Shown: in pieces, positions 1-64,000 of the stretch
Layout: each line of letters begins with the position of its first letter
Position numbering within the stretch: position 1 is the first letter of the stretch
Source: Mesostigma viride
Taxonomy: Eukaryota > Streptophyta > Mesostigmatophyceae > Mesostigmatales > Mesostigmataceae
NCBI GenBank assembly: GCA_009746045.1
Contig: RPFO01000002.1
Location: forward strand, 1,559,642 to 1,623,641
DNA length: 64,000 nt
Reading direction: 5' to 3'
Made by a program: the position numbers and the translations under genes
Notes under the pieces: model-generated
Database searches by the model: none
Told to the model about the DNA's origin: nothing
What the model saw: only the letters and a program-made list of their open reading frames with translations

Positions 1-569
1 ATCAATTCCTTCCGGTATTCGGAAATACCCGTGTCACCACAGGGATTCGAACCCCCGACTTACGAGGTCTTAGTTATTATAAATAGTGACGGAACCTTTT
101 TGCCACTTGGCAATCAGGTCCGTCACTATTTATCCGGCGAAAACCACTCGCCGGTATCTATTTCGCGTTAAGTTCACGTGAACGTGGCGACACGGGTATT
201 TCCGAATACCGGAAGGAATTAATACCAGAAGGCCAAACGAAAGTGCCAGAAGGGAAAATATATGCCCGGTTGGAATATCGTTAAGGCGAGATTCGGTACT
301 GCAGTAGGCATCAGCGGTACGATAGATATCGGCCCCCACACTACGACGTTTTAGTTATTATTATAAATAGTGACGGAACCTTTTTGCCACTTGGCAATCA
401 GGTCTGTCACTATTTATCCGGCGAAAACCACTCGCCGGTATATCAATTCCGCGCCACGTTCACGTGAACTTAACGCGGAATAGATACCGGCGAGTGGTTT
501 TCGCCGGATAAATAGTGACGGACCTGATTGCCAAGTGGCAAAAAGGTTCCGTCACTATTTATAATAACT
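1..569. repeat. Rearranged copy of the palindromic-LTR miniature element
   Basis: This block uses the same modules as the complete miniature element at 53284-62303. Positions 1-71 match the end of its internal region, including a tRNA T-arm-like motif at 40-56. A partial LTR starts AGTT at 72. Positions about 191-352 are the internal region in reverse orientation. A full LTR occupies 353-569 (AGTT to AACT). Each LTR is an inverted repeat of itself, with inner hairpins around CCGGCGA/TCGCCGG and AAATAGTGACGGA/TCCGTCACTATTT. The inverted internal segment suggests recombination between copies. The left edge is cut by the window. No coding capacity is evident. Confidence 0.75.
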
Positions 570-850
570 ACGTGCACTGCTAACGCACGGTACACAACCA
601 GCCATGCATAGCCTTAGCTTAGTCCTTGTTGTACAGCCATGCTACGTCCTGGCTATGCTCAGATTGCCCACGCTCCTTGTTATGCCATGCTCACTGCATG
701 GGTCTTATTGCACCCATGCACAGATCGCCGGATCGTTTAGCACGTCCGATTGCAGCTGTGGCATGCCTTTGGCATGAAGGAGAATGGGGGTCTCCTCTGC
801 CCTTTCTCCTGTTGTGCACATGCACCCAGGGATTAAAAGCACTTCGGTCC

Positions 851-890
851 TCCGTGACTCCCCAACGGGAGCACGAGTTTAATTAAAGAT
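851..890 (+). repeat. LINE 3' end: hairpin plus TTTAATTAAA tail
   Basis: A stem-loop at 858-871 (stem CTCCC/GGGAG, loop CAAC) is followed by GCACGAG and an AT-rich tail. The same arrangement ends the LINE with a recognisable RT at 46450-47545. The flanks at 570-850 resemble nothing else in the window, so this is probably a 5'-truncated insertion of unknown length. Confidence 0.6.
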
Positions 891-1033
891 CGACCGCACC
901 AGTGATCGACCGCCAAAGATCGACCGCACCTATCATTTTCACCCTTTTTAAAGCGAGCGAACAACCCTCGGCAGGTTTAGTTCGGCCTGAGCCTGAGCAT
1001 GAGATACCCAAGTTGCTTGCAGGGTCGAGCACT

Positions 1034-1181
1034 TGAATGAGGATTAAGCTTATCATTGAAAAAGCCATGAAAAGGATTAGGCTTATCCTTGAAAAAGCCA
1101 TGAAGAGGATTAGGCTTATTCTTGAAAAAGCCATGAAGAGGATTATGCTTATCCTTGGAAAAGCACCGAAGAGGTTATTGC
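1034..1181. repeat. Tandem repeat, unit about 36 bp
   Basis: About four imperfect units contain GAAAAAGCCATGAAGAGG followed by ATTAGGCTTATCCTT. Related units continue at 2538-2626, beyond an inserted DNA element, so the array was split by that insertion. The minus-strand ORF over it is only the repeat read as protein (ILFMAFSRISL repeated). Confidence 0.85.
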
Positions 1182-1185
1182 TTAG

Positions 1186-2533
1186 CCCATAGTCCGGGAA
1201 TGGGTTTTTGGCATTTTTTGACCCCTGAAAATGAAAAAAATCATAACTCATAGACCACAACTCCAAATACCCCCAACCAAGGTGCTAGAAATATCTACAC
1301 TTCAGGGGCTTTCAGAATATGCAATAATGTCATGAGTTTATAAAGTGGTTTGCAAGATATTTAATGTTAAAGTTGGCCAAAAGACGATCATTTTCAGGCA
1401 AGGGAAATCCCCTTAGTAGTTTACCCCTGCAGGGAGGGTTCTAAAAAATTATTCTGGGGTTGGACAATGTCAATAGATAGTGCCACCATGCTTTCCTTGG
1501 GTCAGACCGCACGGATAGCCCAACTGACCTATATAATCCGCTCACTTACGTGTGTGGGTTACGCGCGCGTATGCAGCTATCCATGAATTGCCACACACTT
1601 ATGCATTATATACAGCCACATAGGACTGTCAAAAGTGCTGGAAAACAAAGAAGTTGCTAAACCAGCACCAACAGAATGGCATCCTCCAAAGAAACACCAC
1701 AAACTGAGCAGATTTGGGGCTAATAGCACTCATACAGCAGGCATGGAAACCTGCTGCAAGAGGCACTGATACACTCATGAAACAAAGATGCATAAACGAC
1801 AGATTCCCGTGCAAACGACATGCAAACACGTTGCCGTACCTGGCTCGATCACGACCTTTCCGGGTTCTGCTGGCCGGGACCCTCATATCTCACATGCATG
1901 GGCTAATGCTTTCCAGGCATAGGCCGCCATAGCCTGATAATGCATGAATCCACGATGATTACCAGGTTGATGTTCTGTGCAAAGATGACCTATAAACGCA
2001 TCCGAATTCACAGGGACGCTGCTGCGGATGTCCAGTACCCAAACTGGGTGCTCGGGCTGGCGAAGCCTGCCCGGCCATAAGAAGAAAATCGAAATATGAC
2101 GTGCCATTACTCATCTGGTACTGGCGACCAAGAAATCAGTAATTCCCTACCTGTATTTTCCCAATGCTATACATCTGGCCACCCCTGACCTACGAAAATC
2201 ACGCACCATCATTCTGAGCAACATTCTGAACCGTTACAAGCCGCGAGACGCAAATTTCCATGACAACGGCACGCTGGCAGCCATATCTAGTTACGCGCGC
2301 GCGCGAGTGAAAATTTCCCGCCAAAGTCACGTGATACTTTCTCAATACACGTTGTGATTACCAGGCTATGGCGAATATTACCCCCAAACCTATGCATCAC
2401 CTTCGTCCCTAAGTGTTCCCAGACCCACCAGACAACTTACATCCGTCACGGGTGGCGCGGCGCTCCTGGCATTAAGCGCCGCGCCACCGGGGGTCAAACT
2501 GGGCGATATATCGCCCAGTTTCCGGACTATGGG
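1186..2533. mobile_element. Non-autonomous DNA transposon with CCCATAGTCCGG ends
   Basis: The ends are inverted: CCCATAGTCCGG at 1186-1197 and CCGGACTATGGG at 2522-2533. Both sides carry TTAG (1182-1185 and 2534-2537), and the element sits inside the tandem array. The right end has two strong hairpins: a GC-rich one around 2451-2492 (GGTGGCGCGGCGCT / AGCGCCGCGCCACC) and an ACTGGGCGATAT/ATATCGCCCAGT palindrome near 2497-2521. No transposase is visible in the 1348 bp. A TTA or TTAG duplication would suit a PIF/Harbinger-like family, but that assignment is a guess. Confidence 0.65.
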
Positions 2534-2537
2534 TTAG

Positions 2538-2626
2538 CCTATTTGAAAAGCACTGAAGAGGTTATTGCTTAGCCTATTTGAAAAGCACTGAAGAGGTTAT
2601 TGCTTATGTAGCCTATTTGAAAAGCA
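2538..2626. repeat. Continuation of the 36-bp tandem array
   Basis: About 2.5 copies of a unit with TTTGAAAAGCACTGAAGAGG followed by TTATTGCTTA. They match the last unit before the transposon at 1186, so they lie on the far side of the insertion. Confidence 0.8.
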
Positions 2627-3894
2627 TGTGTGGTCCTGCAGTGGGATATTTTTTTCCCTGTGTGTGATCCTCTTTTCGACTTTTTGGCTCTTCCAGTTTC
2701 GAGCTAGAAAGTGGGGGGGATATAGTGGATCACACACATGAGTGCTCTATTGCTGTGGATATATCTTCCAAGCTATAGTAGTCTAGGACATAATGGCACG
2801 CAAACGCGACAACTGTCATGTCCGTGATCATTTACGTCCGTGCACTCGAGAAACGGCTGTTCACCGAATCATTTACGTTCGGTTCAGTTCCGCGGTAGCC
2901 GCATGGCTTGGATTTGTTCAAGTCTGGGTTCCGGCCGGTGTGAAGCGCCGCGCCGGATGCTATAGTAGTACCCTACTCTACGGCACTTGTGGCTGAATAT
3001 TCACTTTTGTAGTATACATATATGTTTGTAGTATACATATATGTTCAGTCTATACCGTGCAGTTGGTAGATATCGGACGGCACAGTCATTACGTTATGAT
3101 GACTGAGCGTCGCGCGTAATCATTATTGTATTGCTGCCGTGCAGACTGACGGATTTGATTGATGTGCACACGCGTCGCTCATAGCCTGAGCGCGCCAAAG
3201 CCTGAAATGTGTTGTGACAAGCAGGCAGGATTGGCAGCACATACGATTAATTGCTGTATTGCTGGGAAATGCGCACATAGATTGGCGCGCACATAGCCAG
3301 GTTTGACAGCTAGTGCTATGCATCATGGGCTTGCGTCATGCAGCAGCACTTCTGGAAATAGCTAAAGGGAACGAGCCTCGACCATGGATCGAGGTCGTTG
3401 TTCGCTCGTTTCTCTCCGGCCCTCACAACTGGTTTGTTGTCCTCACGGGGATGAAATAATTCAAGCAGCCCGGATCGAGCAGCCCACGTGAGTGGTTGCA
3501 CACAAACGCGACAGCCTAAGTCCCTGAAGTCTGTAGGTTTTTCATTCCTTCTAGCCTGCATGTGCGAACCGAGTTGAGAGTGGACTAACGAGCAACTCAA
3601 TGAAAGGAAATGGAGAATGTATTATGAACAATAATACTTCGATCACAACGGGCTCAGAATGGAACTCTGCGTGTGAGCTGCTCGGTGTGGTGGCACTCCC
3701 CAGTGCTACGCCTATATGCCTATGGCAACGCCGACTGCAGCGTCTACCAGTGGACAACTGTACACTGCAATGCCATGCGACCACGTCACCTGCATCAACT
3801 ACACTCGGCCTGTCAGACCCGGATAACCCGGATCTGGCGGGTCGAGCTAGAGACTATAGGCACAGTCTGGCAATAAAGGCACAACAGTCCACAT
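2627..3894. other. Intergenic, no gene recognised
   Basis: Only short ORFs in all frames, none with recognisable motifs. A small direct duplication of TTTGTAGTATACATATATG lies near 3003-3042. I see no promoter, RNA gene or repeat boundary I can support. Confidence 0.5.
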
Positions 3895-3940
3895 GACACC
3901 TCAGTACCGTACGGTCACTGCCGTACAGTACTGAGGTGTC
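3895..3940. repeat. 46-nt near-perfect hairpin
   Basis: GACACCTCAGTAC (3895-3907) pairs with GTACTGAGGTGTC (3928-3940). Inside this, after one mismatched pair, GTACGG pairs with CCGTAC around a short loop. It could be a tiny foldback element or a transcript hairpin. Nothing adjacent explains it. Confidence 0.8.
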
Positions 3941-4757
3941 CCGCTCAGCCGCGGTAGGCAATACGTACGCGGCGCGCAGGCCGGAAATCCGTGTGTCAGC
4001 CTAAGCATCTCATCTAACTAACCGCTGGCCAGCTCCGCGCCCAGCCTACATTATTAGTAAAGTATGTAGTGTTACTACAGTCCCCGCGGCCGGCCTCAAT
4101 CGGCCGCCGCGCCGGATTGGGCCGCCTGCAGGCCCCTGGCACTGATCAGTGGTCAGTGGCTCGCCTGCCCGCTGGGCGCGCTCTGCTGGCCACCCCCGCG
4201 GGCTGGGTGATCGTTGCCAGCTCGATCGCAGCGTGCATCACTGGCCGGGGATCCGCCCACTGGCCCGTGCCGCGCCGGGCCCGCCTCGTGCCGCCCGCTG
4301 TCCCGCCGCGCCCCGGCCGGGGCCTCATCCGCAGCCTGGTGCCCACTGAGTGCCGGCGCTGCGCCTGCTACATAGATCTAAGCAAGGCTGCTGGGCTTTC
4401 GCCAAGCCCCAAAGATAGCCTGGTCGATCCAGGGCTCCAGGCTGCAATGCATAAATTTCCACGGCCCGTCGCCCATTTACCGCGGCAGCTATGTACTCTG
4501 GCGGTGCCCGACGTGGCGCCCCATGGGCTGTGTTTCAACGCATAGTTTCAGCCCTTAACGTGTATATAGAATATAGATTGCCGGATCTAGGTATCGCAAT
4601 TCGCTCCTGACTCAGGGATGAAGGCCGCTGATACGGCCGCGCACCTGCCGGGCTCTCGCCATGCGCTTTGCGCGGATTGGTTTCAGCTTCAATGGGACGT
4701 ATCATTAGTTGGATTGGCCCCGCTCTCAGTTCGTCATTTGAGATTTTCCGGGTAATT
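3941..4757. other. GC-rich stretch without a recognised gene
   Basis: The region 4069-4545 is GC-rich and has overlapping open frames on both strands, typical of compositional open frames rather than a gene. None contains a recognisable domain. Confidence 0.5.
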
Positions 4758-5178
4758 AATCGGGGTTCTTTGAACGGAGTTTCTTCTATACGTGAATGCG
4801 GGAACAAGAGGCCGCTGGATGAGCGGCTTATAGGTCGTAGTGTTTACTCGTAGCTGTTTGGCTAGAGCTTTTGTGATTAGTAGATGCAATATAGTGCATG
4901 GTTGAAAAATGAATTAAATAAAATGTGCGTTCCGCGCTTGTGTTGATTATACCCGGGCGGAACGGGGCGTGAGGTGCAGTGCCCCTGAAAAGAACAACCT
5001 ACGCATTATTTAATACTAGCCGTGCAGATTCGGGATATTCTACCCCCGGTCTGTACGGTTAGCGTCTTACTAGCATCCACTAAACATAAGGGTTTAATGA
5101 CGTCAGTTAGCTAGGGATAAGGGAGGTTTTGCGACTAAAAGCCGCTCTGGCTGGTTTTGTCGGCCTCTTTCTTTGCTC
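4758..5178. repeat. 421-bp direct repeat, copy 1
   Basis: Colinear with 6140-6560 at a fixed offset of 1382 bp, with at least one difference (TGTGTTG versus TGGGTTG). In one plus frame both copies end a short ORF with the same roughly 30 residues (GVSSIRECGNKRPLDERLIG near its centre), which I do not recognise. The ends lack the AGTT/AACT signature of the LTRs here and there is no clear TSD, so a local duplication is as likely as an LTR pair. Confidence 0.85.
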
Positions 5179-6139
5179 GTTGTCGTTGCGGCGGCAGCCG
5201 CAGCTATGGGTGCTGCGGAGCAAAATCCCAAAAGCACTGGTTGCACTGGCCACTTGGCCAGTGGTGAGACTTCCAGTTGTTAACCGGCCAGGCGTAGTTC
5301 CTCGCTCGGTTAACTAAAAGAAAAGAAAATGATTACCTCCGGTCCGCACCTTTTCCCCAGCTTGGGGTCTTTGGTGGGCCGGATGCCGTGACAGGTGCTC
5401 AACTGTCGCTTGGTCGGCCCAGTGCGCGAGCTGGTGCTCCGTACCTGGGGATGCTTGCACCCCGGGTTGGAGCCGGATGGCTGGCACTGGCGACCCGTGT
5501 CTCGGTCCGCGGCCTGCGGCTTTTTCTTCGGAAATTGCTGCTGGCCAGCAAACTTTGCAATTGCCTTCCGCCGAGGGGGGGTGGTTGGGGCTGGGGACGG
5601 CGATGGGAAAAGCGCCTAAGCTAGAAATTTTTTCCCCACGCATAGAAACCTCGGGGGGGAATGCGGTCTTGGCTGAACGGACTCTCGTTCAGCCAGGTGC
5701 CTGGGGCTGTGGCCTCGGGCATCCGGGCTGGCGGGGCCTGGGCTAGGTCCACGTTTTTTCTCGAAGCACCCCGGGTCTATGGGGAGACGGCCATAGCGGT
5801 ACCGACTCGGGGCCCCGAGAGGGGTCATGATAGGCTGGCCGTGCGCAATCGCAGTGCAAATGCGCTGGGCCTTTTTGGGCCTGGCCATGCATCCACAGCC
5901 GCCGGGCACACGCCTCCCGATGTGGGGGGCTCCCGTTTTGCGGCAGGGCGGTCACTTGTGACAACGAGCAAGGTGGAGTGCGGCTTCAAGGGAAAGCCAG
6001 GGCGGGGGTGATTGGGCAACGTACTTCATGAAGGGCCTTGAACGGCGTGCCTCCGGGCATGTCAATTAGTGTCACATGTATGCTTCCACTTATTGTTTTA
6101 ATGAAGATGCTGGTTTTTGTGGGAGCTACGTGGGACATG
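5179..6139. other. Spacer between the 421-bp direct repeats
   Basis: GC-rich, with several overlapping ORFs of 60-116 codons on both strands. None has a domain I can identify. It would be the internal region if the repeats are LTRs of an unfamiliar small element. Confidence 0.4.
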
Positions 6140-6560
6140 AATCGGGGTTCTTTGAACGGAGTTTCTTCTATACGTGAATGCGGGAACAAGAGGCCGCTGG
6201 ATGAGCGGCTTATAGGTCGTAGTGTTTACTCGTAGCTGTTTGGCTAGAGCTTTTGTGATTAGTAGATGCAATATAGTGCATGGTTGAAAAATGAATTAAA
6301 TAAAATGTGCGTTCCGCGCTTGGGTTGATTATACCCGGGCGGAACGGGGCGTGAGGTGCAGTGCCCCTGAAAAGAACAACCTACGCATTATTTAATACTA
6401 GCCGTGCAGATTCGGGATATTCTACCCCCGGTCTGTACGGTTAGCGTCTTACTAGCATCCACTAAACATAAGGGTTTAATGACGTCAGTTAGCTAGGGAT
6501 AAGGGAGGTTTTGCGACTAAAAGCCGCTCTGGCTGGTTTTGTCGGCCTCTTTCTTTGCTC
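6140..6560. repeat. 421-bp direct repeat, copy 2
   Basis: Nearly identical partner of 4758-5178. The last shared bases are CTTTCTTTGCTC; copy 2 is then followed by a CCCACCCACC run absent after copy 1. High identity implies a recent duplication. Confidence 0.85.
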
Positions 6561-6880
6561 CCCACCCACCCACCCTTTTATGTACCAATAGGTAGTACAT
6601 ATTGGTACCAACTAATCGGTAACTAAAGATGGGTACTTTTATTATGTACCAATTGGGAGACCAAAAGAAATTCCTCCTTTGGGATTTATCATGGGACGTC
6701 GCCGTGGGGCCTCCGCGTGTGACCGCGTATGGCATTCATAACGATTCCGGCCATATGGTGCCCACACCGTCCCTGTAACTAGGACCTAGATAGCTTACAT
6801 CATCCATTCCATCCCATGTTCCGGCCTCCCACTTGTTGAAGACTTATATATGTCTAACGTGACGCCGTCACGTGTCTATT
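6561..6880. other. No gene seen
   Basis: Contains TATGTACCAAT-type short inverted repeats (about 6580-6650) and no open frame of interest. It ends where the LINE tail at 6881-6911 begins. Confidence 0.4.
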
Positions 6881-7285
6881 AGATTAAATTATAACATGCC
6901 TCCGTTGGGAGATCATGTAGCACATATTCCTTGATGGATGGTGGAGTGGAGGGAGCCGCGTAATCGAACTAACCTAACGCTAATCTATCTAGTCTAGAAA
7001 AATCCTAACTACACTACTCATCAAAACGCCTCCTCCTCAATTGGGGGGAGGTGGCTTGCCCACAAGGTCGGGCGTGTGAGCCTTGACAATCTTCTGCCAC
7101 CGCGTCTTGTTCTGCATGGCAGTCCAAAGAAGGGAGAGAGAGTGGATGCGGTATTCAAACTGGGCTGGGACCACTAGGTCGTCCAGCAACATCTGGATGT
7201 AGTTCGTGACATGTTTCCCTACCCTTTTGGGAATGCCCTTGGGGCCAGGCCAGGTCAGAATATGCCGCCCTGGCTGGGCAAGCCG
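6881..7285 (-). pseudogene. LINE fragment: C-terminal RT-ORF tail plus 3' end
   Basis: On the minus strand a reading frame runs from about 7285 to a TGA at 7037-7039. It contains GRHILTWPGPKGIPKR and WTAMQNKTRWQKIVKA, matching in layout the end of the LINE ORF at 46450-47360 (GRHLLTWAGPSDVRRR ... KAKWAQ). The 3' untranslated region follows, with a hairpin at 6900-6911 (CTCC/GGAG, loop CAAC on the coding strand) and an ATTTAATCTAAT-like tail. The catalytic RT part is absent, so this is a 5'-truncated dead copy. Confidence 0.75.
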
Positions 7286-7343
7286 CTGGGGGCCTCCGGG
7301 ATATTAATTAAGGGGAGGGGACATGCCTAAAGGGCACTATTAA

Positions 7344-7791
7344 TTAATTAGGAACAGAACTCCGTTGGGAGTATCTGTAGCACATAGCCCGTGAGAAAGG
7401 GCATATGGCCTATAATACATTCTAAGCTACTTCCTGCAAGGGTGGGAATGTAAACAACACTTGCTCTAGGTGCCCTAGGGCACCTGCACCACCCAGAGTC
7501 TCGGGCAACTCCCAGCTAAGGGGAGCCCATCATAGGTGGGGAAGATCATCATAGCTATACAAAAGCTAGAGCGTGGCATCTCAGCAGAGAGCAGCTCTCT
7601 GCATGCATGGGCACAGCTTAACTACGTAAAGCTAGGCATCATCTGGAGTGTCATGGCACATCATAGGCACACATGTACATGGCTAAATAATGCGTGTGGC
7701 TCAGCTGGTATAGTGCCTGTAGGAGGCGTGCATGTACATGGCCACGGTCTATCTATTCTACACTACTACTGCTGTATTCCCCTAAGCTGGG
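7344..7791 (-). repeat. 3' untranslated region of the ORF1-only LINE (minus copy)
   Basis: Closely similar along its length to 45550-45985 on the plus strand, including GGTGCAGGTGCCCTAG and ACATTCCCACCCTTGCAGG. It ends with a hairpin at 7360-7371 (CTCC/GGAG) and a TTAATTAATTAA tail. The region follows the ORF1 stop directly; no ORF2 lies between. The 27 bp after the tail (7312-7338) resemble 40994-41019. Confidence 0.85.
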
Positions 7792-7855
7792 GCGTCTGGA
7801 GTTGCTGGGGCCGCGGGGGTCGCATGCCAGGGCTTGTGGCCGACGTATAGATGGC
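7792..7855 (-). pseudogene. ORF1 C-terminal end of the ORF1-only LINE, separated by element C
   Basis: The last codons of LINE ORF1, ending in TAG at 7792-7794. They align with 45466-45549 of the plus copy. The rest of the gene is at 15163-16160. The join is interrupted by Copia element C, which duplicated ATGGC (7851-7855 and 15163-15167). Confidence 0.85.
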
Positions 7856-8298
7856 AGTTAATAAACGAATGGACCCCTCAATGCTCAATGGCCTAACGCA
7901 TGTGTTTATTACAATAAATCACAAGCCCCGCACCCAACGTGCACAAGGGCATTTAGCATTGTCGACAAGCAACGCTCTGCCTGGCTGCCACGTCTGGAGC
8001 AGCCGACAGTGGCCGTTGGGCTCTGTGGTGCAGCCTGAGTGGCGCGACGCCACTGCTAGACTCTCAGGACCTTAGTCCAACATCCGACACCTCAATGTCA
8101 GTCCCGAGTGGGTACTGGCGACGCCGTACCGCCAATCCTACTTGGGTACTGGCGTCCGTCACCAGGACTCGGCTATCGAATAGTCTAGCCTGCCGAATCA
8201 CATATAGCCGGGACTTCTGACCGAGCCTACACGTGCGAAACCCCAGATAGCACATTGCTATCTGGTACTTAGCCTATGTCCACGACTAGAGGCTAACT
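7856..8298 (-). repeat. 3' LTR of element C
   Basis: Identical in length to 14720-15162. Coding-strand ends are AGTTAGCC and TTAACT. The internal base run next to it (8299-8335) reads on the coding strand as a long A run, then GAATAAAACTGG, directly before AGTT. That is the expected position of a polypurine tract. Confidence 0.95.
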
Positions 8299-8665
8299 CC
8301 AGTTTTATTCTTTTTTTTTTTTTTTTTTTTTTTAAGGCATCAGTGCTGCACCTCCAGTTTTTATTCCTTTTTGTTTTTTTCAGGTACTTGGCAATATCAT
8401 GAATAAGACATTGGTACAGGAAAACTCATATCAGACCACAATGGACGTTGTGAATTAAAGCGCCCACAGACCCCATTGCCTTTAAATCTGACAGTGTCTT
8501 TGAGGTTTCTGAACCTAGGATCCCCTGTTTGTACAAGTCAGTGGAGTGATGAGTGGCTATGGAAAAACCAGGGGGCACATCAAGAAATTATTATGTTTGT
8601 TGCCAAGTTGCCACCAGCTGGGAAAGACCATAGTCTGCACCATTAGTCTGGAGTGCCCTATTTCA

Positions 8666-11600
8666 TCATCCATTTGTCTGACTAGACAGATAGGGATTCA
8701 TTGCATCACACAGAAGCTGGTACTGGGTTGCTGCTAATGACGGAATCTTGGTCAATGCGTCAGCCAGGTTCTCCTCGTCTGGCAGATGCTGCCAGCTGGA
8801 AAAATAGCTTGTTTCCTGTTTCAAAATCACCCAGTCCAGATCAGTATGCACAGCAGCAGTCACAGATTTCTTGTTAAGGAAACTAATGACTGACTGACTG
8901 TCAGTGTGTAAGTGAGCATGCACATCAGCCTTGCTGCCAGCCTGAGTTTGCAACCAGGTTAGTATGTGCTGAAGGGATCGAGCATGCTGCACAGCAGACA
9001 CCACAGCACGGCACTCAGCAGAGTTACTGCCAACAGCTTTTCTGCGATGCAATCTGCTGTACCACGACACCATGGACATATAGTCTCCCTTGTTGGTAAG
9101 GAAGAACACCCCAGCCTCCCTGGCATCCATTTTTGTTATTACCCTACTCTCCATGGAGCTGTCCATCAGACAGTTAATGTGAATATCTTCCATGAGGTTG
9201 AGTGGATGAATGACAAGGGAAGGTCCAGCCTTTAGTAGCTTCTGGAGATCCTTAGGTTTCATGGTTTGTAATACTGTGTCATCAATCCTGCTGACCACTG
9301 CCAGATGAGGTGCACAGATAGCACTCAGCCACCCTAATTTTCCTTTGACAGTAGCACACATGTGAGCAGGAATGCACGGAATATCAAGCAGCTCTAGGCA
9401 TTCTTCTAAGTACTGGGCAGGCGGGGATAGAGTACACACCCACTGTTCCTGTTGCTCTTCCAGTGCTAGCATTATGCCACAGAACTGTAGGGGTTCTGGC
9501 CCCAGCTCTGTCTGCTTTCCAATCTCATATGACTGCTGAACCTGCTGAATGAACTTGTCAACTTCAGCTCTTGGTCCACAAATCAGTTGGTCATCACCAT
9601 GCCACACAAACAGGAGCAAGCCAGAGGGTGTGGGCACAGCAAAGAGACAAGGGTCCAGATCATCATAAGTGGCATTAAGTTTCTTGAACACCTCTTCTGC
9701 TGATTTTCTGAAGATAGTGGGAGCACTTTGCAAACCTTCCACCCCTAGATTTAGGAGTAGATATGGCTCATCAATATCATGTGCCCATGCAGCAGGGGTG
9801 GGAACCACATAGACCTGACCCTTCCACACATCTTGCGCTTTATCAGGGTCCCCTCTAAGGAAAGCCCTTTTGATATCAGTAGCTTTGCAGGCATAATCTT
9901 GGCCAGCATTGAGATGGTGGAGGAAGACAGAGAGCAGTATCCTGAGGGATGTTTGCTGCAGCCCAGGAGTGTAGAGTTCACCCTTGGACAGTTTTGACAT
10001 GCCTTTTAATTCTGTCACACATGGCCTAGCATGATATATAGGTGAGCCTACTGGCTGTGCCTTGTGTTTTAGCACAAACTTGAGTCTCAACTTTTTGGCA
10101 CCTTCTGGAATTTCCCAGACAGGAGTGACAGGTGGCTTATAGTCAGGATGCTTAGGGTTTGGCAGCACCCACTCTTCGCGGGCTTGGTGCCTAATGGCTT
10201 GGATCCATTTTTGAAACCCTTTTTGTGTTTTGCATTGTTGGATTAGAGCATCATAGTTGTGAGGAGAGTGCATGGCTAAGTCCCACTTTCCAACCCCAAA
10301 GGACTGCGGGTGTGGCCTTTGATTGTGCACCTTTTTCTCTAGGTCAGGGATTTCACCTGGCCCATATTTGATGTTAATGGCCTTGATATAGGCATCTAAT
10401 CCATGAACCAGTTGGGACAATGGAATCTTGTAGTGATCCAAGGGAATGGCTCCTACCCCAGTCACACGCAGCTGGCTAGCAGTGATGGTGACACCTGGGT
10501 AAGAGATAAAGGGTTCTCCCAACAAAGCATTGCCCATGTACCCTTCCACTACCTGGAAAGGTGTCTGGATGCCAAGTATGGGGATCATTACTTGACCCAA
10601 CACATCTAAGGTTGTTTTGCCTGAAAAATCTTGCACCTGTGTCCATGGTGAGGGTGCAAGTTGCAGACCAGGAATGGCTTGTGCACTGATCACACTGACC
10701 TGTGCCTGAGTGTCCACAGCTAGGATGCAGGATTCCTGGCTATAATCGGAGCACACAGCAGAGACCTTGGCCAAACCTGAGGCTTGTTTAGCCTTGCTCT
10801 TGTGAGCCTTATGCAGAGCTGCCAGGGCTTTTTCTAGCTTGGATTTGAACTCAGCTGGATTGCCTTTGTTTTGCTCTGGTACCTCATGCCTGGTTGAACT
10901 CTGCCCAGAGGGACTTACACCAGGTTGTGGGGTGACACGTACCTCACTGAGGGGTGGAGGAATGACAGAGGGTGTGGTAGTGCCATCATCAGCTCCTGGT
11001 GTTGGAATGCTGGGTGGTTCTGCTTGCTCACCAGAGTTAAGGAGGGAATCCATGTTCAAGGACTCTTCCCCTGGCACGTCTGCCAAAGGAGGGAAATACT
11101 TCTTAACTCTATGACTGCTCACCCTGTGTTTTCTCCCTGTTTCCAAACTTCGAATATCCATATTTTTTCCTTTTTTGGTCATTCTTAGAACAGTGCACGG
11201 ACCATACCACATGCCTGTCTTGCCATGTTTGGTTTCTTTGAAATATAGGACTTGTTCACCCAGTTGGAATACTGTTCTGGGGTGTGTTATGTCCTTTTCA
11301 GCTAGCTTATCAGCCACTTTAGCTCTTACTGTGTTATACAGAGCTAATACCTCTGGAGGGTACACACCTGCCTGTAAGCCAATGGGAAGGATTTCCCCCC
11401 ATGGTGCATGCAACACAGGTCTAAGGTTAAGTGTAGCACAGATTTCACTGCACCACAGTGCTCTGTCAGCATAGCTTCCAGATGTGGCTTTCAGGTCAGT
11501 GGATTTCGCCACTAAAGTTTTGACTGACCTGATGGTTCTTTCAATGACACCCTGCCCTTCATGATCTTGCAATCCAGCAATCTCAATATTAGCATCCCAT

Positions 11601-12625
11601 CCTTCACACTCAGCCAGACAGCTAAACTGTTGATCAAGCAGTATAGTGTCAACTGGGTAGAATCTGGGCAATGCTATCACAAGTGCTGCACGCAGTTGCT
11701 CTTTAGCCATGCCAGGTAGGGGTTCCATGACAGTGAATCTGGACCATGTGTCTTTTAGGATCAGATATTGTTCACCATCGATATGCACGACATCACCCAC
11801 AATTATTCCCCTTTGGGTGGGTGGTGTTGCGACATGCCATTTGGGAGGTTTTGGGCCATGGAACTGACATTGCTGGCAGTGTTTTCTAGCCAACCTGACA
11901 GCATTCCTGAGTCGTGAACCTCCTGCTCTTCTGGCAATCTTTTCTGCCACCACCTCATGACCCATGGCTATGTGGAGCTGGGTTGCTAGTTCCCTTAAGT
12001 CTACTGTGTCAACAGCAGCTGGGGTAAGAGCTTTGAGGTAGGGCAGTATCACATTATACGTGGAGGAGATTTTCTGAGCTGCCTCAAAATCTAGCAGTCC
12101 CTTGTCTTTATCCCCAATGATAATGAGATCATATAAATCCACATAGGCGTGCTGTGAGGACGTACATCCTTTTGGAGCCTTGTCCTGCCGGTCGCACCAC
12201 GTGCCGGGGGGCAGATGGCGGGGGTGCTTGCAACCGAAGCAGAGGTCCACGTCGCCTACTGCGGGGTTCCACTTGCAGTCCGCCCGCTGGTGTCCCTTGG
12301 TGCCACACCGGGTGCACTTGTTCTTGGGACCTGCATGGGGGGGCTGAGCAGTGGGTGCAGGGGTGGGTGGGGCAGGTGTGGGGGGGTGGGCCGCCTCCAC
12401 TGGTTTGGCTTGAGCTGAGCAGGCTGTCCCGGCTGGCCTTGGGGCTGGTTGCCCTTGGCCTTCTTGGACTGGCCGCCCTGCTGCCCCCCTAGCTGGCGCT
12501 TTTTTCCTTGCCCCTTCCCTTGGGTCTGTTGGACCTTGGGGGTTGGGGTTGCAGACGGAGCACCTATAGCCAGGGGAGTCAGGCAGTCTTGGATATGGTT
12601 CATCCCCGCCCGGAAATCGTTCCAC
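8666..12625 (-). CDS. pol: Pol of element C: zinc knuckle, integrase, protease-like, RT, RNase H
   Basis: Open for 1319 codons; the true N-terminus is probably made by a -1 frameshift from gag rather than at the first ATG. Zinc knuckle CTRCGTKGHQRADC lies at about 104-117. Integrase follows, with an HHCC finger at about 218-253 and triad candidates D283, D331 and E362. A retropepsin-like segment starts at D638 (VDTQAQVSVI) with its LLG strand near 701. RT has ATDIKRAFLRGD near 916 and the catalytic WHGDD near 1008-1012. RNase H has MDSSMES, an AECRAV glutamate, HTDSQS and ENLADALTK. It would process and copy the element RNA inside a Gag particle and integrate the cDNA. The order integrase before protease is not the canonical Copia order. 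The ORF ends with TGA. Confidence 0.93.
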   Translation of the reverse strand: MERFPGGDEPYPRLPDSPGYRCSVCNPNPQGPTDPREGARKKAPARGAAGRPVQEGQGQPAPRPAGTACSAQAKPVEAAHPPTPAPPTPAPTAQPPHAGPKNKCTRCGTKGHQRADCKWNPAVGDVDLCFGCKHPRHLPPGTWCDRQDKAPKGCTSSQHAYVDLYDLIIIGDKDKGLLDFEAAQKISSTYNVILPYLKALTPAAVDTVDLRELATQLHIAMGHEVVAEKIARRAGGSRLRNAVRLARKHCQQCQFHGPKPPKWHVATPPTQRGIIVGDVVHIDGEQYLILKDTWSRFTVMEPLPGMAKEQLRAALVIALPRFYPVDTILLDQQFSCLAECEGWDANIEIAGLQDHEGQGVIERTIRSVKTLVAKSTDLKATSGSYADRALWCSEICATLNLRPVLHAPWGEILPIGLQAGVYPPEVLALYNTVRAKVADKLAEKDITHPRTVFQLGEQVLYFKETKHGKTGMWYGPCTVLRMTKKGKNMDIRSLETGRKHRVSSHRVKKYFPPLADVPGEESLNMDSLLNSGEQAEPPSIPTPGADDGTTTPSVIPPPLSEVRVTPQPGVSPSGQSSTRHEVPEQNKGNPAEFKSKLEKALAALHKAHKSKAKQASGLAKVSAVCSDYSQESCILAVDTQAQVSVISAQAIPGLQLAPSPWTQVQDFSGKTTLDVLGQVMIPILGIQTPFQVVEGYMGNALLGEPFISYPGVTITASQLRVTGVGAIPLDHYKIPLSQLVHGLDAYIKAINIKYGPGEIPDLEKKVHNQRPHPQSFGVGKWDLAMHSPHNYDALIQQCKTQKGFQKWIQAIRHQAREEWVLPNPKHPDYKPPVTPVWEIPEGAKKLRLKFVLKHKAQPVGSPIYHARPCVTELKGMSKLSKGELYTPGLQQTSLRILLSVFLHHLNAGQDYACKATDIKRAFLRGDPDKAQDVWKGQVYVVPTPAAWAHDIDEPYLLLNLGVEGLQSAPTIFRKSAEEVFKKLNATYDDLDPCLFAVPTPSGLLLFVWHGDDQLICGPRAEVDKFIQQVQQSYEIGKQTELGPEPLQFCGIMLALEEQQEQWVCTLSPPAQYLEECLELLDIPCIPAHMCATVKGKLGWLSAICAPHLAVVSRIDDTVLQTMKPKDLQKLLKAGPSLVIHPLNLMEDIHINCLMDSSMESRVITKMDAREAGVFFLTNKGDYMSMVSWYSRLHRRKAVGSNSAECRAVVSAVQHARSLQHILTWLQTQAGSKADVHAHLHTDSQSVISFLNKKSVTAAVHTDLDWVILKQETSYFSSWQHLPDEENLADALTKIPSLAATQYQLLCDAMNPYLSSQTNG

Positions 12626-14688
12626 AGAGGTTTGAGACCTGCAACCACAGTGGCGTACACAGCTTTGTCCAGGTTAGCATTTGACAACCATGAATACAGC
12701 AGGTAGCTAGCAGGCAGACCCCTGAGATCAGGGTCCTTTTCTACAGCCAACCTATAATTCTTGCAATCAGTGGCATAGTCTTGCTTGTTGACCTGGTAAG
12801 CATTAAGCCAGTTGAAACCACGGATGGATTCAAACTGTGTCCTATCCACCAGCAAGTGCTTAAGCTCATCCATGAAGGCTGGCCACAATGCAATTGCTAG
12901 GTTAGGTGTCCCAGCCTTTTCTTGGTAAATCTGGACCAAGGTTTTAATGGCTGGGGCTGACCTATGGATGGTGGTGGATGCACGCAAGGCACTGAACCAG
13001 TTCTGGACATTCAGAGACTCAAAACAGTAGTTCAGGCTAAACAAAAATTCCTTGGCCTGTTCCTGGGTGTAACCCTCAGGTAAGCCAGGGATTTCTATTT
13101 TAGATTCTTTTTGTTTTGGGTTAAACGTACCTTTGACCGGGTCCTTCTTTTCAGCCAAGAAAGTCTTGACTGCTTGTTGAAGATCAGCCTCCTCCATGTT
13201 CGCCCTGCCCCTTTCCAGCTGGGAGATACTGGCCAGGAGGCCATCCAGCTGGGTGCGCGACAGGTCGTCCATGGGGTTGGTGGCCATGGTCTTGAGCTGT
13301 GCCGTGAGTATGGCAAGCAGCTCTTGGACGTCCCCCTTAAGGGTGGGTGGGGTTGGGTCCACTGGGGTCCCTTTTGCCACCGCCTTGCTCTTATCTGACT
13401 GCCCTGGTGTGGGTGCAGTCTGCTGGGCCTCCGCAGAAGGTGGTTGTGTTCCAGCTTGCTGTGCTAGTGCAGTGGCTGGTGGTGTTCCAGCTGCAGGCGC
13501 AGGGTCTTGTTCCCCTTGCCTTACTCCACTGCTGGTAGGAAAACCCTTGGCCTGGCCAAGCTGCTGCAGCGCTGCTGCTTGGGCTGCCAGGCCGCCCTCA
13601 CGGGCTATCATGGCCTCTAGGAGTTTATTCTCCACCACCTTGCGGCGGTGGAGCTCCTGGGCATCCGGGTCACTTGGGGGTTTGCTGGGGGAGCTGGGGA
13701 CAGTGCCCTGGCTCTTGCCCTGCAGCACCCTTGGTGACACGGCCCCTCCAACCACCCTTTGGCTCAAATCAGTGCCAGGGGTGGGGAGGGTATGTGCAGG
13801 GAGTGCAGGCGTTTCTGTTGCCTGCATCTTCTCCTGCAGCTTGGTCAGCTGCAACAGGAGGGAATTGAGTTGGTCCGCTGTTAGCGTGACCCCCTCGTCC
13901 CCCTGTGCAACAACCAGCTCATTGAAGAGGCGCTCATGGAGCACCTCTCCAGCTTGCATGGCAGCCAGCTGCTTTTCAGCAGTCATGTTGCGGGCCGCTG
14001 TCTTTTTGCGGTCCCGCTCTTGCTGTGCAAGACGGCGTGCCTCTACAAACTGGGCGGCGGCCTGTTCGACCGCCTGATTGAGTGGATTCATCTCAATCTC
14101 CCCATCAGAAACCCCTGGGGAGAGGGTGACCTCGTCATCAGACAGCTGAATGCTGCCGATGACGGGTCCTGGGACCTTCTTGGTCCGCATTTTGAACATG
14201 TATGCGTCCCTCTTCAGCTTCCTCTCGTACCCCCCCGCTTTCTGAGCGGATGAGGGGACGATCGGCACCCCCGCTTGTTCTCCACCGCTTTTGGCTATTC
14301 CGCCCTCCTCCTGAGGAGGTTGGGACGGTGCCTTAGCGGGGAGGTCAGCGGGGCTTGCCTGAGGGCTGGGGGACCGCATACTGCTTACGGATTTTTGCGA
14401 GCTAGCTGGGCTAGAAAAAACAGATTTTTCGGCCTGTTCGGCCAAGGAGGTTACCTGTTTTTGCAGGGCTGCCAGCTGCCGCTCTTGGGCGGCTGCCTTG
14501 ACGCTTTGCTGAGCCATTGCTGTCGCTAGCTGCCTAGCCACTAGCTGTTCCTGCTCCGCCTGCGCCCTTCTTGCTTTTTTAATTTTCTTGGCCGCAGCCT
14601 TCTCCTCTACTGTTGGCACCGTCTGCCAGCCAGCATCATCTATCCGCTTCTTTTTGAATTTCAGGCCTGGCATAATAGGATCTCCCAT
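12256..14688 (-). CDS. gag: Gag of element C
   Basis: 810 codons, starting with ATG 32 nt inside the 5' LTR. The N-terminal part is rich in Lys, Gln and Ala and likely coiled coil (AQEQQLAALQKQV-type heptads). The middle is low-complexity. The segment around residues 525-720 (SLNYCFESLNVQNWFSALRA ... FNWLNAYQVNKQDY) looks like a retrotransposon capsid fold. It would form the particle that packages the element RNA. The last 80 residues are Pro/Gln-rich and overlap pol. No zinc knuckle is in this frame; the knuckle lies in the pol frame, so either only Gag-Pol carries it or an indel separates it from gag. Confidence 0.85.
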   Translation of the reverse strand: MGDPIMPGLKFKKKRIDDAGWQTVPTVEEKAAAKKIKKARRAQAEQEQLVARQLATAMAQQSVKAAAQERQLAALQKQVTSLAEQAEKSVFSSPASSQKSVSSMRSPSPQASPADLPAKAPSQPPQEEGGIAKSGGEQAGVPIVPSSAQKAGGYERKLKRDAYMFKMRTKKVPGPVIGSIQLSDDEVTLSPGVSDGEIEMNPLNQAVEQAAAQFVEARRLAQQERDRKKTAARNMTAEKQLAAMQAGEVLHERLFNELVVAQGDEGVTLTADQLNSLLLQLTKLQEKMQATETPALPAHTLPTPGTDLSQRVVGGAVSPRVLQGKSQGTVPSSPSKPPSDPDAQELHRRKVVENKLLEAMIAREGGLAAQAAALQQLGQAKGFPTSSGVRQGEQDPAPAAGTPPATALAQQAGTQPPSAEAQQTAPTPGQSDKSKAVAKGTPVDPTPPTLKGDVQELLAILTAQLKTMATNPMDDLSRTQLDGLLASISQLERGRANMEEADLQQAVKTFLAEKKDPVKGTFNPKQKESKIEIPGLPEGYTQEQAKEFLFSLNYCFESLNVQNWFSALRASTTIHRSAPAIKTLVQIYQEKAGTPNLAIALWPAFMDELKHLLVDRTQFESIRGFNWLNAYQVNKQDYATDCKNYRLAVEKDPDLRGLPASYLLYSWLSNANLDKAVYATVVAGLKPLWNDFRAGMNHIQDCLTPLAIGAPSATPTPKVQQTQGKGQGKKRQLGGQQGGQSKKAKGNQPQGQPGQPAQLKPNQWRRPTPPHLPHPPLHPLLSPPMQVPRTSAPGVAPRDTSGRTASGTPQ
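12499..12505 (-). promoter_or_regulatory. Candidate -1 ribosomal frameshift site A AAA AAG
   Basis: On the coding strand gag reads GGA AAA AAG CGC here, giving the heptamer A-AAA-AAG in the zero frame. Pol is in the -1 frame relative to gag and is open across the whole overlap (12256-12625), so a slip here fuses Gag to Pol. The pattern fits the X XXY YYZ rule. A competing explanation is a one-base indel at the G run near 12378-12384. Confidence 0.6.
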
Positions 14689-14719
14689 GATTTTGTCTAT
14701 GGTAAACGACTTTAATTCA

Positions 14720-15162
14720 AGTTAATAAACGAGTGGACCTCTCAATGCTCAATGGCCTAACGCATGTGTTTATTACAATAAATCACAAGCCCCGCACCCA
14801 ACGTGCACAAGGGCATTTAGCATTGTCGACAAGCAACGCTCTGCCTGGCTGCCACGTCTGGAGCAGCCGACAGTGGCCGTTGGGCTCTGTGGTGCAGCCT
14901 GAGTGGCGCGACGCCACTGCTAGACTCTCAGGACCTTAGTCCAACATCCGACACCTCAATGTCAGTCCCGAGTGGGTACTGGCGACGCCGTACCGCCAAT
15001 CCTACTTGGGTACTGGCGTCCGTCACCAGGACTCGGCTATCGAATAGTCTAGCCTGCCGAATCACATATAGCCGGGACTTCTGACCGAGCCTACACGTGC
15101 GAAACCCCAGATAGCACATTGCTATCTGGTACTTAGCCTATGTCCACGACTAGAGGCTAACT
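14720..15162 (-). repeat. 5' LTR of element C
   Basis: 443 bp, matching 7856-8298. It is followed inside the element by TGAATTAAAGTCG, not a TGG-type primer-binding site; gag starts 32 nt later. Confidence 0.95.
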
Positions 15163-16160
15163 ATGGCCGCCCCCTTCCAGTACACCGGCTGCCCCGCTTT
15201 GGTCTGCCGGAGCTGGAGGTAGGTCGGCCATAACTCCCGTCGCCGTTGTTGCTGCGCCAGGGTCGTCGTCAAGGGTGAAGAAAGTCTTCTCGAGCCGCTT
15301 GCGGCGTCGGAGAAAAGAAATCTTGTCCGCCGGCCGGTTCTTAAAGGTGAGAAGAAGCGGGGGCGCCCCTGCCTTACCCCGCGCGCAGGGAAGGCGGTGG
15401 GCGACCAGCTCGATCTTATCAGTAAGGCCCATGCGACTAAGAATTTCTCTCTCAAACGCACGTGCAAGCTTCTCGGAATTCTCACCTTCCTCCATGTCGA
15501 AGTTCTTGACAATGACGTTAAGGCTGCGCTTGGCGAGCTCGGCCTCCTCGCGGAGGTCGAGCGTCTGCTGCTGGAGCTGTGCTGCGAGCCTGCGACGGCG
15601 GACCTAGTGGTGGAGGTGGCGTGCTGCTTAAGCATGTCCGCCCAGGTCGGGATGGGAGGAGCATCGCTGGCCAGGCCAGCCGGGGCTGGCTTGGCGGCAA
15701 TGTCCTTCACCGCCTGGGCGGTGAGGCCTGCGGTGTTTTGCATGACCTCGATAGCGATTGCATTGTCCTTAACCCAAAGGCGCTGGTCAATGTCGCGGAG
15801 CTGGGCGGTGATGGATTCGGTGGAGGCGGAGGGGGGGGGGGGGGGGGGGGGCGAGGAGGGTGGCGGTGGCGGTGGCGGTGGCGGTGGGGATGGTGGGGAG
15901 CTCAGCAGCCAGCTTACGACCCAAAACTTGCATTTCGCAAGCGAGGGGCGTCACATGCTGCGAGAGCAGGCGGAGGAGGGCGAATTCGGTCAAGGGGACG
16001 GGTTGCCAGAGGTCCGCGGAACAGCGTTGAAGGATGGAAAAGAGGGCAGCAAGCTGAAGGCGCGGTCGCGACCATGCAGCCAGACAGGTCAGCTGAGCGG
16101 AGCTGAAACTGGCCGTCAGACTGGCTGCGGAAGCATTTGTGGCGTTGGAGGCGCTGGCAC
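15163..16160 (-). pseudogene. ORF1 of the ORF1-only LINE (minus copy), 5'-truncated
   Basis: Homologous to 44540-45465 on the plus strand. Coding signs include RPRLQLAALF, a Pro-rich linker, QNTAGLTAQAVKDIAAKPAP, and the C-terminal block QQRRRELWPTYLQLRQTKAG, which resembles the C-terminal half of L1-type ORF1 RNA-binding proteins. The frame changes at a run of about 20 G (15830-15850) and again near 15480, so the gene is broken. Its 5' side stops at the E2 LTR (16161) and its 3' side at element C. Confidence 0.8.
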
Positions 16161-16238
16161 AGTTAACGCCAAGCGCATTGGCGTGTTCCTGATTCGGCAT
16201 ATCTCTACGATTCCAGCGGCACCGGAACGAGTTCATTC
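16161..16238 (+). repeat. E2 5' LTR, first part (before insertion A)
   Basis: Starts AGTTAACGCCAAGCG and matches 40294-40371. It continues at 24072 after element A and one copy of its CATTC duplication. The uninterrupted version at 40294 is the empty-site control showing that A inserted here. Confidence 0.9.
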
Positions 16239-16855
16239 AGTTGTGAGGGTAAGAATGCCACGAATTCCGCCATGGTTCTTGCAGGAAGTTGCCTTTATTA
16301 ACAATCAGGAAACACAGACGTAAGTCACGTCACTTCCAAGACTGCACGCAGCACAGACGACAGGGTCGCAGTGCCAAGAGAACGTGCACGCAAGAACTAG
16401 CGTCCCGGTGTGACCAAGTCACTCATATAGCTTACTAGGGACGCGTCCAAGTATTCAGCTGCACTGTCACAGCTGAACTGTCAATCAATTGATTACACAG
16501 ACTCTGGCACGCCTTTGGCGCGCAGATCTATCAATTGTCCATACGGCTAGTCCTGTGGTCCTATCCGTACACTACTCAGCATCAATTGTCTCATAGGTCC
16601 TGGCGCGCTACAGTGCGCCTACCTATCAATTGACCATCAAGTCCTGTACAAGTCCTGTCAACGTCCTGCGGACTATCAAAGTGACACTTGTACATCCTGT
16701 GTCCGTACGCGCCCACAGTGGCGCGCCGGGTACTGTCGGCACAGCCTAGGAAACGTCATAACTTTTACGTTCCTTAACCAAATGAGGCGTTCAAGGTGCC
16801 GTTGGAAAGAGCGTAACAATCTCTATCCATCTAACGTAAATCCTTTACGTTAACT
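16239..16855 (-). repeat. 3' LTR of element A
   Basis: 617 bp, AGTT...AACT. On the coding strand it is preceded by AAAGAAAAGAAGGGATTGG, a clear polypurine tract ending TTGG just before AGTT. Confidence 0.95.
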
Positions 16856-17804
16856 CCAATCCCTTCTTTTCTTTAGGGATCACATCCCCTGCCAGGGACC
16901 CTTGAAGTAGCTTGAAATGTCCTTCACTCCAGCTTGAAGCTTGAACAGATGTCTTTAATGGCCATTGCCATTCCCCCAGCCCTTTCTTTTAAGGAACTGG
17001 AAAAGAAACAGATCTGCCACAGGGAAAACCATTCATGAGAAATGGATAAAAACCTATGGAAGTGGCATTACAGAGTACCACCAGATATTAGAAGCACACA
17101 AAATTAAATACATACAGGTTAATTCTATGAGGTCTTCTCCAGGAATTAATCCCATCACCTCGGTAGAGCCTCCAGTACAATGACCTTCTGGCGGTGAGTT
17201 ACATTAATCCCAGATACTAATCCCATAAAACCCAGTACATATTCAATATAAGTACAATAAATCCATGACAATTAAAATACCACTTGACAAAGTAAGGCGT
17301 ATTACAATAGTTTGCCTGTCATTCTCTCAACAGGGGTCTATTGGCGCCCGTCTTACGGCGCCCGTCTACTTGCCAGATGGTAAACTGCCACAGCAAACAA
17401 ATGACAAAATGAAACACATAGGCAACAATTAAATCCTGCCCTGGGGAACTAGGGAAGTCTGAACAGGCAAACACCTGAACAGGCCAGCTTGTAGAAACAT
17501 AATACCAGGGAATCGAACCCCGCCCTATAAACCCCAGAATAAAGGTTCCCAGACCATTGTGAGAAGTATGTACAAATATACATTTCTTTTAAAATAGAAT
17601 ACATGGTCTGTAATGGACCTGTCAACCTTGTGTAGTCAACAGCATGAACCCCAGCCAAAACCTGGCTGTATCCTGATTAAAATCAGAGTGAGTGTACCAT
17701 GGTCCATGAGCCTTAGTACAGACTAAAATACAGGTATTATGCCAGTCACAATGCTGACACTACCACACAATCTGCTCTCCAATGCCCTATAACCATGCAC
17801 CAGC
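16856..17804 (-). other. 3' untranslated region of element A with tRNA T-arm mimic
   Basis: Non-coding. At 17506-17522 the coding strand reads CGGGG TTCGATT CCCTG, a 5-bp stem with a 7-nt TTCGATT loop, as in a tRNA T arm. About 140 nt further on, GACGGGCGCC occurs twice (complement at 17343-17352 and 17357-17366). Elements D and E2 have the T-arm motif in the same region. Function unknown. Confidence 0.7.
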
Positions 17805-20800
17805 TTAGACAGCTTGCTGAGATGGGTCCATCAGAGACTGAAGAACCTTGTATTGCACTGCTGCCTTCTGCACTAGCTTGGTCAAAGCATCAGCAGGATT
17901 GTCAACCCCAGGGATATGCTCAATATTGGCCAAGGAGGACAACTCCTTAAGAAGGAGATAATCCAAGTCCCTACTTCTGGCCATCTGCCTGTGCACAAAC
18001 TGCACCATCCCCATGGAGTCTGTTTTTAGAAGAGTGGTAACCTGAAGTGGCCAAGGAGTGTTAGAAGTCATCTGATGAAGCAACTCCTTCAGATAAAGGC
18101 TTGTGTGAATGCCTTCACAAATAGCCCTGCATTCTGCCACATCACTGCTGACAGCCACCCGTTTGTGCAGGCGACTAAACCAGCTCACCAAACTCCCCAG
18201 GCCTTCCTGTCTGAGCACAAAGAGCCCTGCAGCCCTGCCCCTGACCTTGGAGACCTGCCTGCTGTCCATTGAGCTATCCACATACAGCTCCATGCAAATG
18301 GGTTGTGATAAATCCACTGCAGACAACAGAATGCCAGATGAAGCCCTGACCTGATCAGCCACCTTGGCAGACCCTAGCTCCACCAGCATGTCATCAGGCA
18401 ACCTGGCTATGACCATAAGGTCTGGCCTGGAAATGCCTGCCACCCAAGCAACCATGCCCCTCACCATGGGACACAGTGCCTGTGTGATGGTTGGAGGAAG
18501 CTTGCTAATGAGGGTCTCTTGATAGTCATTGCCCCCCACCAGCAGCATACGCCACTCCCCTCCCTTCTTCACCAGTGTGGCCTCCATGCCCACAAACAGC
18601 AGAGGCTCATTCTCCACCTGCCATTGCTCCCTACCCAGAGGAAACTTGGACTTAATGATGGAGATCAGCTCCTTAAGCCACGACGTGGGAGCTATCAGAT
18701 GTAGGTCATCCCCGTGCAGCGAAGCATACACTGGCAGGCCTTCCCATTGCCCCAGAAACAGACAGGGGTCTACAGGAGAGACCTTCAAGTTGCAATGCTC
18801 CTTCAGGAAACGGTTGAGAGTCTCCCTCCAGATTATTGGACTTGACCTCAGGCCCTCCAGGCCCTTGAGGATTTTAAGGAACTCCGTGTGGATGTCCCTT
18901 TTCCATACAGCAGGCACCCTAACATAGAAAGGCGTCTTGCCCTCCCACTTTTCCTGTGCCACATCTGCATCACCCTCCAGAAATGCCCTCTTGAAGTCTA
19001 TCACCACTGAGCCATAGTCCAAGCCCTTGTTGAGAAGGCCTAGAAAGACACACAGCAGCAGCCTCCAAGTATCATGCAGCATGCCAGGGGTATACAACTC
19101 CTCAGCAGTGCACTCACCAGTACCCTTGAACTCATTCAGCACTGGCCTGACATGTGGTACCTTGACCCCGTCCACCTCCTTCATCTTGATGACAAACTTG
19201 AGCTTGAGTAGACGTCGTGCAGGAGGCAGGTCATTGACAGGTTCCACGCATTTCTTGGAGATCCAGTCCTCCCCAGATTTAATCAGACCCAGTGTGACCT
19301 GGGGACACATAATGGGAGAGGACATGAGCTTCACCAGGCCTTGGTAGTTGATAGGGCTGTGTCCAGCAAGTGAGTGAGGACCAATGCCCAAACTGCTTGG
19401 ATGACTAGCAGCTGGCAGTATGAGGTCATCAACCAAGGGCTCCTGCCCCTGGCACACTTGCACACGCTTAACCGTCCTGGTTACTGCACGTGATAGGTGA
19501 GTGGTCCTGAAATTAATCAGTGGGACCTGACCAGCCCCTTCCTTAGTCAGGAGAGAGGACGTGATCACTACCCCATCCTGGCATAGGAAATTCTGCCCCA
19601 GAAGAGCAGGTCCTTGATAGCCCTCCAAGACACAAAAAGCAGTGTCCTGTCCAAGGATAGGAATGAATACCTCACCCAGTACCTTCACGTGTACCCCGCC
19701 ACTGAAGTCAGACACAAACTGATAGCTGGGTTCAGACATGCTGTACCCTGCTGCAGCCCTGGTCCCAATAATGGAGACCTGAGAATTAGTGTCTACCTCT
19801 AAGGCAGTGTCCAGCCCCAGATTGCCATGCCACCTGAGCTTGGCTACCTTGGGCTGCTTCTTGGCCCTTTGTAGAGCCCCAATCAATCCAGCCAAACTTG
19901 TCCCCCTGGGCTTGGTTAGTGCCTTGGGCTTGACAGTTGACTCCCCAGCTGTTGACCTTGCAGCCTGTTCAACAAGTACCTCTGCAACCTGGCCAGGGCT
20001 GACAGATTCCCCTGCAACAGATGTGGTCGTTGCGTCAGTGATGTCACCTGGGACCTGAAAATCCTGCAGATCCTGTGAGCCTTGTGCCTGACTGCCCTCA
20101 TTCATCAGGTTAGGCTTGACATATGACCAACTCAGCCGGTGTACATGCTTTGGTTCGTCCTCCATGCTGACCAAGCATGCGTGGCTAGCTTCATCAACCT
20201 GGGTAACCACCCCAGGACTCCAGCTACCACGTTTGCCATAAAGGCTAGGTTCCTTCCAAGCTAGGACCTTCTGACCCACTTGTGGCTCCAGCATCTTCCA
20301 ACCCCGGTCCTTCTCCCTCAGCTTGGCAAAGGTGACATGTGCAGCATGTTTCCAGCCCTCCAGCACATGTGGTGGGCACAGGCCATGATATAGACCCATT
20401 GGGCTGACAGCAACTCCATCATAGTAGAAGTTAACCCTGCTGTTCAGCTGCTGCTCCACGTTCCTCAGCCATGCACTCCTGACAAGTGCAGGTGCAGACA
20501 AGGGTACCCAGTCTTCAGAGATGATCAATTTCTTGACCTCCTGGATTGCCCTCTCGATAGCACCCTGCTGCCCATGAGCCTCCCTAGGTGTAACCAGCAA
20601 CTCAGGAAGGGTAGGATCACCCTTGAGATGCTGAAACTGCATGTCCACCTGGATCCTTGTGGTAGGAAACTTGGCTCTTACATTCTGCAGGGCAGCCAGC
20701 AAGTACCTGTTCTTCATAGAAGGTAAATGCTCCAGCACCTTGTATTTCGTGTACCTGTCCACGCACACCAACAGTTGCATGCCCCTGATGTGTTGGATAT

Positions 20801-21290
20801 CACACTGCAGATCACCAATGCTCTGAGGTAGAGCTTTGGCATGTGATTTCCTGGGCTTGTTGGAGGACAACTGGCACTTACACCGTGAGGCAGCTTGCTG
20901 ACACGCCTTAAGAAGGGGTGCCCTGCCCATACGGAAGGCAAAGTTGTTTGACAGAGAAGTGGCATGCCCAAACATGTTGTGGATTCGGGCACCCAACTCC
21001 TGGTACACAGAGGAAGCAGTCCCTGGCACAGTCAGGACTGTGCTGTCAGGTTGTCCAGCATCACCATGCTGACTTCCATCCTGTTCTGACTCAGAGCCTG
21101 AGTCACCCTGCTCATGCCCAACACCTGGACCGCCAGCAGGGACCACATGCATACCACCAGAGGCCTTCACACCCCTCTGTGGTTGTACATTGGTTTCTCT
21201 CAAAATGAGAGGTCCACCCTCGTGCCCAGCACGAGGATGCATAGGGTCAGACATACTTACAGCTGCATCAGCTGTCAAGGACGTCTTCAT
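17805..21290 (-). CDS. pol: Pol of element A: integrase, protease-like, RT, RNase H
   Basis: 1161 codons from the first ATG, ending in TAA. The frame is open a further 47 codons upstream to the UGA that ends gag. Integrase: IHNMFGH finger near 103-139 (the final Cys of the usual C-x2-C is Ser here) and triad candidates D164, D216, E246 (GQQGAIER). Protease-like domain: LEVDTNSQVSI at about 497-507 with PALLGQNFL further on; the usual Gly of DTG is Asn. RT: VIDFKRAFLEGD and SLHGDD. RNase H: YVDSSMDSRQ, AECRAI, KTDSMG and NPADALTK. Closest in this window to D and E2. Confidence 0.93.
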   Translation of the reverse strand: MKTSLTADAAVSMSDPMHPRAGHEGGPLILRETNVQPQRGVKASGGMHVVPAGGPGVGHEQGDSGSESEQDGSQHGDAGQPDSTVLTVPGTASSVYQELGARIHNMFGHATSLSNNFAFRMGRAPLLKACQQAASRCKCQLSSNKPRKSHAKALPQSIGDLQCDIQHIRGMQLLVCVDRYTKYKVLEHLPSMKNRYLLAALQNVRAKFPTTRIQVDMQFQHLKGDPTLPELLVTPREAHGQQGAIERAIQEVKKLIISEDWVPLSAPALVRSAWLRNVEQQLNSRVNFYYDGVAVSPMGLYHGLCPPHVLEGWKHAAHVTFAKLREKDRGWKMLEPQVGQKVLAWKEPSLYGKRGSWSPGVVTQVDEASHACLVSMEDEPKHVHRLSWSYVKPNLMNEGSQAQGSQDLQDFQVPGDITDATTTSVAGESVSPGQVAEVLVEQAARSTAGESTVKPKALTKPRGTSLAGLIGALQRAKKQPKVAKLRWHGNLGLDTALEVDTNSQVSIIGTRAAAGYSMSEPSYQFVSDFSGGVHVKVLGEVFIPILGQDTAFCVLEGYQGPALLGQNFLCQDGVVITSSLLTKEGAGQVPLINFRTTHLSRAVTRTVKRVQVCQGQEPLVDDLILPAASHPSSLGIGPHSLAGHSPINYQGLVKLMSSPIMCPQVTLGLIKSGEDWISKKCVEPVNDLPPARRLLKLKFVIKMKEVDGVKVPHVRPVLNEFKGTGECTAEELYTPGMLHDTWRLLLCVFLGLLNKGLDYGSVVIDFKRAFLEGDADVAQEKWEGKTPFYVRVPAVWKRDIHTEFLKILKGLEGLRSSPIIWRETLNRFLKEHCNLKVSPVDPCLFLGQWEGLPVYASLHGDDLHLIAPTSWLKELISIIKSKFPLGREQWQVENEPLLFVGMEATLVKKGGEWRMLLVGGNDYQETLISKLPPTITQALCPMVRGMVAWVAGISRPDLMVIARLPDDMLVELGSAKVADQVRASSGILLSAVDLSQPICMELYVDSSMDSRQVSKVRGRAAGLFVLRQEGLGSLVSWFSRLHKRVAVSSDVAECRAICEGIHTSLYLKELLHQMTSNTPWPLQVTTLLKTDSMGMVQFVHRQMARSRDLDYLLLKELSSLANIEHIPGVDNPADALTKLVQKAAVQYKVLQSLMDPSQQAV

Positions 21291-21431
21291 AGGAACCTGT
21301 ACCTCTCCAGGTGACCTGGGGCCACACTGAACCTGGAGATCACCCTCTTGTTGCCCAGATATAAAATCTGCATTGGAGCACCTGGCCTCCCCCTTGGGTG
21401 AATTAAGGTGTGTAGGGGTTGCCTCAGACAG

Positions 21432-21434
21432 TCA
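21432..21434 (-). promoter_or_regulatory. In-frame UGA between gag and pol (candidate readthrough stop)
   Basis: Gag ends CAG TGA CTG. The 47 codons after the TGA contain no stop and run straight into pol in the same frame, and none is ATG until 21290. Element D has the same layout with TGA CTT (58620-58622). Elements B and C end pol with TGA, so UGA is an ordinary stop here. In-frame stop readthrough is the known strategy of gammaretroviruses; its use here is an inference. Confidence 0.65.
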
Positions 21435-22545
21435 CTGCTCCTTGTTGTCTTCTTGCTGACTGCCCTTTGAAGGCTGGCCTGCCTGGGACTTGTTGTTGTT
21501 CTTCTTGTTGTTGTTGTTATTCTTGTTGCTGCCCTGGCCCTGGGACTTCTTGAAGCTGGGACACTCCTTCTTGATGTGCCCCCACCCCTTGCACAGGTAG
21601 CATTGTATCTTGGACTTGCCCTGGCCACTGCCCCCATTGTCAGACGCGTTGCCCTGCTTGGGCTGACCACCCACCCGCCTGAACACCGACTTGGAGTGTG
21701 ACCTCCTGTCAGAATCAGGTGAATGATCTCCCTTGCGCTTGTGATGGTTGCCCCTACGCCCTCCTTGGCTTCGGTCAGCCTCAGACGTCTTGGAGCCACC
21801 CTGGGTACGCCCGCCTGCCTGGGTAGCCTTCACTGCTGGCACTCCACCCTCAAACAGCTCCTCTGCCTCGAGAGCTTGTTTAATGATGACCTTGTAGGCC
21901 TTCAGGGTAGAGTGTGGGGCACACATGACTTTTAAGGAGCCACGTGTCGCCTTATCCAGCCCAGAAACCTTGAGCCAGTTGGTTAGGGCTATGTTATCAG
22001 CGACATTAAAGCCGTGAGCCCTGCCCTCCTCAACCATCTTACAATAGTTGAGAAAGTTCTGGATCAGGTCCCCCTTGACCTCCCACCCTTGGTACTTGTC
22101 CTGCCAATGGATGCCCACTTTCTTTCTGATCCTCCAGCAGCTCCTTCAGCTCAGCCACGTACAGTGCCCAGGCCTTATTGGCCTTTTTGCACTCCCTGGT
22201 TAGGTCCTTAATCTGGTCAGTACACTTGCCAAAAGTGCTACTGCCTATCCAGATTTGATAGTAATTTGTACCACCGTACAAGCTAGGGAACCCTTCCAAT
22301 CCCTCCACAAACTCTTCAGCCTGCTTAGGCTTGGAGTCTGAGGTTACAGGCTGCAACTGATTGACAATTAAAAGACCCTGTGTGGTAAGATCAAAGCCAT
22401 GAATAGCTTGTGCATTATTATTATTGTGAGGAAGGTTGGTAATCTCTCCGGTAAGCCCCACGTCATCTACGTGAGCGGTTCCACTACCAGCACCCCCATT
22501 ATTATTCCCACTGGCTGGACCCTTGCTACGGCGTCCCTCAGCCAT
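21432..22545 (-). pseudogene. gag: Gag of element A, one frameshift
   Basis: Two overlapping frames: 22545-22039 begins MAEGRRSKGPASG, and 22118-21432 carries the C-terminal half with zinc knuckle CYLCKGWGHIKKEC and an Asn/Lys-rich tail. They must join near 22125-22150, in a purine stretch reading AGAAAGAAAG on the coding strand, by a one-base shift; the second frame has a TGA just upstream, which bounds the join. The C-terminal half matches D Gag (HGFNVADNIALTNWL versus HGFNLTDRAVADYFL). Either a recent indel or a sequencing error; a programmed shift this early in gag would be unusual. Confidence 0.75.
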
Positions 22546-22714
22546 CCTGCACTACCAGCTATTCAAAGAACACCTTAACAAAGCAGCAGAAAATATGTAC
22601 AAAATTTTTGTGTCGCCACTGCCGCCTGCGCCGGTGTCGCTGCCGCCCCGCGAATTGCCGCTGAAAATTCGACAAAAAAATGTCGACGAGTACTGCAGAA
22701 GAAAATTAGGCCGA

Positions 22715-23425
22715 CTAGTAGTCAAGGCCCCTGAAGTCGCAGTACGTGTATACGAACTCACGATCCTCCATATCCAGCTCCGGACCTGCACCGGTATGAA
22801 TTAAAACCGGCGTGCTCCCCGCCGCGTAAGTTGCGACGCGCCGACGCGCGACGAGGCGCAGAGGATGTGTAAAGATCGTCAATAATTCCCACCCCGCGGG
22901 AATCCACTCTCGCACAGAGGCGAGAAATGCCACCAGGTTAATTAAAACCTGGCGCTCGCGACTGCGTACGCCGCGAGTGAGCAGCGATAACAGCGCGAGA
23001 TCCTGAAACAAATTTGTCGACACCGCCGGCGCGCCCCCCGTGCGTAGCGATGCCCAGTTTTGCAGGTTTCTCTGGTAACCGGTGAGTGAAGAGAGGACGT
23101 TGTCCAACTCCTCAATGGCAGTCGTGACTTCGGTCACCGACCGCAAACCTCCCCGCACCTGGACCGTAAATGTCGATAAAATGTTTCGAATCTGGTCCAA
23201 CAGGTTGCGGATTGCCGGCACCAGTGCTGGCAAATCGGGGTCCTCGGGGTTATCCCCGAGCAATGCGTGAGCTGCACGCTGCTGACGATGAAGCTCGTCG
23301 AGCGAGACCGTTACTTCGTCGAGCAATTGCTGCCACGACGGCACCGTCGGTCTTGACGAAGAACCAGCCGGCGGAGCGGCTATTTCCTCATCGTCCGGAA
23401 TCCGAAATTCTTCCGAATTTGGCAT
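22715..23425 (-). CDS. ORF0 of element A, unknown protein upstream of gag
   Basis: 236 codons, beginning MPNSEEFRIPDDEE only 25 nt inside the 5' LTR and ending 170 nt before gag. The first 40 residues are acidic and Ser/Pro-rich; residues about 40-130 look helical (LLDEVTVSLDELHRQQ, AIRNLLDQIRNILSTF), followed by a hydrophobic helical stretch (VLINLVAFLASVREWIPAGW) and an Arg-rich segment. No zinc finger, protease, RT or nuclease motif is visible. D has an ORF at the same place and distance from the LTR. Canonical Copia elements have no such gene. It could be a second structural or nucleic-acid-binding protein; that is a guess. Confidence 0.75.
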   Translation of the reverse strand: MPNSEEFRIPDDEEIAAPPAGSSSRPTVPSWQQLLDEVTVSLDELHRQQRAAHALLGDNPEDPDLPALVPAIRNLLDQIRNILSTFTVQVRGGLRSVTEVTTAIEELDNVLSSLTGYQRNLQNWASLRTGGAPAVSTNLFQDLALLSLLTRGVRSRERQVLINLVAFLASVREWIPAGWELLTIFTHPLRLVARRRVATYAAGSTPVLIHTGAGPELDMEDREFVYTYCDFRGLDY

Positions 23426-23449
23426 CTTTTTGACAGAGCGTGTAATACG

Positions 23450-24066
23450 AGTTGTGAGGGTAAGAATGCCACGAATTCCGCCATGGTTCTTGCAGGAAGT
23501 TGCCTTTATTAACAATCAGGAAACACAGACGTAAGTCACGTCACTTCCAAGACTGCACGCAGCACAGACGACAGGGTCGCAGTGCCAAGAGAACGTGCAC
23601 GCAAGAACTAGCGTCCCGGTGTGACCAAGTCACTCATATAGCTTACTAGGGACGCGTCCAAGTATTCAGCTGCACTGTCACAGCTGAACTGTCAATCAAT
23701 TGATTACACAGACTCTGGCACGCCTTTGGCGCGCAGATCTATCAATTGTCCATACGGCTAGTCCTGTGGTCCTATCCGTACACTACTCAGCATCAATTGT
23801 CTCATAGGTCCTGGCGCGCTACAGTGCGCCTACCTATCAATTGACCATCAAGTCCTGTACAAGTCCTGTCAACGTCCTGCGGACTATCAAAGTGACACTT
23901 GTACATCCTGTGTCCGTACGCGCCCACAGTGGCGCGCCGGGTACTGTCGGCACAGCCTAGGAAACGTCATAACTTTTACGTTCCTTAACCAAATGAGGCG
24001 TTCAAGGTGCCGTTGGAAAGAGCGTAACAATCTCTATCCATCTAACGTAAATCCTTTACGTTAACT
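23450..24066 (-). repeat. 5' LTR of element A
   Basis: 617 bp, same as 16239-16855. It is followed inside the element by CGTATTACACGCTCTG; D has CGTACTATTGC at the same spot. Neither is a standard TGG-type primer-binding site. Confidence 0.95.
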
Positions 24067-24071
24067 CATTC

Positions 24072-24698
24072 CGACACGTATCAAGAAAGTTATGGTGTTC
24101 CGACTTCCCGGTCGCGCGCGAGCGCGGGCCGGCTGTTCTTCTAAGTCGTGCGTGAATATGTGCCGACGGCATATGGGGTCGACAGTAATTCCTGGGCTGA
24201 CAGGAATTAGGTGCTGTACGTACCTACGACGGTATTGGATTAATACGTCGTACGCAGGAAATAGGAACCTTAACCTGTGGTCTGTTGGTACCGCAGGCTT
24301 AGTCCTGGACTATTGGGTGCAGACGCAATAATCACTGTGGACTGTACTCTGTGGTCACTGTGCCTGTATGGCAGACCTACTGTATAGGATCTGGACGCTG
24401 TACAGGTTGTTAATACTGTACCGGGGGTGTTAATACTGAGCAGGCCTACGAGGCTGCTCAGGCCTAGCAAAGCACAGTGCACAAGTATATAAAGAATAGG
24501 CCAGTGCCAACTGGTTAGAGATCTCTTGCTAGCCCGCCTCACGTGTGTTGCCTTGAGTTGGCAAACTCGTGTCTAAGCACTCACGTGCACGAGTGCTGTA
24601 AGCCTATATTTTTAACCAAGCTCCATTCCAACCATTCTCATGATGAATCTATCCGCGCGCATTGGAATCTATCTATCCCTACACATTGCGCTTTAACT
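24072..24698 (+). repeat. E2 5' LTR, second part
   Basis: Continues 16161-16238 and ends TTTAACT at 24698. It matches 40372-40993 with small differences (for example CGGCATATGGG versus CGGCATGGG). The base after it begins CAAATTACAACGATG, like the starts of the internal regions of A and B. Confidence 0.85.
24486..24494 (+). promoter_or_regulatory. TATA box in E2 LTR
   Basis: TATATAAAG, about 205 bp before the LTR end and present in the other LTR copy at 40787-40795. Position and sequence fit the RNA polymerase II promoter of a plus-strand LTR element. Confidence 0.6.
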
Positions 24699-27600
24699 CA
24701 AATTACAACGATGTTCCGGTTCCATCAAGGCGGTTTACTGCCTGGGCTTCATAGTCGAGTTTAATCCTGCGCTGGACTGCTGCAGATACTCGCGGAATCG
24801 AGACTAGCGGATAGAAGGGCGTAGCAGATTATCGGTTTATGATGCGTTCCGGGAATGGTTGAGTTCCCAACGACGGCCGAGGCTAAGTTTATCTTGGAGG
24901 TTGTTGGTGGACGTTTGTACGCCAGGACTAGCTGGATTGGCTGCGTGAAGGTTTCCTGAGCTATCCAGATTGCGGGCACGTTATTGGCGACGAATGAGTT
25001 TCGTTGCTGGCCTGCTACGTGTTGACGAGCGCTCCTGGCTGTTTCGCATTTCCTGATGACAAGATGTTGCGGAATCGCCTTCTAGTGATCCTTGTGGGTT
25101 GCTGGGTTTTAATGGATCGAGTTATCCAGATTTATCAAGAGTCAACTGCGCATGCGGTTCGGCATGGATCGAGTCGAGATCATTGGTTGCGTTCCGGTTT
25201 GCGGCATGGCTATGCTTTGCAGCTGAGTGAAGCTACGAGTTTCAAGCGTTCGAGATTTGTCGTCAAGCGAAGGCGTTTCGCTGCCATGGGTGGCGGTCAA
25301 GCATGTTGCTGCAGTGTTGGCTACGACAAGCTCGGCTGGTGTTGACTGTCGAGTATGCTGGCGAGTTTTCGCGCATGTAGTCGACATAGCTGCGAGCTGT
25401 GCTGGTCGCGAGCTCGAGGAGGCTACGCGAGGCGTCATCTGCAAGGTTGCAGTTTGTGCGGTGTGGAGTTATCCATCGTCAATCTTTCCAGATTTATATT
25501 GCAAAGCTGCAGATTGCTGTCGAGTTCTCTTTATACCGCTTGATGAGCGATTGTGAACGGCGCTGGTGTGGGCGTGTCGGCAGCTAGAGGGTGAAGTTGT
25601 GTCGACTGCGACGAGAGAGCGTCGGCATCTGGGGAGCAGCGAGGAGAAGTTGTTCCTGGTCAATTTTCCGAGTCGCGGGTGACGGTGTCGACAAGCGGCA
25701 AGGTCGGCGGTGTTGTTGTAATTAATAATGGCAGTGCTGCGCGACGTGATGATTGCATTGCTGCGACGCGAGGACGTCGGGCATCGACTGCGGCGAGAGA
25801 CGGCAGCAAGAAGAGCGGATGGCCAGGCGAAGTATCGCGGGGCGACTAGAATGTCACAGGCGACCGGGCGAGACGTGAGTATGCTGGCGCGAGTCGCAGG
25901 CGACTGGGTATGTCGCGAGCGACTGGGTGTGCCGCAGGCGACTGGGTATGTCGCGAGCGACCGGGTATGTCGCAGGCGGCAGATCTAGAGTATGTAGAGC
26001 GATGGCAAATGATGGCTGCAGGTTGCAGTTAATTGCATATTTGCTCTCAGCATTCCACTGCTATATGTGGTATGGCGCTATGAGAATCATGACATTGAGG
26101 CCGTGATTGCAGAACTCGTGGAGTTTGCAAGGAATTAATGGATGGTGCGTCCATCATTAGTTGGCGCGCGTGTACGTGACTGGCAGGCAGCTCCTACAAG
26201 GTCAGCATTTCCTGAGTCAGCGACTGGCAGGCAGGGATGGTTTTGTTGGTCGGGGTTAGCCAGATAACGTATAAGGCGAGAGCTGAAGGGTTCCCATAGC
26301 CGGAGGTCTCGCTGAAGACGTGCTGTTTCTGGGTCATGTATGCAGTAGCCGAAGCACAGTCGTGCTGTTCTGCGGTGAAGGGGCTTGAGGGCCAAGTAAC
26401 ATGCCGTTTTCTCCACCGCTTGTATGTTGAGTGTGTCCCCGAGCGGGTGTTGAGTACATCATTCCTGTTAAGGGATATGTGAGGGACAGCCCCAGGCTCG
26501 GTTTAGCATGGTGTTGCTATTCCTTGAAGCATGAACACACTGGGGGATCAGATGCTGAATGTGTTTCCAAAATTACTGCAATAATTTGACGGTTGTTGGT
26601 GACTGGCCTGTTTGCACAGGGTCAGGTTGAGCTCCCATGTGATCTCTGTATTGATGTGTGAGGGTGGGCAACTCACAGCATTGTGCAGAATGCCCCTGGT
26701 CGATCTAGTGCATGACAGGGAAGGGCACCCTTATTACAGTTGTATAAGGGTGTGGATAAGGGCCTCGCGGTTGGCCGTTACCACCATGTGCTGGTGTGTA
26801 CAGTAATTAGTGATCGAGACCCAGGAAGTACCTCTTCTGGATTGAAGTGTGGGAAGGGTCTAACAAGTGTTCGGTTTGATGTTTTGATTTGTGCCAACAA
26901 TCTGAAGTCAAGCATTTGCATCTGATTTTCAAGGTTTAGGCAGCTGGGCTTGACGTGGTGAGCCAGGTGGAAACCAGTTGGCCATAAATGCTTTGAGTGG
27001 TTTTGGAAACATCACCTTAGCAATAATATGCCTGTTCTGTGATCAGCCATCATTCAAGGACAGGTAAGCTGATGGCCGGAGTCAGTTATACCTGGGTACC
27101 TGAGCTTTGCCAGGTGCAGGTGTAATGCAGAGGATCAGTTTGCTACAGCTGTATCGAGGCCCCAGGGTGACCCTGGCCAGGCCCCTGGGGTACCTTCAGT
27201 TCATATACGGTGGTTGGGCAAGCAGACAGGCAGGCTGCACCCCTGGATTGATCGGCCAAACACCAGGCCTGATCGGGTGTGCGCCTATAACTGCGTTGGG
27301 AGGATTCCCAGAGAGATTTTAATGTTGTGGTCTTGGCTAGGCAAAGCACAAGACGGTGCCAAGATGGCTAGCATGCTCATCCAGGTGCTACGTCCTGAGG
27401 CTGCTAACATTAAGCCGTTCTCGCGCCGTTTTCGTGGTACCAGTTGAAGTCCTACCACTCTAACGGACTGAGTTTGTGCGCTAACCAGGCGCCGCGCCAA
27501 TCATAATTTAACGGTCAAACCTGGGGGGATCGAAAGATCTAGACGTCAGCTTTCCGTAGAGCACTTCAGACCGTACTTTGGACACCTGGCCAGGGAGATA

Positions 27601-29168
27601 TGCTTGAGCAAAGTGACCGACGTGCAGGAAAAATATTGACGCGCACGGCTATGGCGGTGCAAAGAACTGACTGGTACGAGAGAATGGCTTGACGTATTGG
27701 ACTCAAATTTTGTAGGCATGATCCTTACGTCCTAAAAATTTAATATCTCTAGCCATGGAAGGTTTGGAGATGCGTAGATGGGTCTCGGGGTGCTGGTCGG
27801 CGCAGCAAATGATGTTAGCGGCCAGTCAGTGATGGTGCGAGTGCTGCATGTTGCTAGGCCGAATTTTCCCAGACATCTGCGCATCGATCAATTAAGTACG
27901 TTGTTCCCAACAAGATTTATTAGCATTGGCAGCCAGTAAAGGCTCGAGGCTACGTCCATTACTCTGGCGTGCTGGCTCGCGCAAGAAAGGTAATCTGCTG
28001 TACCGACCTGGTACGTTCTAGCCTCCAAGCGTGTTCTATTAGCCGTATATAGTTGTATTATCGTTTAAAGCTAATATCAGAGTTATTACCGAGGGGTTGT
28101 GATTGTCTTTTTGTTGTTTTGCTGCCTCTACGCATCGGCTTGTCATGGTTGGGGAATACCATCAGGTCAAGCAGATTTTGGACCATGTTTGGTCACCGTT
28201 AGCTGATGCTGCAACGGAAATAGCGAGGTAACGATTGTTATCGGTCACTAATATGGTAACGTTGATTACCCAATGCTTTTCCTTGGTCAAGAACCCCGAG
28301 ACAAGTTCTTTTTCTGACCAGTGTTAGGCGTGGCTTCTTGTTTTGCTGGCCAACGCCCACCTTCTTGTTTTGCATCCATTGCATGTGAAAATCGTGGAGA
28401 TACCCATAACCTGTTTGCATGGGAGCATTATACCAACTTATTCCTATTGTTTTATTCATTGTTTCCAAGAACATAGAGGTGTTTTGTCGTTCATTGGGTG
28501 TGTCGTGATGTAGCTCCTTGCCACCCTTTGTACGCGCGCTTTAGGCCTTGATATGAGCCTTACACCTATTGTATAGCATGAGCTTGTGTCTTATATGCTG
28601 GACATGGTGTTGGCATTGCTTTTGTGGCCATCTAGTTGTTGTTTTGTGCCACTTTGGGATAGGAAACCTATACGGCAGTTCTAGCAACCGTCCCAAAATA
28701 GCTTGCACCGTTATAACGGTCTGAGCTATTTTGGGCTGTTTGCTAGCTAGCATGTGCAGTTCTGTGACATTTCATGCTGTGAATGCATTGATGGCATGCC
28801 TGTGATCCTAATAAACTGCCTTTAAAAGGCCAGGGCCACCTGATTTGTGTAAATGGTCTATAATGCATTATATATGTCTCCAACCCCATGTGCACCGTAC
28901 CCCCCTGGGGGGGGTGCTATTTATAGCACGCATGGGGCATGGATATGTGACCAACCACATTACCCAAACTTTATTCAACATAAAAGCATGCTTGGTTCCA
29001 AGGGTGGGCCAGAAAATGTTTTTAGGCTAGATACTCTCAGGCGCACAAAGATACCCAAACTCAGTCCGTTATGGTGGTTCCAGTCCAGACGGTTGAAGAG
29101 TTAAAGTGGATACCAATGCTCAGGTCTCTGACATGGGATCTTGGTCAGCATACAGGAGAACTGCTGGT
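24699..29168 (+). other. Decayed 5' internal region of E2 (no intact gene)
   Basis: If 16161-24698 is the 5' LTR and 40294-40993 the 3' LTR, this is where gag and the first half of pol should be. I find no gag, integrase or RT motif in any frame; the ATG at 24711 opens only a 17-codon frame. A GTCGC(G/A)(A/G)GCGAC-type repeat lies at about 25850-25980. The largest ORFs are under 120 codons and unrecognised. The stretch may also contain other, unidentified repeats. Confidence 0.45.
25855..25982. repeat. Short tandem repeat, unit about 19-21 bp
   Basis: Repeated CAGGCGACTGGGTATGTCG and GCGAGCGACTGGGT units, about five in all, imperfect. Confidence 0.75.
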
Positions 29169-29578
29169 CTGTGAACCCGGGTTGGTCAGTACGCCGTACG
29201 GAGCCGCAAAAATACGGGAAAATGTACACTGAAGGCCTCCGCCGTATATACGCGTACTTTACTTCAGAATACGCGGTTTGGACTTAGAATTTTTCGGGGG
29301 TACCAGCGGGCAGCGGGCACTGGCGCGGTGCCCAGGTTCTGGGCGCGGCGCGTTCACTGCACATTTGAGATTTTTACTACTAGAAGTAGATGCGTACAGT
29401 TCTTTCCATAAAGCGCAAGCCTTGCAAAATCTTTGGCCGGTAGGAATCAGCTAGGACTAGGTACATAACGCATAATGCCAGCAAATGCCAGCTGTGCTAC
29501 TGACGGTGTAATGCAATATAGCGACGACGAGGCCAGTGCGACTGTGCGATAGTGTGCAGCCATTTTCGATATGCAGCC

Positions 29579-30180
29579 ATGCCGAAGAAAGGGCCTGAAT
29601 GGGATTTCGTTGTCGAGAAGAAAGAAGCAGTCACAGATGCTGTTAGTAACACAACGCAGTATGTGTCGAGGATGTTCTGCTCATTTTGCAACAAGAACTT
29701 CTCCTACAAGGCGGGGCCAATCAGCGTATTCCGAGTCCGTGCACACTTTGCCGGAATCGCAGGGGAAGGGATGTTACCCTGCGACAAAATTCCACCGAAT
29801 ATCCGGAGCAGGTTTCTCAGGATTGCTAACAACAAGTTGCAGAAGTCAGACGCCAAGAAGCATCACAATTTGAACAGGGCAATGGCGGAGATAGGAGGGG
29901 CTGCGCCGGCTGACTTGTCGTCGATCGGTTCCCAGCAAAGGCCAGCTGAGCATCACCAAATGGCTGGTTCCCGTCGACGAACAAGGTGCCCAGCTGCTGG
30001 CTGCCGAATTTTTTATCGAGAACGGCATTGCCTTCAATGCGGCTGAGAGCGCCTCTTTCAAGCAGATGGTGGCCGGCATGATCCAGTACAAAGGAGGGCA
30101 CGCGTACGTCACCGGCCCCTCCTTCTCGGAAGTTGTTGGGTGGCGAGCTTCTCGTGAAGAAGAAGGAGAGCGTGCAGGTG
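29579..30180 (+). pseudogene. hAT transposase N-terminal fragment with BED zinc finger
   Basis: Starts MPKKGPEWDFV. Residues about 30-80 form a BED finger: FCSFCNKNF, then RVRAHFAGI and GEGMLPCDK, with the C-x2-C and H spacing of plant-type hAT transposases. After a frame change near 29960 the next block contains EFFIENGIAFNAAESASFKQ, the conserved hAT segment after the finger. The catalytic core and C-terminal dimerisation region are missing. It might still bind element ends, but it is broken by at least one frameshift. Confidence 0.8.
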
Positions 30181-30621
30181 GCTGTCGAGGATCTCAGGGC
30201 CAAGAACAACCGTGCATTTTGTCAATGATGAATGTGTGTGTATGTGTATGGAGCTTGTTGTGGGATCCTTGAGACTTGAGAGCATGGTCCTTATTAGTTG
30301 TGTCTTATGTCCTCTCATGCATTATATAGTGGATGGCTTTCCTTACAATTAATTCATTAATTGATTCCTTACAATTCCCATTGCAGCCTGCTCCCCCCTG
30401 CATTTAACAAAGCATAATCAGATAGGATTGCAGGGCATAAATGGAAGATGTTAATAAATAAGCATATACACCAAATTTCAGTTGCAATAACTGCATGACC
30501 ATCATCAAGGAGCGTGCTAATTGGGTGACTGACAATTGGACCACAAAAACTGTCGCGTATTTTACCGCCGCGTATTTTACACCCCCCACGTATAATACGC
30601 GTATTTTAGGTCCGCGTATTA
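30181..30621. other. hAT 3' subterminal region
   Basis: Non-coding, with clustered CGCGTATTTTA motifs at 30553-30620 that continue after element B at 37082. Such subterminal repeats are typical transposase-binding sites in hAT elements. Confidence 0.6.
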
Positions 30622-31103
30622 AGTTGGTTGGAGACCCATCTAGGGTCCACATGGGTCCTCAGAGATAGAGGATCTTGTACAGATTACTACAATATACTTT
30701 ATTGTAATATTGGGCCAATGGCTGTACTTCACTAGTACTCGCCAATGGGATAACGCCACGTAGAATATGTGGGCGTCTCCCAGGCCTCCACGTCACCGGC
30801 TGGTCAAGGGCCGGTGTAGTACTGTCAATAGGACTGAGCCGACTATCGGCCTATTATGTATGCGCATCTGCCTTGGTACCTCCTAGAGGATTCTAGAAGT
30901 ATCTAACACGCGGCATGCACTGAACTACACGGAATGCATGTCCACGTAGGATATTCAGCAAGACTGATGAAGGTGCCAAGCGCAATAGAATATATGCGCA
31001 ACGAAGACGAATTATGCAGCAACGACAATAACGTATGAGAACAATAAACACAACGTTCATTTCATGCTTTCTGATTTACATCGCATTCCATTTATTTGCA
31101 ACT
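30622..31103 (+). repeat. 5' LTR of element B
   Basis: AGTTGG...GCAACT. Contains AATAAA at 31043-31048. Gag starts only 13 nt after its end, so the primer-binding site must be in or next to the start of gag; the bases there (TGTATTCATTGC) match no standard tRNA-primer site. Confidence 0.95.
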
Positions 31104-31116
31104 TGTATTCATTGCA

Positions 31117-32358
31117 ATGTCTTCGGACGACAATCTTTCAGAGCAGAGGTCTGGCCCTGGTGAGCACGGACCGGCTCAATTTTCTGTCGACCCTGGCCCA
31201 GGCGAGCACAGGGATGACAATAAGAATATGTCCGACCAGCCCCGGGAGGAGGGCTGCGGGCAGGGAAGTACTAGTAGTGACAACCAGCGTGCGCGTGATA
31301 AAGTGCTTCGGCGGGAGACCTTGCTTCAAGAGGCGAAGCTGCTGTCGGCAATCAAGAAATGGGTTCCAGCCCCGCTGGTGCCTGGTGCTATTCAAGCAGA
31401 CCGGGATCGCTTTGTAAGCTCTCTTGGGCCGTTTTTCCGCAGGCTCGCGGGCAACCGAGACATCATTCCGGACTGGCTGGAGTTTCTTCGTGGAACCCCG
31501 CTGGGAGACCGCGAGAAAAACCACCCAGAGTGGATTTCGCTGCTGGATAGAGCACAGCGTCTGCGGTGGTCGCCGTTCGAGTTTCTGCGCCGAGCGAGGG
31601 AGACTTTTCTTCGTTCTATCACTGCCAAAACCTGCGACGAGATCGAGGAATTTGTAGATGCAAAGCCGAAGCCCGGGCAGACCATCATCGAGCACCTCAA
31701 CTCTTACTACGACATGCTGGAGAAGCAGGGGCTCCGGTGGCCTGACGAGGCGGTGAATCTCCGATGGATCCAAAACTGTGCTCTGTCCGAATCCGAGAAG
31801 CGGAATTTGGTCGCCAACTGCCGCGGTTACCTGTGCGACACTCACCGATGCAGAGCTCACCTCAAGGAGCTCCTGACGAATCAAACCCGTGTTTCCAGAG
31901 AAGGAGGTGCCGCGGAGGTGCCTCGTGTCGCCATGGTGATGGAGCAGCAACGGGAAATCTTCTGCTACAACTGCGGGCAGCCCGGGCACACACGCCGCGC
32001 ATGTAAGGGTAAGGTTGTCGCTAATTCTGAGTCCTTCCCTCCCTGCACTTTCTGTAATAGGACTAACCATCTGGCTAAGGATTGCTACTTTCGCAAGTGC
32101 AAGTCTTGTGGCAATTCTGGACATGATGCGTCTGCCTGCAGGAGCAAGGCGGGCGCTGGACCCAAGGATACCCAGATGGAGGTCCTCAAGCTGCTGCAGC
32201 AGATCTCCCAAGCCGTCAAGAGCGGTGCCCTTCGTGGTGGCGACGCTTCTCAGCCGCGTGGTGGTGACGCTTCCCAGCCGCGTGGTGGTGATGCTTCTCA
32301 GCCGCGGGGTGGCAATACCTCTCGTGGCCGCAAGAGGAAGCAGCAGCAGAAAAACTAG
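31117..32358 (+). CDS. gag: Gag of element B
   Basis: 413 codons from ATG (MSSDDNLSEQRSG); the frame also reads through the LTR end, but that lacks an ATG. Residues about 85-260 hold the capsid-like region (FEFLRRARETFLRSI, IIEHLNSYYDML). Three CCHC knuckles follow: CYNCGQPGHTRRAC, CTFCNRTNHLAKDC and CKSCGNSGHDASAC. The tail has four RGGDASQP-like repeats and a basic end (RGRKRKQQQK), suggesting RNA binding. It ends TAG at 32356-32358. Confidence 0.92.
   Translation: MSSDDNLSEQRSGPGEHGPAQFSVDPGPGEHRDDNKNMSDQPREEGCGQGSTSSDNQRARDKVLRRETLLQEAKLLSAIKKWVPAPLVPGAIQADRDRFVSSLGPFFRRLAGNRDIIPDWLEFLRGTPLGDREKNHPEWISLLDRAQRLRWSPFEFLRRARETFLRSITAKTCDEIEEFVDAKPKPGQTIIEHLNSYYDMLEKQGLRWPDEAVNLRWIQNCALSESEKRNLVANCRGYLCDTHRCRAHLKELLTNQTRVSREGGAAEVPRVAMVMEQQREIFCYNCGQPGHTRRACKGKVVANSESFPPCTFCNRTNHLAKDCYFRKCKSCGNSGHDASACRSKAGAGPKDTQMEVLKLLQQISQAVKSGALRGGDASQPRGGDASQPRGGDASQPRGGNTSRGRKRKQQQKN
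32350..32355 (+). promoter_or_regulatory. Candidate -1 frameshift site before gag stop in B
   Basis: The last gag codons are CAG AAA AAC TAG. The -1 frame is open from 32292 through this point into pol, whose first ATG is at 32397. G-AAA-AAC is one base short of the classic A-AAA-AAC heptamer, so slippage is plausible but not certain; initiation at 32397 is the alternative. Confidence 0.45.
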
Positions 32359-32396
32359 ATGATCCTCTCTGTTTATATAACCCCTACAGCGTCCTT

Positions 32397-35300
32397 ATGG
32401 ATGCTGATGAGAGTGGACTCATGGCAGATGAGGCCTGCCAGGTGGTAGGGGCTCCAGCAGTAACCCCTACTGACCGTAAAGCTGCCCCAGTGAGCAGCAG
32501 TAAAAGTGCCCCTGTTTGTGGCATTCCTATCCATGCCTGGAATAAAAAGAGTACCCCAGAGGGAACTCTTCCTGTAAATAATACATGTGGATCTGCTCCT
32601 GGTTGTAGACAGATGCCACATGGTGTTGCCCAGGTGAGCAACGTATCTGTGAACAATACATGTGGTGCAGCTCCTGTTTGTAGCCAAGCACCCATTGATA
32701 TTGTTAACAGTCAAGCTCCTCAGAGCAATAATCCTTGTTATATTGATAATAAAAACTTGGACTCTTGCTCTGCCAGGAACGTGGATGCCCGTCCATGTCC
32801 TGAAGAGCCTGAGCCTAATGATTGTATTAATCTTAGGACTCTGGCTAAGAGTTTGCATGATGCCTGTGGCCATGGAAACAATGCCATTAGGCTTGTTCAA
32901 GCCATTAATAACAAGGCTCTCTGGCAGGCTTATCAAGATGTCAGAGAACATTGTGTGTGCCAATTGTGTGCTAACAAGCCTTCCAAACGTCATGCAAAGC
33001 ATCCTGCAGATGGTAGGGGTAATCTACAAGCTGATATCCTCTACTTCACCAATTACAGGCAATTGCCTTACTTGGTGGCTGTGGATGAATGGTCAGGCTA
33101 CATTGGAATTGAACCTATGGCAGCAGGGGATGAGAATACTCTCCATGCCGCAGTTCTTGTTATTCTGCAGAAGTTTGCAGTTATTCATAAGCTGCAGATG
33201 GACTTGCAGTTTAACTGCCTGACCAAATACTCTGATCTGCCTTTCCTAAGGATTGTGGGTCGTGAAGATCACCAAGCCCAAGGCAAGGTTGACAGATATA
33301 TACAGGAGCTTAAGAAGTTGGTAATATCCGGGGACTATCCTGAGATGTTTAAACCAACTTTTGCTGTCAGGTGTTTGGGTGCTGCAAAAGTGGAAAACAC
33401 CATGAACAACCGTTTTCATACTATCAAGGTGCGTGGTGTTCCACGGCTGGTCTCACCTCGTGGACTAGCAGGTGGCCTCTACCCTGATGACATCATGCAG
33501 GCATGGAGTAAGCAGAGGTGGGCACAGTATGCTCATCTCTGTGAAAAGGATAAACAGAGAGGAGAATCATTAAAATTTGAGGTGGGAGACCAGGTGATCT
33601 TCCACAAAGAAAATGCTCCTGGTAAACGTGGTTATTGGCAGGGTCCAGGGACCATAACCTCAGTTGACCTGGAGATGAAAACTGCTGATGTGGTCTGGAA
33701 TGGGACCACTTATCATCTGGCTTGGAATAGATTGAAGAGAGATCCAATGAACGTTCAAGAAAATCCCCTGGAAATTATGGCCCCTGAAGAGGCACTTGGA
33801 TCTCCCAATCTTTCCTGTCCACCTTTGGCCAGTGAACAGGCTGGACTCCAACTACCAGAAAGGGCGGCCTCCCATCAACTGGAGCCTACTACTCAGCAAG
33901 CTCAGCCTAAGACATTGACTGGGATATCACAGGATGATATGGATGAAGCTGACTTGTTGGATAATAGGGTGTCTGATCAGCACCGGAAGCTCCGGCCGTT
34001 GGAACATGGGCTTGAGACCCCTGGGCAGGTGGATAACATATTTCAGTCTGAACAGCCAAAGCTTGGATCCAATTACCCTGGTAATAAGCCATTGCCCTTG
34101 GAGACTGATGGGATTCCAGCCCAAGGAAGACAAGCTGAGGAGGGGTTGTCCAGGTTGAACACTCAGCTCGGCAAGAGAGGCAATCCTCAAGAGCTTCGGG
34201 ATATTGTAAAGAAGCTCAAGCCCTCACTAAAGATTGCCAAAATAACTTCTCTTCTAGAGAAGGGCATGGACCTTGATGGCTTTGATGTGGATACCAAAGC
34301 AGAGGTCTCTGTCACCTCGCCCTTTAATGCTTTGCTGGATAAGTATTCCCTTGAACCCAGTCCATGGACTATTGTCCAAGACTTTGCGGGTAACACTGAT
34401 CATCAAGTTCTTGGGAATATCACTATCCCATTCTTGGGTGAGTCTTTGACACTTTGTGTTGTTGATGGCTATAAGGGACCCACTCTCATTGGCCAGCCAT
34501 TCTTGGTGACTCCCGGTGTTACCATTGTTGATGGCCCCAATAACACAAAGAGTCTCCTAAAAACCCATTGTGACCCAATTCCTCTGGAATCATTCAGATG
34601 TCTCTTGCCTCTTGAAATGTTCCAGAAGGCAAATTGGAAGACCGCCTGTGTCGGTTCAATAAAAGGAGCAGAATGGGGAAGGGATATACCCCCAGCTTCT
34701 GAGCTGGTAGAACCCGCCCAGCTCAGTGTGACTTCTCTTGGTCTCACAAAAAGGTCATTTGCTGCTCATAGCCCCATGTCCTTTGATGATGTAGACCTGG
34801 ATTGTCACACTTTCGCTGGCCTTGAGGCCTGGCGAGTAGCATTGGCGCGTGCGCTCCAGGAGTGGCAAACGCTGGATGTTTTTGAAGGCATTTCAGAACC
34901 TCCACCCAATGCTCAAATGCTTCAGTTGCGTTTTGTATGCAAGATGAAGAGCAAGCTTGGTGAGCCTCCCATACCAAACGCACGTCCAGTCGTGACCCAG
35001 TTCCATGGTACTACAGACTTTGATAAGGAGGAGCTGTACACTCCTGGCCTGTCACATCCTGTTCTCAGGCTTATTCTTAGTCTGTACCTTGGTGCTTTGG
35101 ACTATGGCTTGGATTATGGAGCAGAAATTGATGACTTCACCAGGGCCTTTTTGCATGGTGATCCTCAGGTGGCCAGAGCCACTTGGCAAGCTCAAAGACC
35201 CTGTTGTGTTAAGACCCCAGCATGCTGGATAGCTGAAGTAGGTCATCCCTACATGCAGCCTAAAGTGGGCTGGGAAGGACTGGTCAGCAGTCCAGTCATC

Positions 35301-36326
35301 TGGTATGAAACCATTGCTCCTGCCATCCAGGAGAGATGTCAGATGCAACAATCTCATCTTGCTTATTGTCTCTTTGTGGGGCAATCCAAAGGACAACCCA
35401 CCTGGGCTACCTTACATGGAGATGATATGCAACGCATTGGTCCCAAGGGATGGTTGAATGAGACCTATAAAAGGCTCAATGACAAGTCCCCTATTGGTAC
35501 CAGAGCATGGTTTAGTAAAAACAGCCAGGTACCTTACTGTGGCATTGGCTGTACCCTTTTCCAGGATGACAAAGGATGGCATCTTAAGCTGCAATCGGCG
35601 AAGGGGTATAAAGAAAAAGTAATAACTCAGTTGCCCAAGAGAGTAACTGAGGAGAATGCCCCTACGGTTAAAGGTCAACTGGGTTGGCTGGCTGCCACAA
35701 CTAACCCTGACCTGGCAGTACAGAGTAGGATGCCAGACTCTGTTGTTGTAGGAGAAGGAAGGAGGCGCCTGGAGAGCTGCCTCAATGAATCTCCTGACTT
35801 GGTGTTGTCCGGTGTAGACTGGCATGGGCGCATCATCATAGACGCCTACACAGATGCTAGCCAAGAGTCTAGATCTGCCAACAAGATTGGTGCCAGAGCC
35901 GGATGCCTGATCACCATCAGGAATGAAGGCAAACAGCCCTCGTTGGTATACTGGTCCAGTAACCTTCAGAGGAGGCGGTTTGCTGGCATTGACACCGCTG
36001 AGTGCAGGGCATACGCCATGTGCATTCGCGATGCCATATACATAAGAGAGCTACTCTTATGGTGTCTGAGTCAGATAAGACCTCAACCCGTGATTGATGT
36101 CAGGGTTTATTGTGATAATAAGCCCGTGGTCTCTTTTATCAAGAATGAGAGGGCCACTACTACTGACTTGGACTACCTTGTGGCAAAGGAGTTGTCCAGC
36201 CACTGTATAACCATACATCTGCCAGGACACTCAAATCCTGCTGATGCTATGACCAAGCTTCCACGACTGGCCCTTAATGGGTACCAGTTGCTGCGGTCCA
36301 TGATGGCTGGGAAACCCTTGTCATGA
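32397..36326 (+). CDS. pol: Pol of element B: integrase, protease-like, RT, RNase H
   Basis: 1309 codons, TGA stop. Integrase: finger LHDACGH ... CQLC at about 153-191; first two acidic residues D213 and D269; the third position reads GKVDR, so the expected Glu is Asp (D299). Protease-like: DVDTKAEVSV near residue 625 with TLIGQPFL later. RT: IDDFTRAFLHGD and TLHGDD. RNase H: AYTDASQES, AECRAYA, YCDNKPVVSF and NPADAMTKL. The frame opens upstream of the ATG and overlaps gag. The N-terminal 130 residues contain two NNTCG(S/A)AP repeats of unknown role. Confidence 0.94.
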   Translation: MDADESGLMADEACQVVGAPAVTPTDRKAAPVSSSKSAPVCGIPIHAWNKKSTPEGTLPVNNTCGSAPGCRQMPHGVAQVSNVSVNNTCGAAPVCSQAPIDIVNSQAPQSNNPCYIDNKNLDSCSARNVDARPCPEEPEPNDCINLRTLAKSLHDACGHGNNAIRLVQAINNKALWQAYQDVREHCVCQLCANKPSKRHAKHPADGRGNLQADILYFTNYRQLPYLVAVDEWSGYIGIEPMAAGDENTLHAAVLVILQKFAVIHKLQMDLQFNCLTKYSDLPFLRIVGREDHQAQGKVDRYIQELKKLVISGDYPEMFKPTFAVRCLGAAKVENTMNNRFHTIKVRGVPRLVSPRGLAGGLYPDDIMQAWSKQRWAQYAHLCEKDKQRGESLKFEVGDQVIFHKENAPGKRGYWQGPGTITSVDLEMKTADVVWNGTTYHLAWNRLKRDPMNVQENPLEIMAPEEALGSPNLSCPPLASEQAGLQLPERAASHQLEPTTQQAQPKTLTGISQDDMDEADLLDNRVSDQHRKLRPLEHGLETPGQVDNIFQSEQPKLGSNYPGNKPLPLETDGIPAQGRQAEEGLSRLNTQLGKRGNPQELRDIVKKLKPSLKIAKITSLLEKGMDLDGFDVDTKAEVSVTSPFNALLDKYSLEPSPWTIVQDFAGNTDHQVLGNITIPFLGESLTLCVVDGYKGPTLIGQPFLVTPGVTIVDGPNNTKSLLKTHCDPIPLESFRCLLPLEMFQKANWKTACVGSIKGAEWGRDIPPASELVEPAQLSVTSLGLTKRSFAAHSPMSFDDVDLDCHTFAGLEAWRVALARALQEWQTLDVFEGISEPPPNAQMLQLRFVCKMKSKLGEPPIPNARPVVTQFHGTTDFDKEELYTPGLSHPVLRLILSLYLGALDYGLDYGAEIDDFTRAFLHGDPQVARATWQAQRPCCVKTPACWIAEVGHPYMQPKVGWEGLVSSPVIWYETIAPAIQERCQMQQSHLAYCLFVGQSKGQPTWATLHGDDMQRIGPKGWLNETYKRLNDKSPIGTRAWFSKNSQVPYCGIGCTLFQDDKGWHLKLQSAKGYKEKVITQLPKRVTEENAPTVKGQLGWLAATTNPDLAVQSRMPDSVVVGEGRRRLESCLNESPDLVLSGVDWHGRIIIDAYTDASQESRSANKIGARAGCLITIRNEGKQPSLVYWSSNLQRRRFAGIDTAECRAYAMCIRDAIYIRELLLWCLSQIRPQPVIDVRVYCDNKPVVSFIKNERATTTDLDYLVAKELSSHCITIHLPGHSNPADAMTKLPRLALNGYQLLRSMMAGKPLS

Positions 36327-36594
36327 GGAGTAATCTGGGAGCCTGAGCCTAATGCTCCTCCTGTAGGTTTTTATCCCCCTGGAGGTTTTGTCCTCTCTGG
36401 AGAAGAGGTTTTCCTTCAGATTTGGGTTTTCCCTACAGCAGGTTACACCAACCATGCAATGATGAGATGCAAACTCCATAAGACCCAAGTGAGTCCCCAT
36501 TGCCCACATATGTGAAAGTGAACTGGCCAGGTGCGGCCGAACATCAATGAATACATCTAAGCCTTATCACTTTCACAAGGGAAAGAATGGCTGG

Positions 36595-37076
36595 AGTTGG
36601 TTGGAGACCCATCTAGGGTCCACATGGGTCCTCAGAGATAGAGGATCTTGTACAGATTACTACAATATACTTTATTGTAGTATTGGGCCAATGGCTGTAC
36701 TTCACTAGTACTCGCCAATGGGATAACGCCACGTAGAATATGTGGGCGTCTCCCAGGCCTCCACGTCACCGGCTGGTCAAGGGCCGGTGTAGTACTGTCA
36801 ATAGGACTGAGCCGACTATCGGCCTATTATGTATGCGCATCTGCCTTGGTACCTCCTAGAGGATTCTAGAAGTATCTAACACGCGGCATGCACTGAACTA
36901 CACGGAATGCATGTCCACGTAGGATATTCAGCAAGACTGATGAAGGTGCCAAGCGCAATAGAATATATGCGCAACGAAGACGAATTATGCAGCAACGACA
37001 ATAACGTATGAGAACAATAAACACAACGTTCATTTCATGCTTTCTGATTTACATCGCATTCCATTTATTTGCAACT
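36595..37076 (+). repeat. 3' LTR of element B
   Basis: 482 bp. It is preceded by AAGGGAAAGAATGGCTGG, the polypurine tract, immediately before AGTT. Confidence 0.95.
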
Positions 37077-37117
37077 TATTATACCCCGTACCCGTATTTG
37101 CCAACCCGGCTGTGAAC

Positions 37118-38896
37118 CAAGTTGCCCCTGGGTGTCTAGCTTTGTGTTGGGACACACGTGGAAAGGGCCTCAACATGCCTTAGGGGAAAATTAACAGTTG
37201 GTTAATAAACCCTAACTTTCCAGTGTTAATGTAAAACTGATGATACCCGATATGCACTGGCAGGTTGCCAGAAAATATAACCATTGGCAGCATTGCTCCT
37301 CATCCAAGCAGTGTTCATGGTATATTTTGCAATATCACTCCTGTATTTACAGTTTATCCATAATAGTGATCCCCCATACTATGTACAAGACCTGCAGGGT
37401 CTGTTGCAAGGGGGTTCCTAATCTTGGATTCTCCAATGTGGTACGTCGGAGTGTTGCTGGGTCCAGAGTTCTGTGTCTGCAAGTGAACCTGAGATGCTGT
37501 CAGCTTCAGCTGCCTGATACCTGTCGAGCTTGAAGGTGATGAACCAGAAATCCAGAAATCCAGATTTCCAGATTTCCAGAATTCAAGAGTTCTAGAGTTC
37601 CAGAGATTCCAGTTTCCAGAGATGCAGACCAGTGTCCTGAGGGGGCTAATAATATTGTCAAGTGGATCCAGATTTTCCTGTTGATTTCAGGCTGTCAGAG
37701 TGGCAGGAGGTCACTACCTGAGTGTTGCCAGGGGATACATACATGGCTGAGTGCCAGATTTATATTGGTCTCGATCCCGTTTTGGCAGTTGCTTACATAT
37801 ATGGTTTCTTGTAGCAACCATGCTGCTTTGGGGAATTATTATGTCCTCAAAAAGAAAGAACATCTTGGAACAGTGCAGCATGTTTAAAGTTGGCTACCAG
37901 ATGGAGAAGAAACCAGATTATGTTTGAAGGGTTGGCGAAAGCTTCCTGAAGAAAATTTCCAGTCTACAAGGTCCGGGACTATGGAGCCTGCAGAGGATGC
38001 TTCAAGAGCAATCTGAAACCTGCTGAATGCTGAAGGCCGACTGTGGAGGGTATATACAGATCAGCATCTGCATACGTGAGTTGCTGATGATGGATGTGTG
38101 ATTCCATTTGACCCTGTCCCTGGCCTGTGCATGTTCAGATTGATTGCTGTATGACAATCAGCATATGGAAGTTGTGATGGTTCCCAGGTGTGTTGCTGTA
38201 AAACCATAGGATTTGGTTTCCTCCTAGCTTGGAGTTGGCTCTGTGGCCTGGAAGTTATGATTGATCCCAGATGTGATGCTGTGAAACCATATAGTTTGGT
38301 TGTCTCCTCATTATGGAGTTGGTTTGTCTTGGGATGATTTACTCTGTCCACGACTGTTTTGCTGTAAAACCATGGATTTGGTTTCTCCCAGGCCGGGTGA
38401 TATGGGAGTTGGCTGGTCTGAGGGCATGTTTCAGGGACTGAAAAACCTTACTGATGTTTGACCTGGGCGTTAGACTGTCAGATGTGATATGGATTTGTGC
38501 ACGAGGTAGCCCAAGGTTGGCTCCACGGTGTGGTGCCTTATTCAGCCTGGGTGGGGTTTTCTTTCAGTGCCTCTATCATCTGATGCTTATGTGTACCCTG
38601 CAATGATGGTTGCTTCATGGTTATCAGTATGGTTGTTCCTGAATGAGTTTCAGCCTGACATGTACAGTTTGTATGTGAGGGTTGATCTGTGCTCTGGATA
38701 AGGGCATATGTGGCAGGCTGAAGGACCTACGAGAGGGGATCTGGACAATCTAGCCTAAGAATAACATTACGTTGTTTGCTGGATTTGCTTCAGATATGTA
38801 TCCCTTGGTCCTTGCCACTAGAGATGTTAGTGCTTATCACGACATGTCCCAAGTTGAGAGGCATGTGGGCGTGGTTTGTTAGCTGCCACCTGTGGG
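37118..38896 (+). other. Decayed E2 body
   Basis: No intact frame. Contains a TCCAGAAA/TTTCCAGA-rich stretch (37545-37625) and imperfect repeats of CTGTAAAACCAT...GGTTTCTCC (38195-38390). I find no RT motif I can defend. Confidence 0.45.
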
Positions 38897-39530
38897 CCCT
38901 ATCATTGATGATGCACAGCAGAATGCCTGATGAGGTGCTAAGGATGAGAAGCCTCGATCGTCATAGCCCAGTTGGTGGAAGAGTACCCCTGATCTGATTT
39001 TGTCTGGGATTGACTTTGCCCAGCTTAACACCTTGGAGATCTTTGTTGACAGTTCCATGGATGCTCGCCAGGTCACTACGGTCAGGGGGAGATCTGCTGC
39101 TCTGTTTGCTTTCTATCAGAGCAGGGCAAGTTTGTTCAGCTGGTACAGCAGACTGCAGAAGAGGGTCTTCATCAGTTCAGAGGTGGCAGAGTGCAGGGCC
39201 ATATGTGAGGGGATCCAGTCCAGTTTGTACATAAAGCTGGACTCAGCTGGCTTCAGTTACCCGGCCCTTGGTCCTTGCAGATGGAGACGTTAGTGCTATA
39301 ACAGACAGCATGGGTATGGTCCAGTTTGTTCACAAGCAGATGGCCAGGAGCAGGGATCTGGATTATTTGTTGTTGCTGAAGGAGTTGGCCAGTTTGGTTG
39401 ACTTGAAGCATATCCCTGGCGAGGAGAACCCTGCTGATGCAACTTGACTGCAAGTTGCCACACAAGGCCCCAGCCCAGTACAATGTACTGAGGAAGCTCA
39501 TGAATGCTGACTGCATGGTTGGCCTATCTG
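38897..39530 (+). pseudogene. pol: RNase H remnant of E2 pol
   Basis: Translated blocks in two frames: FVDSSMDARQ, WYSRLQKRVFISSEVAECRA, then after a shift near 39290 DSMGMVQFVHKQMARSRDLD and IPGEENPADA. These match the RNase H of A and D, showing E2 belongs to their lineage. Several stops and shifts make it non-functional. Confidence 0.85.
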
Positions 39531-40293
39531 TCTAAAAGCTAAGAGCTGGGTGCTTAAGTCTCTGGATATCAGGCTGGGAGCTTGATTGTACGTAATCCTG
39601 AGCACACCTTGAGGGGTGAGGCATGTCTCTGGTGTGGGAATGTCTGACATTGTCTCTGATGGAGAGATGTCTATCTGGGGTTTTCATCTCAGTCTGAGGT
39701 TTCCCCAGATCTGTGGTTTGTGGGCGGGGTTCGATTCCCTGGTGCCGTCTTAAGGCGGAGTTTCACGGACTGGCTGACCCATCCACCATGCTGGTGAGGT
39801 GGCGACAGGTCGATCCCCTGATTTTCCACGGTTGGAATGAGTATATTATAGGAGCTTGTGGTTTTGCATGTGCTTCGCGTAGATGTTGTTTCTGGTTCGA
39901 TAAGGGGCAGCTTACCGGCGCCGACTCCTGTCTGGGGGTCAGCAATGTTTTCTGATGAGCTGTTGTGGGTGATCTGTGGGGTTTCGCCTAAGGTCCTGAA
40001 GGTTGTACATACTTCTCAAGTTCTTCACTGAACACCTATGGGCTGCCACAGTTGGCCAACCTCTTGTACATGGGTAACACAACGAGCCTCCCATGAAGGG
40101 ATAGGGACTCATTGTAATTTGTTTGTGCTCCTGAACCAGTAATGGGTGCTATGTACATATAGCAAGGAATCCAAGCTGACTGTCATGCCCAGAGGGTTGT
40201 GACTTGTAGTCGGGGAGGATGTCCAGTACCCATTGTGTGTGTTTGTATGTAGACTTGTGTGAGCTGCTACAGCTCAAGAAAAGAAAGGATTGG
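39531..40293 (+). other. E2 3' untranslated region with T-arm mimic and polypurine tract
   Basis: At 39725-39741 CGGGG TTCGATT CCCTG has the same T-arm-like form as in A. The region ends with TCAAGAAAAGAAAGGATTGG (40274-40293), a polypurine tract directly before the LTR. Confidence 0.7.
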
Positions 40294-40993
40294 AGTTAAC
40301 GCCAAGCGCATTGGCGTGTTCCTGATTCGGCATATCTCTACGATTCCAGCGGCACCGGAACGAGTTCATTCCGACACGTATCAAGAAAGTTATGGTGTTC
40401 CGACTTCCCGGTCGCGCGCGAGCGCGGGCCGGCTGTTCTTCTAAGTCGTGCGTGAATATGTGCCGACGGCATGGGGTCGACAGTAATTCCTGGGCTGACA
40501 GGAATTAGGTGAGCATGTACGTACCTACGACGGTATTGGATTAATACGTCGTACGCAGGAAATAGGAACCTTAACCTGTGGTCTGTTGGTACCGCAGGCT
40601 TAGTCCTGGACTATTGGGTGCAGACGCAATAATCACTGTGGACTGTACTCTGTGGTCACTGTGCTTGTATGGCAGACCTACTGTATAGGATCTGGACGCT
40701 GTACAGGTTGTTAATACTGTACCGGGGGTGTTAATACTGAGCAGGCCTACGAGGCTGCTCAGGCCTAGCAAAGCACAGTGCACAAGTATATAAAGAATAG
40801 GCCAGTGCCAACTGGTTAGAGATCTCTTGCTAGCCCGCCTCACGTGTGTTGCCTTGAGTTGGCAAACTCGTGTCTAAGCACTCACGTGCACGAGTGCTGT
40901 AAGCCTATATTTTTAACCAAGCTCCATTCCAACCATTCTCATGATGAATCTATCCGCGCGCATTGGAATCTATCTATCCCTACACATTGCGCT
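40294..40993 (+). repeat. E2 3' LTR, lacking its last few bases
   Basis: AGTTAACG...TTGCGCT. It matches the split LTR at 16161-24698 but stops about 6 bp short of TTAACT and is replaced by GGGGAGGGGACACC. It contains the undisturbed CATTC target of element A near 40367-40372. No matching TSD is left at the right side. Confidence 0.85.
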
Positions 40994-43099
40994 GGGGAGG
41001 GGACACCCCTAAAGGGCACTTTTCTGGAAACCATACCTATGCATGTGCTAAAAATCCAATCATGATTGGGGACCATAAATATGATTTAAAAAAAAATTTT
41101 CCAGCCACTTGGGGGTGGTACTAGCCCCCACCATACACCGGTTACGCGCTAAAAATAGAAAAAGACGCTATTTTAGTCACATTTTTCCTAGGACAATGGG
41201 CAAACATATTGGGACCAAATCATATATTCCCGCATAGTTCCCCCACTTTTGAGAAAGCCTGCCTAATTTTGAGCACAAAATAATGATGTTTAGACACATT
41301 GATGGATTTTCCCGCAAAAAGGGTCCTTTTTTAAACAAAAAAAAAATAAAACAAATCATAAACACATGCAATAGTGCCAAATCATATATTCCCAAATACT
41401 AGAGAGGGGGGGACATGCAGCGCCAAATTTTCAGGTCATTCTGACAAGCGCAGCCCTATTTGATGGATATTCCTAGATTGCCACCTGTGACGAAGCTAAG
41501 GGAGGTTTTAGCTAGTATTTAACCACACTAACACCCCTTTATACATCTAAGCCTCATGAAAACTGGCCAAACCACATACTACCATTCTCTGCACATATGG
41601 TACCTCCTATGTTCAAGGTTTGACGCCATTCTGACAAGAACTGCCCAAGTTACAACCATTCCAAGACGGCCACCCATGTAGACGCTACAAGGAAATTAGA
41701 GTAACCATTTAGCCACACTAGCACCTCCTTCTTCATCAAAGACATCTGCAAACTGACCAAAGCACACATAATCAACTCTTGCACGCTGACGGCAACGCAT
41801 GCTCAATGTGGGGGGTCATTGCGACAAGAACTGCTCAAGTTGATGGGTTTCCTATATGACCACATGACAAGGCACTAAGGACCACTCAGTAAGTTAGTAA
41901 CCCCACAGTGCCACTTAATATGCCATCCAACATGCACCAAAACCATGCAGAGTATGTTTACAAAGTACAAAGGGGTGGCCACGCACCTCATATGTCTTCA
42001 TCATCCCTCCAGCATGGCCAGCCTTGTAAATATGTGCATAGCCTTGACGATGGTAGCCCTAACATGCCTAAGCAGCATTTCCTATGTTTCTCCCAGGTTA
42101 GAGTGTAAGGTTGATGCCAACCAAGCTAATCAACACAACAACACCTCCTAAACTGTCCTCCCCGGCATGGATGACAAACTGGGACTATGGAGGGCAAGGA
42201 ACCAAGTAAGAACATGGTATATATAGCTTGCATGCAGTCATGCATGTCAACCATGGTTGGCTCAGCACATTGTAGTCTTGTCACATCATCATAACAAAGG
42301 AAAGCTCAAACAACCATTGGTGCCAGCTATCTACATGCAGTCACACAAATGCAATATCTCCAACATCATCATCACTATAACACTTCCATCCATGCACGAT
42401 AAAATGCAAAGAAACCATTGGCGGCCCTTCACCGCATGAGCGCTGTGATGCCGCTGCGGCCTGTGAGGAGAGGGTGCGTCACTCTCAAACAACAAGAAGC
42501 GTCCATACGCACAACATCCTTGCCAGAACACGTTTTATGAAATGCCTTATACCTTCCCGAAGAGCTATAGGCTGCGACTGAAGCGGCCCTGATCACGACA
42601 TCAACGAAAACAATCTAAAGCTGCCAGGTATTCGACAACACAACGGCAAGCGACGGCGAGCTAGCTGGCGGAAACTGCCCAAAAAGAACGCAAAAAACCT
42701 CGAACGATGAGCTCATAGAAGAAAGCACCGATAGCACATAACGTTCGCGACAAATCTGTACCTTGCCCTCGTAAATCCCTCGCCCAGGCGCGCAACAACA
42801 GCCGTTCTTCCATGGACAGGTCAGACACGCACTGCGCAGGTCTGAACAATTACTTACCGATAATGGCCGAAAATCTGGCAAAAAGCACCAGCTCGGTTTA
42901 GAATTCGATGCAACCGATATTAATGCCTGCTTCAAGGTCAGAACAGCCCCCAAAACCGCTATTTTACAGCCGCTATCATGAATTCTATTTCATTCCGCGC
43001 GACCAAAAAATTCAGATTACCCCCCATGCCGATGGCATAAAAAAACAACAGCGATATTGTAAACCAGCTGATTTCCGCCACAAACTAACATCATAAACT
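40994..43099. other. Non-coding, AT-rich, with degenerate tandem repeats
   Basis: No credible gene. The first 26 bp resemble 7312-7338. Three imperfect copies of a roughly 190-bp unit lie at about 41425-41930, each with a TTCTGACAAGAACTGC-like motif, then CCACACTA(A/G)CACC. Confidence 0.55.
41425..41930. repeat. Degenerate tandem repeat, period about 190 bp
   Basis: Three units starting near 41430, 41620 and 41815 share CATTCTGACAAGAACTGC(C/T)CAAGTT-like starts and TAACCACACTA(A/G)CACC-like ends. The divergence suggests an old satellite-like array. Confidence 0.6.
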
Positions 43100-44221
43100 C
43101 ATCTCCTTTTAGATTCGAGTAAAATTCTTGCATTTCGCCTGCCCTAGTGTGGTAGTTTCGCCTGAACGCAGTCGCCATGGCCACTTCCGTAAGGGGTGCG
43201 CGCACCGTGCACGTGAAATTTGTGACCTTCGGTTCCGGCGCGAATTTTTTGGCGCCAAAAAATTCGGGGGTGTCCCGTCCCATGGCACAGGTCAAGAAGG
43301 GAGGCATACGACCCATAAAACAGGAGCTCGAGTATCCGGATGTGTGGCCTATCAAAATAGCCGGGTCTGTTGACGTCGAAGGTGGAAAATAACTCGTCAA
43401 CGTCGAAGTCGACATCAGACCAGTCGGGGTAAAATTGGCTCCAGAGTTCTCAATTCTCAAATTCTCAGAGGGCGGGGGCTGAGGTACCTTCAAATGAAAT
43501 AAGAGGCATGACTCTATTAGGGGGGGGGGGGGACGGTGTTACAACGGGGGGGTACGTACCAATTAGAGGCATGCTTTAGTTACGGCTACTCGGAATCGCT
43601 GGCGAAAATCGAAGGATTGCGCAATTCTCAGAGGGCGGGGGCTGAGGTTGACTGGTAGTACTGTACGATGGTGTTGGACGGAATTTCGGTCAGCGTTGCG
43701 GACTTTGCATCTGACGTTGTACATGGAAAAGAGCCATTGCGTCGCGCTGTGCTGTGGCGAACTTATTCTCCGCCGTCGGATGGCACCGTCGATGCTCGTC
43801 GATGAACCCAACGCAAGCCATGTACCAAAATAAGTACAAAAAAGCGCGGCGGCACCTTGCGGCGAGTTTGGTAAGTTACAGAACTTGAAGCCCGGCGACT
43901 CCGCGTCAAGCAGTCCGCAGGTAGTCCGCCGGTGTGAATGAAGTGAGAATTTTGAGAATTTGAGAATTTGAGAATTCGGCACAACCTAGTCGGGGTAAAA
44001 TTGGCAGACCAGCTAGGTTCGGTTGGGCGGCTGCGTTTGGGCTCGGGCGAGGCTGAAGGCGAGGCAGGAAGCCCGGGAGGGGGCTGGGCGACCACCAGTG
44101 CGCGACTAGTGTCACCGCTGCCTGCCGGACCTGAGGGCGAAGCTGCAGCCGGAGCTGCAGACGTATTTTCATTGCCGAGCGCAGCCGTCAGGCTGCGTTG
44201 CGTCGATGGGCGTTTGCTCAT
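43100..44221 (-). pseudogene. ORF1-like N-terminal gene, split by a 548-bp insertion
   Basis: On the minus strand an ATG at 44221 starts MSKRPSTQRSLTAALGNE, then a Pro/Ser-rich linker. After removal of 43440-43987, one frame continues DWSDVDFDVDELFSTFDVN and RILELLFYGSYASLLDLC. The last block matches LAELVFYGSHASLLALC in ORF1 of the LINE at 44430. It is therefore probably the N-terminus of a related LINE ORF1. It fades out near 43100. Confidence 0.55.
43440..43987. mobile_element. Small insertion with 18-bp direct duplication
   Basis: AGTCGGGGTAAAATTGGC occurs at 43422-43439 and again at 43988-44005, and the coding sequence on either side joins when one copy is removed. The insert ends are inverted runs of TTCTCAAA/TTTGAGAA octamers. 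TTCTCAGAGGGCGGGGGCTG occurs twice inside. Long duplications suggest target-primed insertion, but no RT-related sequence is present. Confidence 0.6.
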
Positions 44222-44429
44222 CGTATATTGCGTAATAGCGTCGGAAAATTATATCAGCATGTGCGTCTTAGAAAGACGAAGCGATAGTGATATTCACAGC
44301 CGAATTCGGTGCTCAAACGTGAAAGTTATGAGCTCCGCCGTCAGCCATGGCTACCTCGTGGCTCGTGGCTCGTTGCCCATGCTTTGCTCCGGGATATGTT
44401 GCTCCGGGATATGTGCTACATATACTCCC

Positions 44430-45549
44430 AACTCGCGGAGCTCGTGTTTTACGGGTCACACGCCTCACTGCTGGCCCTGTGCCAGCAACTCAATTTCCAC
44501 ACCCAGATTTTCCGCAACGGAGCTGATGGCCGGTATTCCCACCGCGTCTCAGACTCGTCGACCAACCTGGCCGGCTGGTCTCGCCCCCGCCTTCAGCTCG
44601 CAGCTCTCTTTACCCTCACTAAGCGCTCGGCCGAGGACCTTCTGCACCCCGCCCCCATTACCGAATCCACCTTCGTCCACCACCTCCACGCCGCCCTCTC
44701 ACAGCACGTGACGCCCATTGCTGCAGATGTGGCGGCAATTGGCGGCACGCTGGCTGCTGAGCTCCCCACCATCCCCACCGCCACCGCCACCCTCCTCGCC
44801 TCCACCCCCCCCCCCCTCCGCCTCCACCGACTCCATCACTGCCCAGCTCCGCGACATCGACCAGCGTCTTAAGGACAACGCCATCGCTATCGAGGTTCTG
44901 CAGAACACCGCAGGCCTCACCGCCCAGGCGGTGAAGGACATTGCCGCCAAGCCAGCCCCAGCTGGCCTGGCCGGCGATGCTCCTCCCATCACCACCTGGG
45001 CGGACATGCTTAAGCAACACACCACCTCCACCCCCTCCGCCGTCGCAGCCCAGCTCCAGCGGCAGACGCTTGACCTCCGCGAGGAGGCCGAGCTCGCCAT
45101 GCAAGCGCAGCCTCAACGCCATACTCAAGAACTTCGACATGGTGGAAGGTGAGAATTCCGAGAAGCTTGCACGTGCGTTTGAGAGCAAAATCCTTGCACG
45201 CATGGGCCTCCTTGGTGAGATTAAGCTGACCGCCCACCGCCTCCCCCGCGCGCGGGGTAAGGCAGGGGCGCCTCCGCTTCTTCTCATCTTTGACAGCCCA
45301 GCGGACAAGATTTCGTTTCTCAGACGCCGCAAGCGGCTCGAGAACACCACCTTCACCGTGGACGACGACTTGACCCTGGCGCAGCAGCAACGGCGACGGG
45401 AGCTATGGCCGACCTACCTCCAGCTCCGGCAGACCAAGGCGGGCCAGCCGGTGTACTGGAAGGGGGCGGCCATCTACGTCGGCCACAAGCCCTGGCACGC
45501 GACCCCCTCGACCACCGCGGCCCCAGCGACTCCAGAAGCCCCAGCCTAG
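44430..45549 (+). pseudogene. ORF1 of the ORF1-only LINE (plus copy)
   Basis: Starts near LAELVFYGSHASLLALC, then RPRLQLAALF, a poly-Pro stretch, QNTAGLTAQAVKDIAAK, TWADMLKQH, and a C-terminal block with AFESKILARMGL, KISFLRRRKRLE and QQRRRELWPTYLQLRQTKAG. The C-terminal part resembles the RNA-binding domain of L1-type ORF1 proteins. Two frame changes (at the C run 44806-44818 and near 45100) break it; the final frame ends TAG at 45547-45549. Such proteins coat LINE RNA and act as nucleic-acid chaperones. Confidence 0.75.
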
Positions 45550-46030
45550 GGGAATACAGCAGCAGTAGTGTAGAATAGTTAGACAGTGGCCTTGTCACAT
45601 GCCCGCCTACTACAGGCACTATACCAGCTGAGGCCTAGCCTTTTTAGTCATATGTACATGTGTGCCTATGATGAGCCACCCTCCAGATGATGCCTAGCTT
45701 TATTTAATTATGCAGTGCCCATGCAGGGGGTCACTCCCTGCTGAGAAGCCATGCCCTAGCTCTTGTATAGCTCAGTGCTGATCTTCCCGACCTATGACAG
45801 GCTCCCCTTAGCTGGGTGTTGCCTGAAACTCTGGGTGGTGCAGGTGCCCTAGTGCACCTAGAGCAAGTGTTGTTTACATTCCCACCCTTGCAGGAAGTAG
45901 CTTAGAATGTATGATAGGCCATGGATATGCCCCTTCTCTGGGCTATGTGCTACATATACTCCCAACGGAGTTATGTTACAATTCAATTCAATTCAATTCA
46001 ATACTCCCAACGGAGTTATGTTCCTTAATA
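45550..46030 (+). repeat. 3' untranslated region and tail of the ORF1-only LINE
   Basis: Matches 7344-7791 (opposite strand). A hairpin at 45959-45970 (CTCC CAAC GGAG) is followed by a (AATTC)n tail, then a second hairpin copy at 46004-46015. No ORF2 lies between ORF1 and this end in either copy. Confidence 0.85.
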
Positions 46031-46149
46031 CCCAGGCCAGTTGACTGGCTGACAACTCTTCCCCTAAGGTCCACACAATACCGAATATGATACAACACAC
46101 TGATAGTGCTATGTAATGTGGAATGTGGTAGAGCGGTCCATGCAGACCA

Positions 46150-46390
46150 TATGTTAATTATTAAACTCGTGCTCCCGTTGGGGAGTCACGGATCGTTAAC
46201 CCCCCTGGATGGATGGATGGCCGGGTGCATGCAATCCTACCGGTCTAAGCTATCTACAGGCTATCTAGTACAATACAATCCGGTTCTATATCTATGGTGC
46301 TCGCGACCCTAGGGGTCCTGTCTAGCATGCCGCCCATGTGTGCAAACGCGCGGCTTCCCCACTGCAGGGGGGTTGTTCGGTTGTCCTCTA
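46150..46390 (-). repeat. LINE 3' fragment (C-terminal codons, 3' UTR, hairpin, tail)
   Basis: On the minus strand it reads CAGTGGGGAAGCCG... like the end of the RT ORF at 47311-47360, then the same untranslated sequence (CCGGTAGGA...CATCCATCCATC) and the hairpin at 46172-46185. 5'-truncated, head to head with the plus-strand copy that follows. Confidence 0.75.
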
Positions 46391-46449
46391 TTTAATTAAT
46401 TAATTAATTAATAGACACGTGACTGCGTCCTCTATGGCCTGTGCTGGAC

Positions 46450-47360
46450 CAGGCAGGGAACCAGGAGTGCAGGTTGCTAACAAATTCTGGCATGGCGGTG
46501 CGGACACGGAGATTCGGCTAGCAGACATCATTTACGCAGACGACACCACCCTCTTCAAGGACACTGAGCACGTGCAGACATGGCTTGACTGCCTGGCTCT
46601 CGAGGCCCGTGCAGTGGGACTTGAGGTCAGCAAGAAGACAGAGGCCCTGGCGGTTGGGCTCACCAACCCAGCGCCGCCCCTCTATCTCCTAGACGGCTCT
46701 CGAGTCCTGTATCGGGACCGCGTTAAGCTGCTGGGCAGGCTGCTCCCTAGCTGCGAGGTTGATGTGGACCACCGCATCTCCCTCGCCTGGCACGCTTTAC
46801 GCCAGTACCGGGCCCTGTGGCGCAAGCCCCTGGGCAAGATCGAGAAACAGGACCTGTTCAAGGTCCTCGTCCTTCCTGTTCTCACGTATGGCGCCGAGAC
46901 GTGGACCCTCACCGCCGACCTGGCCCGCAAGCTGGACGGCGCGGTCACCAGCATGCTGCGTTCCATTTTCAGAGTAGGATATGCTGCTCATGTCCGCAAT
47001 GAGGACCTGTACCAGGGCATGCCCTATATCACCAGCACAATTAAGCAACGCCGCCTGCAGCTAGTAGGGCACCTAGCTCGCACCAACCAGGTAGACACCT
47101 CACGTGGCCCCCCCGCAGGACTGCGACCAGCCCAGCCTGGCCGGCACCTCCTGACGTGGGCTGGGCCCAGTGATGTTAGACGCCGCAAGGCCCGCACCTT
47201 CAAAGAACAGCTAGTAGAGGACATGGGGGGCCTAGGCCTCTCCGTGATTTGGAAGAAGATGATGGACAAGGCCAAGTGGGCCCAGGTCATAGAGGACAAC
47301 GAGCCCCCCCCAGTGGGGAAGCGCCCGCGTGTGCAATCCCGCGGGAGGCACGCTAGATAG
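46450..47360 (+). pseudogene. LINE reverse transcriptase, C-terminal part
   Basis: About 300 codons, open to the stop at 47358-47360. RT catalytic motif: IIYADDTTLF near the start. Downstream are the L1/RTE-type post-RT motifs LPVLTYGAETWTLT, MLRSIFRVGY and KQRRLQLVGHLAR. The end contains EDMGGLGLSVIWKKMMDKAK and a basic tail. The endonuclease and most of the RT fingers are missing, so this is a 5'-truncated copy; the codons before 46450 belong to an inverted neighbour. The 3' end with hairpin and tail follows at 47361-47545. Confidence 0.88.
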
Positions 47361-47545
47361 CTCCCCCTAGGGCAGCGTGCGGCTGCCTAGATAGATGATG
47401 TAGATAGAATGTTGTTAGATAGATGTAGTATGTAGCCAATGTAGATAGATTAGACCGGTAGGAATGTGTGCACCCATCCATCCATTCATCGGGGTTAATG
47501 CTCCGTGACTCCCCAACGGGAGCACGAGTCTAATTAATTAATTAA
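47361..47545 (+). repeat. 3' untranslated region, hairpin and TTAA tail of the RT LINE
   Basis: Hairpin at 47509-47522 (CTCCC CAAC GGGAG), then GCACGAGTC and (TAAT)n. This copy links the hairpin/tail module directly to an RT ORF. Confidence 0.85.
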
Positions 47546-48377
47546 TGGCCTGTGCCAACTTAGCCTTGTCCATCAGATCTTTTTCCAAATCATGGAGAGG
47601 CCTAGGCCCCCCATGTCCTCTCATACTAGCTGTTCGTTGAAGCTTGTCCTCTATTAATTAATTAATTAGTTGCTCCCGTTGGGGAGTCACGGAGCATTAA
47701 CCCCAATTGATGGATGGGTGGATGGCCGGGTGCACGCAATCCTACCGGTCTAAGCTATCTACAAAACAATCCTATTCTATCGAATCTACAAAAACAGTCC
47801 GATTCATTAATTATCTATGATGCTTGCGACCCTAGGGGTCTTGGCTGGCATGCCTCCCGCGTTTGCAAACACGCTCCTTCCCCACTGCAGGGGGGTTGTT
47901 GTCCTCTATTAATTAATTAATTAATTAGACTCGTGCTCCCGTTGGGGAGTCACGGTTGTCCTCTATGACCTGTGCCCACTTAAAAATTAAATTAAATTAT
48001 AACATGACTCCGTTGGGAGATCATGTAGCACATACTCCCTTGCTGGATGGATGGAGGTGGGCGAAGCCGAGAAACCGAACTAAACCAACTCAAAGCTAAT
48101 CTAGAAAACCCTAGCTACTCTTCTCAGCAAACTGAGCCCACTTGGCCTTGTCCATCATCTTTTTCCAAATCACGGAGAGGCCAAGTAGGCTCCCCATGTC
48201 CTCTACGAGCTGCTCTTTGATTGAAGGTGCGGGCCTTGCGGCGTCTAACCTGGCTGCATGGGCCCAGCCCACGTGAGGAGGTGCCTGCCCGGCTGAGCGG
48301 GGCGCAGCCCTGCGGAGGAGGGGCCACGTGAGGTGAGGTGCGTACGCCATGGCCAAGGGTTTCTTCTGCAGTGACAA
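47546..48377 (-). repeat. Mosaic of minus-strand LINE C-terminal fragments
   Basis: At 47546-47643 and 48115-48377 the minus strand encodes EQLVEDMG...LGLSVIWKKMMDKAK-type sequence. At 47655-47898 lies a 244-bp LINE 3' end, and at 47910-47955 a 46-bp one, both bordered by TTGTCCTCTAT (47644-47654, 47899-47909, 47956-47966). Another hairpin/tail end of the CTCC/GGAG type is at 47983-48019. All are dead copies. Confidence 0.8.
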
Positions 48378-49553
48378 AATTGATTAATTAATTAATTAGC
48401 GTAACAGCGTTTTGATCGATGCGCAAACTTAATTCCTGGGCACGTTATCCCACTTGTCCATGTTGGTTCAGACAGGCTGACGGTACGTTGCCGGAAAGCA
48501 ATTTGTAATCGACCTTGGCGTCTATTTTGCTCCTTATATTTTTCATCACACGCACACGAGGCTAAATAGCATAAGCTCTTTTCATCTGCCTGTACCGCAG
48601 GCCTACCCATGCATGCATGGAAAATTACCACACATGCATGTTGTAGTACACCGGCGGTGCGTGCATATCAAGGAGACAACCAGCATATGATTCCAATCCA
48701 GCCGGACTTGAATTGTGAGGATACTTTGATGAGAGCATAGAATATGCCCTCGGAGTGCATGTTCAAATAATTATATCAAATAAGACAGCCAATATTCAAT
48801 GCACAGATAGTAGTAATAAGTATAGGCCCCATCTCACTTTCGTGTGATGAAGCAAAATTACATAGAGCCCTCAGCTTGTCAACATCGAACGACTCGCATC
48901 TTATGAAAAATAAATTTGAACTCAGATAAATTACATCGGAAAGTCAGGATATAAAACGACACAAGACATGCGCAAGGGCATTAAAAATACAGATTGTCTT
49001 GACAACCAGCCTCGAAAAGATATGTACATGATTCGGGCATAGGCCACAAGGTCACTGACGTTCAACTCCTAACCCCAGGAAAAGAATGAGTTCAAAACTG
49101 TGCAGCATGCTGTACACCTAACCCCTCCCTTGAATATTGCCCCACTGCTAACAAAACTGAAAACTTTCCTGTGCGTCCTTCCTACCCTGTGCCAGGGACC
49201 GGCCCATCTCAGTGCCTCCCCTCCGAGGCATCAAATAGGACATGCGCCTGGAGACAAGCAGGGCAGGGCCGCGATTAGAAAGTATACTGTACAACAAAAC
49301 TGTTCTCCTCTTCGCTGATGCGATGATAGCGCAGACATACTTGTCGTCATTGAAGGAATCTTACCCTCCAAGGTAATGTACAAAACAAAACAGGAACTTT
49401 TGAATCACATTGTAGCAGAAATGCTCCATGCATGCCACAAAGGCATCTCGTAAAATGATGGCATGAGCAGCGTAATTACAAGACGTCTCCGCTGTACTTC
49501 ACATAATCTCACGTGAGCCCGCTTGAGTGCTGTCAATGCGCCATCTTGGGCCA
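48378..49553. other. No gene recognised
   Basis: AT-rich start with a TTAATTAATTAA tail at 48382-48398, then sequence without repeats or convincing ORFs. Confidence 0.4.
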
Positions 49554-50460
49554 TCAAGGGAAATCGCAGGTTTGGCTGAGCCATCGGGCAAGCTCAGGGT
49601 CCGCAAACAGAGGGGACTGCATTATTGTCGACTTGAAATCTGGCAGCCCCGGATCCTGGCAGCTGCCTTCAGCGTTTTGGCAGTAGTTGCAAGATGTGCA
49701 ACGCAATATGACAGGCGAGGCACACCCGCTGGAGGCGCTCGCAGCCCCGTCGACAGCGGCTGAAGCGATAACTTGCAAGACTTGGCCGACGGCCCAATTT
49801 GGCAAGCCCATGCTGCTGAGGAGATCGATTAGACGTGGAAGATCTTGGGAAGCAGGCTGGCAAGCCTCACACGGCGTGGCAGTGCCCACTGACTGCTGTT
49901 CGGACATGCGATGAGGGGAGAGGGGCAGAGGACAATAATAATGGAACAATTTTTTAAAAAAGCATGTTGATCAACACGTCTAGTGCTTAATATCCCAACA
50001 ATCTCGTAGATGCCATTGTCCGGACAGCAAGAAAGAGCAATGATGAAAGAGTCATGCTGAAACAGTTGCACGACAGCAAAATAACAAGAACATCCTAGCA
50101 TGGATGAATGCACGAGTAATCTTACTATCGTGCTTACAACTGGGCTGCTCGCGCCGCTTGCCTTGGACTCTGAATTGGCAGCTTGTTCCCTCATGCGCTT
50201 GTTGCCTTGCTCCATTTCCAATCCTCGGCACATTTTCAAGGCGAATGGCCGATAACCGACATCTGCGCAAGCTGTGCGGCATCCTTGTTTTCTGCCGAGA
50301 AGCACGCGATTGTTATATGACTTGCCCTTTGGTGGCCATAATTTGGTGGAATCAGTGTCCACTGTCTTCACGCCGGTACGTTACCTTTTGGTGGATTGCG
50401 GATTTGACGATTTGTTCTTGCTGAAGAAGGATCAATTTTACAGCTCGTAGCCCCACGCGC
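49554..50460 (-). CDS. Weak two- or three-exon gene model, unknown protein
   Basis: Minus strand. A frame with EMEQGNKRMREQAANSESKA ends at CCCAGTT followed by GTAAGC, a good splice donor near 50140. A pyrimidine-rich stretch and GAACAG acceptor near 49898 lead into a frame QSVGTATPCEACQPASQDLP...LARWLSQTCDFP, ending at 49554. A second possible donor (AAAAGGTAACG) lies near 50378. The putative last exon has CxxC pairs (CEAC, CTSCNYC). I do not recognise it, and chance ORFs remain possible. Confidence 0.25.
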
Positions 50461-50950
50461 CATGAATGAATGCTGAAGACTTGGCCAGATCATAAATTGC
50501 GAATAGCGTACCAGCTAAAGATTCACGCACAAGATTCACGCCCGTTATGCAGCATGAGAAACACAGAGCCTCCAGGAAATATGCCTGGACACACGTGTAC
50601 TCGCCCGAAATATGCCTGCTGACAATATTCCCAACGATTCACGAGATCTGGGATTCCTCCGAGAAGCATTTACGTATCAGAAGCGAATATCGTGCCAGCA
50701 GTCTGCTACTCTTCGTACTACTTAGTATCTTATAGATATGCATAATCTTGTCTATATTCTTATAATCAGGTCAGACCAGTTCATCAGTATATCTTATTAT
50801 AGAATCGCGGGATCGCATACATAGCAACATCGGCTTAGGTAAGTCAGGCTTGTCAGTCTTCACATGCTATGTCACATTGTCAGTGACCCTTGTCTACAAC
50901 CGGCGCCACTAATTGTCAGTGACCCTTGTCTACAGTTGTTGTTGTTGTTG
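50461..50950. other. No gene recognised
   Basis: Short ORFs only. A direct duplication of CAGTGACCCTTGTCTACA lies at about 50880-50935, followed by a (GTT)n run at 50937-50953. Confidence 0.4.
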
Positions 50951-50959
50951 TTGTGTTCC

Positions 50960-51091
50960 ACGCCGCACATGGGCAGCAGAGAATCTTTAGTGGCCGAGGG
51001 CCGGATATATATTCAATTCCGCCCCGCTCAGGCCGTCCACCGTCGCCTGCCCCAGGGCACGCCCGGCGTGTCCACTGTCGTCACTCGTCAG
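50960..51091 (+). pseudogene. LINE-2 ORF segment, before hAT insertion
   Basis: The frame FRPAQAVHRRLPQGTPG runs up to the hAT element at 51092 and probably continues at 52777. Too short to assign on its own; the link rests on position and strand. Confidence 0.35.
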
Positions 51092-52768
51092 CCGTGTTGG
51101 TCTGTACGGCAGTACGGGGTATTCGGTAAAACCCGCGTGTACTGCAAAAGTACGGGTATTTTCAGGAGGGGTAAAAAATACGGGAAAAAATACGCAGTAC
51201 GGCAGTACGGGTATTTTTCAAGTTGTGGTTATTAAGAAGTCCGGGGTATTTTTTAGGCGAATGCTGATTAAGAAGTACGGGGTATTCCAAGGATGTGTGA
51301 CCCTGCAGCTAACAAATGTTACTACTATATAATTATTCTATGCTATTCACAGAACATAAAGTGGTAGTGACTTGCCACCTGCCACACTTGGATTTACATT
51401 GCAATACATCCTTCAAGTACGTGTGTATATTGTGGTCATGCAAATTATTGACCATTTAACACCGGTCTCTTTTATTATAATACTGCCCTTCTTTTATTAT
51501 AATGCATCAGCCTTTACAAAATTTGCATGAACGCCATCAACTCAATATAATGCATGATGGAATATGGTATAATGCACCCAGATCTCTGCCTAGTTGATGC
51601 AGTGGCCGGATGTGATTGCACTACAGTCGGCAGCTTTGCTGCACAATGACCGACAACATGTGCATGCCATGAATCCCTCAAAAATAAAATGGCAATCATC
51701 AACCCATGCAGAATGAACCACACAATAAACTGCCAAGGAAATGCCCGAAAAAGTAAATACGAAGTGGCAAGTAGCCCAGAAAACACACCGTCAACTGCCA
51801 GGGCATTCCTGAGAAAACTGAAGTATATCATGGCAAACTGCGGTTATCTGGGCATGCCCAGATAATGCTGTCAACTGCCAAGGATATGCCTGGAAAAGCA
51901 CTGTGGAGCACTGCCTTGCCAGAGCCACAAGGGCCAGCACCCGGGGCAGCGGCAGGCAGAAGGGCCTTGGCAACGCGGGCACCGAGCGCTGCCCTCAGCT
52001 CTCTTTTTTCCAACCGGGCTGCCTCAGCCGCCTGAAGCCTCCCGATCAGGCCTTCTACATTCCCGGACTCCTTGCACTAAACGCGGCTCCCTTGTTGGGG
52101 ATGTGGCCGAGATGGCCGACAGTGCACGATCCTTGCTAAAGCTGCCAGGCCTGCCGAACTTGTAATCGCACAGCTTGCACGCCCACCTCTGGCCGACTAC
52201 CACCTCTTCCCCATGAACGGTCTTTTCCACCTCGTCAATCAGATGGAGGTATTGATACTCCTCTACTTTTCTGTCGTTTGGGGCTCTACGCAGCGCCATG
52301 GTTTCATCTTAGTAGGTGATTGCCTGGCGCACAATGCATGAACCGTCGCACCACCCTCCATTTTCCTCGTCCATTTTCCTCGTCCATTTTCCGCGTCCTT
52401 CTACTTTACTAATTGCGTCCTTCTAGAACTGCACGCGTGTCTCAACCTTATGATTCTACCAGGCTGTCCCCTTACAGCTTTTCTCCCACGCAATAAAAAA
52501 TCCTGTCAAAAAGGAAAAAGGTGCACTGTCACGCGCGTACTAGGGAGTAGCTATGCACTAGCTGCCATTTCTGCTATCTCAGCACCGCGGACAGGTTCTT
52601 GGGCCTCAATCTCGCGTGACACCTGCCCCCCCGCCCTCCGCAACCTCCGAAATCGGCCAAGTCCAAAGTGAAAAACAGCAAAAATCGTACGGCGTACGCG
52701 GTCGAAAGCGTCGGTACCCTACAATACGGCGTACTTTCATACCCGAGTTGCCGTACGGACCAACACGG
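51092..52768. mobile_element. Non-autonomous hAT element
   Basis: Inverted ends CCGTGTTGGTCTGTACGGCA (51092-51111) and its near-perfect complement ending at 52768. Flanks are CTCGTCAG on the left and GTCGTCAG on the right, an 8-bp duplication with one mismatch. Subterminal ACGGGTATTTT-type motifs resemble those of the hAT at 29177. 1677 bp. Inside, on the minus strand, 52299-52024 encodes QRWACKLCDYKFGRPGSF, a possible BED-finger remnant. Confidence 0.8.
52024..52299 (-). pseudogene. Possible BED-finger fragment inside hAT
   Basis: 91 codons: MALRRAPNDRKVEEYQYLHL, then WACKLCDYKF with C-x2-C spacing. The downstream His/Cys pair is not clear, perhaps owing to a frameshift. Its position inside a hAT element supports the call more than the motif does. 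Confidence 0.4.
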
Positions 52769-52776
52769 GTCGTCAG

Positions 52777-53278
52777 TCCTAGTGTCTTCCCTGCCTGCGT
52801 TCATGAAAAACAACAAAAGACCTACGCGCGTATACTCCACTGTGCCGACTGGATGGGTCTGCATGCGAGCTTGAACGATCAGGGGAAGGCTTGGCTTCAC
52901 TCCGTTTCCCTTGAGGGGAGCGTGGGGTCCGCATTCCTGCGCGCCCTCCCCATGAGCCCTTTGTTCACGCTGGTTCCGGCCCTTTACGCCATCGCTCTCC
53001 GCCACCAGCTCTTTGCCCCGCAACCTGTCATCACGGCGGGTGCGTCCTGCGCGGCAGCTGCGGGCTTGCTCTGGATACTACTGGGACGCACTACATCGCG
53101 TGCATGGGTGGCCAGCAGAACCAGAACTGGTAACTTCCTCTATCTCCATACCGCTCGATCTCCTCCGGGTGTTGTGTGCATGCCCTGGTTCGGTCGGTCT
53201 TTCCCCACTCCACCATCAAGTGCGAGGACGCGGATGGGGCCGCCCTCTACTCACCCAACCACCGCCCCGACATTACCG
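52777..53278 (+). pseudogene. LINE-2 C-terminal region: zinc motif and start of endonuclease
   Basis: Blocks in shifting frames: KAWLHSVSLEGSVGSAFLRA (compare the typical ...AWL.ALP segment after RT), then CGLALDTTGTHYIACMGG, a Cys-His-Cys motif, then ALYSPNHRPDITVL. An RPD followed downstream by a hydrophobic-Asp-Val segment is the pattern of restriction-like endonucleases in R2-type and related LINEs. The Asp-Val part is at 62309 onward, because the miniature element inserted in between. Several frameshifts. Confidence 0.6.
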
Positions 53279-53440
53279 TGCTTAGTTATTATAAATAGTG
53301 ACGGAACCTTTTTACCACTTGGGCAATTAGGTCCGTCACTATTTATCCGGCGAAAACCACTCGCCGGTATCAATTCCGCGCCACGTTCACGTGAACGTGG
53401 CGCGGAATTGATACCGGCGAGTGGTTTTCGCCGGATAAAT

Positions 53441-54094
53441 ATTTGCGCAGCAACTCGTCAGCAGAGCTTGTGAGCTCCTGGTCCTTGCCGGCTGGAATGA
53501 CCCTAGGCTGCTGGCTAGCAACCTTTATCCTCACACCAGGCCTACGACCCTCGTTAGGCTCGCCACTCGTCGTGACGACCAAGGTTCGTGTGTGAAGACG
53601 CTCGTTGCCTCGTTGAGCCTCGAGCTATATGCAACCTCGTTCCATCCTTGTTCCTCGGTCATGAGCAACGCTGGGCAACGCTACATTGCCAGAGCCTCGT
53701 ATCGCTGCCCTGCATCCTTGTTGCAGGCAGCATACAGGAATCTCTGGCTATCCTGTGTCTAGGACAGCACAGGACCTGCCACAGTCCTGCAAGGACTTAC
53801 ATCCTTGCAGACCTGCTGGCTGGTTACTGGCTTCTACTAGCCACAGTACCGTTGAGCCCTCAGTACACTGTGTCCCAGTCACGTGAGAGTACAGGCTAAG
53901 CCTGTGCAGGCACGGCCTGCCACGTGTCCTGTCCACTATGCCCTGAGTGTGCCCCGCCCTCGCCCACCGGTCGGCAGTACTTCGGGACTTGATAACTTTC
54001 TAGTCCCTTGTCTGTTCTAGGCGGTTGACACGGCGTTGGAAAGGTCTCCTCAACCTGCATCCATCTAGCACATTGGTGCCCCAATATGCTAACT
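53441..54094 (-). repeat. 3' LTR of element D
   Basis: 654 bp. Coding-strand start AGTTAGCATATTGG, end GCGCAAAT (not AACT). Preceded by CAAGAAAGGGTTGG, a polypurine tract. Confidence 0.94.
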
Positions 54095-55029
54095 CCAACC
54101 CTTTCTTGTTTTGGAGCTTGGACCAGCCTGAGAACCTATCAGCCACTGTCCCCACAAGCCTTAGACATCTGATCCCTCCCAGAGACCAGACCTGCCTTTT
54201 CTTTTGGAACCTGAGGTGCCTCCAAATATTAGCTAGGCCTGCTCATTGGTTCAAAGGTTGCCCTCTGACCCACATGACATCCCAACCCTTTCTTTGGGAA
54301 CCTGGTGTAGATTAAAGTTAGGTCTTCACTTAGTCAGAGGAGTTTGGATAGAGGAGTCCATGAACGTACTATTGTGAGTTCCTGGTCATCCAGTTATCAC
54401 AGGCGCCCGTTCATATGGCGCCCGCCACGGAGCCTCCTTTATCTTTTAAATCCTTCCAAAGACTGAGAGAGCCCTGACAAATGTTAGCCAACACATGGGG
54501 AGCCCATGTCCTCACTGAGGGATAAACTCAGGATTCATACATGCCAGGCTGAGGTCAGCTGGGGAATCGAACCCCACCCCATCTCCTCCAGGTTTGGATC
54601 AGCTCCTGGAACTGAGCATCACAAACAACAAACATGACAATAACAAGATTATGTTTTATTATAAAGGAGTATAACCCATAGTGAGGCCCCTGGCAACCAC
54701 GTCCAACATGGTCACACAACCAGGGATTTTATTAGCATGCAACAGGTTGGTTACAGAGAATATATACAAATGTACAGCAACCTGTTAGAGCCAACACTTG
54801 GGCTGCCCTTGCAGGGTCCATTCCATGAAGACCCAAGGCCCATTACAAAGTCCTTAAGACTCTTCTGCAGCTCCATGACAGAGCCAGGCGAAATTCTCAG
54901 CCAGGGGAGTGACTCCACCCTGACCCCTGTCCAGCAGAGTGTGTCTGAACTCTGAAGGACCTGCTGTCAGCCACCACGTGGCTGCCCAGCCCACTGGGAT
55001 GCCTCCCACCTAGAGCAAGGCTGTTTGGT
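54095..55029 (-). other. 3' untranslated region of element D
   Basis: The T-arm mimic on the coding strand is TGGGG TTCGATT CCCCA (54560-54576), with the outer pairs changed relative to A and E2 but still pairing. GGCGCCCG occurs twice at 54402-54409 and 54417-54424 (plus strand). Confidence 0.7.
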
Positions 55030-58000
55030 CTACTCTGGCCCTCCCCCCTTGGAGGCCATGAGCCCACGAAGCAAAGGGTATTGCAGCTCAGCCTTCTCCT
55101 CCAGCTTGGTGAGAGCATCTGCAGGGTTGTCCACGCCAGCCACATGTTCAATGTTAGCTAAGCAAGACATTTCCTTGAGCAACAAATAATCAAGGTCCCT
55201 GCTCCTGGCCAGCTGCCTGTGCACAAACTGCACCATGCCCATGCTGTCAGTTCTTACCAGTGTGTGCATCTGCAACCGACAGGAAGCCACTTGACATAGC
55301 TGGTAAAATAGCTCCCTCAAGTAAAGAGCAGTATGAAGCCCTTCACAGATTGCCCTGCACTCAGCAATGTCACTGCTGGGAGTTACCCTGTTTGCAACCG
55401 ACTGTACCAGCAGACCAGAGAGGACTGTTCCTGCACCAGGGATATTAATGCTGCTGCACGGCCCCTGACCTCTGTGACCTTCCTACTATCCATAGAACTG
55501 TCCACATAGAGCATCATGTCAAAAGGCCTGTACAAATCCAAAGGACCCAGCATGAGAGGGGGAGACATGCGAACAGCCTCTACCACTCTCTCAGCACCCA
55601 CCTCAACCAGTTGGGAATCGGTCAACCGACTCAGTACCAACAGGTCAGGAGCACAAATGCTGGCCAGCCATGCCAACATACCTCGTATTGTTGCACATCT
55701 GGCCTGGGTGATGGGCTCCTGCAAGGCATCTATGATCTGCTGAGGATAATCCTTACCACCCTCCAGCTGGATGGACCATGTACCCTGCTGATGGACCAAG
55801 GTCGCCTGCATTCCACAAAACACCATGGGCTCATTCTCAACCATGTACTGGATCTTACCCAGTTCAAACCGTTTCTGGATCCTGGCCAGAGTCAACTCTT
55901 GCCAAGTGGGATGGCCCAGGAGATGCAGATCATCACCATGCAGGGAGGCAAACGCTGGCAGCCCCTCATAGCTACCCTGAAACAGACAAGGATCAACTGG
56001 AGAGACTGAGAGACCACAGACAGACCTGAGGTACTTCTCCAAGCTCTTCCTCCAGATGATGGGACTCGATCTAAGGCCTTCCACGCCTTTGAGAATCCTC
56101 AAATACCTCGTCTTCAGCTCTGCCCTCCACACTGCAGGCACCTTAACAAAGAAAGGGGGTATTGTGCGCCAAGTATCCTGTGCTTCCTGCTGATCACCCT
56201 TAAGAAAAGCCCTCTTGAAATCTACCAACACAGAGCTATAGGGTATCCCCTTCTGCAGAAAAGACAATAAATGCACAACAAAATCCTCCATGTATCATGC
56301 AGCATCCCTGGTGTGTAAAGCTCCTCATCTGCTAACTGTCCAGTGCCATGGTACTCAGTCACAACTGGTCTAACATGTGGCACCTGCACGCCATCTACCT
56401 CCTTGAGCTTGAGGACAAACATCAACCTGAGCAGCTGGTGATCCTCAGGGAGGACATCCACAGGCTCTGCACAGTTGGCAACTATCCACTCATGCCCAGA
56501 AGCAACAAAGCCAAGAGTCCATGCCTTAGCCATCTTGGGGCTTTGCATCATCTCCACTAGCTTGCGCCAAGGTACAGGACTCGTTCCTGGGATCTGGTAC
56601 CTCTGCACACCCAACTCACGTGGGTCAAACGTAGTAGGGAGGATCAGCAGGTCCCCAGCAATGGGCTCCTTTGTATCAGGACCCTCTGCCTCTAGACCCC
56701 TCACAGCCCTTACAGCCACACTAAGACCCTGGGAGTAGCGATATCTCTGCAAGGGAAGGCGGCCCTGCCCTTCTAATGCTAGCTCCTCAGAGGATATCCT
56801 CACCCCTGGTAAGCACAAGAAGTTCTGACCTAGAATGGCAGGCCCCTGATACCCTTCAACCACACTGAACGTGGTGGGCACCCCCAGGATAGGCACACTC
56901 ACTTCTCCCAAGATCTTCATGGACACATTCCCAGAGAAATCAGACACAGCTAGGCAGCTAGGGGATGACCACTGCAAGCCTGCAGCATCCTCTACCCTTA
57001 GAATGGACACCTGTGAGTTGGTATCCACTTCTAGTGCTGGTGCCCCACATGACCCCCATCCCGTGAGCTTAGATACCTTGGGATCACGCTTGCTGTTCTG
57101 CAGAGCTCGAATGATGTCCGCCATAAGCAGCCCCCTGGACTGTGGTGCAGCCCTGGCCACCTCTGGCCTTGTGACAGACGTCTCAGCAGACTCCTGCTCA
57201 CCCTCATCCATCCAGGACAGACCATAATCCAAGCATGGTGGGTTAGCATCTGCTGCCTGGCTCTCATCCTGCTCATCTCCCTCCAAGGGAGGATCAGGGC
57301 CGTCTTCAGGCCAGATTGCAGTTGGCCTTCTCTCCTTGACGTGAGCCCAGGATAGCCTGTACACGTGCTTGGGATTACTCTCCAAAGCCACCAGACAAGA
57401 ATGGTTAGCTTCCTCAACATGGGTTACCTGCCCATCTTGCCACTTGCCACGCTTGCCTGGTAATGACGGTTCCTTCCACATCCTGACCCTCAGTCCCACC
57501 TGGGGCCTCAGCATTTTCCAACCCTTGTCCTTACGCCTCAATCTGGAAAACACCCTGTCTGCCTTCTTCAGGCAGGCTGCCACCACGTCCTGTGATAGCA
57601 TACCAAACTGCAATGCCAGGGGAGAGACTGCCACACCATCATAGTAATAGGTTACCCTGTGGTTAAGCTGCTCCTCAATCCCCTTACACCAAGCTGCTTT
57701 CTCTAGAGCTGATGCCACAACAGGCACACTCTAGCTGCTAGCACCACTGTTTTTACTTCACGTATAGATCTCTCTACAGCTCCCTGCTGCCCATGGCATT
57801 CCCTAGGGACCACTACCAACTTACAAGGAAGCTGGTCAGCCAGCTTGATCAAGCAGTCAAACTGCAAGTCAGCTTGCACCTTGGTGTACACCCCAAAGCC
57901 TGGCAACAAAGACTGGAGACCCATCAACAGCTGATGCTCCTGCATTCCAGGAAGAATGGTCAGCAACCTATATCTGCTAAACCTATCCACCCCCACCAAC

Positions 58001-58613
58001 AGATACATGCCCCTGATGTGTTGGATGTCCACCTGGATATCCCCCCGCTCTCTAGCAGGTTCTCTGGCATGGGACTGTGGGAGGCGAACAGCATTCTCCT
58101 GACAGACACAATTCTGAGCAGCTGCACTGCAGGCCTCTAGCAAAGGCTCCTTGCCAATCTTCCAAGCAAACATCTCTGCCTGCTTAGAGTGACCAAAGAT
58201 ATGGTGTAGAGTGTTTCCAGCCTGAGCATAGCTCAACCCCCTGTCAGCCTGGCTGCACAGAGAGGAACGTGACAAAGACTGTGTGCTTGGGATAGCACGA
58301 CCCACCTGCTGTTCTCTTGCTCCAGGGACCTCCTCCAAGGTAGCTCGGCTCCCAGAGCCAGCCCCGGTTCCCACAGAAGCTGCAGGTCCTTCCAGTCTGG
58401 CGGCTTGACTCCCAGAGTCAACCCCAAAACTGGAGACCCTGCACCTGCCACAGGCACAGGGAATTCCACTGCTGCAGCAGCGTTATTGCAATCATTGAGT
58501 GGAAGCACCTCATCATTCCCAACCCCTTGCTGCTGCACAAGAGGGACACCCCCATTACTATGTACAACTGTTCGTCCCACTAGGGGTGATTGACTATTTA
58601 CAGGGGACAACAT
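55030..58613 (-). pseudogene. pol: Pol of element D, at least four frameshifts
   Basis: Pieces in order: 58613-58233 (linker, same frame as gag), 58374-57703 (integrase: LHHIFGH, IQVDIQHIRG, QADLQFDCL, GQQGAVER), 57727-56222 (end of integrase; protease-like LEVDTNSQVSI and PAILGQNFL; RT start), 56291-55383 (RT: LVDFKRAFLKGD, SLHGDD; RNase H start YVDSSMDSRK), 55320-55030 (RTDSMGMVQF, NPADALTK). Very similar to A. Each junction is a small shift rather than a deletion. Confidence 0.88.
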
Positions 58614-58619
58614 CTCAAG

Positions 58620-58622
58620 TCA
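58620..58622 (-). promoter_or_regulatory. In-frame UGA between gag and pol of D
   Basis: Gag ends AAG CCA TGA CTT GAG ATG, and the frame stays open into pol. As in A the stop is UGA followed by CU. Here an ATG follows after only two codons, so reinitiation is an alternative to readthrough. Confidence 0.55.
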
Positions 58623-59868
58623 TGGCTTACCCACCTGGCCAGAGCCTGCTCCAGCAGACTTGGCCTGGTCTGGGCAGTCACGTCGCCAATGACCCGTCCT
58701 GCCACATCCAAAGCATTTGTCATCCTTCCCAGCAGCAGCCTTCTTCAGGCCACCCTGGTTCTGGCTGCTCTGACTGGCCTGGGTGCCCTGGCCCTGGCTC
58801 TTGCCTTGCCCTTGGCCACCCTTGTTCTGCTGACCACCCTGGTGACCACCAGCCTGCTGCTGACCCTTGCCTTTGGATCCCTGCTGCTGGCCCTTGCCAC
58901 CCTGGTTACCATTCTGCCTGCGCCTGTTAGCCCTCTGACGCCTACTAGGTCTGGTTTCTCCCTGAGCACCCTGCCCAGGGGCGTCACCATGGACCTGATG
59001 AGCGGAGGCTGAAGGGGCACCAGTCACCTGGATTGCCTTGCAAGCAGCATTGTCAGATGGACGGATATTGAAAATAACCTTTTGCAAGGCTGGCCACGTC
59101 CCATCTGTCTGATCAGCAAACATCCTAGCTGCATTTCTCCCATCCACACTCAGCCCCATGCGATCCAGGAAGTAATCTGCCACTGCTCTATCAGTCAGAT
59201 TGAAGCCATGCTTGGCCCCCTTCTCCCTGATGCGTGTGAGCCGCTGCAGCTCCTCAGCTATTGTGCCCTTGATCTCAAAGGTATCATAGCTGAGCTTATA
59301 GTGATTAGTGAGGTTGAGTACCTTATCAGAAAACTCCTGACGTAGGCCCTCTAGGAACTGAGACCAAGTCAGCTTGTCCTTGACAGCCTGCCTAGCCTTG
59401 TCCCTCACCGCTCACTTGAATCCCTATTAGTCGTGGATGTGTGGAATACCTGCACAAGGTTGACAGTGGGATCTACAGAGCATGAAACTAGCTCCATATC
59501 CTCCAACCACTTGTCTAGCTCTTCCTGTCCCACAGGAGGCTTGAGAGGCTTCTGGCCATTCATCACAGCCACAGCACTCATATGAGGTCTAGTCCCAGGC
59601 AAAGCACGAGGGTCACTGCCAATGACAGCAGCTCCTACTGGTGCTAATGGCGCAGGAACATAGCTGCAGGAACACCAGACGCAGGCACACATGGTCTCTT
59701 ACCAGGTGCTTGACGTTCAGCATCATTCTGGCCCTCCCCCGTCAGCACCACGCCGTCGGTTGGCCACCCTGCACGCTCCTCCCCTTGTGCCACCTCTTTC
59801 CTCTTCCGGTTGGACGCCCTCCTGCCATTGACGCCCTCTGCCGTTGGGATTGCCTGTCCCTCTGGCAC
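58620..59868 (-). pseudogene. gag: Gag of element D, frameshifted
   Basis: Pieces 59868-59644, 59692-59405 and 59408-58620 lie in three frames. The last contains TWSQFLEGLRQEFSDKVLNL, HGFNLTDRAVADYFLDRMGL, a Gly/Gln/Lys-rich basic stretch, and the zinc knuckle CFGCGRTGHWRRDC. It aligns with Gag of A. It would be the capsid and RNA-packaging protein if intact. Confidence 0.8.
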
Positions 59869-60316
59869 GACGTTGGCGGGGCCTCCCGTGTCTGCCCTTG
59901 CCTCACCCCCGCCATCCCCCGCTCCCGCCCCGCTCCCGCTGCCGCCCCGCGCGTGTTACGAAGCATTATAGAATACACAAAAACACACGCAGATATGGCC
60001 GCTGGAACCCACTCAGGCTCACGCACTTACTCCAGACGAGGCCGCCTCCTGGCTTGCACTCGCCTGCCCCTCCTCACGGTCTGGACGCTGCTCAACACCC
60101 TCAGCAACCGATGTGGCTGCTGCTGCCTCTGCGACAATCTGGAGGTCTGGGTTAAACTCTCCCAGCACGCAGGTCACAGGTCGCCCGTCTCCTTGCGTTC
60201 GACTGGATGTTGTGTCTCACCTGGGTTGCGATGCCAAGCAAGATCGCGTACCCACCGCTTACCGCCGCCGACAAGCTCGTTCTGCTCGCCTCGGCCGTAA
60301 CGATCGTACTCGTGAG

Positions 60317-61152
60317 TCACCTCACGAGGGATATGCAGATCAGCTCTCTGCCTTCCTCGTAGGTCTCGGTAGTGCCGTCGCCCTCGTTTATCTGCTGGGC
60401 TGAGCGCTTGACGGAGCCCTCTGGCTTGTCAGTCCACTCAAAATGGACGTCTTCAGGCGTCTTCTCGACCCCTGCGACAATCTCCACCTCCGGACCCCAC
60501 GCAGTGGTGGTTTCCGGCCTCGGTGTATCAAGCCTGGAGTACACTCCGAAAGGCTGCGTGGTAATATAGAACCTGTCTGCGTACCCTCTCGACTCTTGCA
60601 AAAGGACAGCAACAAGATTCTCAATGGTTTGGGCAAATACCTCCGCCGTGCTCCAAGGATTTACCGTCTCCCGAGCACGCGCGTTCCGGATGATGTCGGC
60701 GTCTGGTACCCCCTCTCCTAGCACTGCTGTCGCCACCCAGTGGTTGAACAGTCTGGTGCTGCCGAGCGCTGTTGCCACGATCTGGCTAAGCGCCTCCCTG
60801 GCTAGGTCGAGACCGGCAAGCGTGATATGGGCGCCCTGATAAGCGACCTCCACACGATTAGCAGTTTCAGCTAGCGCGTCCGAATGCGCACCAACTCTTC
60901 CACCGCCACTCGCCCCGTCTCACCTGGAGAAATCACGACGCGAGCCCGTTGTATAATCGGGTCCGCCGCCGCTGGCCTGTTGCCTCCCCCACTCACCGCC
61001 ACCCACCCCTCTTCTGCCAAGTGCCTCGCTACGTAGGCCGCTTGCACGAATGTTGGAGCGTTTGCTTGGTTACGGTAGGGGAAAAACGCTTGCGCGTCTC
61101 TCTGCTCGTTCGCCTCACCAGCACCGTGGCTGCTTGACGATGAACCAGACAT
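60317..61152 (-). pseudogene. ORF0 of element D, one frameshift
   Basis: Starts ATG (MSGSSSSSHGAGEANEQ) 24 nt inside the 5' LTR and runs to 60871; a second frame from 60853 to 60317 continues (REALSQIVATALGSTRLFNH ... DVHFEWTDKPEG). Together about 270 residues, close to the 236 of ORF0 in A. Similarity to A is weak (an ENLVAVLL/INLVAFL block followed by a Pro/Arg segment). No known domain seen. The same position, size and leader length argue that it is a real gene of this lineage. Confidence 0.6.
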
Positions 61153-61175
61153 GAAAGCGTGGAAGCAATAGTACG

Positions 61176-61829
61176 ATTTGCGCAGCAACTCGTCAGCAGA
61201 GCTTGTGAGCTCCTGGTCCTTGCCGGCTGGAATGACCCTAGGCTGCTGGCTAGCAACCTTTATCCTCACACCAGGCCTACGACCCTCGATAGGCTCGCCA
61301 CTCGTCGTGACGACCAAGGTTCGTGTGTGAAGACGCTCGTTGCCTCGTTGAGCCTCGAGCTATATGCAACCTCGTTCCATCCTTGTTCCTCGGTCATGAG
61401 CAACGCTGGGCAACGCTACATTGCCAGAGCCTCGTATCGCTGCCCTGCATCCTTGTTGCAGGCAGCATACAGGAATCTCTGGCTATCCTGTGTCTAGGAC
61501 AGCACAGGACCTGCCACAGTCCTGCAAGGACTTACATCCTTGCAGACCTGCTGGCTGGTTACTGGCTTCTACTAGCCACAGTACCGTTGAGCCCTCAGTA
61601 CACTGTGTCCCAGTCACGTGAGAGTACAGGCTAAGCCTGTGCAGGCACGGCCTGCCACGTGTCCTGTCCACTATGCCCTGAGTGTGCCCCGCCCTCGCCC
61701 ACCGGTCGGCAGTACTTCGGGACTTGATAACTTTCTAGTCCCTTGTCTGTTCTAGGCGGTTGACACGGCGTTGGAAAGGTCTCCTCAACCTGCATCCATC
61801 TAGCACATTGGTGCCCCAATATGCTAACT
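61176..61829 (-). repeat. 5' LTR of element D
   Basis: 654 bp, matching 53441-54094. It is followed inside the element by CGTACTATTGCTTCC and then ORF0. Confidence 0.94.
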
Positions 61830-62308
61830 TAAATAGTGACGGACCTAATTGCCCAAGTGGCAAAAAGGTTCCGTCACTATTTATAATAACTAAAACGTCG
61901 TAGTGTGGGGGTCGATATCCATCATACCGCTGATGCCTACTGCAGTACCGAATCTCGCCTTAACGATATTCCAACCGGGCATATTTTCCCTTCTGGCACT
62001 TTCGTTTGGCCTTCTGGTATCAATTCCTTCCGGTATCCGGAAATACCCGTGTCACCACAGGGATTCGAACCCCCGACTTACGAGGTCTTAGTTATTATAA
62101 ATAGTGACGGAACCTTTTTGCCACTTGGGCAATTAGGTCCGTCACTATTTATCCGGCGAAAACCACTCGCCGGTATCAATTCCGCGCCACGTTCACGTGA
62201 ACTTAACGCGGAATAGATACCGGCGAGTGGTTTTCGCCGGATAAATAGTGACGGACCTAATTGCCCAAGTGGCAAAAAGGTTCCGTCACTATTTATAATA
62301 AGTTGCTT

Positions 62309-62712
62309 GACTATACGACGGGCAGGGTTGCCACCTGCTCATCGATGTCTCCGTGGCTCGGCCGCTCTCCGGTCGCCACATCCTCCGGGCGGCTGTTGTG
62401 GATGCCGGCGCTGCTGCCGCTGTGGCTGAGCGCGACAAGTTTGCCTCCTACGGCAATGTGGGGCCCCACCGGGTCATCCCCTTTGTCCTTGAGGAGTTCG
62501 GGGCCATGGGCCCCAAGACAGCGGAGTTTTTCCACGAGTGCTGCCAGCGCCGTGAAGACCGCCTCGACCTCGAGGGTCAGGCCGCCCCGTGGTCGGCCCG
62601 CACGTGGTCCTCGTATTGGCGGCAGCGCCTGTCACTCGCCCTCACTGGCACCGTGGCTGATGTGTTATTCCGCCGCACCCGGGCCGACTTTGTCGCGACC
62701 CATGCGGTCTAG
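62309..62712 (+). pseudogene. LINE-2 C-terminal end (endonuclease part 2)
   Basis: Frame ending TAG at 62710-62712: GQGCHLLIDVSVARPLSG, then AAAAVAERDKFASYGN, IPFVLEEFGAMGPKTAEF and YWRQRLSLALTGTVADV. This is the usual C-terminal tail of restriction-like-endonuclease LINE proteins: a hydrophobic-D-V strand, a small Ala-rich helix, PFVLE.FG, then W(R)QR(L/I)S.A. The matching N-terminal half of the nuclease motif (RPD) is at 53230-53278. Confidence 0.7.
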
Positions 62713-63157
62713 ATCCCCTCCAGGCCTGCATGGTGGGCCCGCAGCGCTGTTGCTGCGTGTAGTTTTGTGATGTATCCTGATTTGGCACGCCGCAATTAAG
62801 GTGAAAACCATTTGGTTTAGTGCCGGTTCGCGGAAAACGCGGAAAAACGCGATCTGCAAATGAGTCCGACCGGAATCGAACTGGGGACCTAGCTCTCGCA
62901 CCAACTTTCGCTGACTATAGGACGGACGTCTCCGGATCCTAGGGCATCGCCAACTTACACCTTCAGTCATCCGCAAAAGTTCTCCTTTCCGGGGAGTGAT
63001 GCAAGCCTTTCGGATTTGGTACTAGATAAATCATTCGAGATCTGTGTGTGTAGGAGTTGTGATGTATAGTTAGTTGTACCTTGTGCCGCTGGCGTGATCC
63101 CTGGATGTCCGTGTCAGATTACTATTAACTTCTTCAGGGTTATTCTCCCAGTTATCA
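62713..63157. other. LINE-2 3' flank with tRNA-like fragment
   Basis: Non-coding. See 62862-62932 for a tRNA-related piece. No hairpin/TTAA tail of the other LINE families is present. Confidence 0.4.
62862..62932 (-). ncRNA. Degenerate tRNA-like sequence
   Basis: On the minus strand GTCCGTC ... GTCGGAC could pair as an acceptor stem (6 of 7), and AGGTCCCCAGTTCGATTCCGG resembles a variable loop plus T arm with a B-box-like AGTTCGATTCC. The D arm is poor and an anticodon arm is not evident, so it is a tRNA pseudogene or SINE head rather than a working tRNA. Confidence 0.35.
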
Positions 63158-63325
63158 TGTTTTTCCTTATGTTGCATGCCTATCTCACCTCCGTAATCTA
63201 TCATTCTCAATGAATATATATTCATTGAGAATGATAGATTACGGAGGTGAGATATATAATTATATATTCATTGAGAATGACAGATTACGGAGGTGAGATA
63301 GGCATGCATGCAACATAAGGAAAAA
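63158..63325. repeat. Large inverted repeat
   Basis: Left arm 63160-63220 (TTTTCCTTATGTTGCATGCC... to AATGAATATATA). The right side has two copies of the complement: 63218-63254 and 63263-63325. The third copy differs at one visible base (GACAG versus GATAG). It interrupts an RT reading frame on the minus strand. Confidence 0.85.
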
Positions 63326-63771
63326 CCCGATTGGCGACAAATGACCTTACTCACCAGCTTGCGTAGGACCTCGCCGCAAGCAATGGGACGAACGCGGCCA
63401 GCAGGCGGGGGGACGTCGTCTTTCAGGAGGGCAATGAGGCGTGCCCCAGCCAGCCAAGGGCGCGCCACGGGGGCCAGGGACCCCGCGGCCAAGTCGGCGG
63501 CAGCCTCAAAGAGTGCGGTCGCCCCGCCATGGCCCGCCATCACGGAGCTAGAGGTGCTCGTAGCGCCAGCCTGAGGGGCCGGTGGATGAGGCGTTCGGCA
63601 GATCCTTGAGCACAGCCGTGAAGATGTCCAGGTCCAGGACAATATAGGCGGGGGCGGGGGGGTGGCCGGGGCGGGCACCGCAAAGGCAGGTTCGTCGGGG
63701 TGAAGGTCGCGCAAAGCCTGCAGGGTCGGGGGAGTGGAGGGAGCCAACGCGGTCAGTTCAAGCTTTTGCAT
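63326..63771 (-). pseudogene. LINE RT N-terminal fragment
   Basis: Minus strand. LPNASSTGPSGWRYEHL in one frame and WLAGARLIALLKDD, RVRPIACGEVLRKLVSK in another: the RT entry motifs of restriction-like-endonuclease LINEs (GPSGWR..HL and RPIA.GEVLR). One frameshift near 63600. Truncated by the palindrome at 63325. It may be the same family as LINE-2, in the opposite orientation. Confidence 0.75.
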
Positions 63772-64000
63772 ATGTGGCTGTGTTAGTGACGGCCGGGCAT
63801 GTCTTGTTAATTAAACTTCCCATTTTGCAATGTGCCAAGTAGTTCAAAGGTATGTTGTCGTGGGCTATACATATGGACATGCACTGCACATCACAGCTTT
63901 GTGGCATACTGGCAATGTCTACCTTACATGATGCATTCTGCTAGCAATGGTCACCACTCAGGCATTCACATGCACCAAGGTTTTGCACACTGGTTGTACT
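63772..64000. other. No feature seen
   Basis: No ORF, repeat or motif that I can support before the window ends. Confidence 0.4.

Follow-up and report, generated by a model that had tools for sequence, protein, structure and literature searches.

The order of the domains in Pol serves to separate the superfamilies of LTR retrotransposons. In Copia/Ty1 elements (Pseudoviridae), the usual order is protease, integrase, reverse transcriptase (RT) and RNase H (PR-INT-RT-RH), and a 5-bp target-site duplication (TSD) is usual; in Gypsy/Ty3 elements (Metaviridae), the usual order is PR-RT-RH-INT. Within the Gmr1 clade of Gypsy, the protease still comes before the integrase. One publication describes the Gmr1 integrase as lying upstream of RT, which is a precedent for a changed domain order (PMC6238403).

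The window analysed here, a 64,000-nucleotide stretch of Mesostigma viride contig RPFO01000002.1, is dense in LTR retrotransposons; self-comparison identified four coding elements with LTR pairs (elements A to D; Table 1), and their Pol follows a third order. We consider it probable (roughly 0.7) that these are recent elements with a Copia-type RT that are without the usual upstream protease and carry, between integrase and RT, a clan AA (Gypsy-like) retropepsin-like domain that probably cleaves Gag-Pol. We found no description of an INT-PR-RT-RH order among the literature titles and abstract openings searched; as this is partial coverage, the order is not claimed to be unpublished.

Pol domain order in four LTR elements

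All four elements are flanked by exact 5-bp TSDs, and LTR identity ranges from 99.5% to 100%; the exact TSDs mark recent, integrase-made insertions. In element B, the last LTR base in the BLAST alignment is shared with the TSD. Element A is nested in a larger element, E. Across the three lineages, pol is ~30% identical (31–32% to C for the other copies), and B and D form a closer pair, with 51% identity over the piece from the protease-like domain to RT. An RT-RNase H tree likewise separates three lineages among the four elements (C; A; B with D), in agreement with the count given in the earlier note.

Table 1. Features of the four LTR retrotransposons (positions within the window)
Feature	Position	Strand	Details
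Element C, LTR retrotransposon	7856..15162	-	LTRs 7856-8298 and 14720-15162, 99.5% identical
Element C TSD	7851-7855 and 15163-15167		ATGGC, exact
C gag open frame	12259..14721	-	821 aa between stops; no protease found by Pfam
C pol open frame	8666..12673	-	Stop to stop; 8666-12625 from first start codon
C integrase	11084..11998	-	HHCC zinc finger, DDE core, C-terminal module; bounds approximate, from motifs and alignment
C retropepsin-like domain	10427..10777	-	VDTQ from 10717, LLGEPF from 10525; PF13975 E 0.0052 and conservation
C Copia-type RT	9314..10123	-	HGDD from 9601; RVT_2 E 7.7e-9
C RNase H	8699..9196	-	Bounds approximate, from motifs and alignment
Element B	16239..24066	-	LTRs 16239-16856 and 23450-24067 (BLAST-aligned), 100% identical; TSD CATTC
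B gag frame	21435-22145	-	Same frame as B pol, upstream
B pol open frame	17808..21431	-	
B retropepsin-like domain	19506..19856	-	VDTN from 19796
Element A	30622..37076	+	LTRs 99.8% identical; TSD TATTA
A gag	31075-32355	+	Zinc knuckles
A pol open frame	32292..36323	+	
A retropepsin-like domain	34227..34598	+	VDTK from 34287
Element D	53441..61829	-	LTRs 99.8% identical; TSD TAAAT; pol in several frames
D integrase	57335..58212	-	Spans two open frames
D retropepsin-like domain	56738..57088	-	VDTN from 57028
D RT (from about motif A) and beginning of RNase H	55392..56267	-	

A, B, and C each encode Pol in a single open frame; in D, pol is split among several frames. Based on Pfam, zinc knuckles are present in the gag or pre-integrase open frames of each element. 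The linkage between Gag and Pol appears to differ among the elements: by coordinates, pol of C is in frame -1 with respect to gag, and their 415-base overlap contains a seven-C run; pol of A also lies in the -1 frame, and a GAAAAAC run touches its gag stop; in B, one in-frame TGA separates gag from pol.

We read the domain order from motif positions along the protein for A, B, C, and a database protein from outside the window (P0001); for D, it was assembled across the broken frames. In C pol, the HHCC zinc finger of the integrase spans residues 234–269, the catalytic residues are D294, D347, and E378, and a GK[RT]GxW module follows the DDE core at residue 484. The protease-like motifs all come after the integrase (VDTQ at 653, DFSG at 682, LLGEPF at 717), followed by RT (motif A at 933, HGDD at 1025) and RNase H (ADALTK at 1304). 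A, B, and P0001 carry this series of motifs too, and D shows it when read across its frame breaks. An 816-aa Mesostigma viride gene model (P0002) begins ahead of the protease-like domain and has the order PR-RT-RH without an integrase. The order INT-PR-RT-RH, which the earlier note had proposed for all four copies, is therefore present in each of them and in an outside relative. An assembly error or one rearranged copy might produce such an order, and the broken pol of D would fit that explanation; however, A, B, and C have intact pol frames that have diverged from one another and share the order with an independent database protein. On this ground we rejected that explanation as having a negligible probability; the earlier note had likewise argued against a single rearranged copy.

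The RT and the position of the integrase are like those of Copia, as are the 5-bp TSDs. The RT of C matches the Copia-type family RVT_2 with 35.9 bits, above the cut-off of 31.6 bits, whereas the RT of B scores 27.1 bits, below the cut-off; A has no RVT_2 match in Pfam, and A and B are tied to C by alignment and tree. None of these three elements matches RVT_1, the Gypsy-type RT family of Pfam, at E values up to 5, and by motif order the integrase precedes RT rather than following RNase H as in Gypsy. Unlike Copia elements, these elements have their protease-like domain after the integrase, HGDD replaces YVDD in all four window copies, and the LTRs of three of the four elements end in AGTT..AACT, not in TG..CA. 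Their protease-like domain also lacks a match to the protease of a Copia protein (P0009), as hhalign of the PR-like profile against that protein returned nothing at its protease. A protease-like domain directly ahead of RT is a likeness to Gypsy; unlike Gypsy elements, these have a Copia-type RT preceded by the integrase, and the same type of RT distinguishes them from the Gmr1 clade, which has a Gypsy RT. A Copia-like pol (P0010) is a weak relative by profile (E = 2.1e-6), with the RT active site IHVDD and an integrase box, HFQQGAVER, that is similar to that of these elements; unlike them, it has no protease-like domain by Pfam.

Search for a protease ahead of the integrase

A six-frame motif scan of the four elements used a pattern of three mostly hydrophobic residues plus D[ST]G[ASTV]. 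Its single match falls within the PR-coding stretch of C itself, on the sense strand but out of the pol frame; no canonical D[ST]G site was found in any gag or pol frame of A, B, C, or D. Two sets of Pfam scans, one on gag of C together with the pol frames of A, B, and C and the other on the gag and pre-integrase open frames of all four elements, identified no protease upstream of the integrase; for sequence lying between these open frames, coverage came from the motif scan alone. Thus, motif positions, Pfam scans, and the motif scan all returned no protease N-terminal to the integrase of the kind that Copia elements have, and a protease hidden in gag was rejected on the same grounds (no motif, no Pfam match). 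The statement in the earlier note that gag and the region upstream hold no other protease candidate agrees with these scans, and together with the order common to three lineages and an outside relative, this supports its view of the elements as an unusual branch of LTR retrotransposons.

A true protease in gag or N-terminal to the integrase might have diverged too far to be recognized, as the gag regions are long with few Pfam matches and some stretches between frames lie outside the Pfam scans. We regard this as very improbable: the gag and pol frames contain no D[ST]G motif, C has roughly 75–100 residues from the zinc knuckle to the integrase zinc finger, and the region ahead of the integrase is poorly conserved (10–26% identity).

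The domain between integrase and RT

The protease-like domain is ~115 residues long. Any two of C, B, A, and P0001 are 36–45% identical over it, compared with 17–31% in the linker before it and 20–40% in the linker after it; the exception among the six pairs is A–P0001, in which the linker after the domain is 40% identical and the domain 36%. Compared with RT (33–38% between lineages), identity in the domain is equal or higher in four of five between-lineage pairs (C–B, 42% vs. 35%; C–A, 41% vs. 33%; C–P0001, 37% vs. 34%; B–A, 38% vs. 38%), the fifth being A–P0001 (36% vs. 38%). RT is the more conserved of the two in the close pair B–P0001 (domain 45%, RT 62%). All seven copies have a motif of the form hhG, [LI][LI]G[QE][NP]F, near the C-terminal end of the domain, and the DT.AQVS and ILGxxF motifs resemble those of Gypsy retropepsins.

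When the seven segments were scanned alone against 24,736 Pfam families, gag-asp_proteas (PF13975) matched three of them (P0001, E = 0.0036; C, E = 0.0052; P0002, E = 0.093). These alignments are near full length and in one register, running from profile positions 8–14 to 90–91 of 92, and the P0001 segment additionally matches Asp_protease_2 (PF13650; E = 0.19). Every Pfam protease match is below the gathering score, the best PF13975 score being 18.3 bits against a cut-off of 28.2 bits; none of six reversed control segments matches any Pfam family. The other four segments (A, B, D, and the half-domain P0007) have no protease-family match in Pfam, and NCBIfam and PHROGs gave no protease match among the seven members. 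The retropepsin-like segment described in the earlier note thus gains support from three matches and from the controls.

Using PR-like profiles against PDB sequences, we obtained retroviral proteases as one of two matches in one search and as three of four in another; these matches are not significant (E = 1.1–2.4), and their alignments cover the second half of the domain only. One of them is named HIV-1 protease, and the tethered dimers among the matches are, judging from their letters, what we take to be HIV proteases. An unrelated aminotransferase outscored the proteases in one PDB profile search and was the sole PDB match of the single C segment. We take this match, to acetylornithine aminotransferase, as chance; it covers 39 profile positions in the profile search and ~70 residues of C in the search with the single segment. 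NCBIfam likewise gave a weak aminotransferase match in one of the seven members.

AlphaFold models of the domain, which followed the suggestion of a structure prediction for the segment between integrase and RT, reached pLDDT values of 42 and 45 from seven-sequence alignments and were too poor to use. Because both models are of low confidence, it is from sequence that we infer a retropepsin fold. Retroviral protease chains are very common in the PDB; with the low-confidence C model as a Foldseek query, they made up 48 of the best 50 of 238 matches (best E = 0.53), and with the low-confidence B model, 19 of the 50 matches listed, the top row being an unrelated protein.

A lineage-specific linker or an RT-associated domain, with retropepsin-like motifs arising by chance, would be consistent with the low-confidence models, with database matches that are not significant, and with the better-scoring aminotransferase in the PDB and its weak NCBIfam counterpart. 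We think this improbable, as three divergent members align near full length and in one register to the same family among the many scanned and the reversed controls do not, and as the aminotransferase match in the PDB profile search is short. Homology of the domain to retropepsins is, by these comparisons, fairly well supported.

The glycine of the D-T-G site is near-universal in retropepsins. In the six copies that cover the site, it reads D-T-[N/Q/K]-[A/S]: Asp and Thr are invariant, and the glycine is replaced by Asn (B, D, and P0001), Gln (C and P0002), or Lys (A), a point that the earlier note missed. None of the six therefore has a hydrophobic-D-[ST]-G-[AS] site; D-T and [AS] are present, and G is absent. 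Catalysis is for this reason the weakest step of our reading, and an active protease cannot be assumed; with Asp and Thr kept and Gly replaced, the choice is between a site that functions without glycine and a pseudoprotease. Such a retropepsin-derived pseudoprotease would have kept the fold and would dimerise Pol or hold RT without cutting, with processing carried out by a host protease or not needed; the replaced glycine and the location directly ahead of RT would both fit it. We consider it unlikely, though less so than the alternatives above, as Asp and Thr would not be needed in a dead enzyme. We favour an active enzyme, albeit with uncertain catalysis, on three grounds: the retention of these two residues, a constraint on the domain roughly equal to that on RT, and the lack of any other protease candidate in the scans.

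Gag-Pol consists of Gag-NC, integrase, the retropepsin-like domain, RT, and RNase H in that order; if it is an active protease, the domain would most likely dimerise within Gag-Pol during particle assembly and, from its new position directly ahead of RT, most likely cut Gag-Pol in the manner of a retropepsin. In a simple history, the Copia protease would have been lost and a Gypsy-like or cellular protease gained between integrase and RT; alternatively, the original protease may have moved and then diverged strongly. The more specific proposal, that a deep Copia-RT branch swapped its own protease for a Gypsy-like or cellular retropepsin at this position that works with a D-T-[N/Q/K] site lacking the glycine thought necessary in retropepsins, is tentative, with somewhat less than even odds.

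A third order in several diverged lineages with fresh insertions would mean that the position of the protease in Pol can change while RT and integrase stay in place. With its glycine replaced, the site also allows one to test directly how much alteration a retropepsin active site can bear. Elements of this kind may be misclassified or overlooked by annotation tools built around PR-INT-RT or a DTG/DSG motif.

Relatives and their distribution

Two protein searches, in which ~8,000 best word-sharing candidates were scored, gave 10 distinct proteins, among them P0009 and P0010 as outside Copia proteins. A protein search with C residues 560–900 returned no relatives, and none were found in viral_contigs, genome_contigs, or plasmids; searches of viral_contigs with P0010 and P0009 returned no Copia references. 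In the RT-RNase H tree (10 rows), the eight rows of the group separate from the two outside Copia proteins with support of 100/99. The group has four deep branches (C; A; P0002; and a cluster of B, D, P0001, P0003, and P0004), and in three of these the integrase lies ahead of the protease-like domain. The RT phylogeny that the earlier note had suggested thus places the group as a clade apart from the two outside Copia proteins that it included.

The relatives include two named Mesostigma viride gene models (P0002 and P0004), as well as proteins labelled Prorocentrum lima (P0005 and P0007) and Alexandrium andersonii (P0008). Over 225 residues, P0005 shows 100% identity to D, as does P0008 to B over 219 residues; such exact matches in proteins labelled as two different dinoflagellates suggest either transfer or a contaminant common to both.

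LTR termini and a larger element

On the plus strand, with the ends set by flush 5-bp target-site duplications (TSDs), the termini of retrotransposons A, B and C are AGTT..AACT and those of D are ATTT..AACT; TG..CA ends are absent from all four elements. Ahead of the 3' LTR, each of the four appears to carry a purine-rich tract. A is nested within a larger element, E, and B seems to be located inside the left LTR of E.

Element E and features within it
Feature	Window positions	Detail
Element E	24066-40993	
LTR pair of E	24066-24692 + 40366-40993	99%
RNase H remnant in E	~38758-39532	
Stray VDTNAQVS in E	29106	

Integrase and RT active-site boxes

The integrase of A carries Asp at the position of the third catalytic Glu (window 33279-33296), whereas C, B and the database relative P0001 carry Glu; the corresponding box reads QGKVDR in A versus QG.[IV]ER in the other three. 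A has this Asp despite its LTR identity of 99.8%. At the YVDD box of RT, A, B, C, D, P0001 and P0003-P0006 have HGDD (e.g., window 9590-9601), and the Mesostigma viride gene model P0002 and the outside Copia-like pol P0010 have HVDD.

Zinc knuckle of C and an alignment jump after B pol

The zinc knuckle of C is encoded in the pol frame, within the gag-pol overlap (window 12256-12673), so that C Gag by itself may lack one. The alignment of P0008, a protein labelled Alexandrium andersonii, to B jumps from 17811 to 17384 (gap region, window 17385-17810), and GT..AG was found at this jump, which suggests a spliced RNA directly after B pol.
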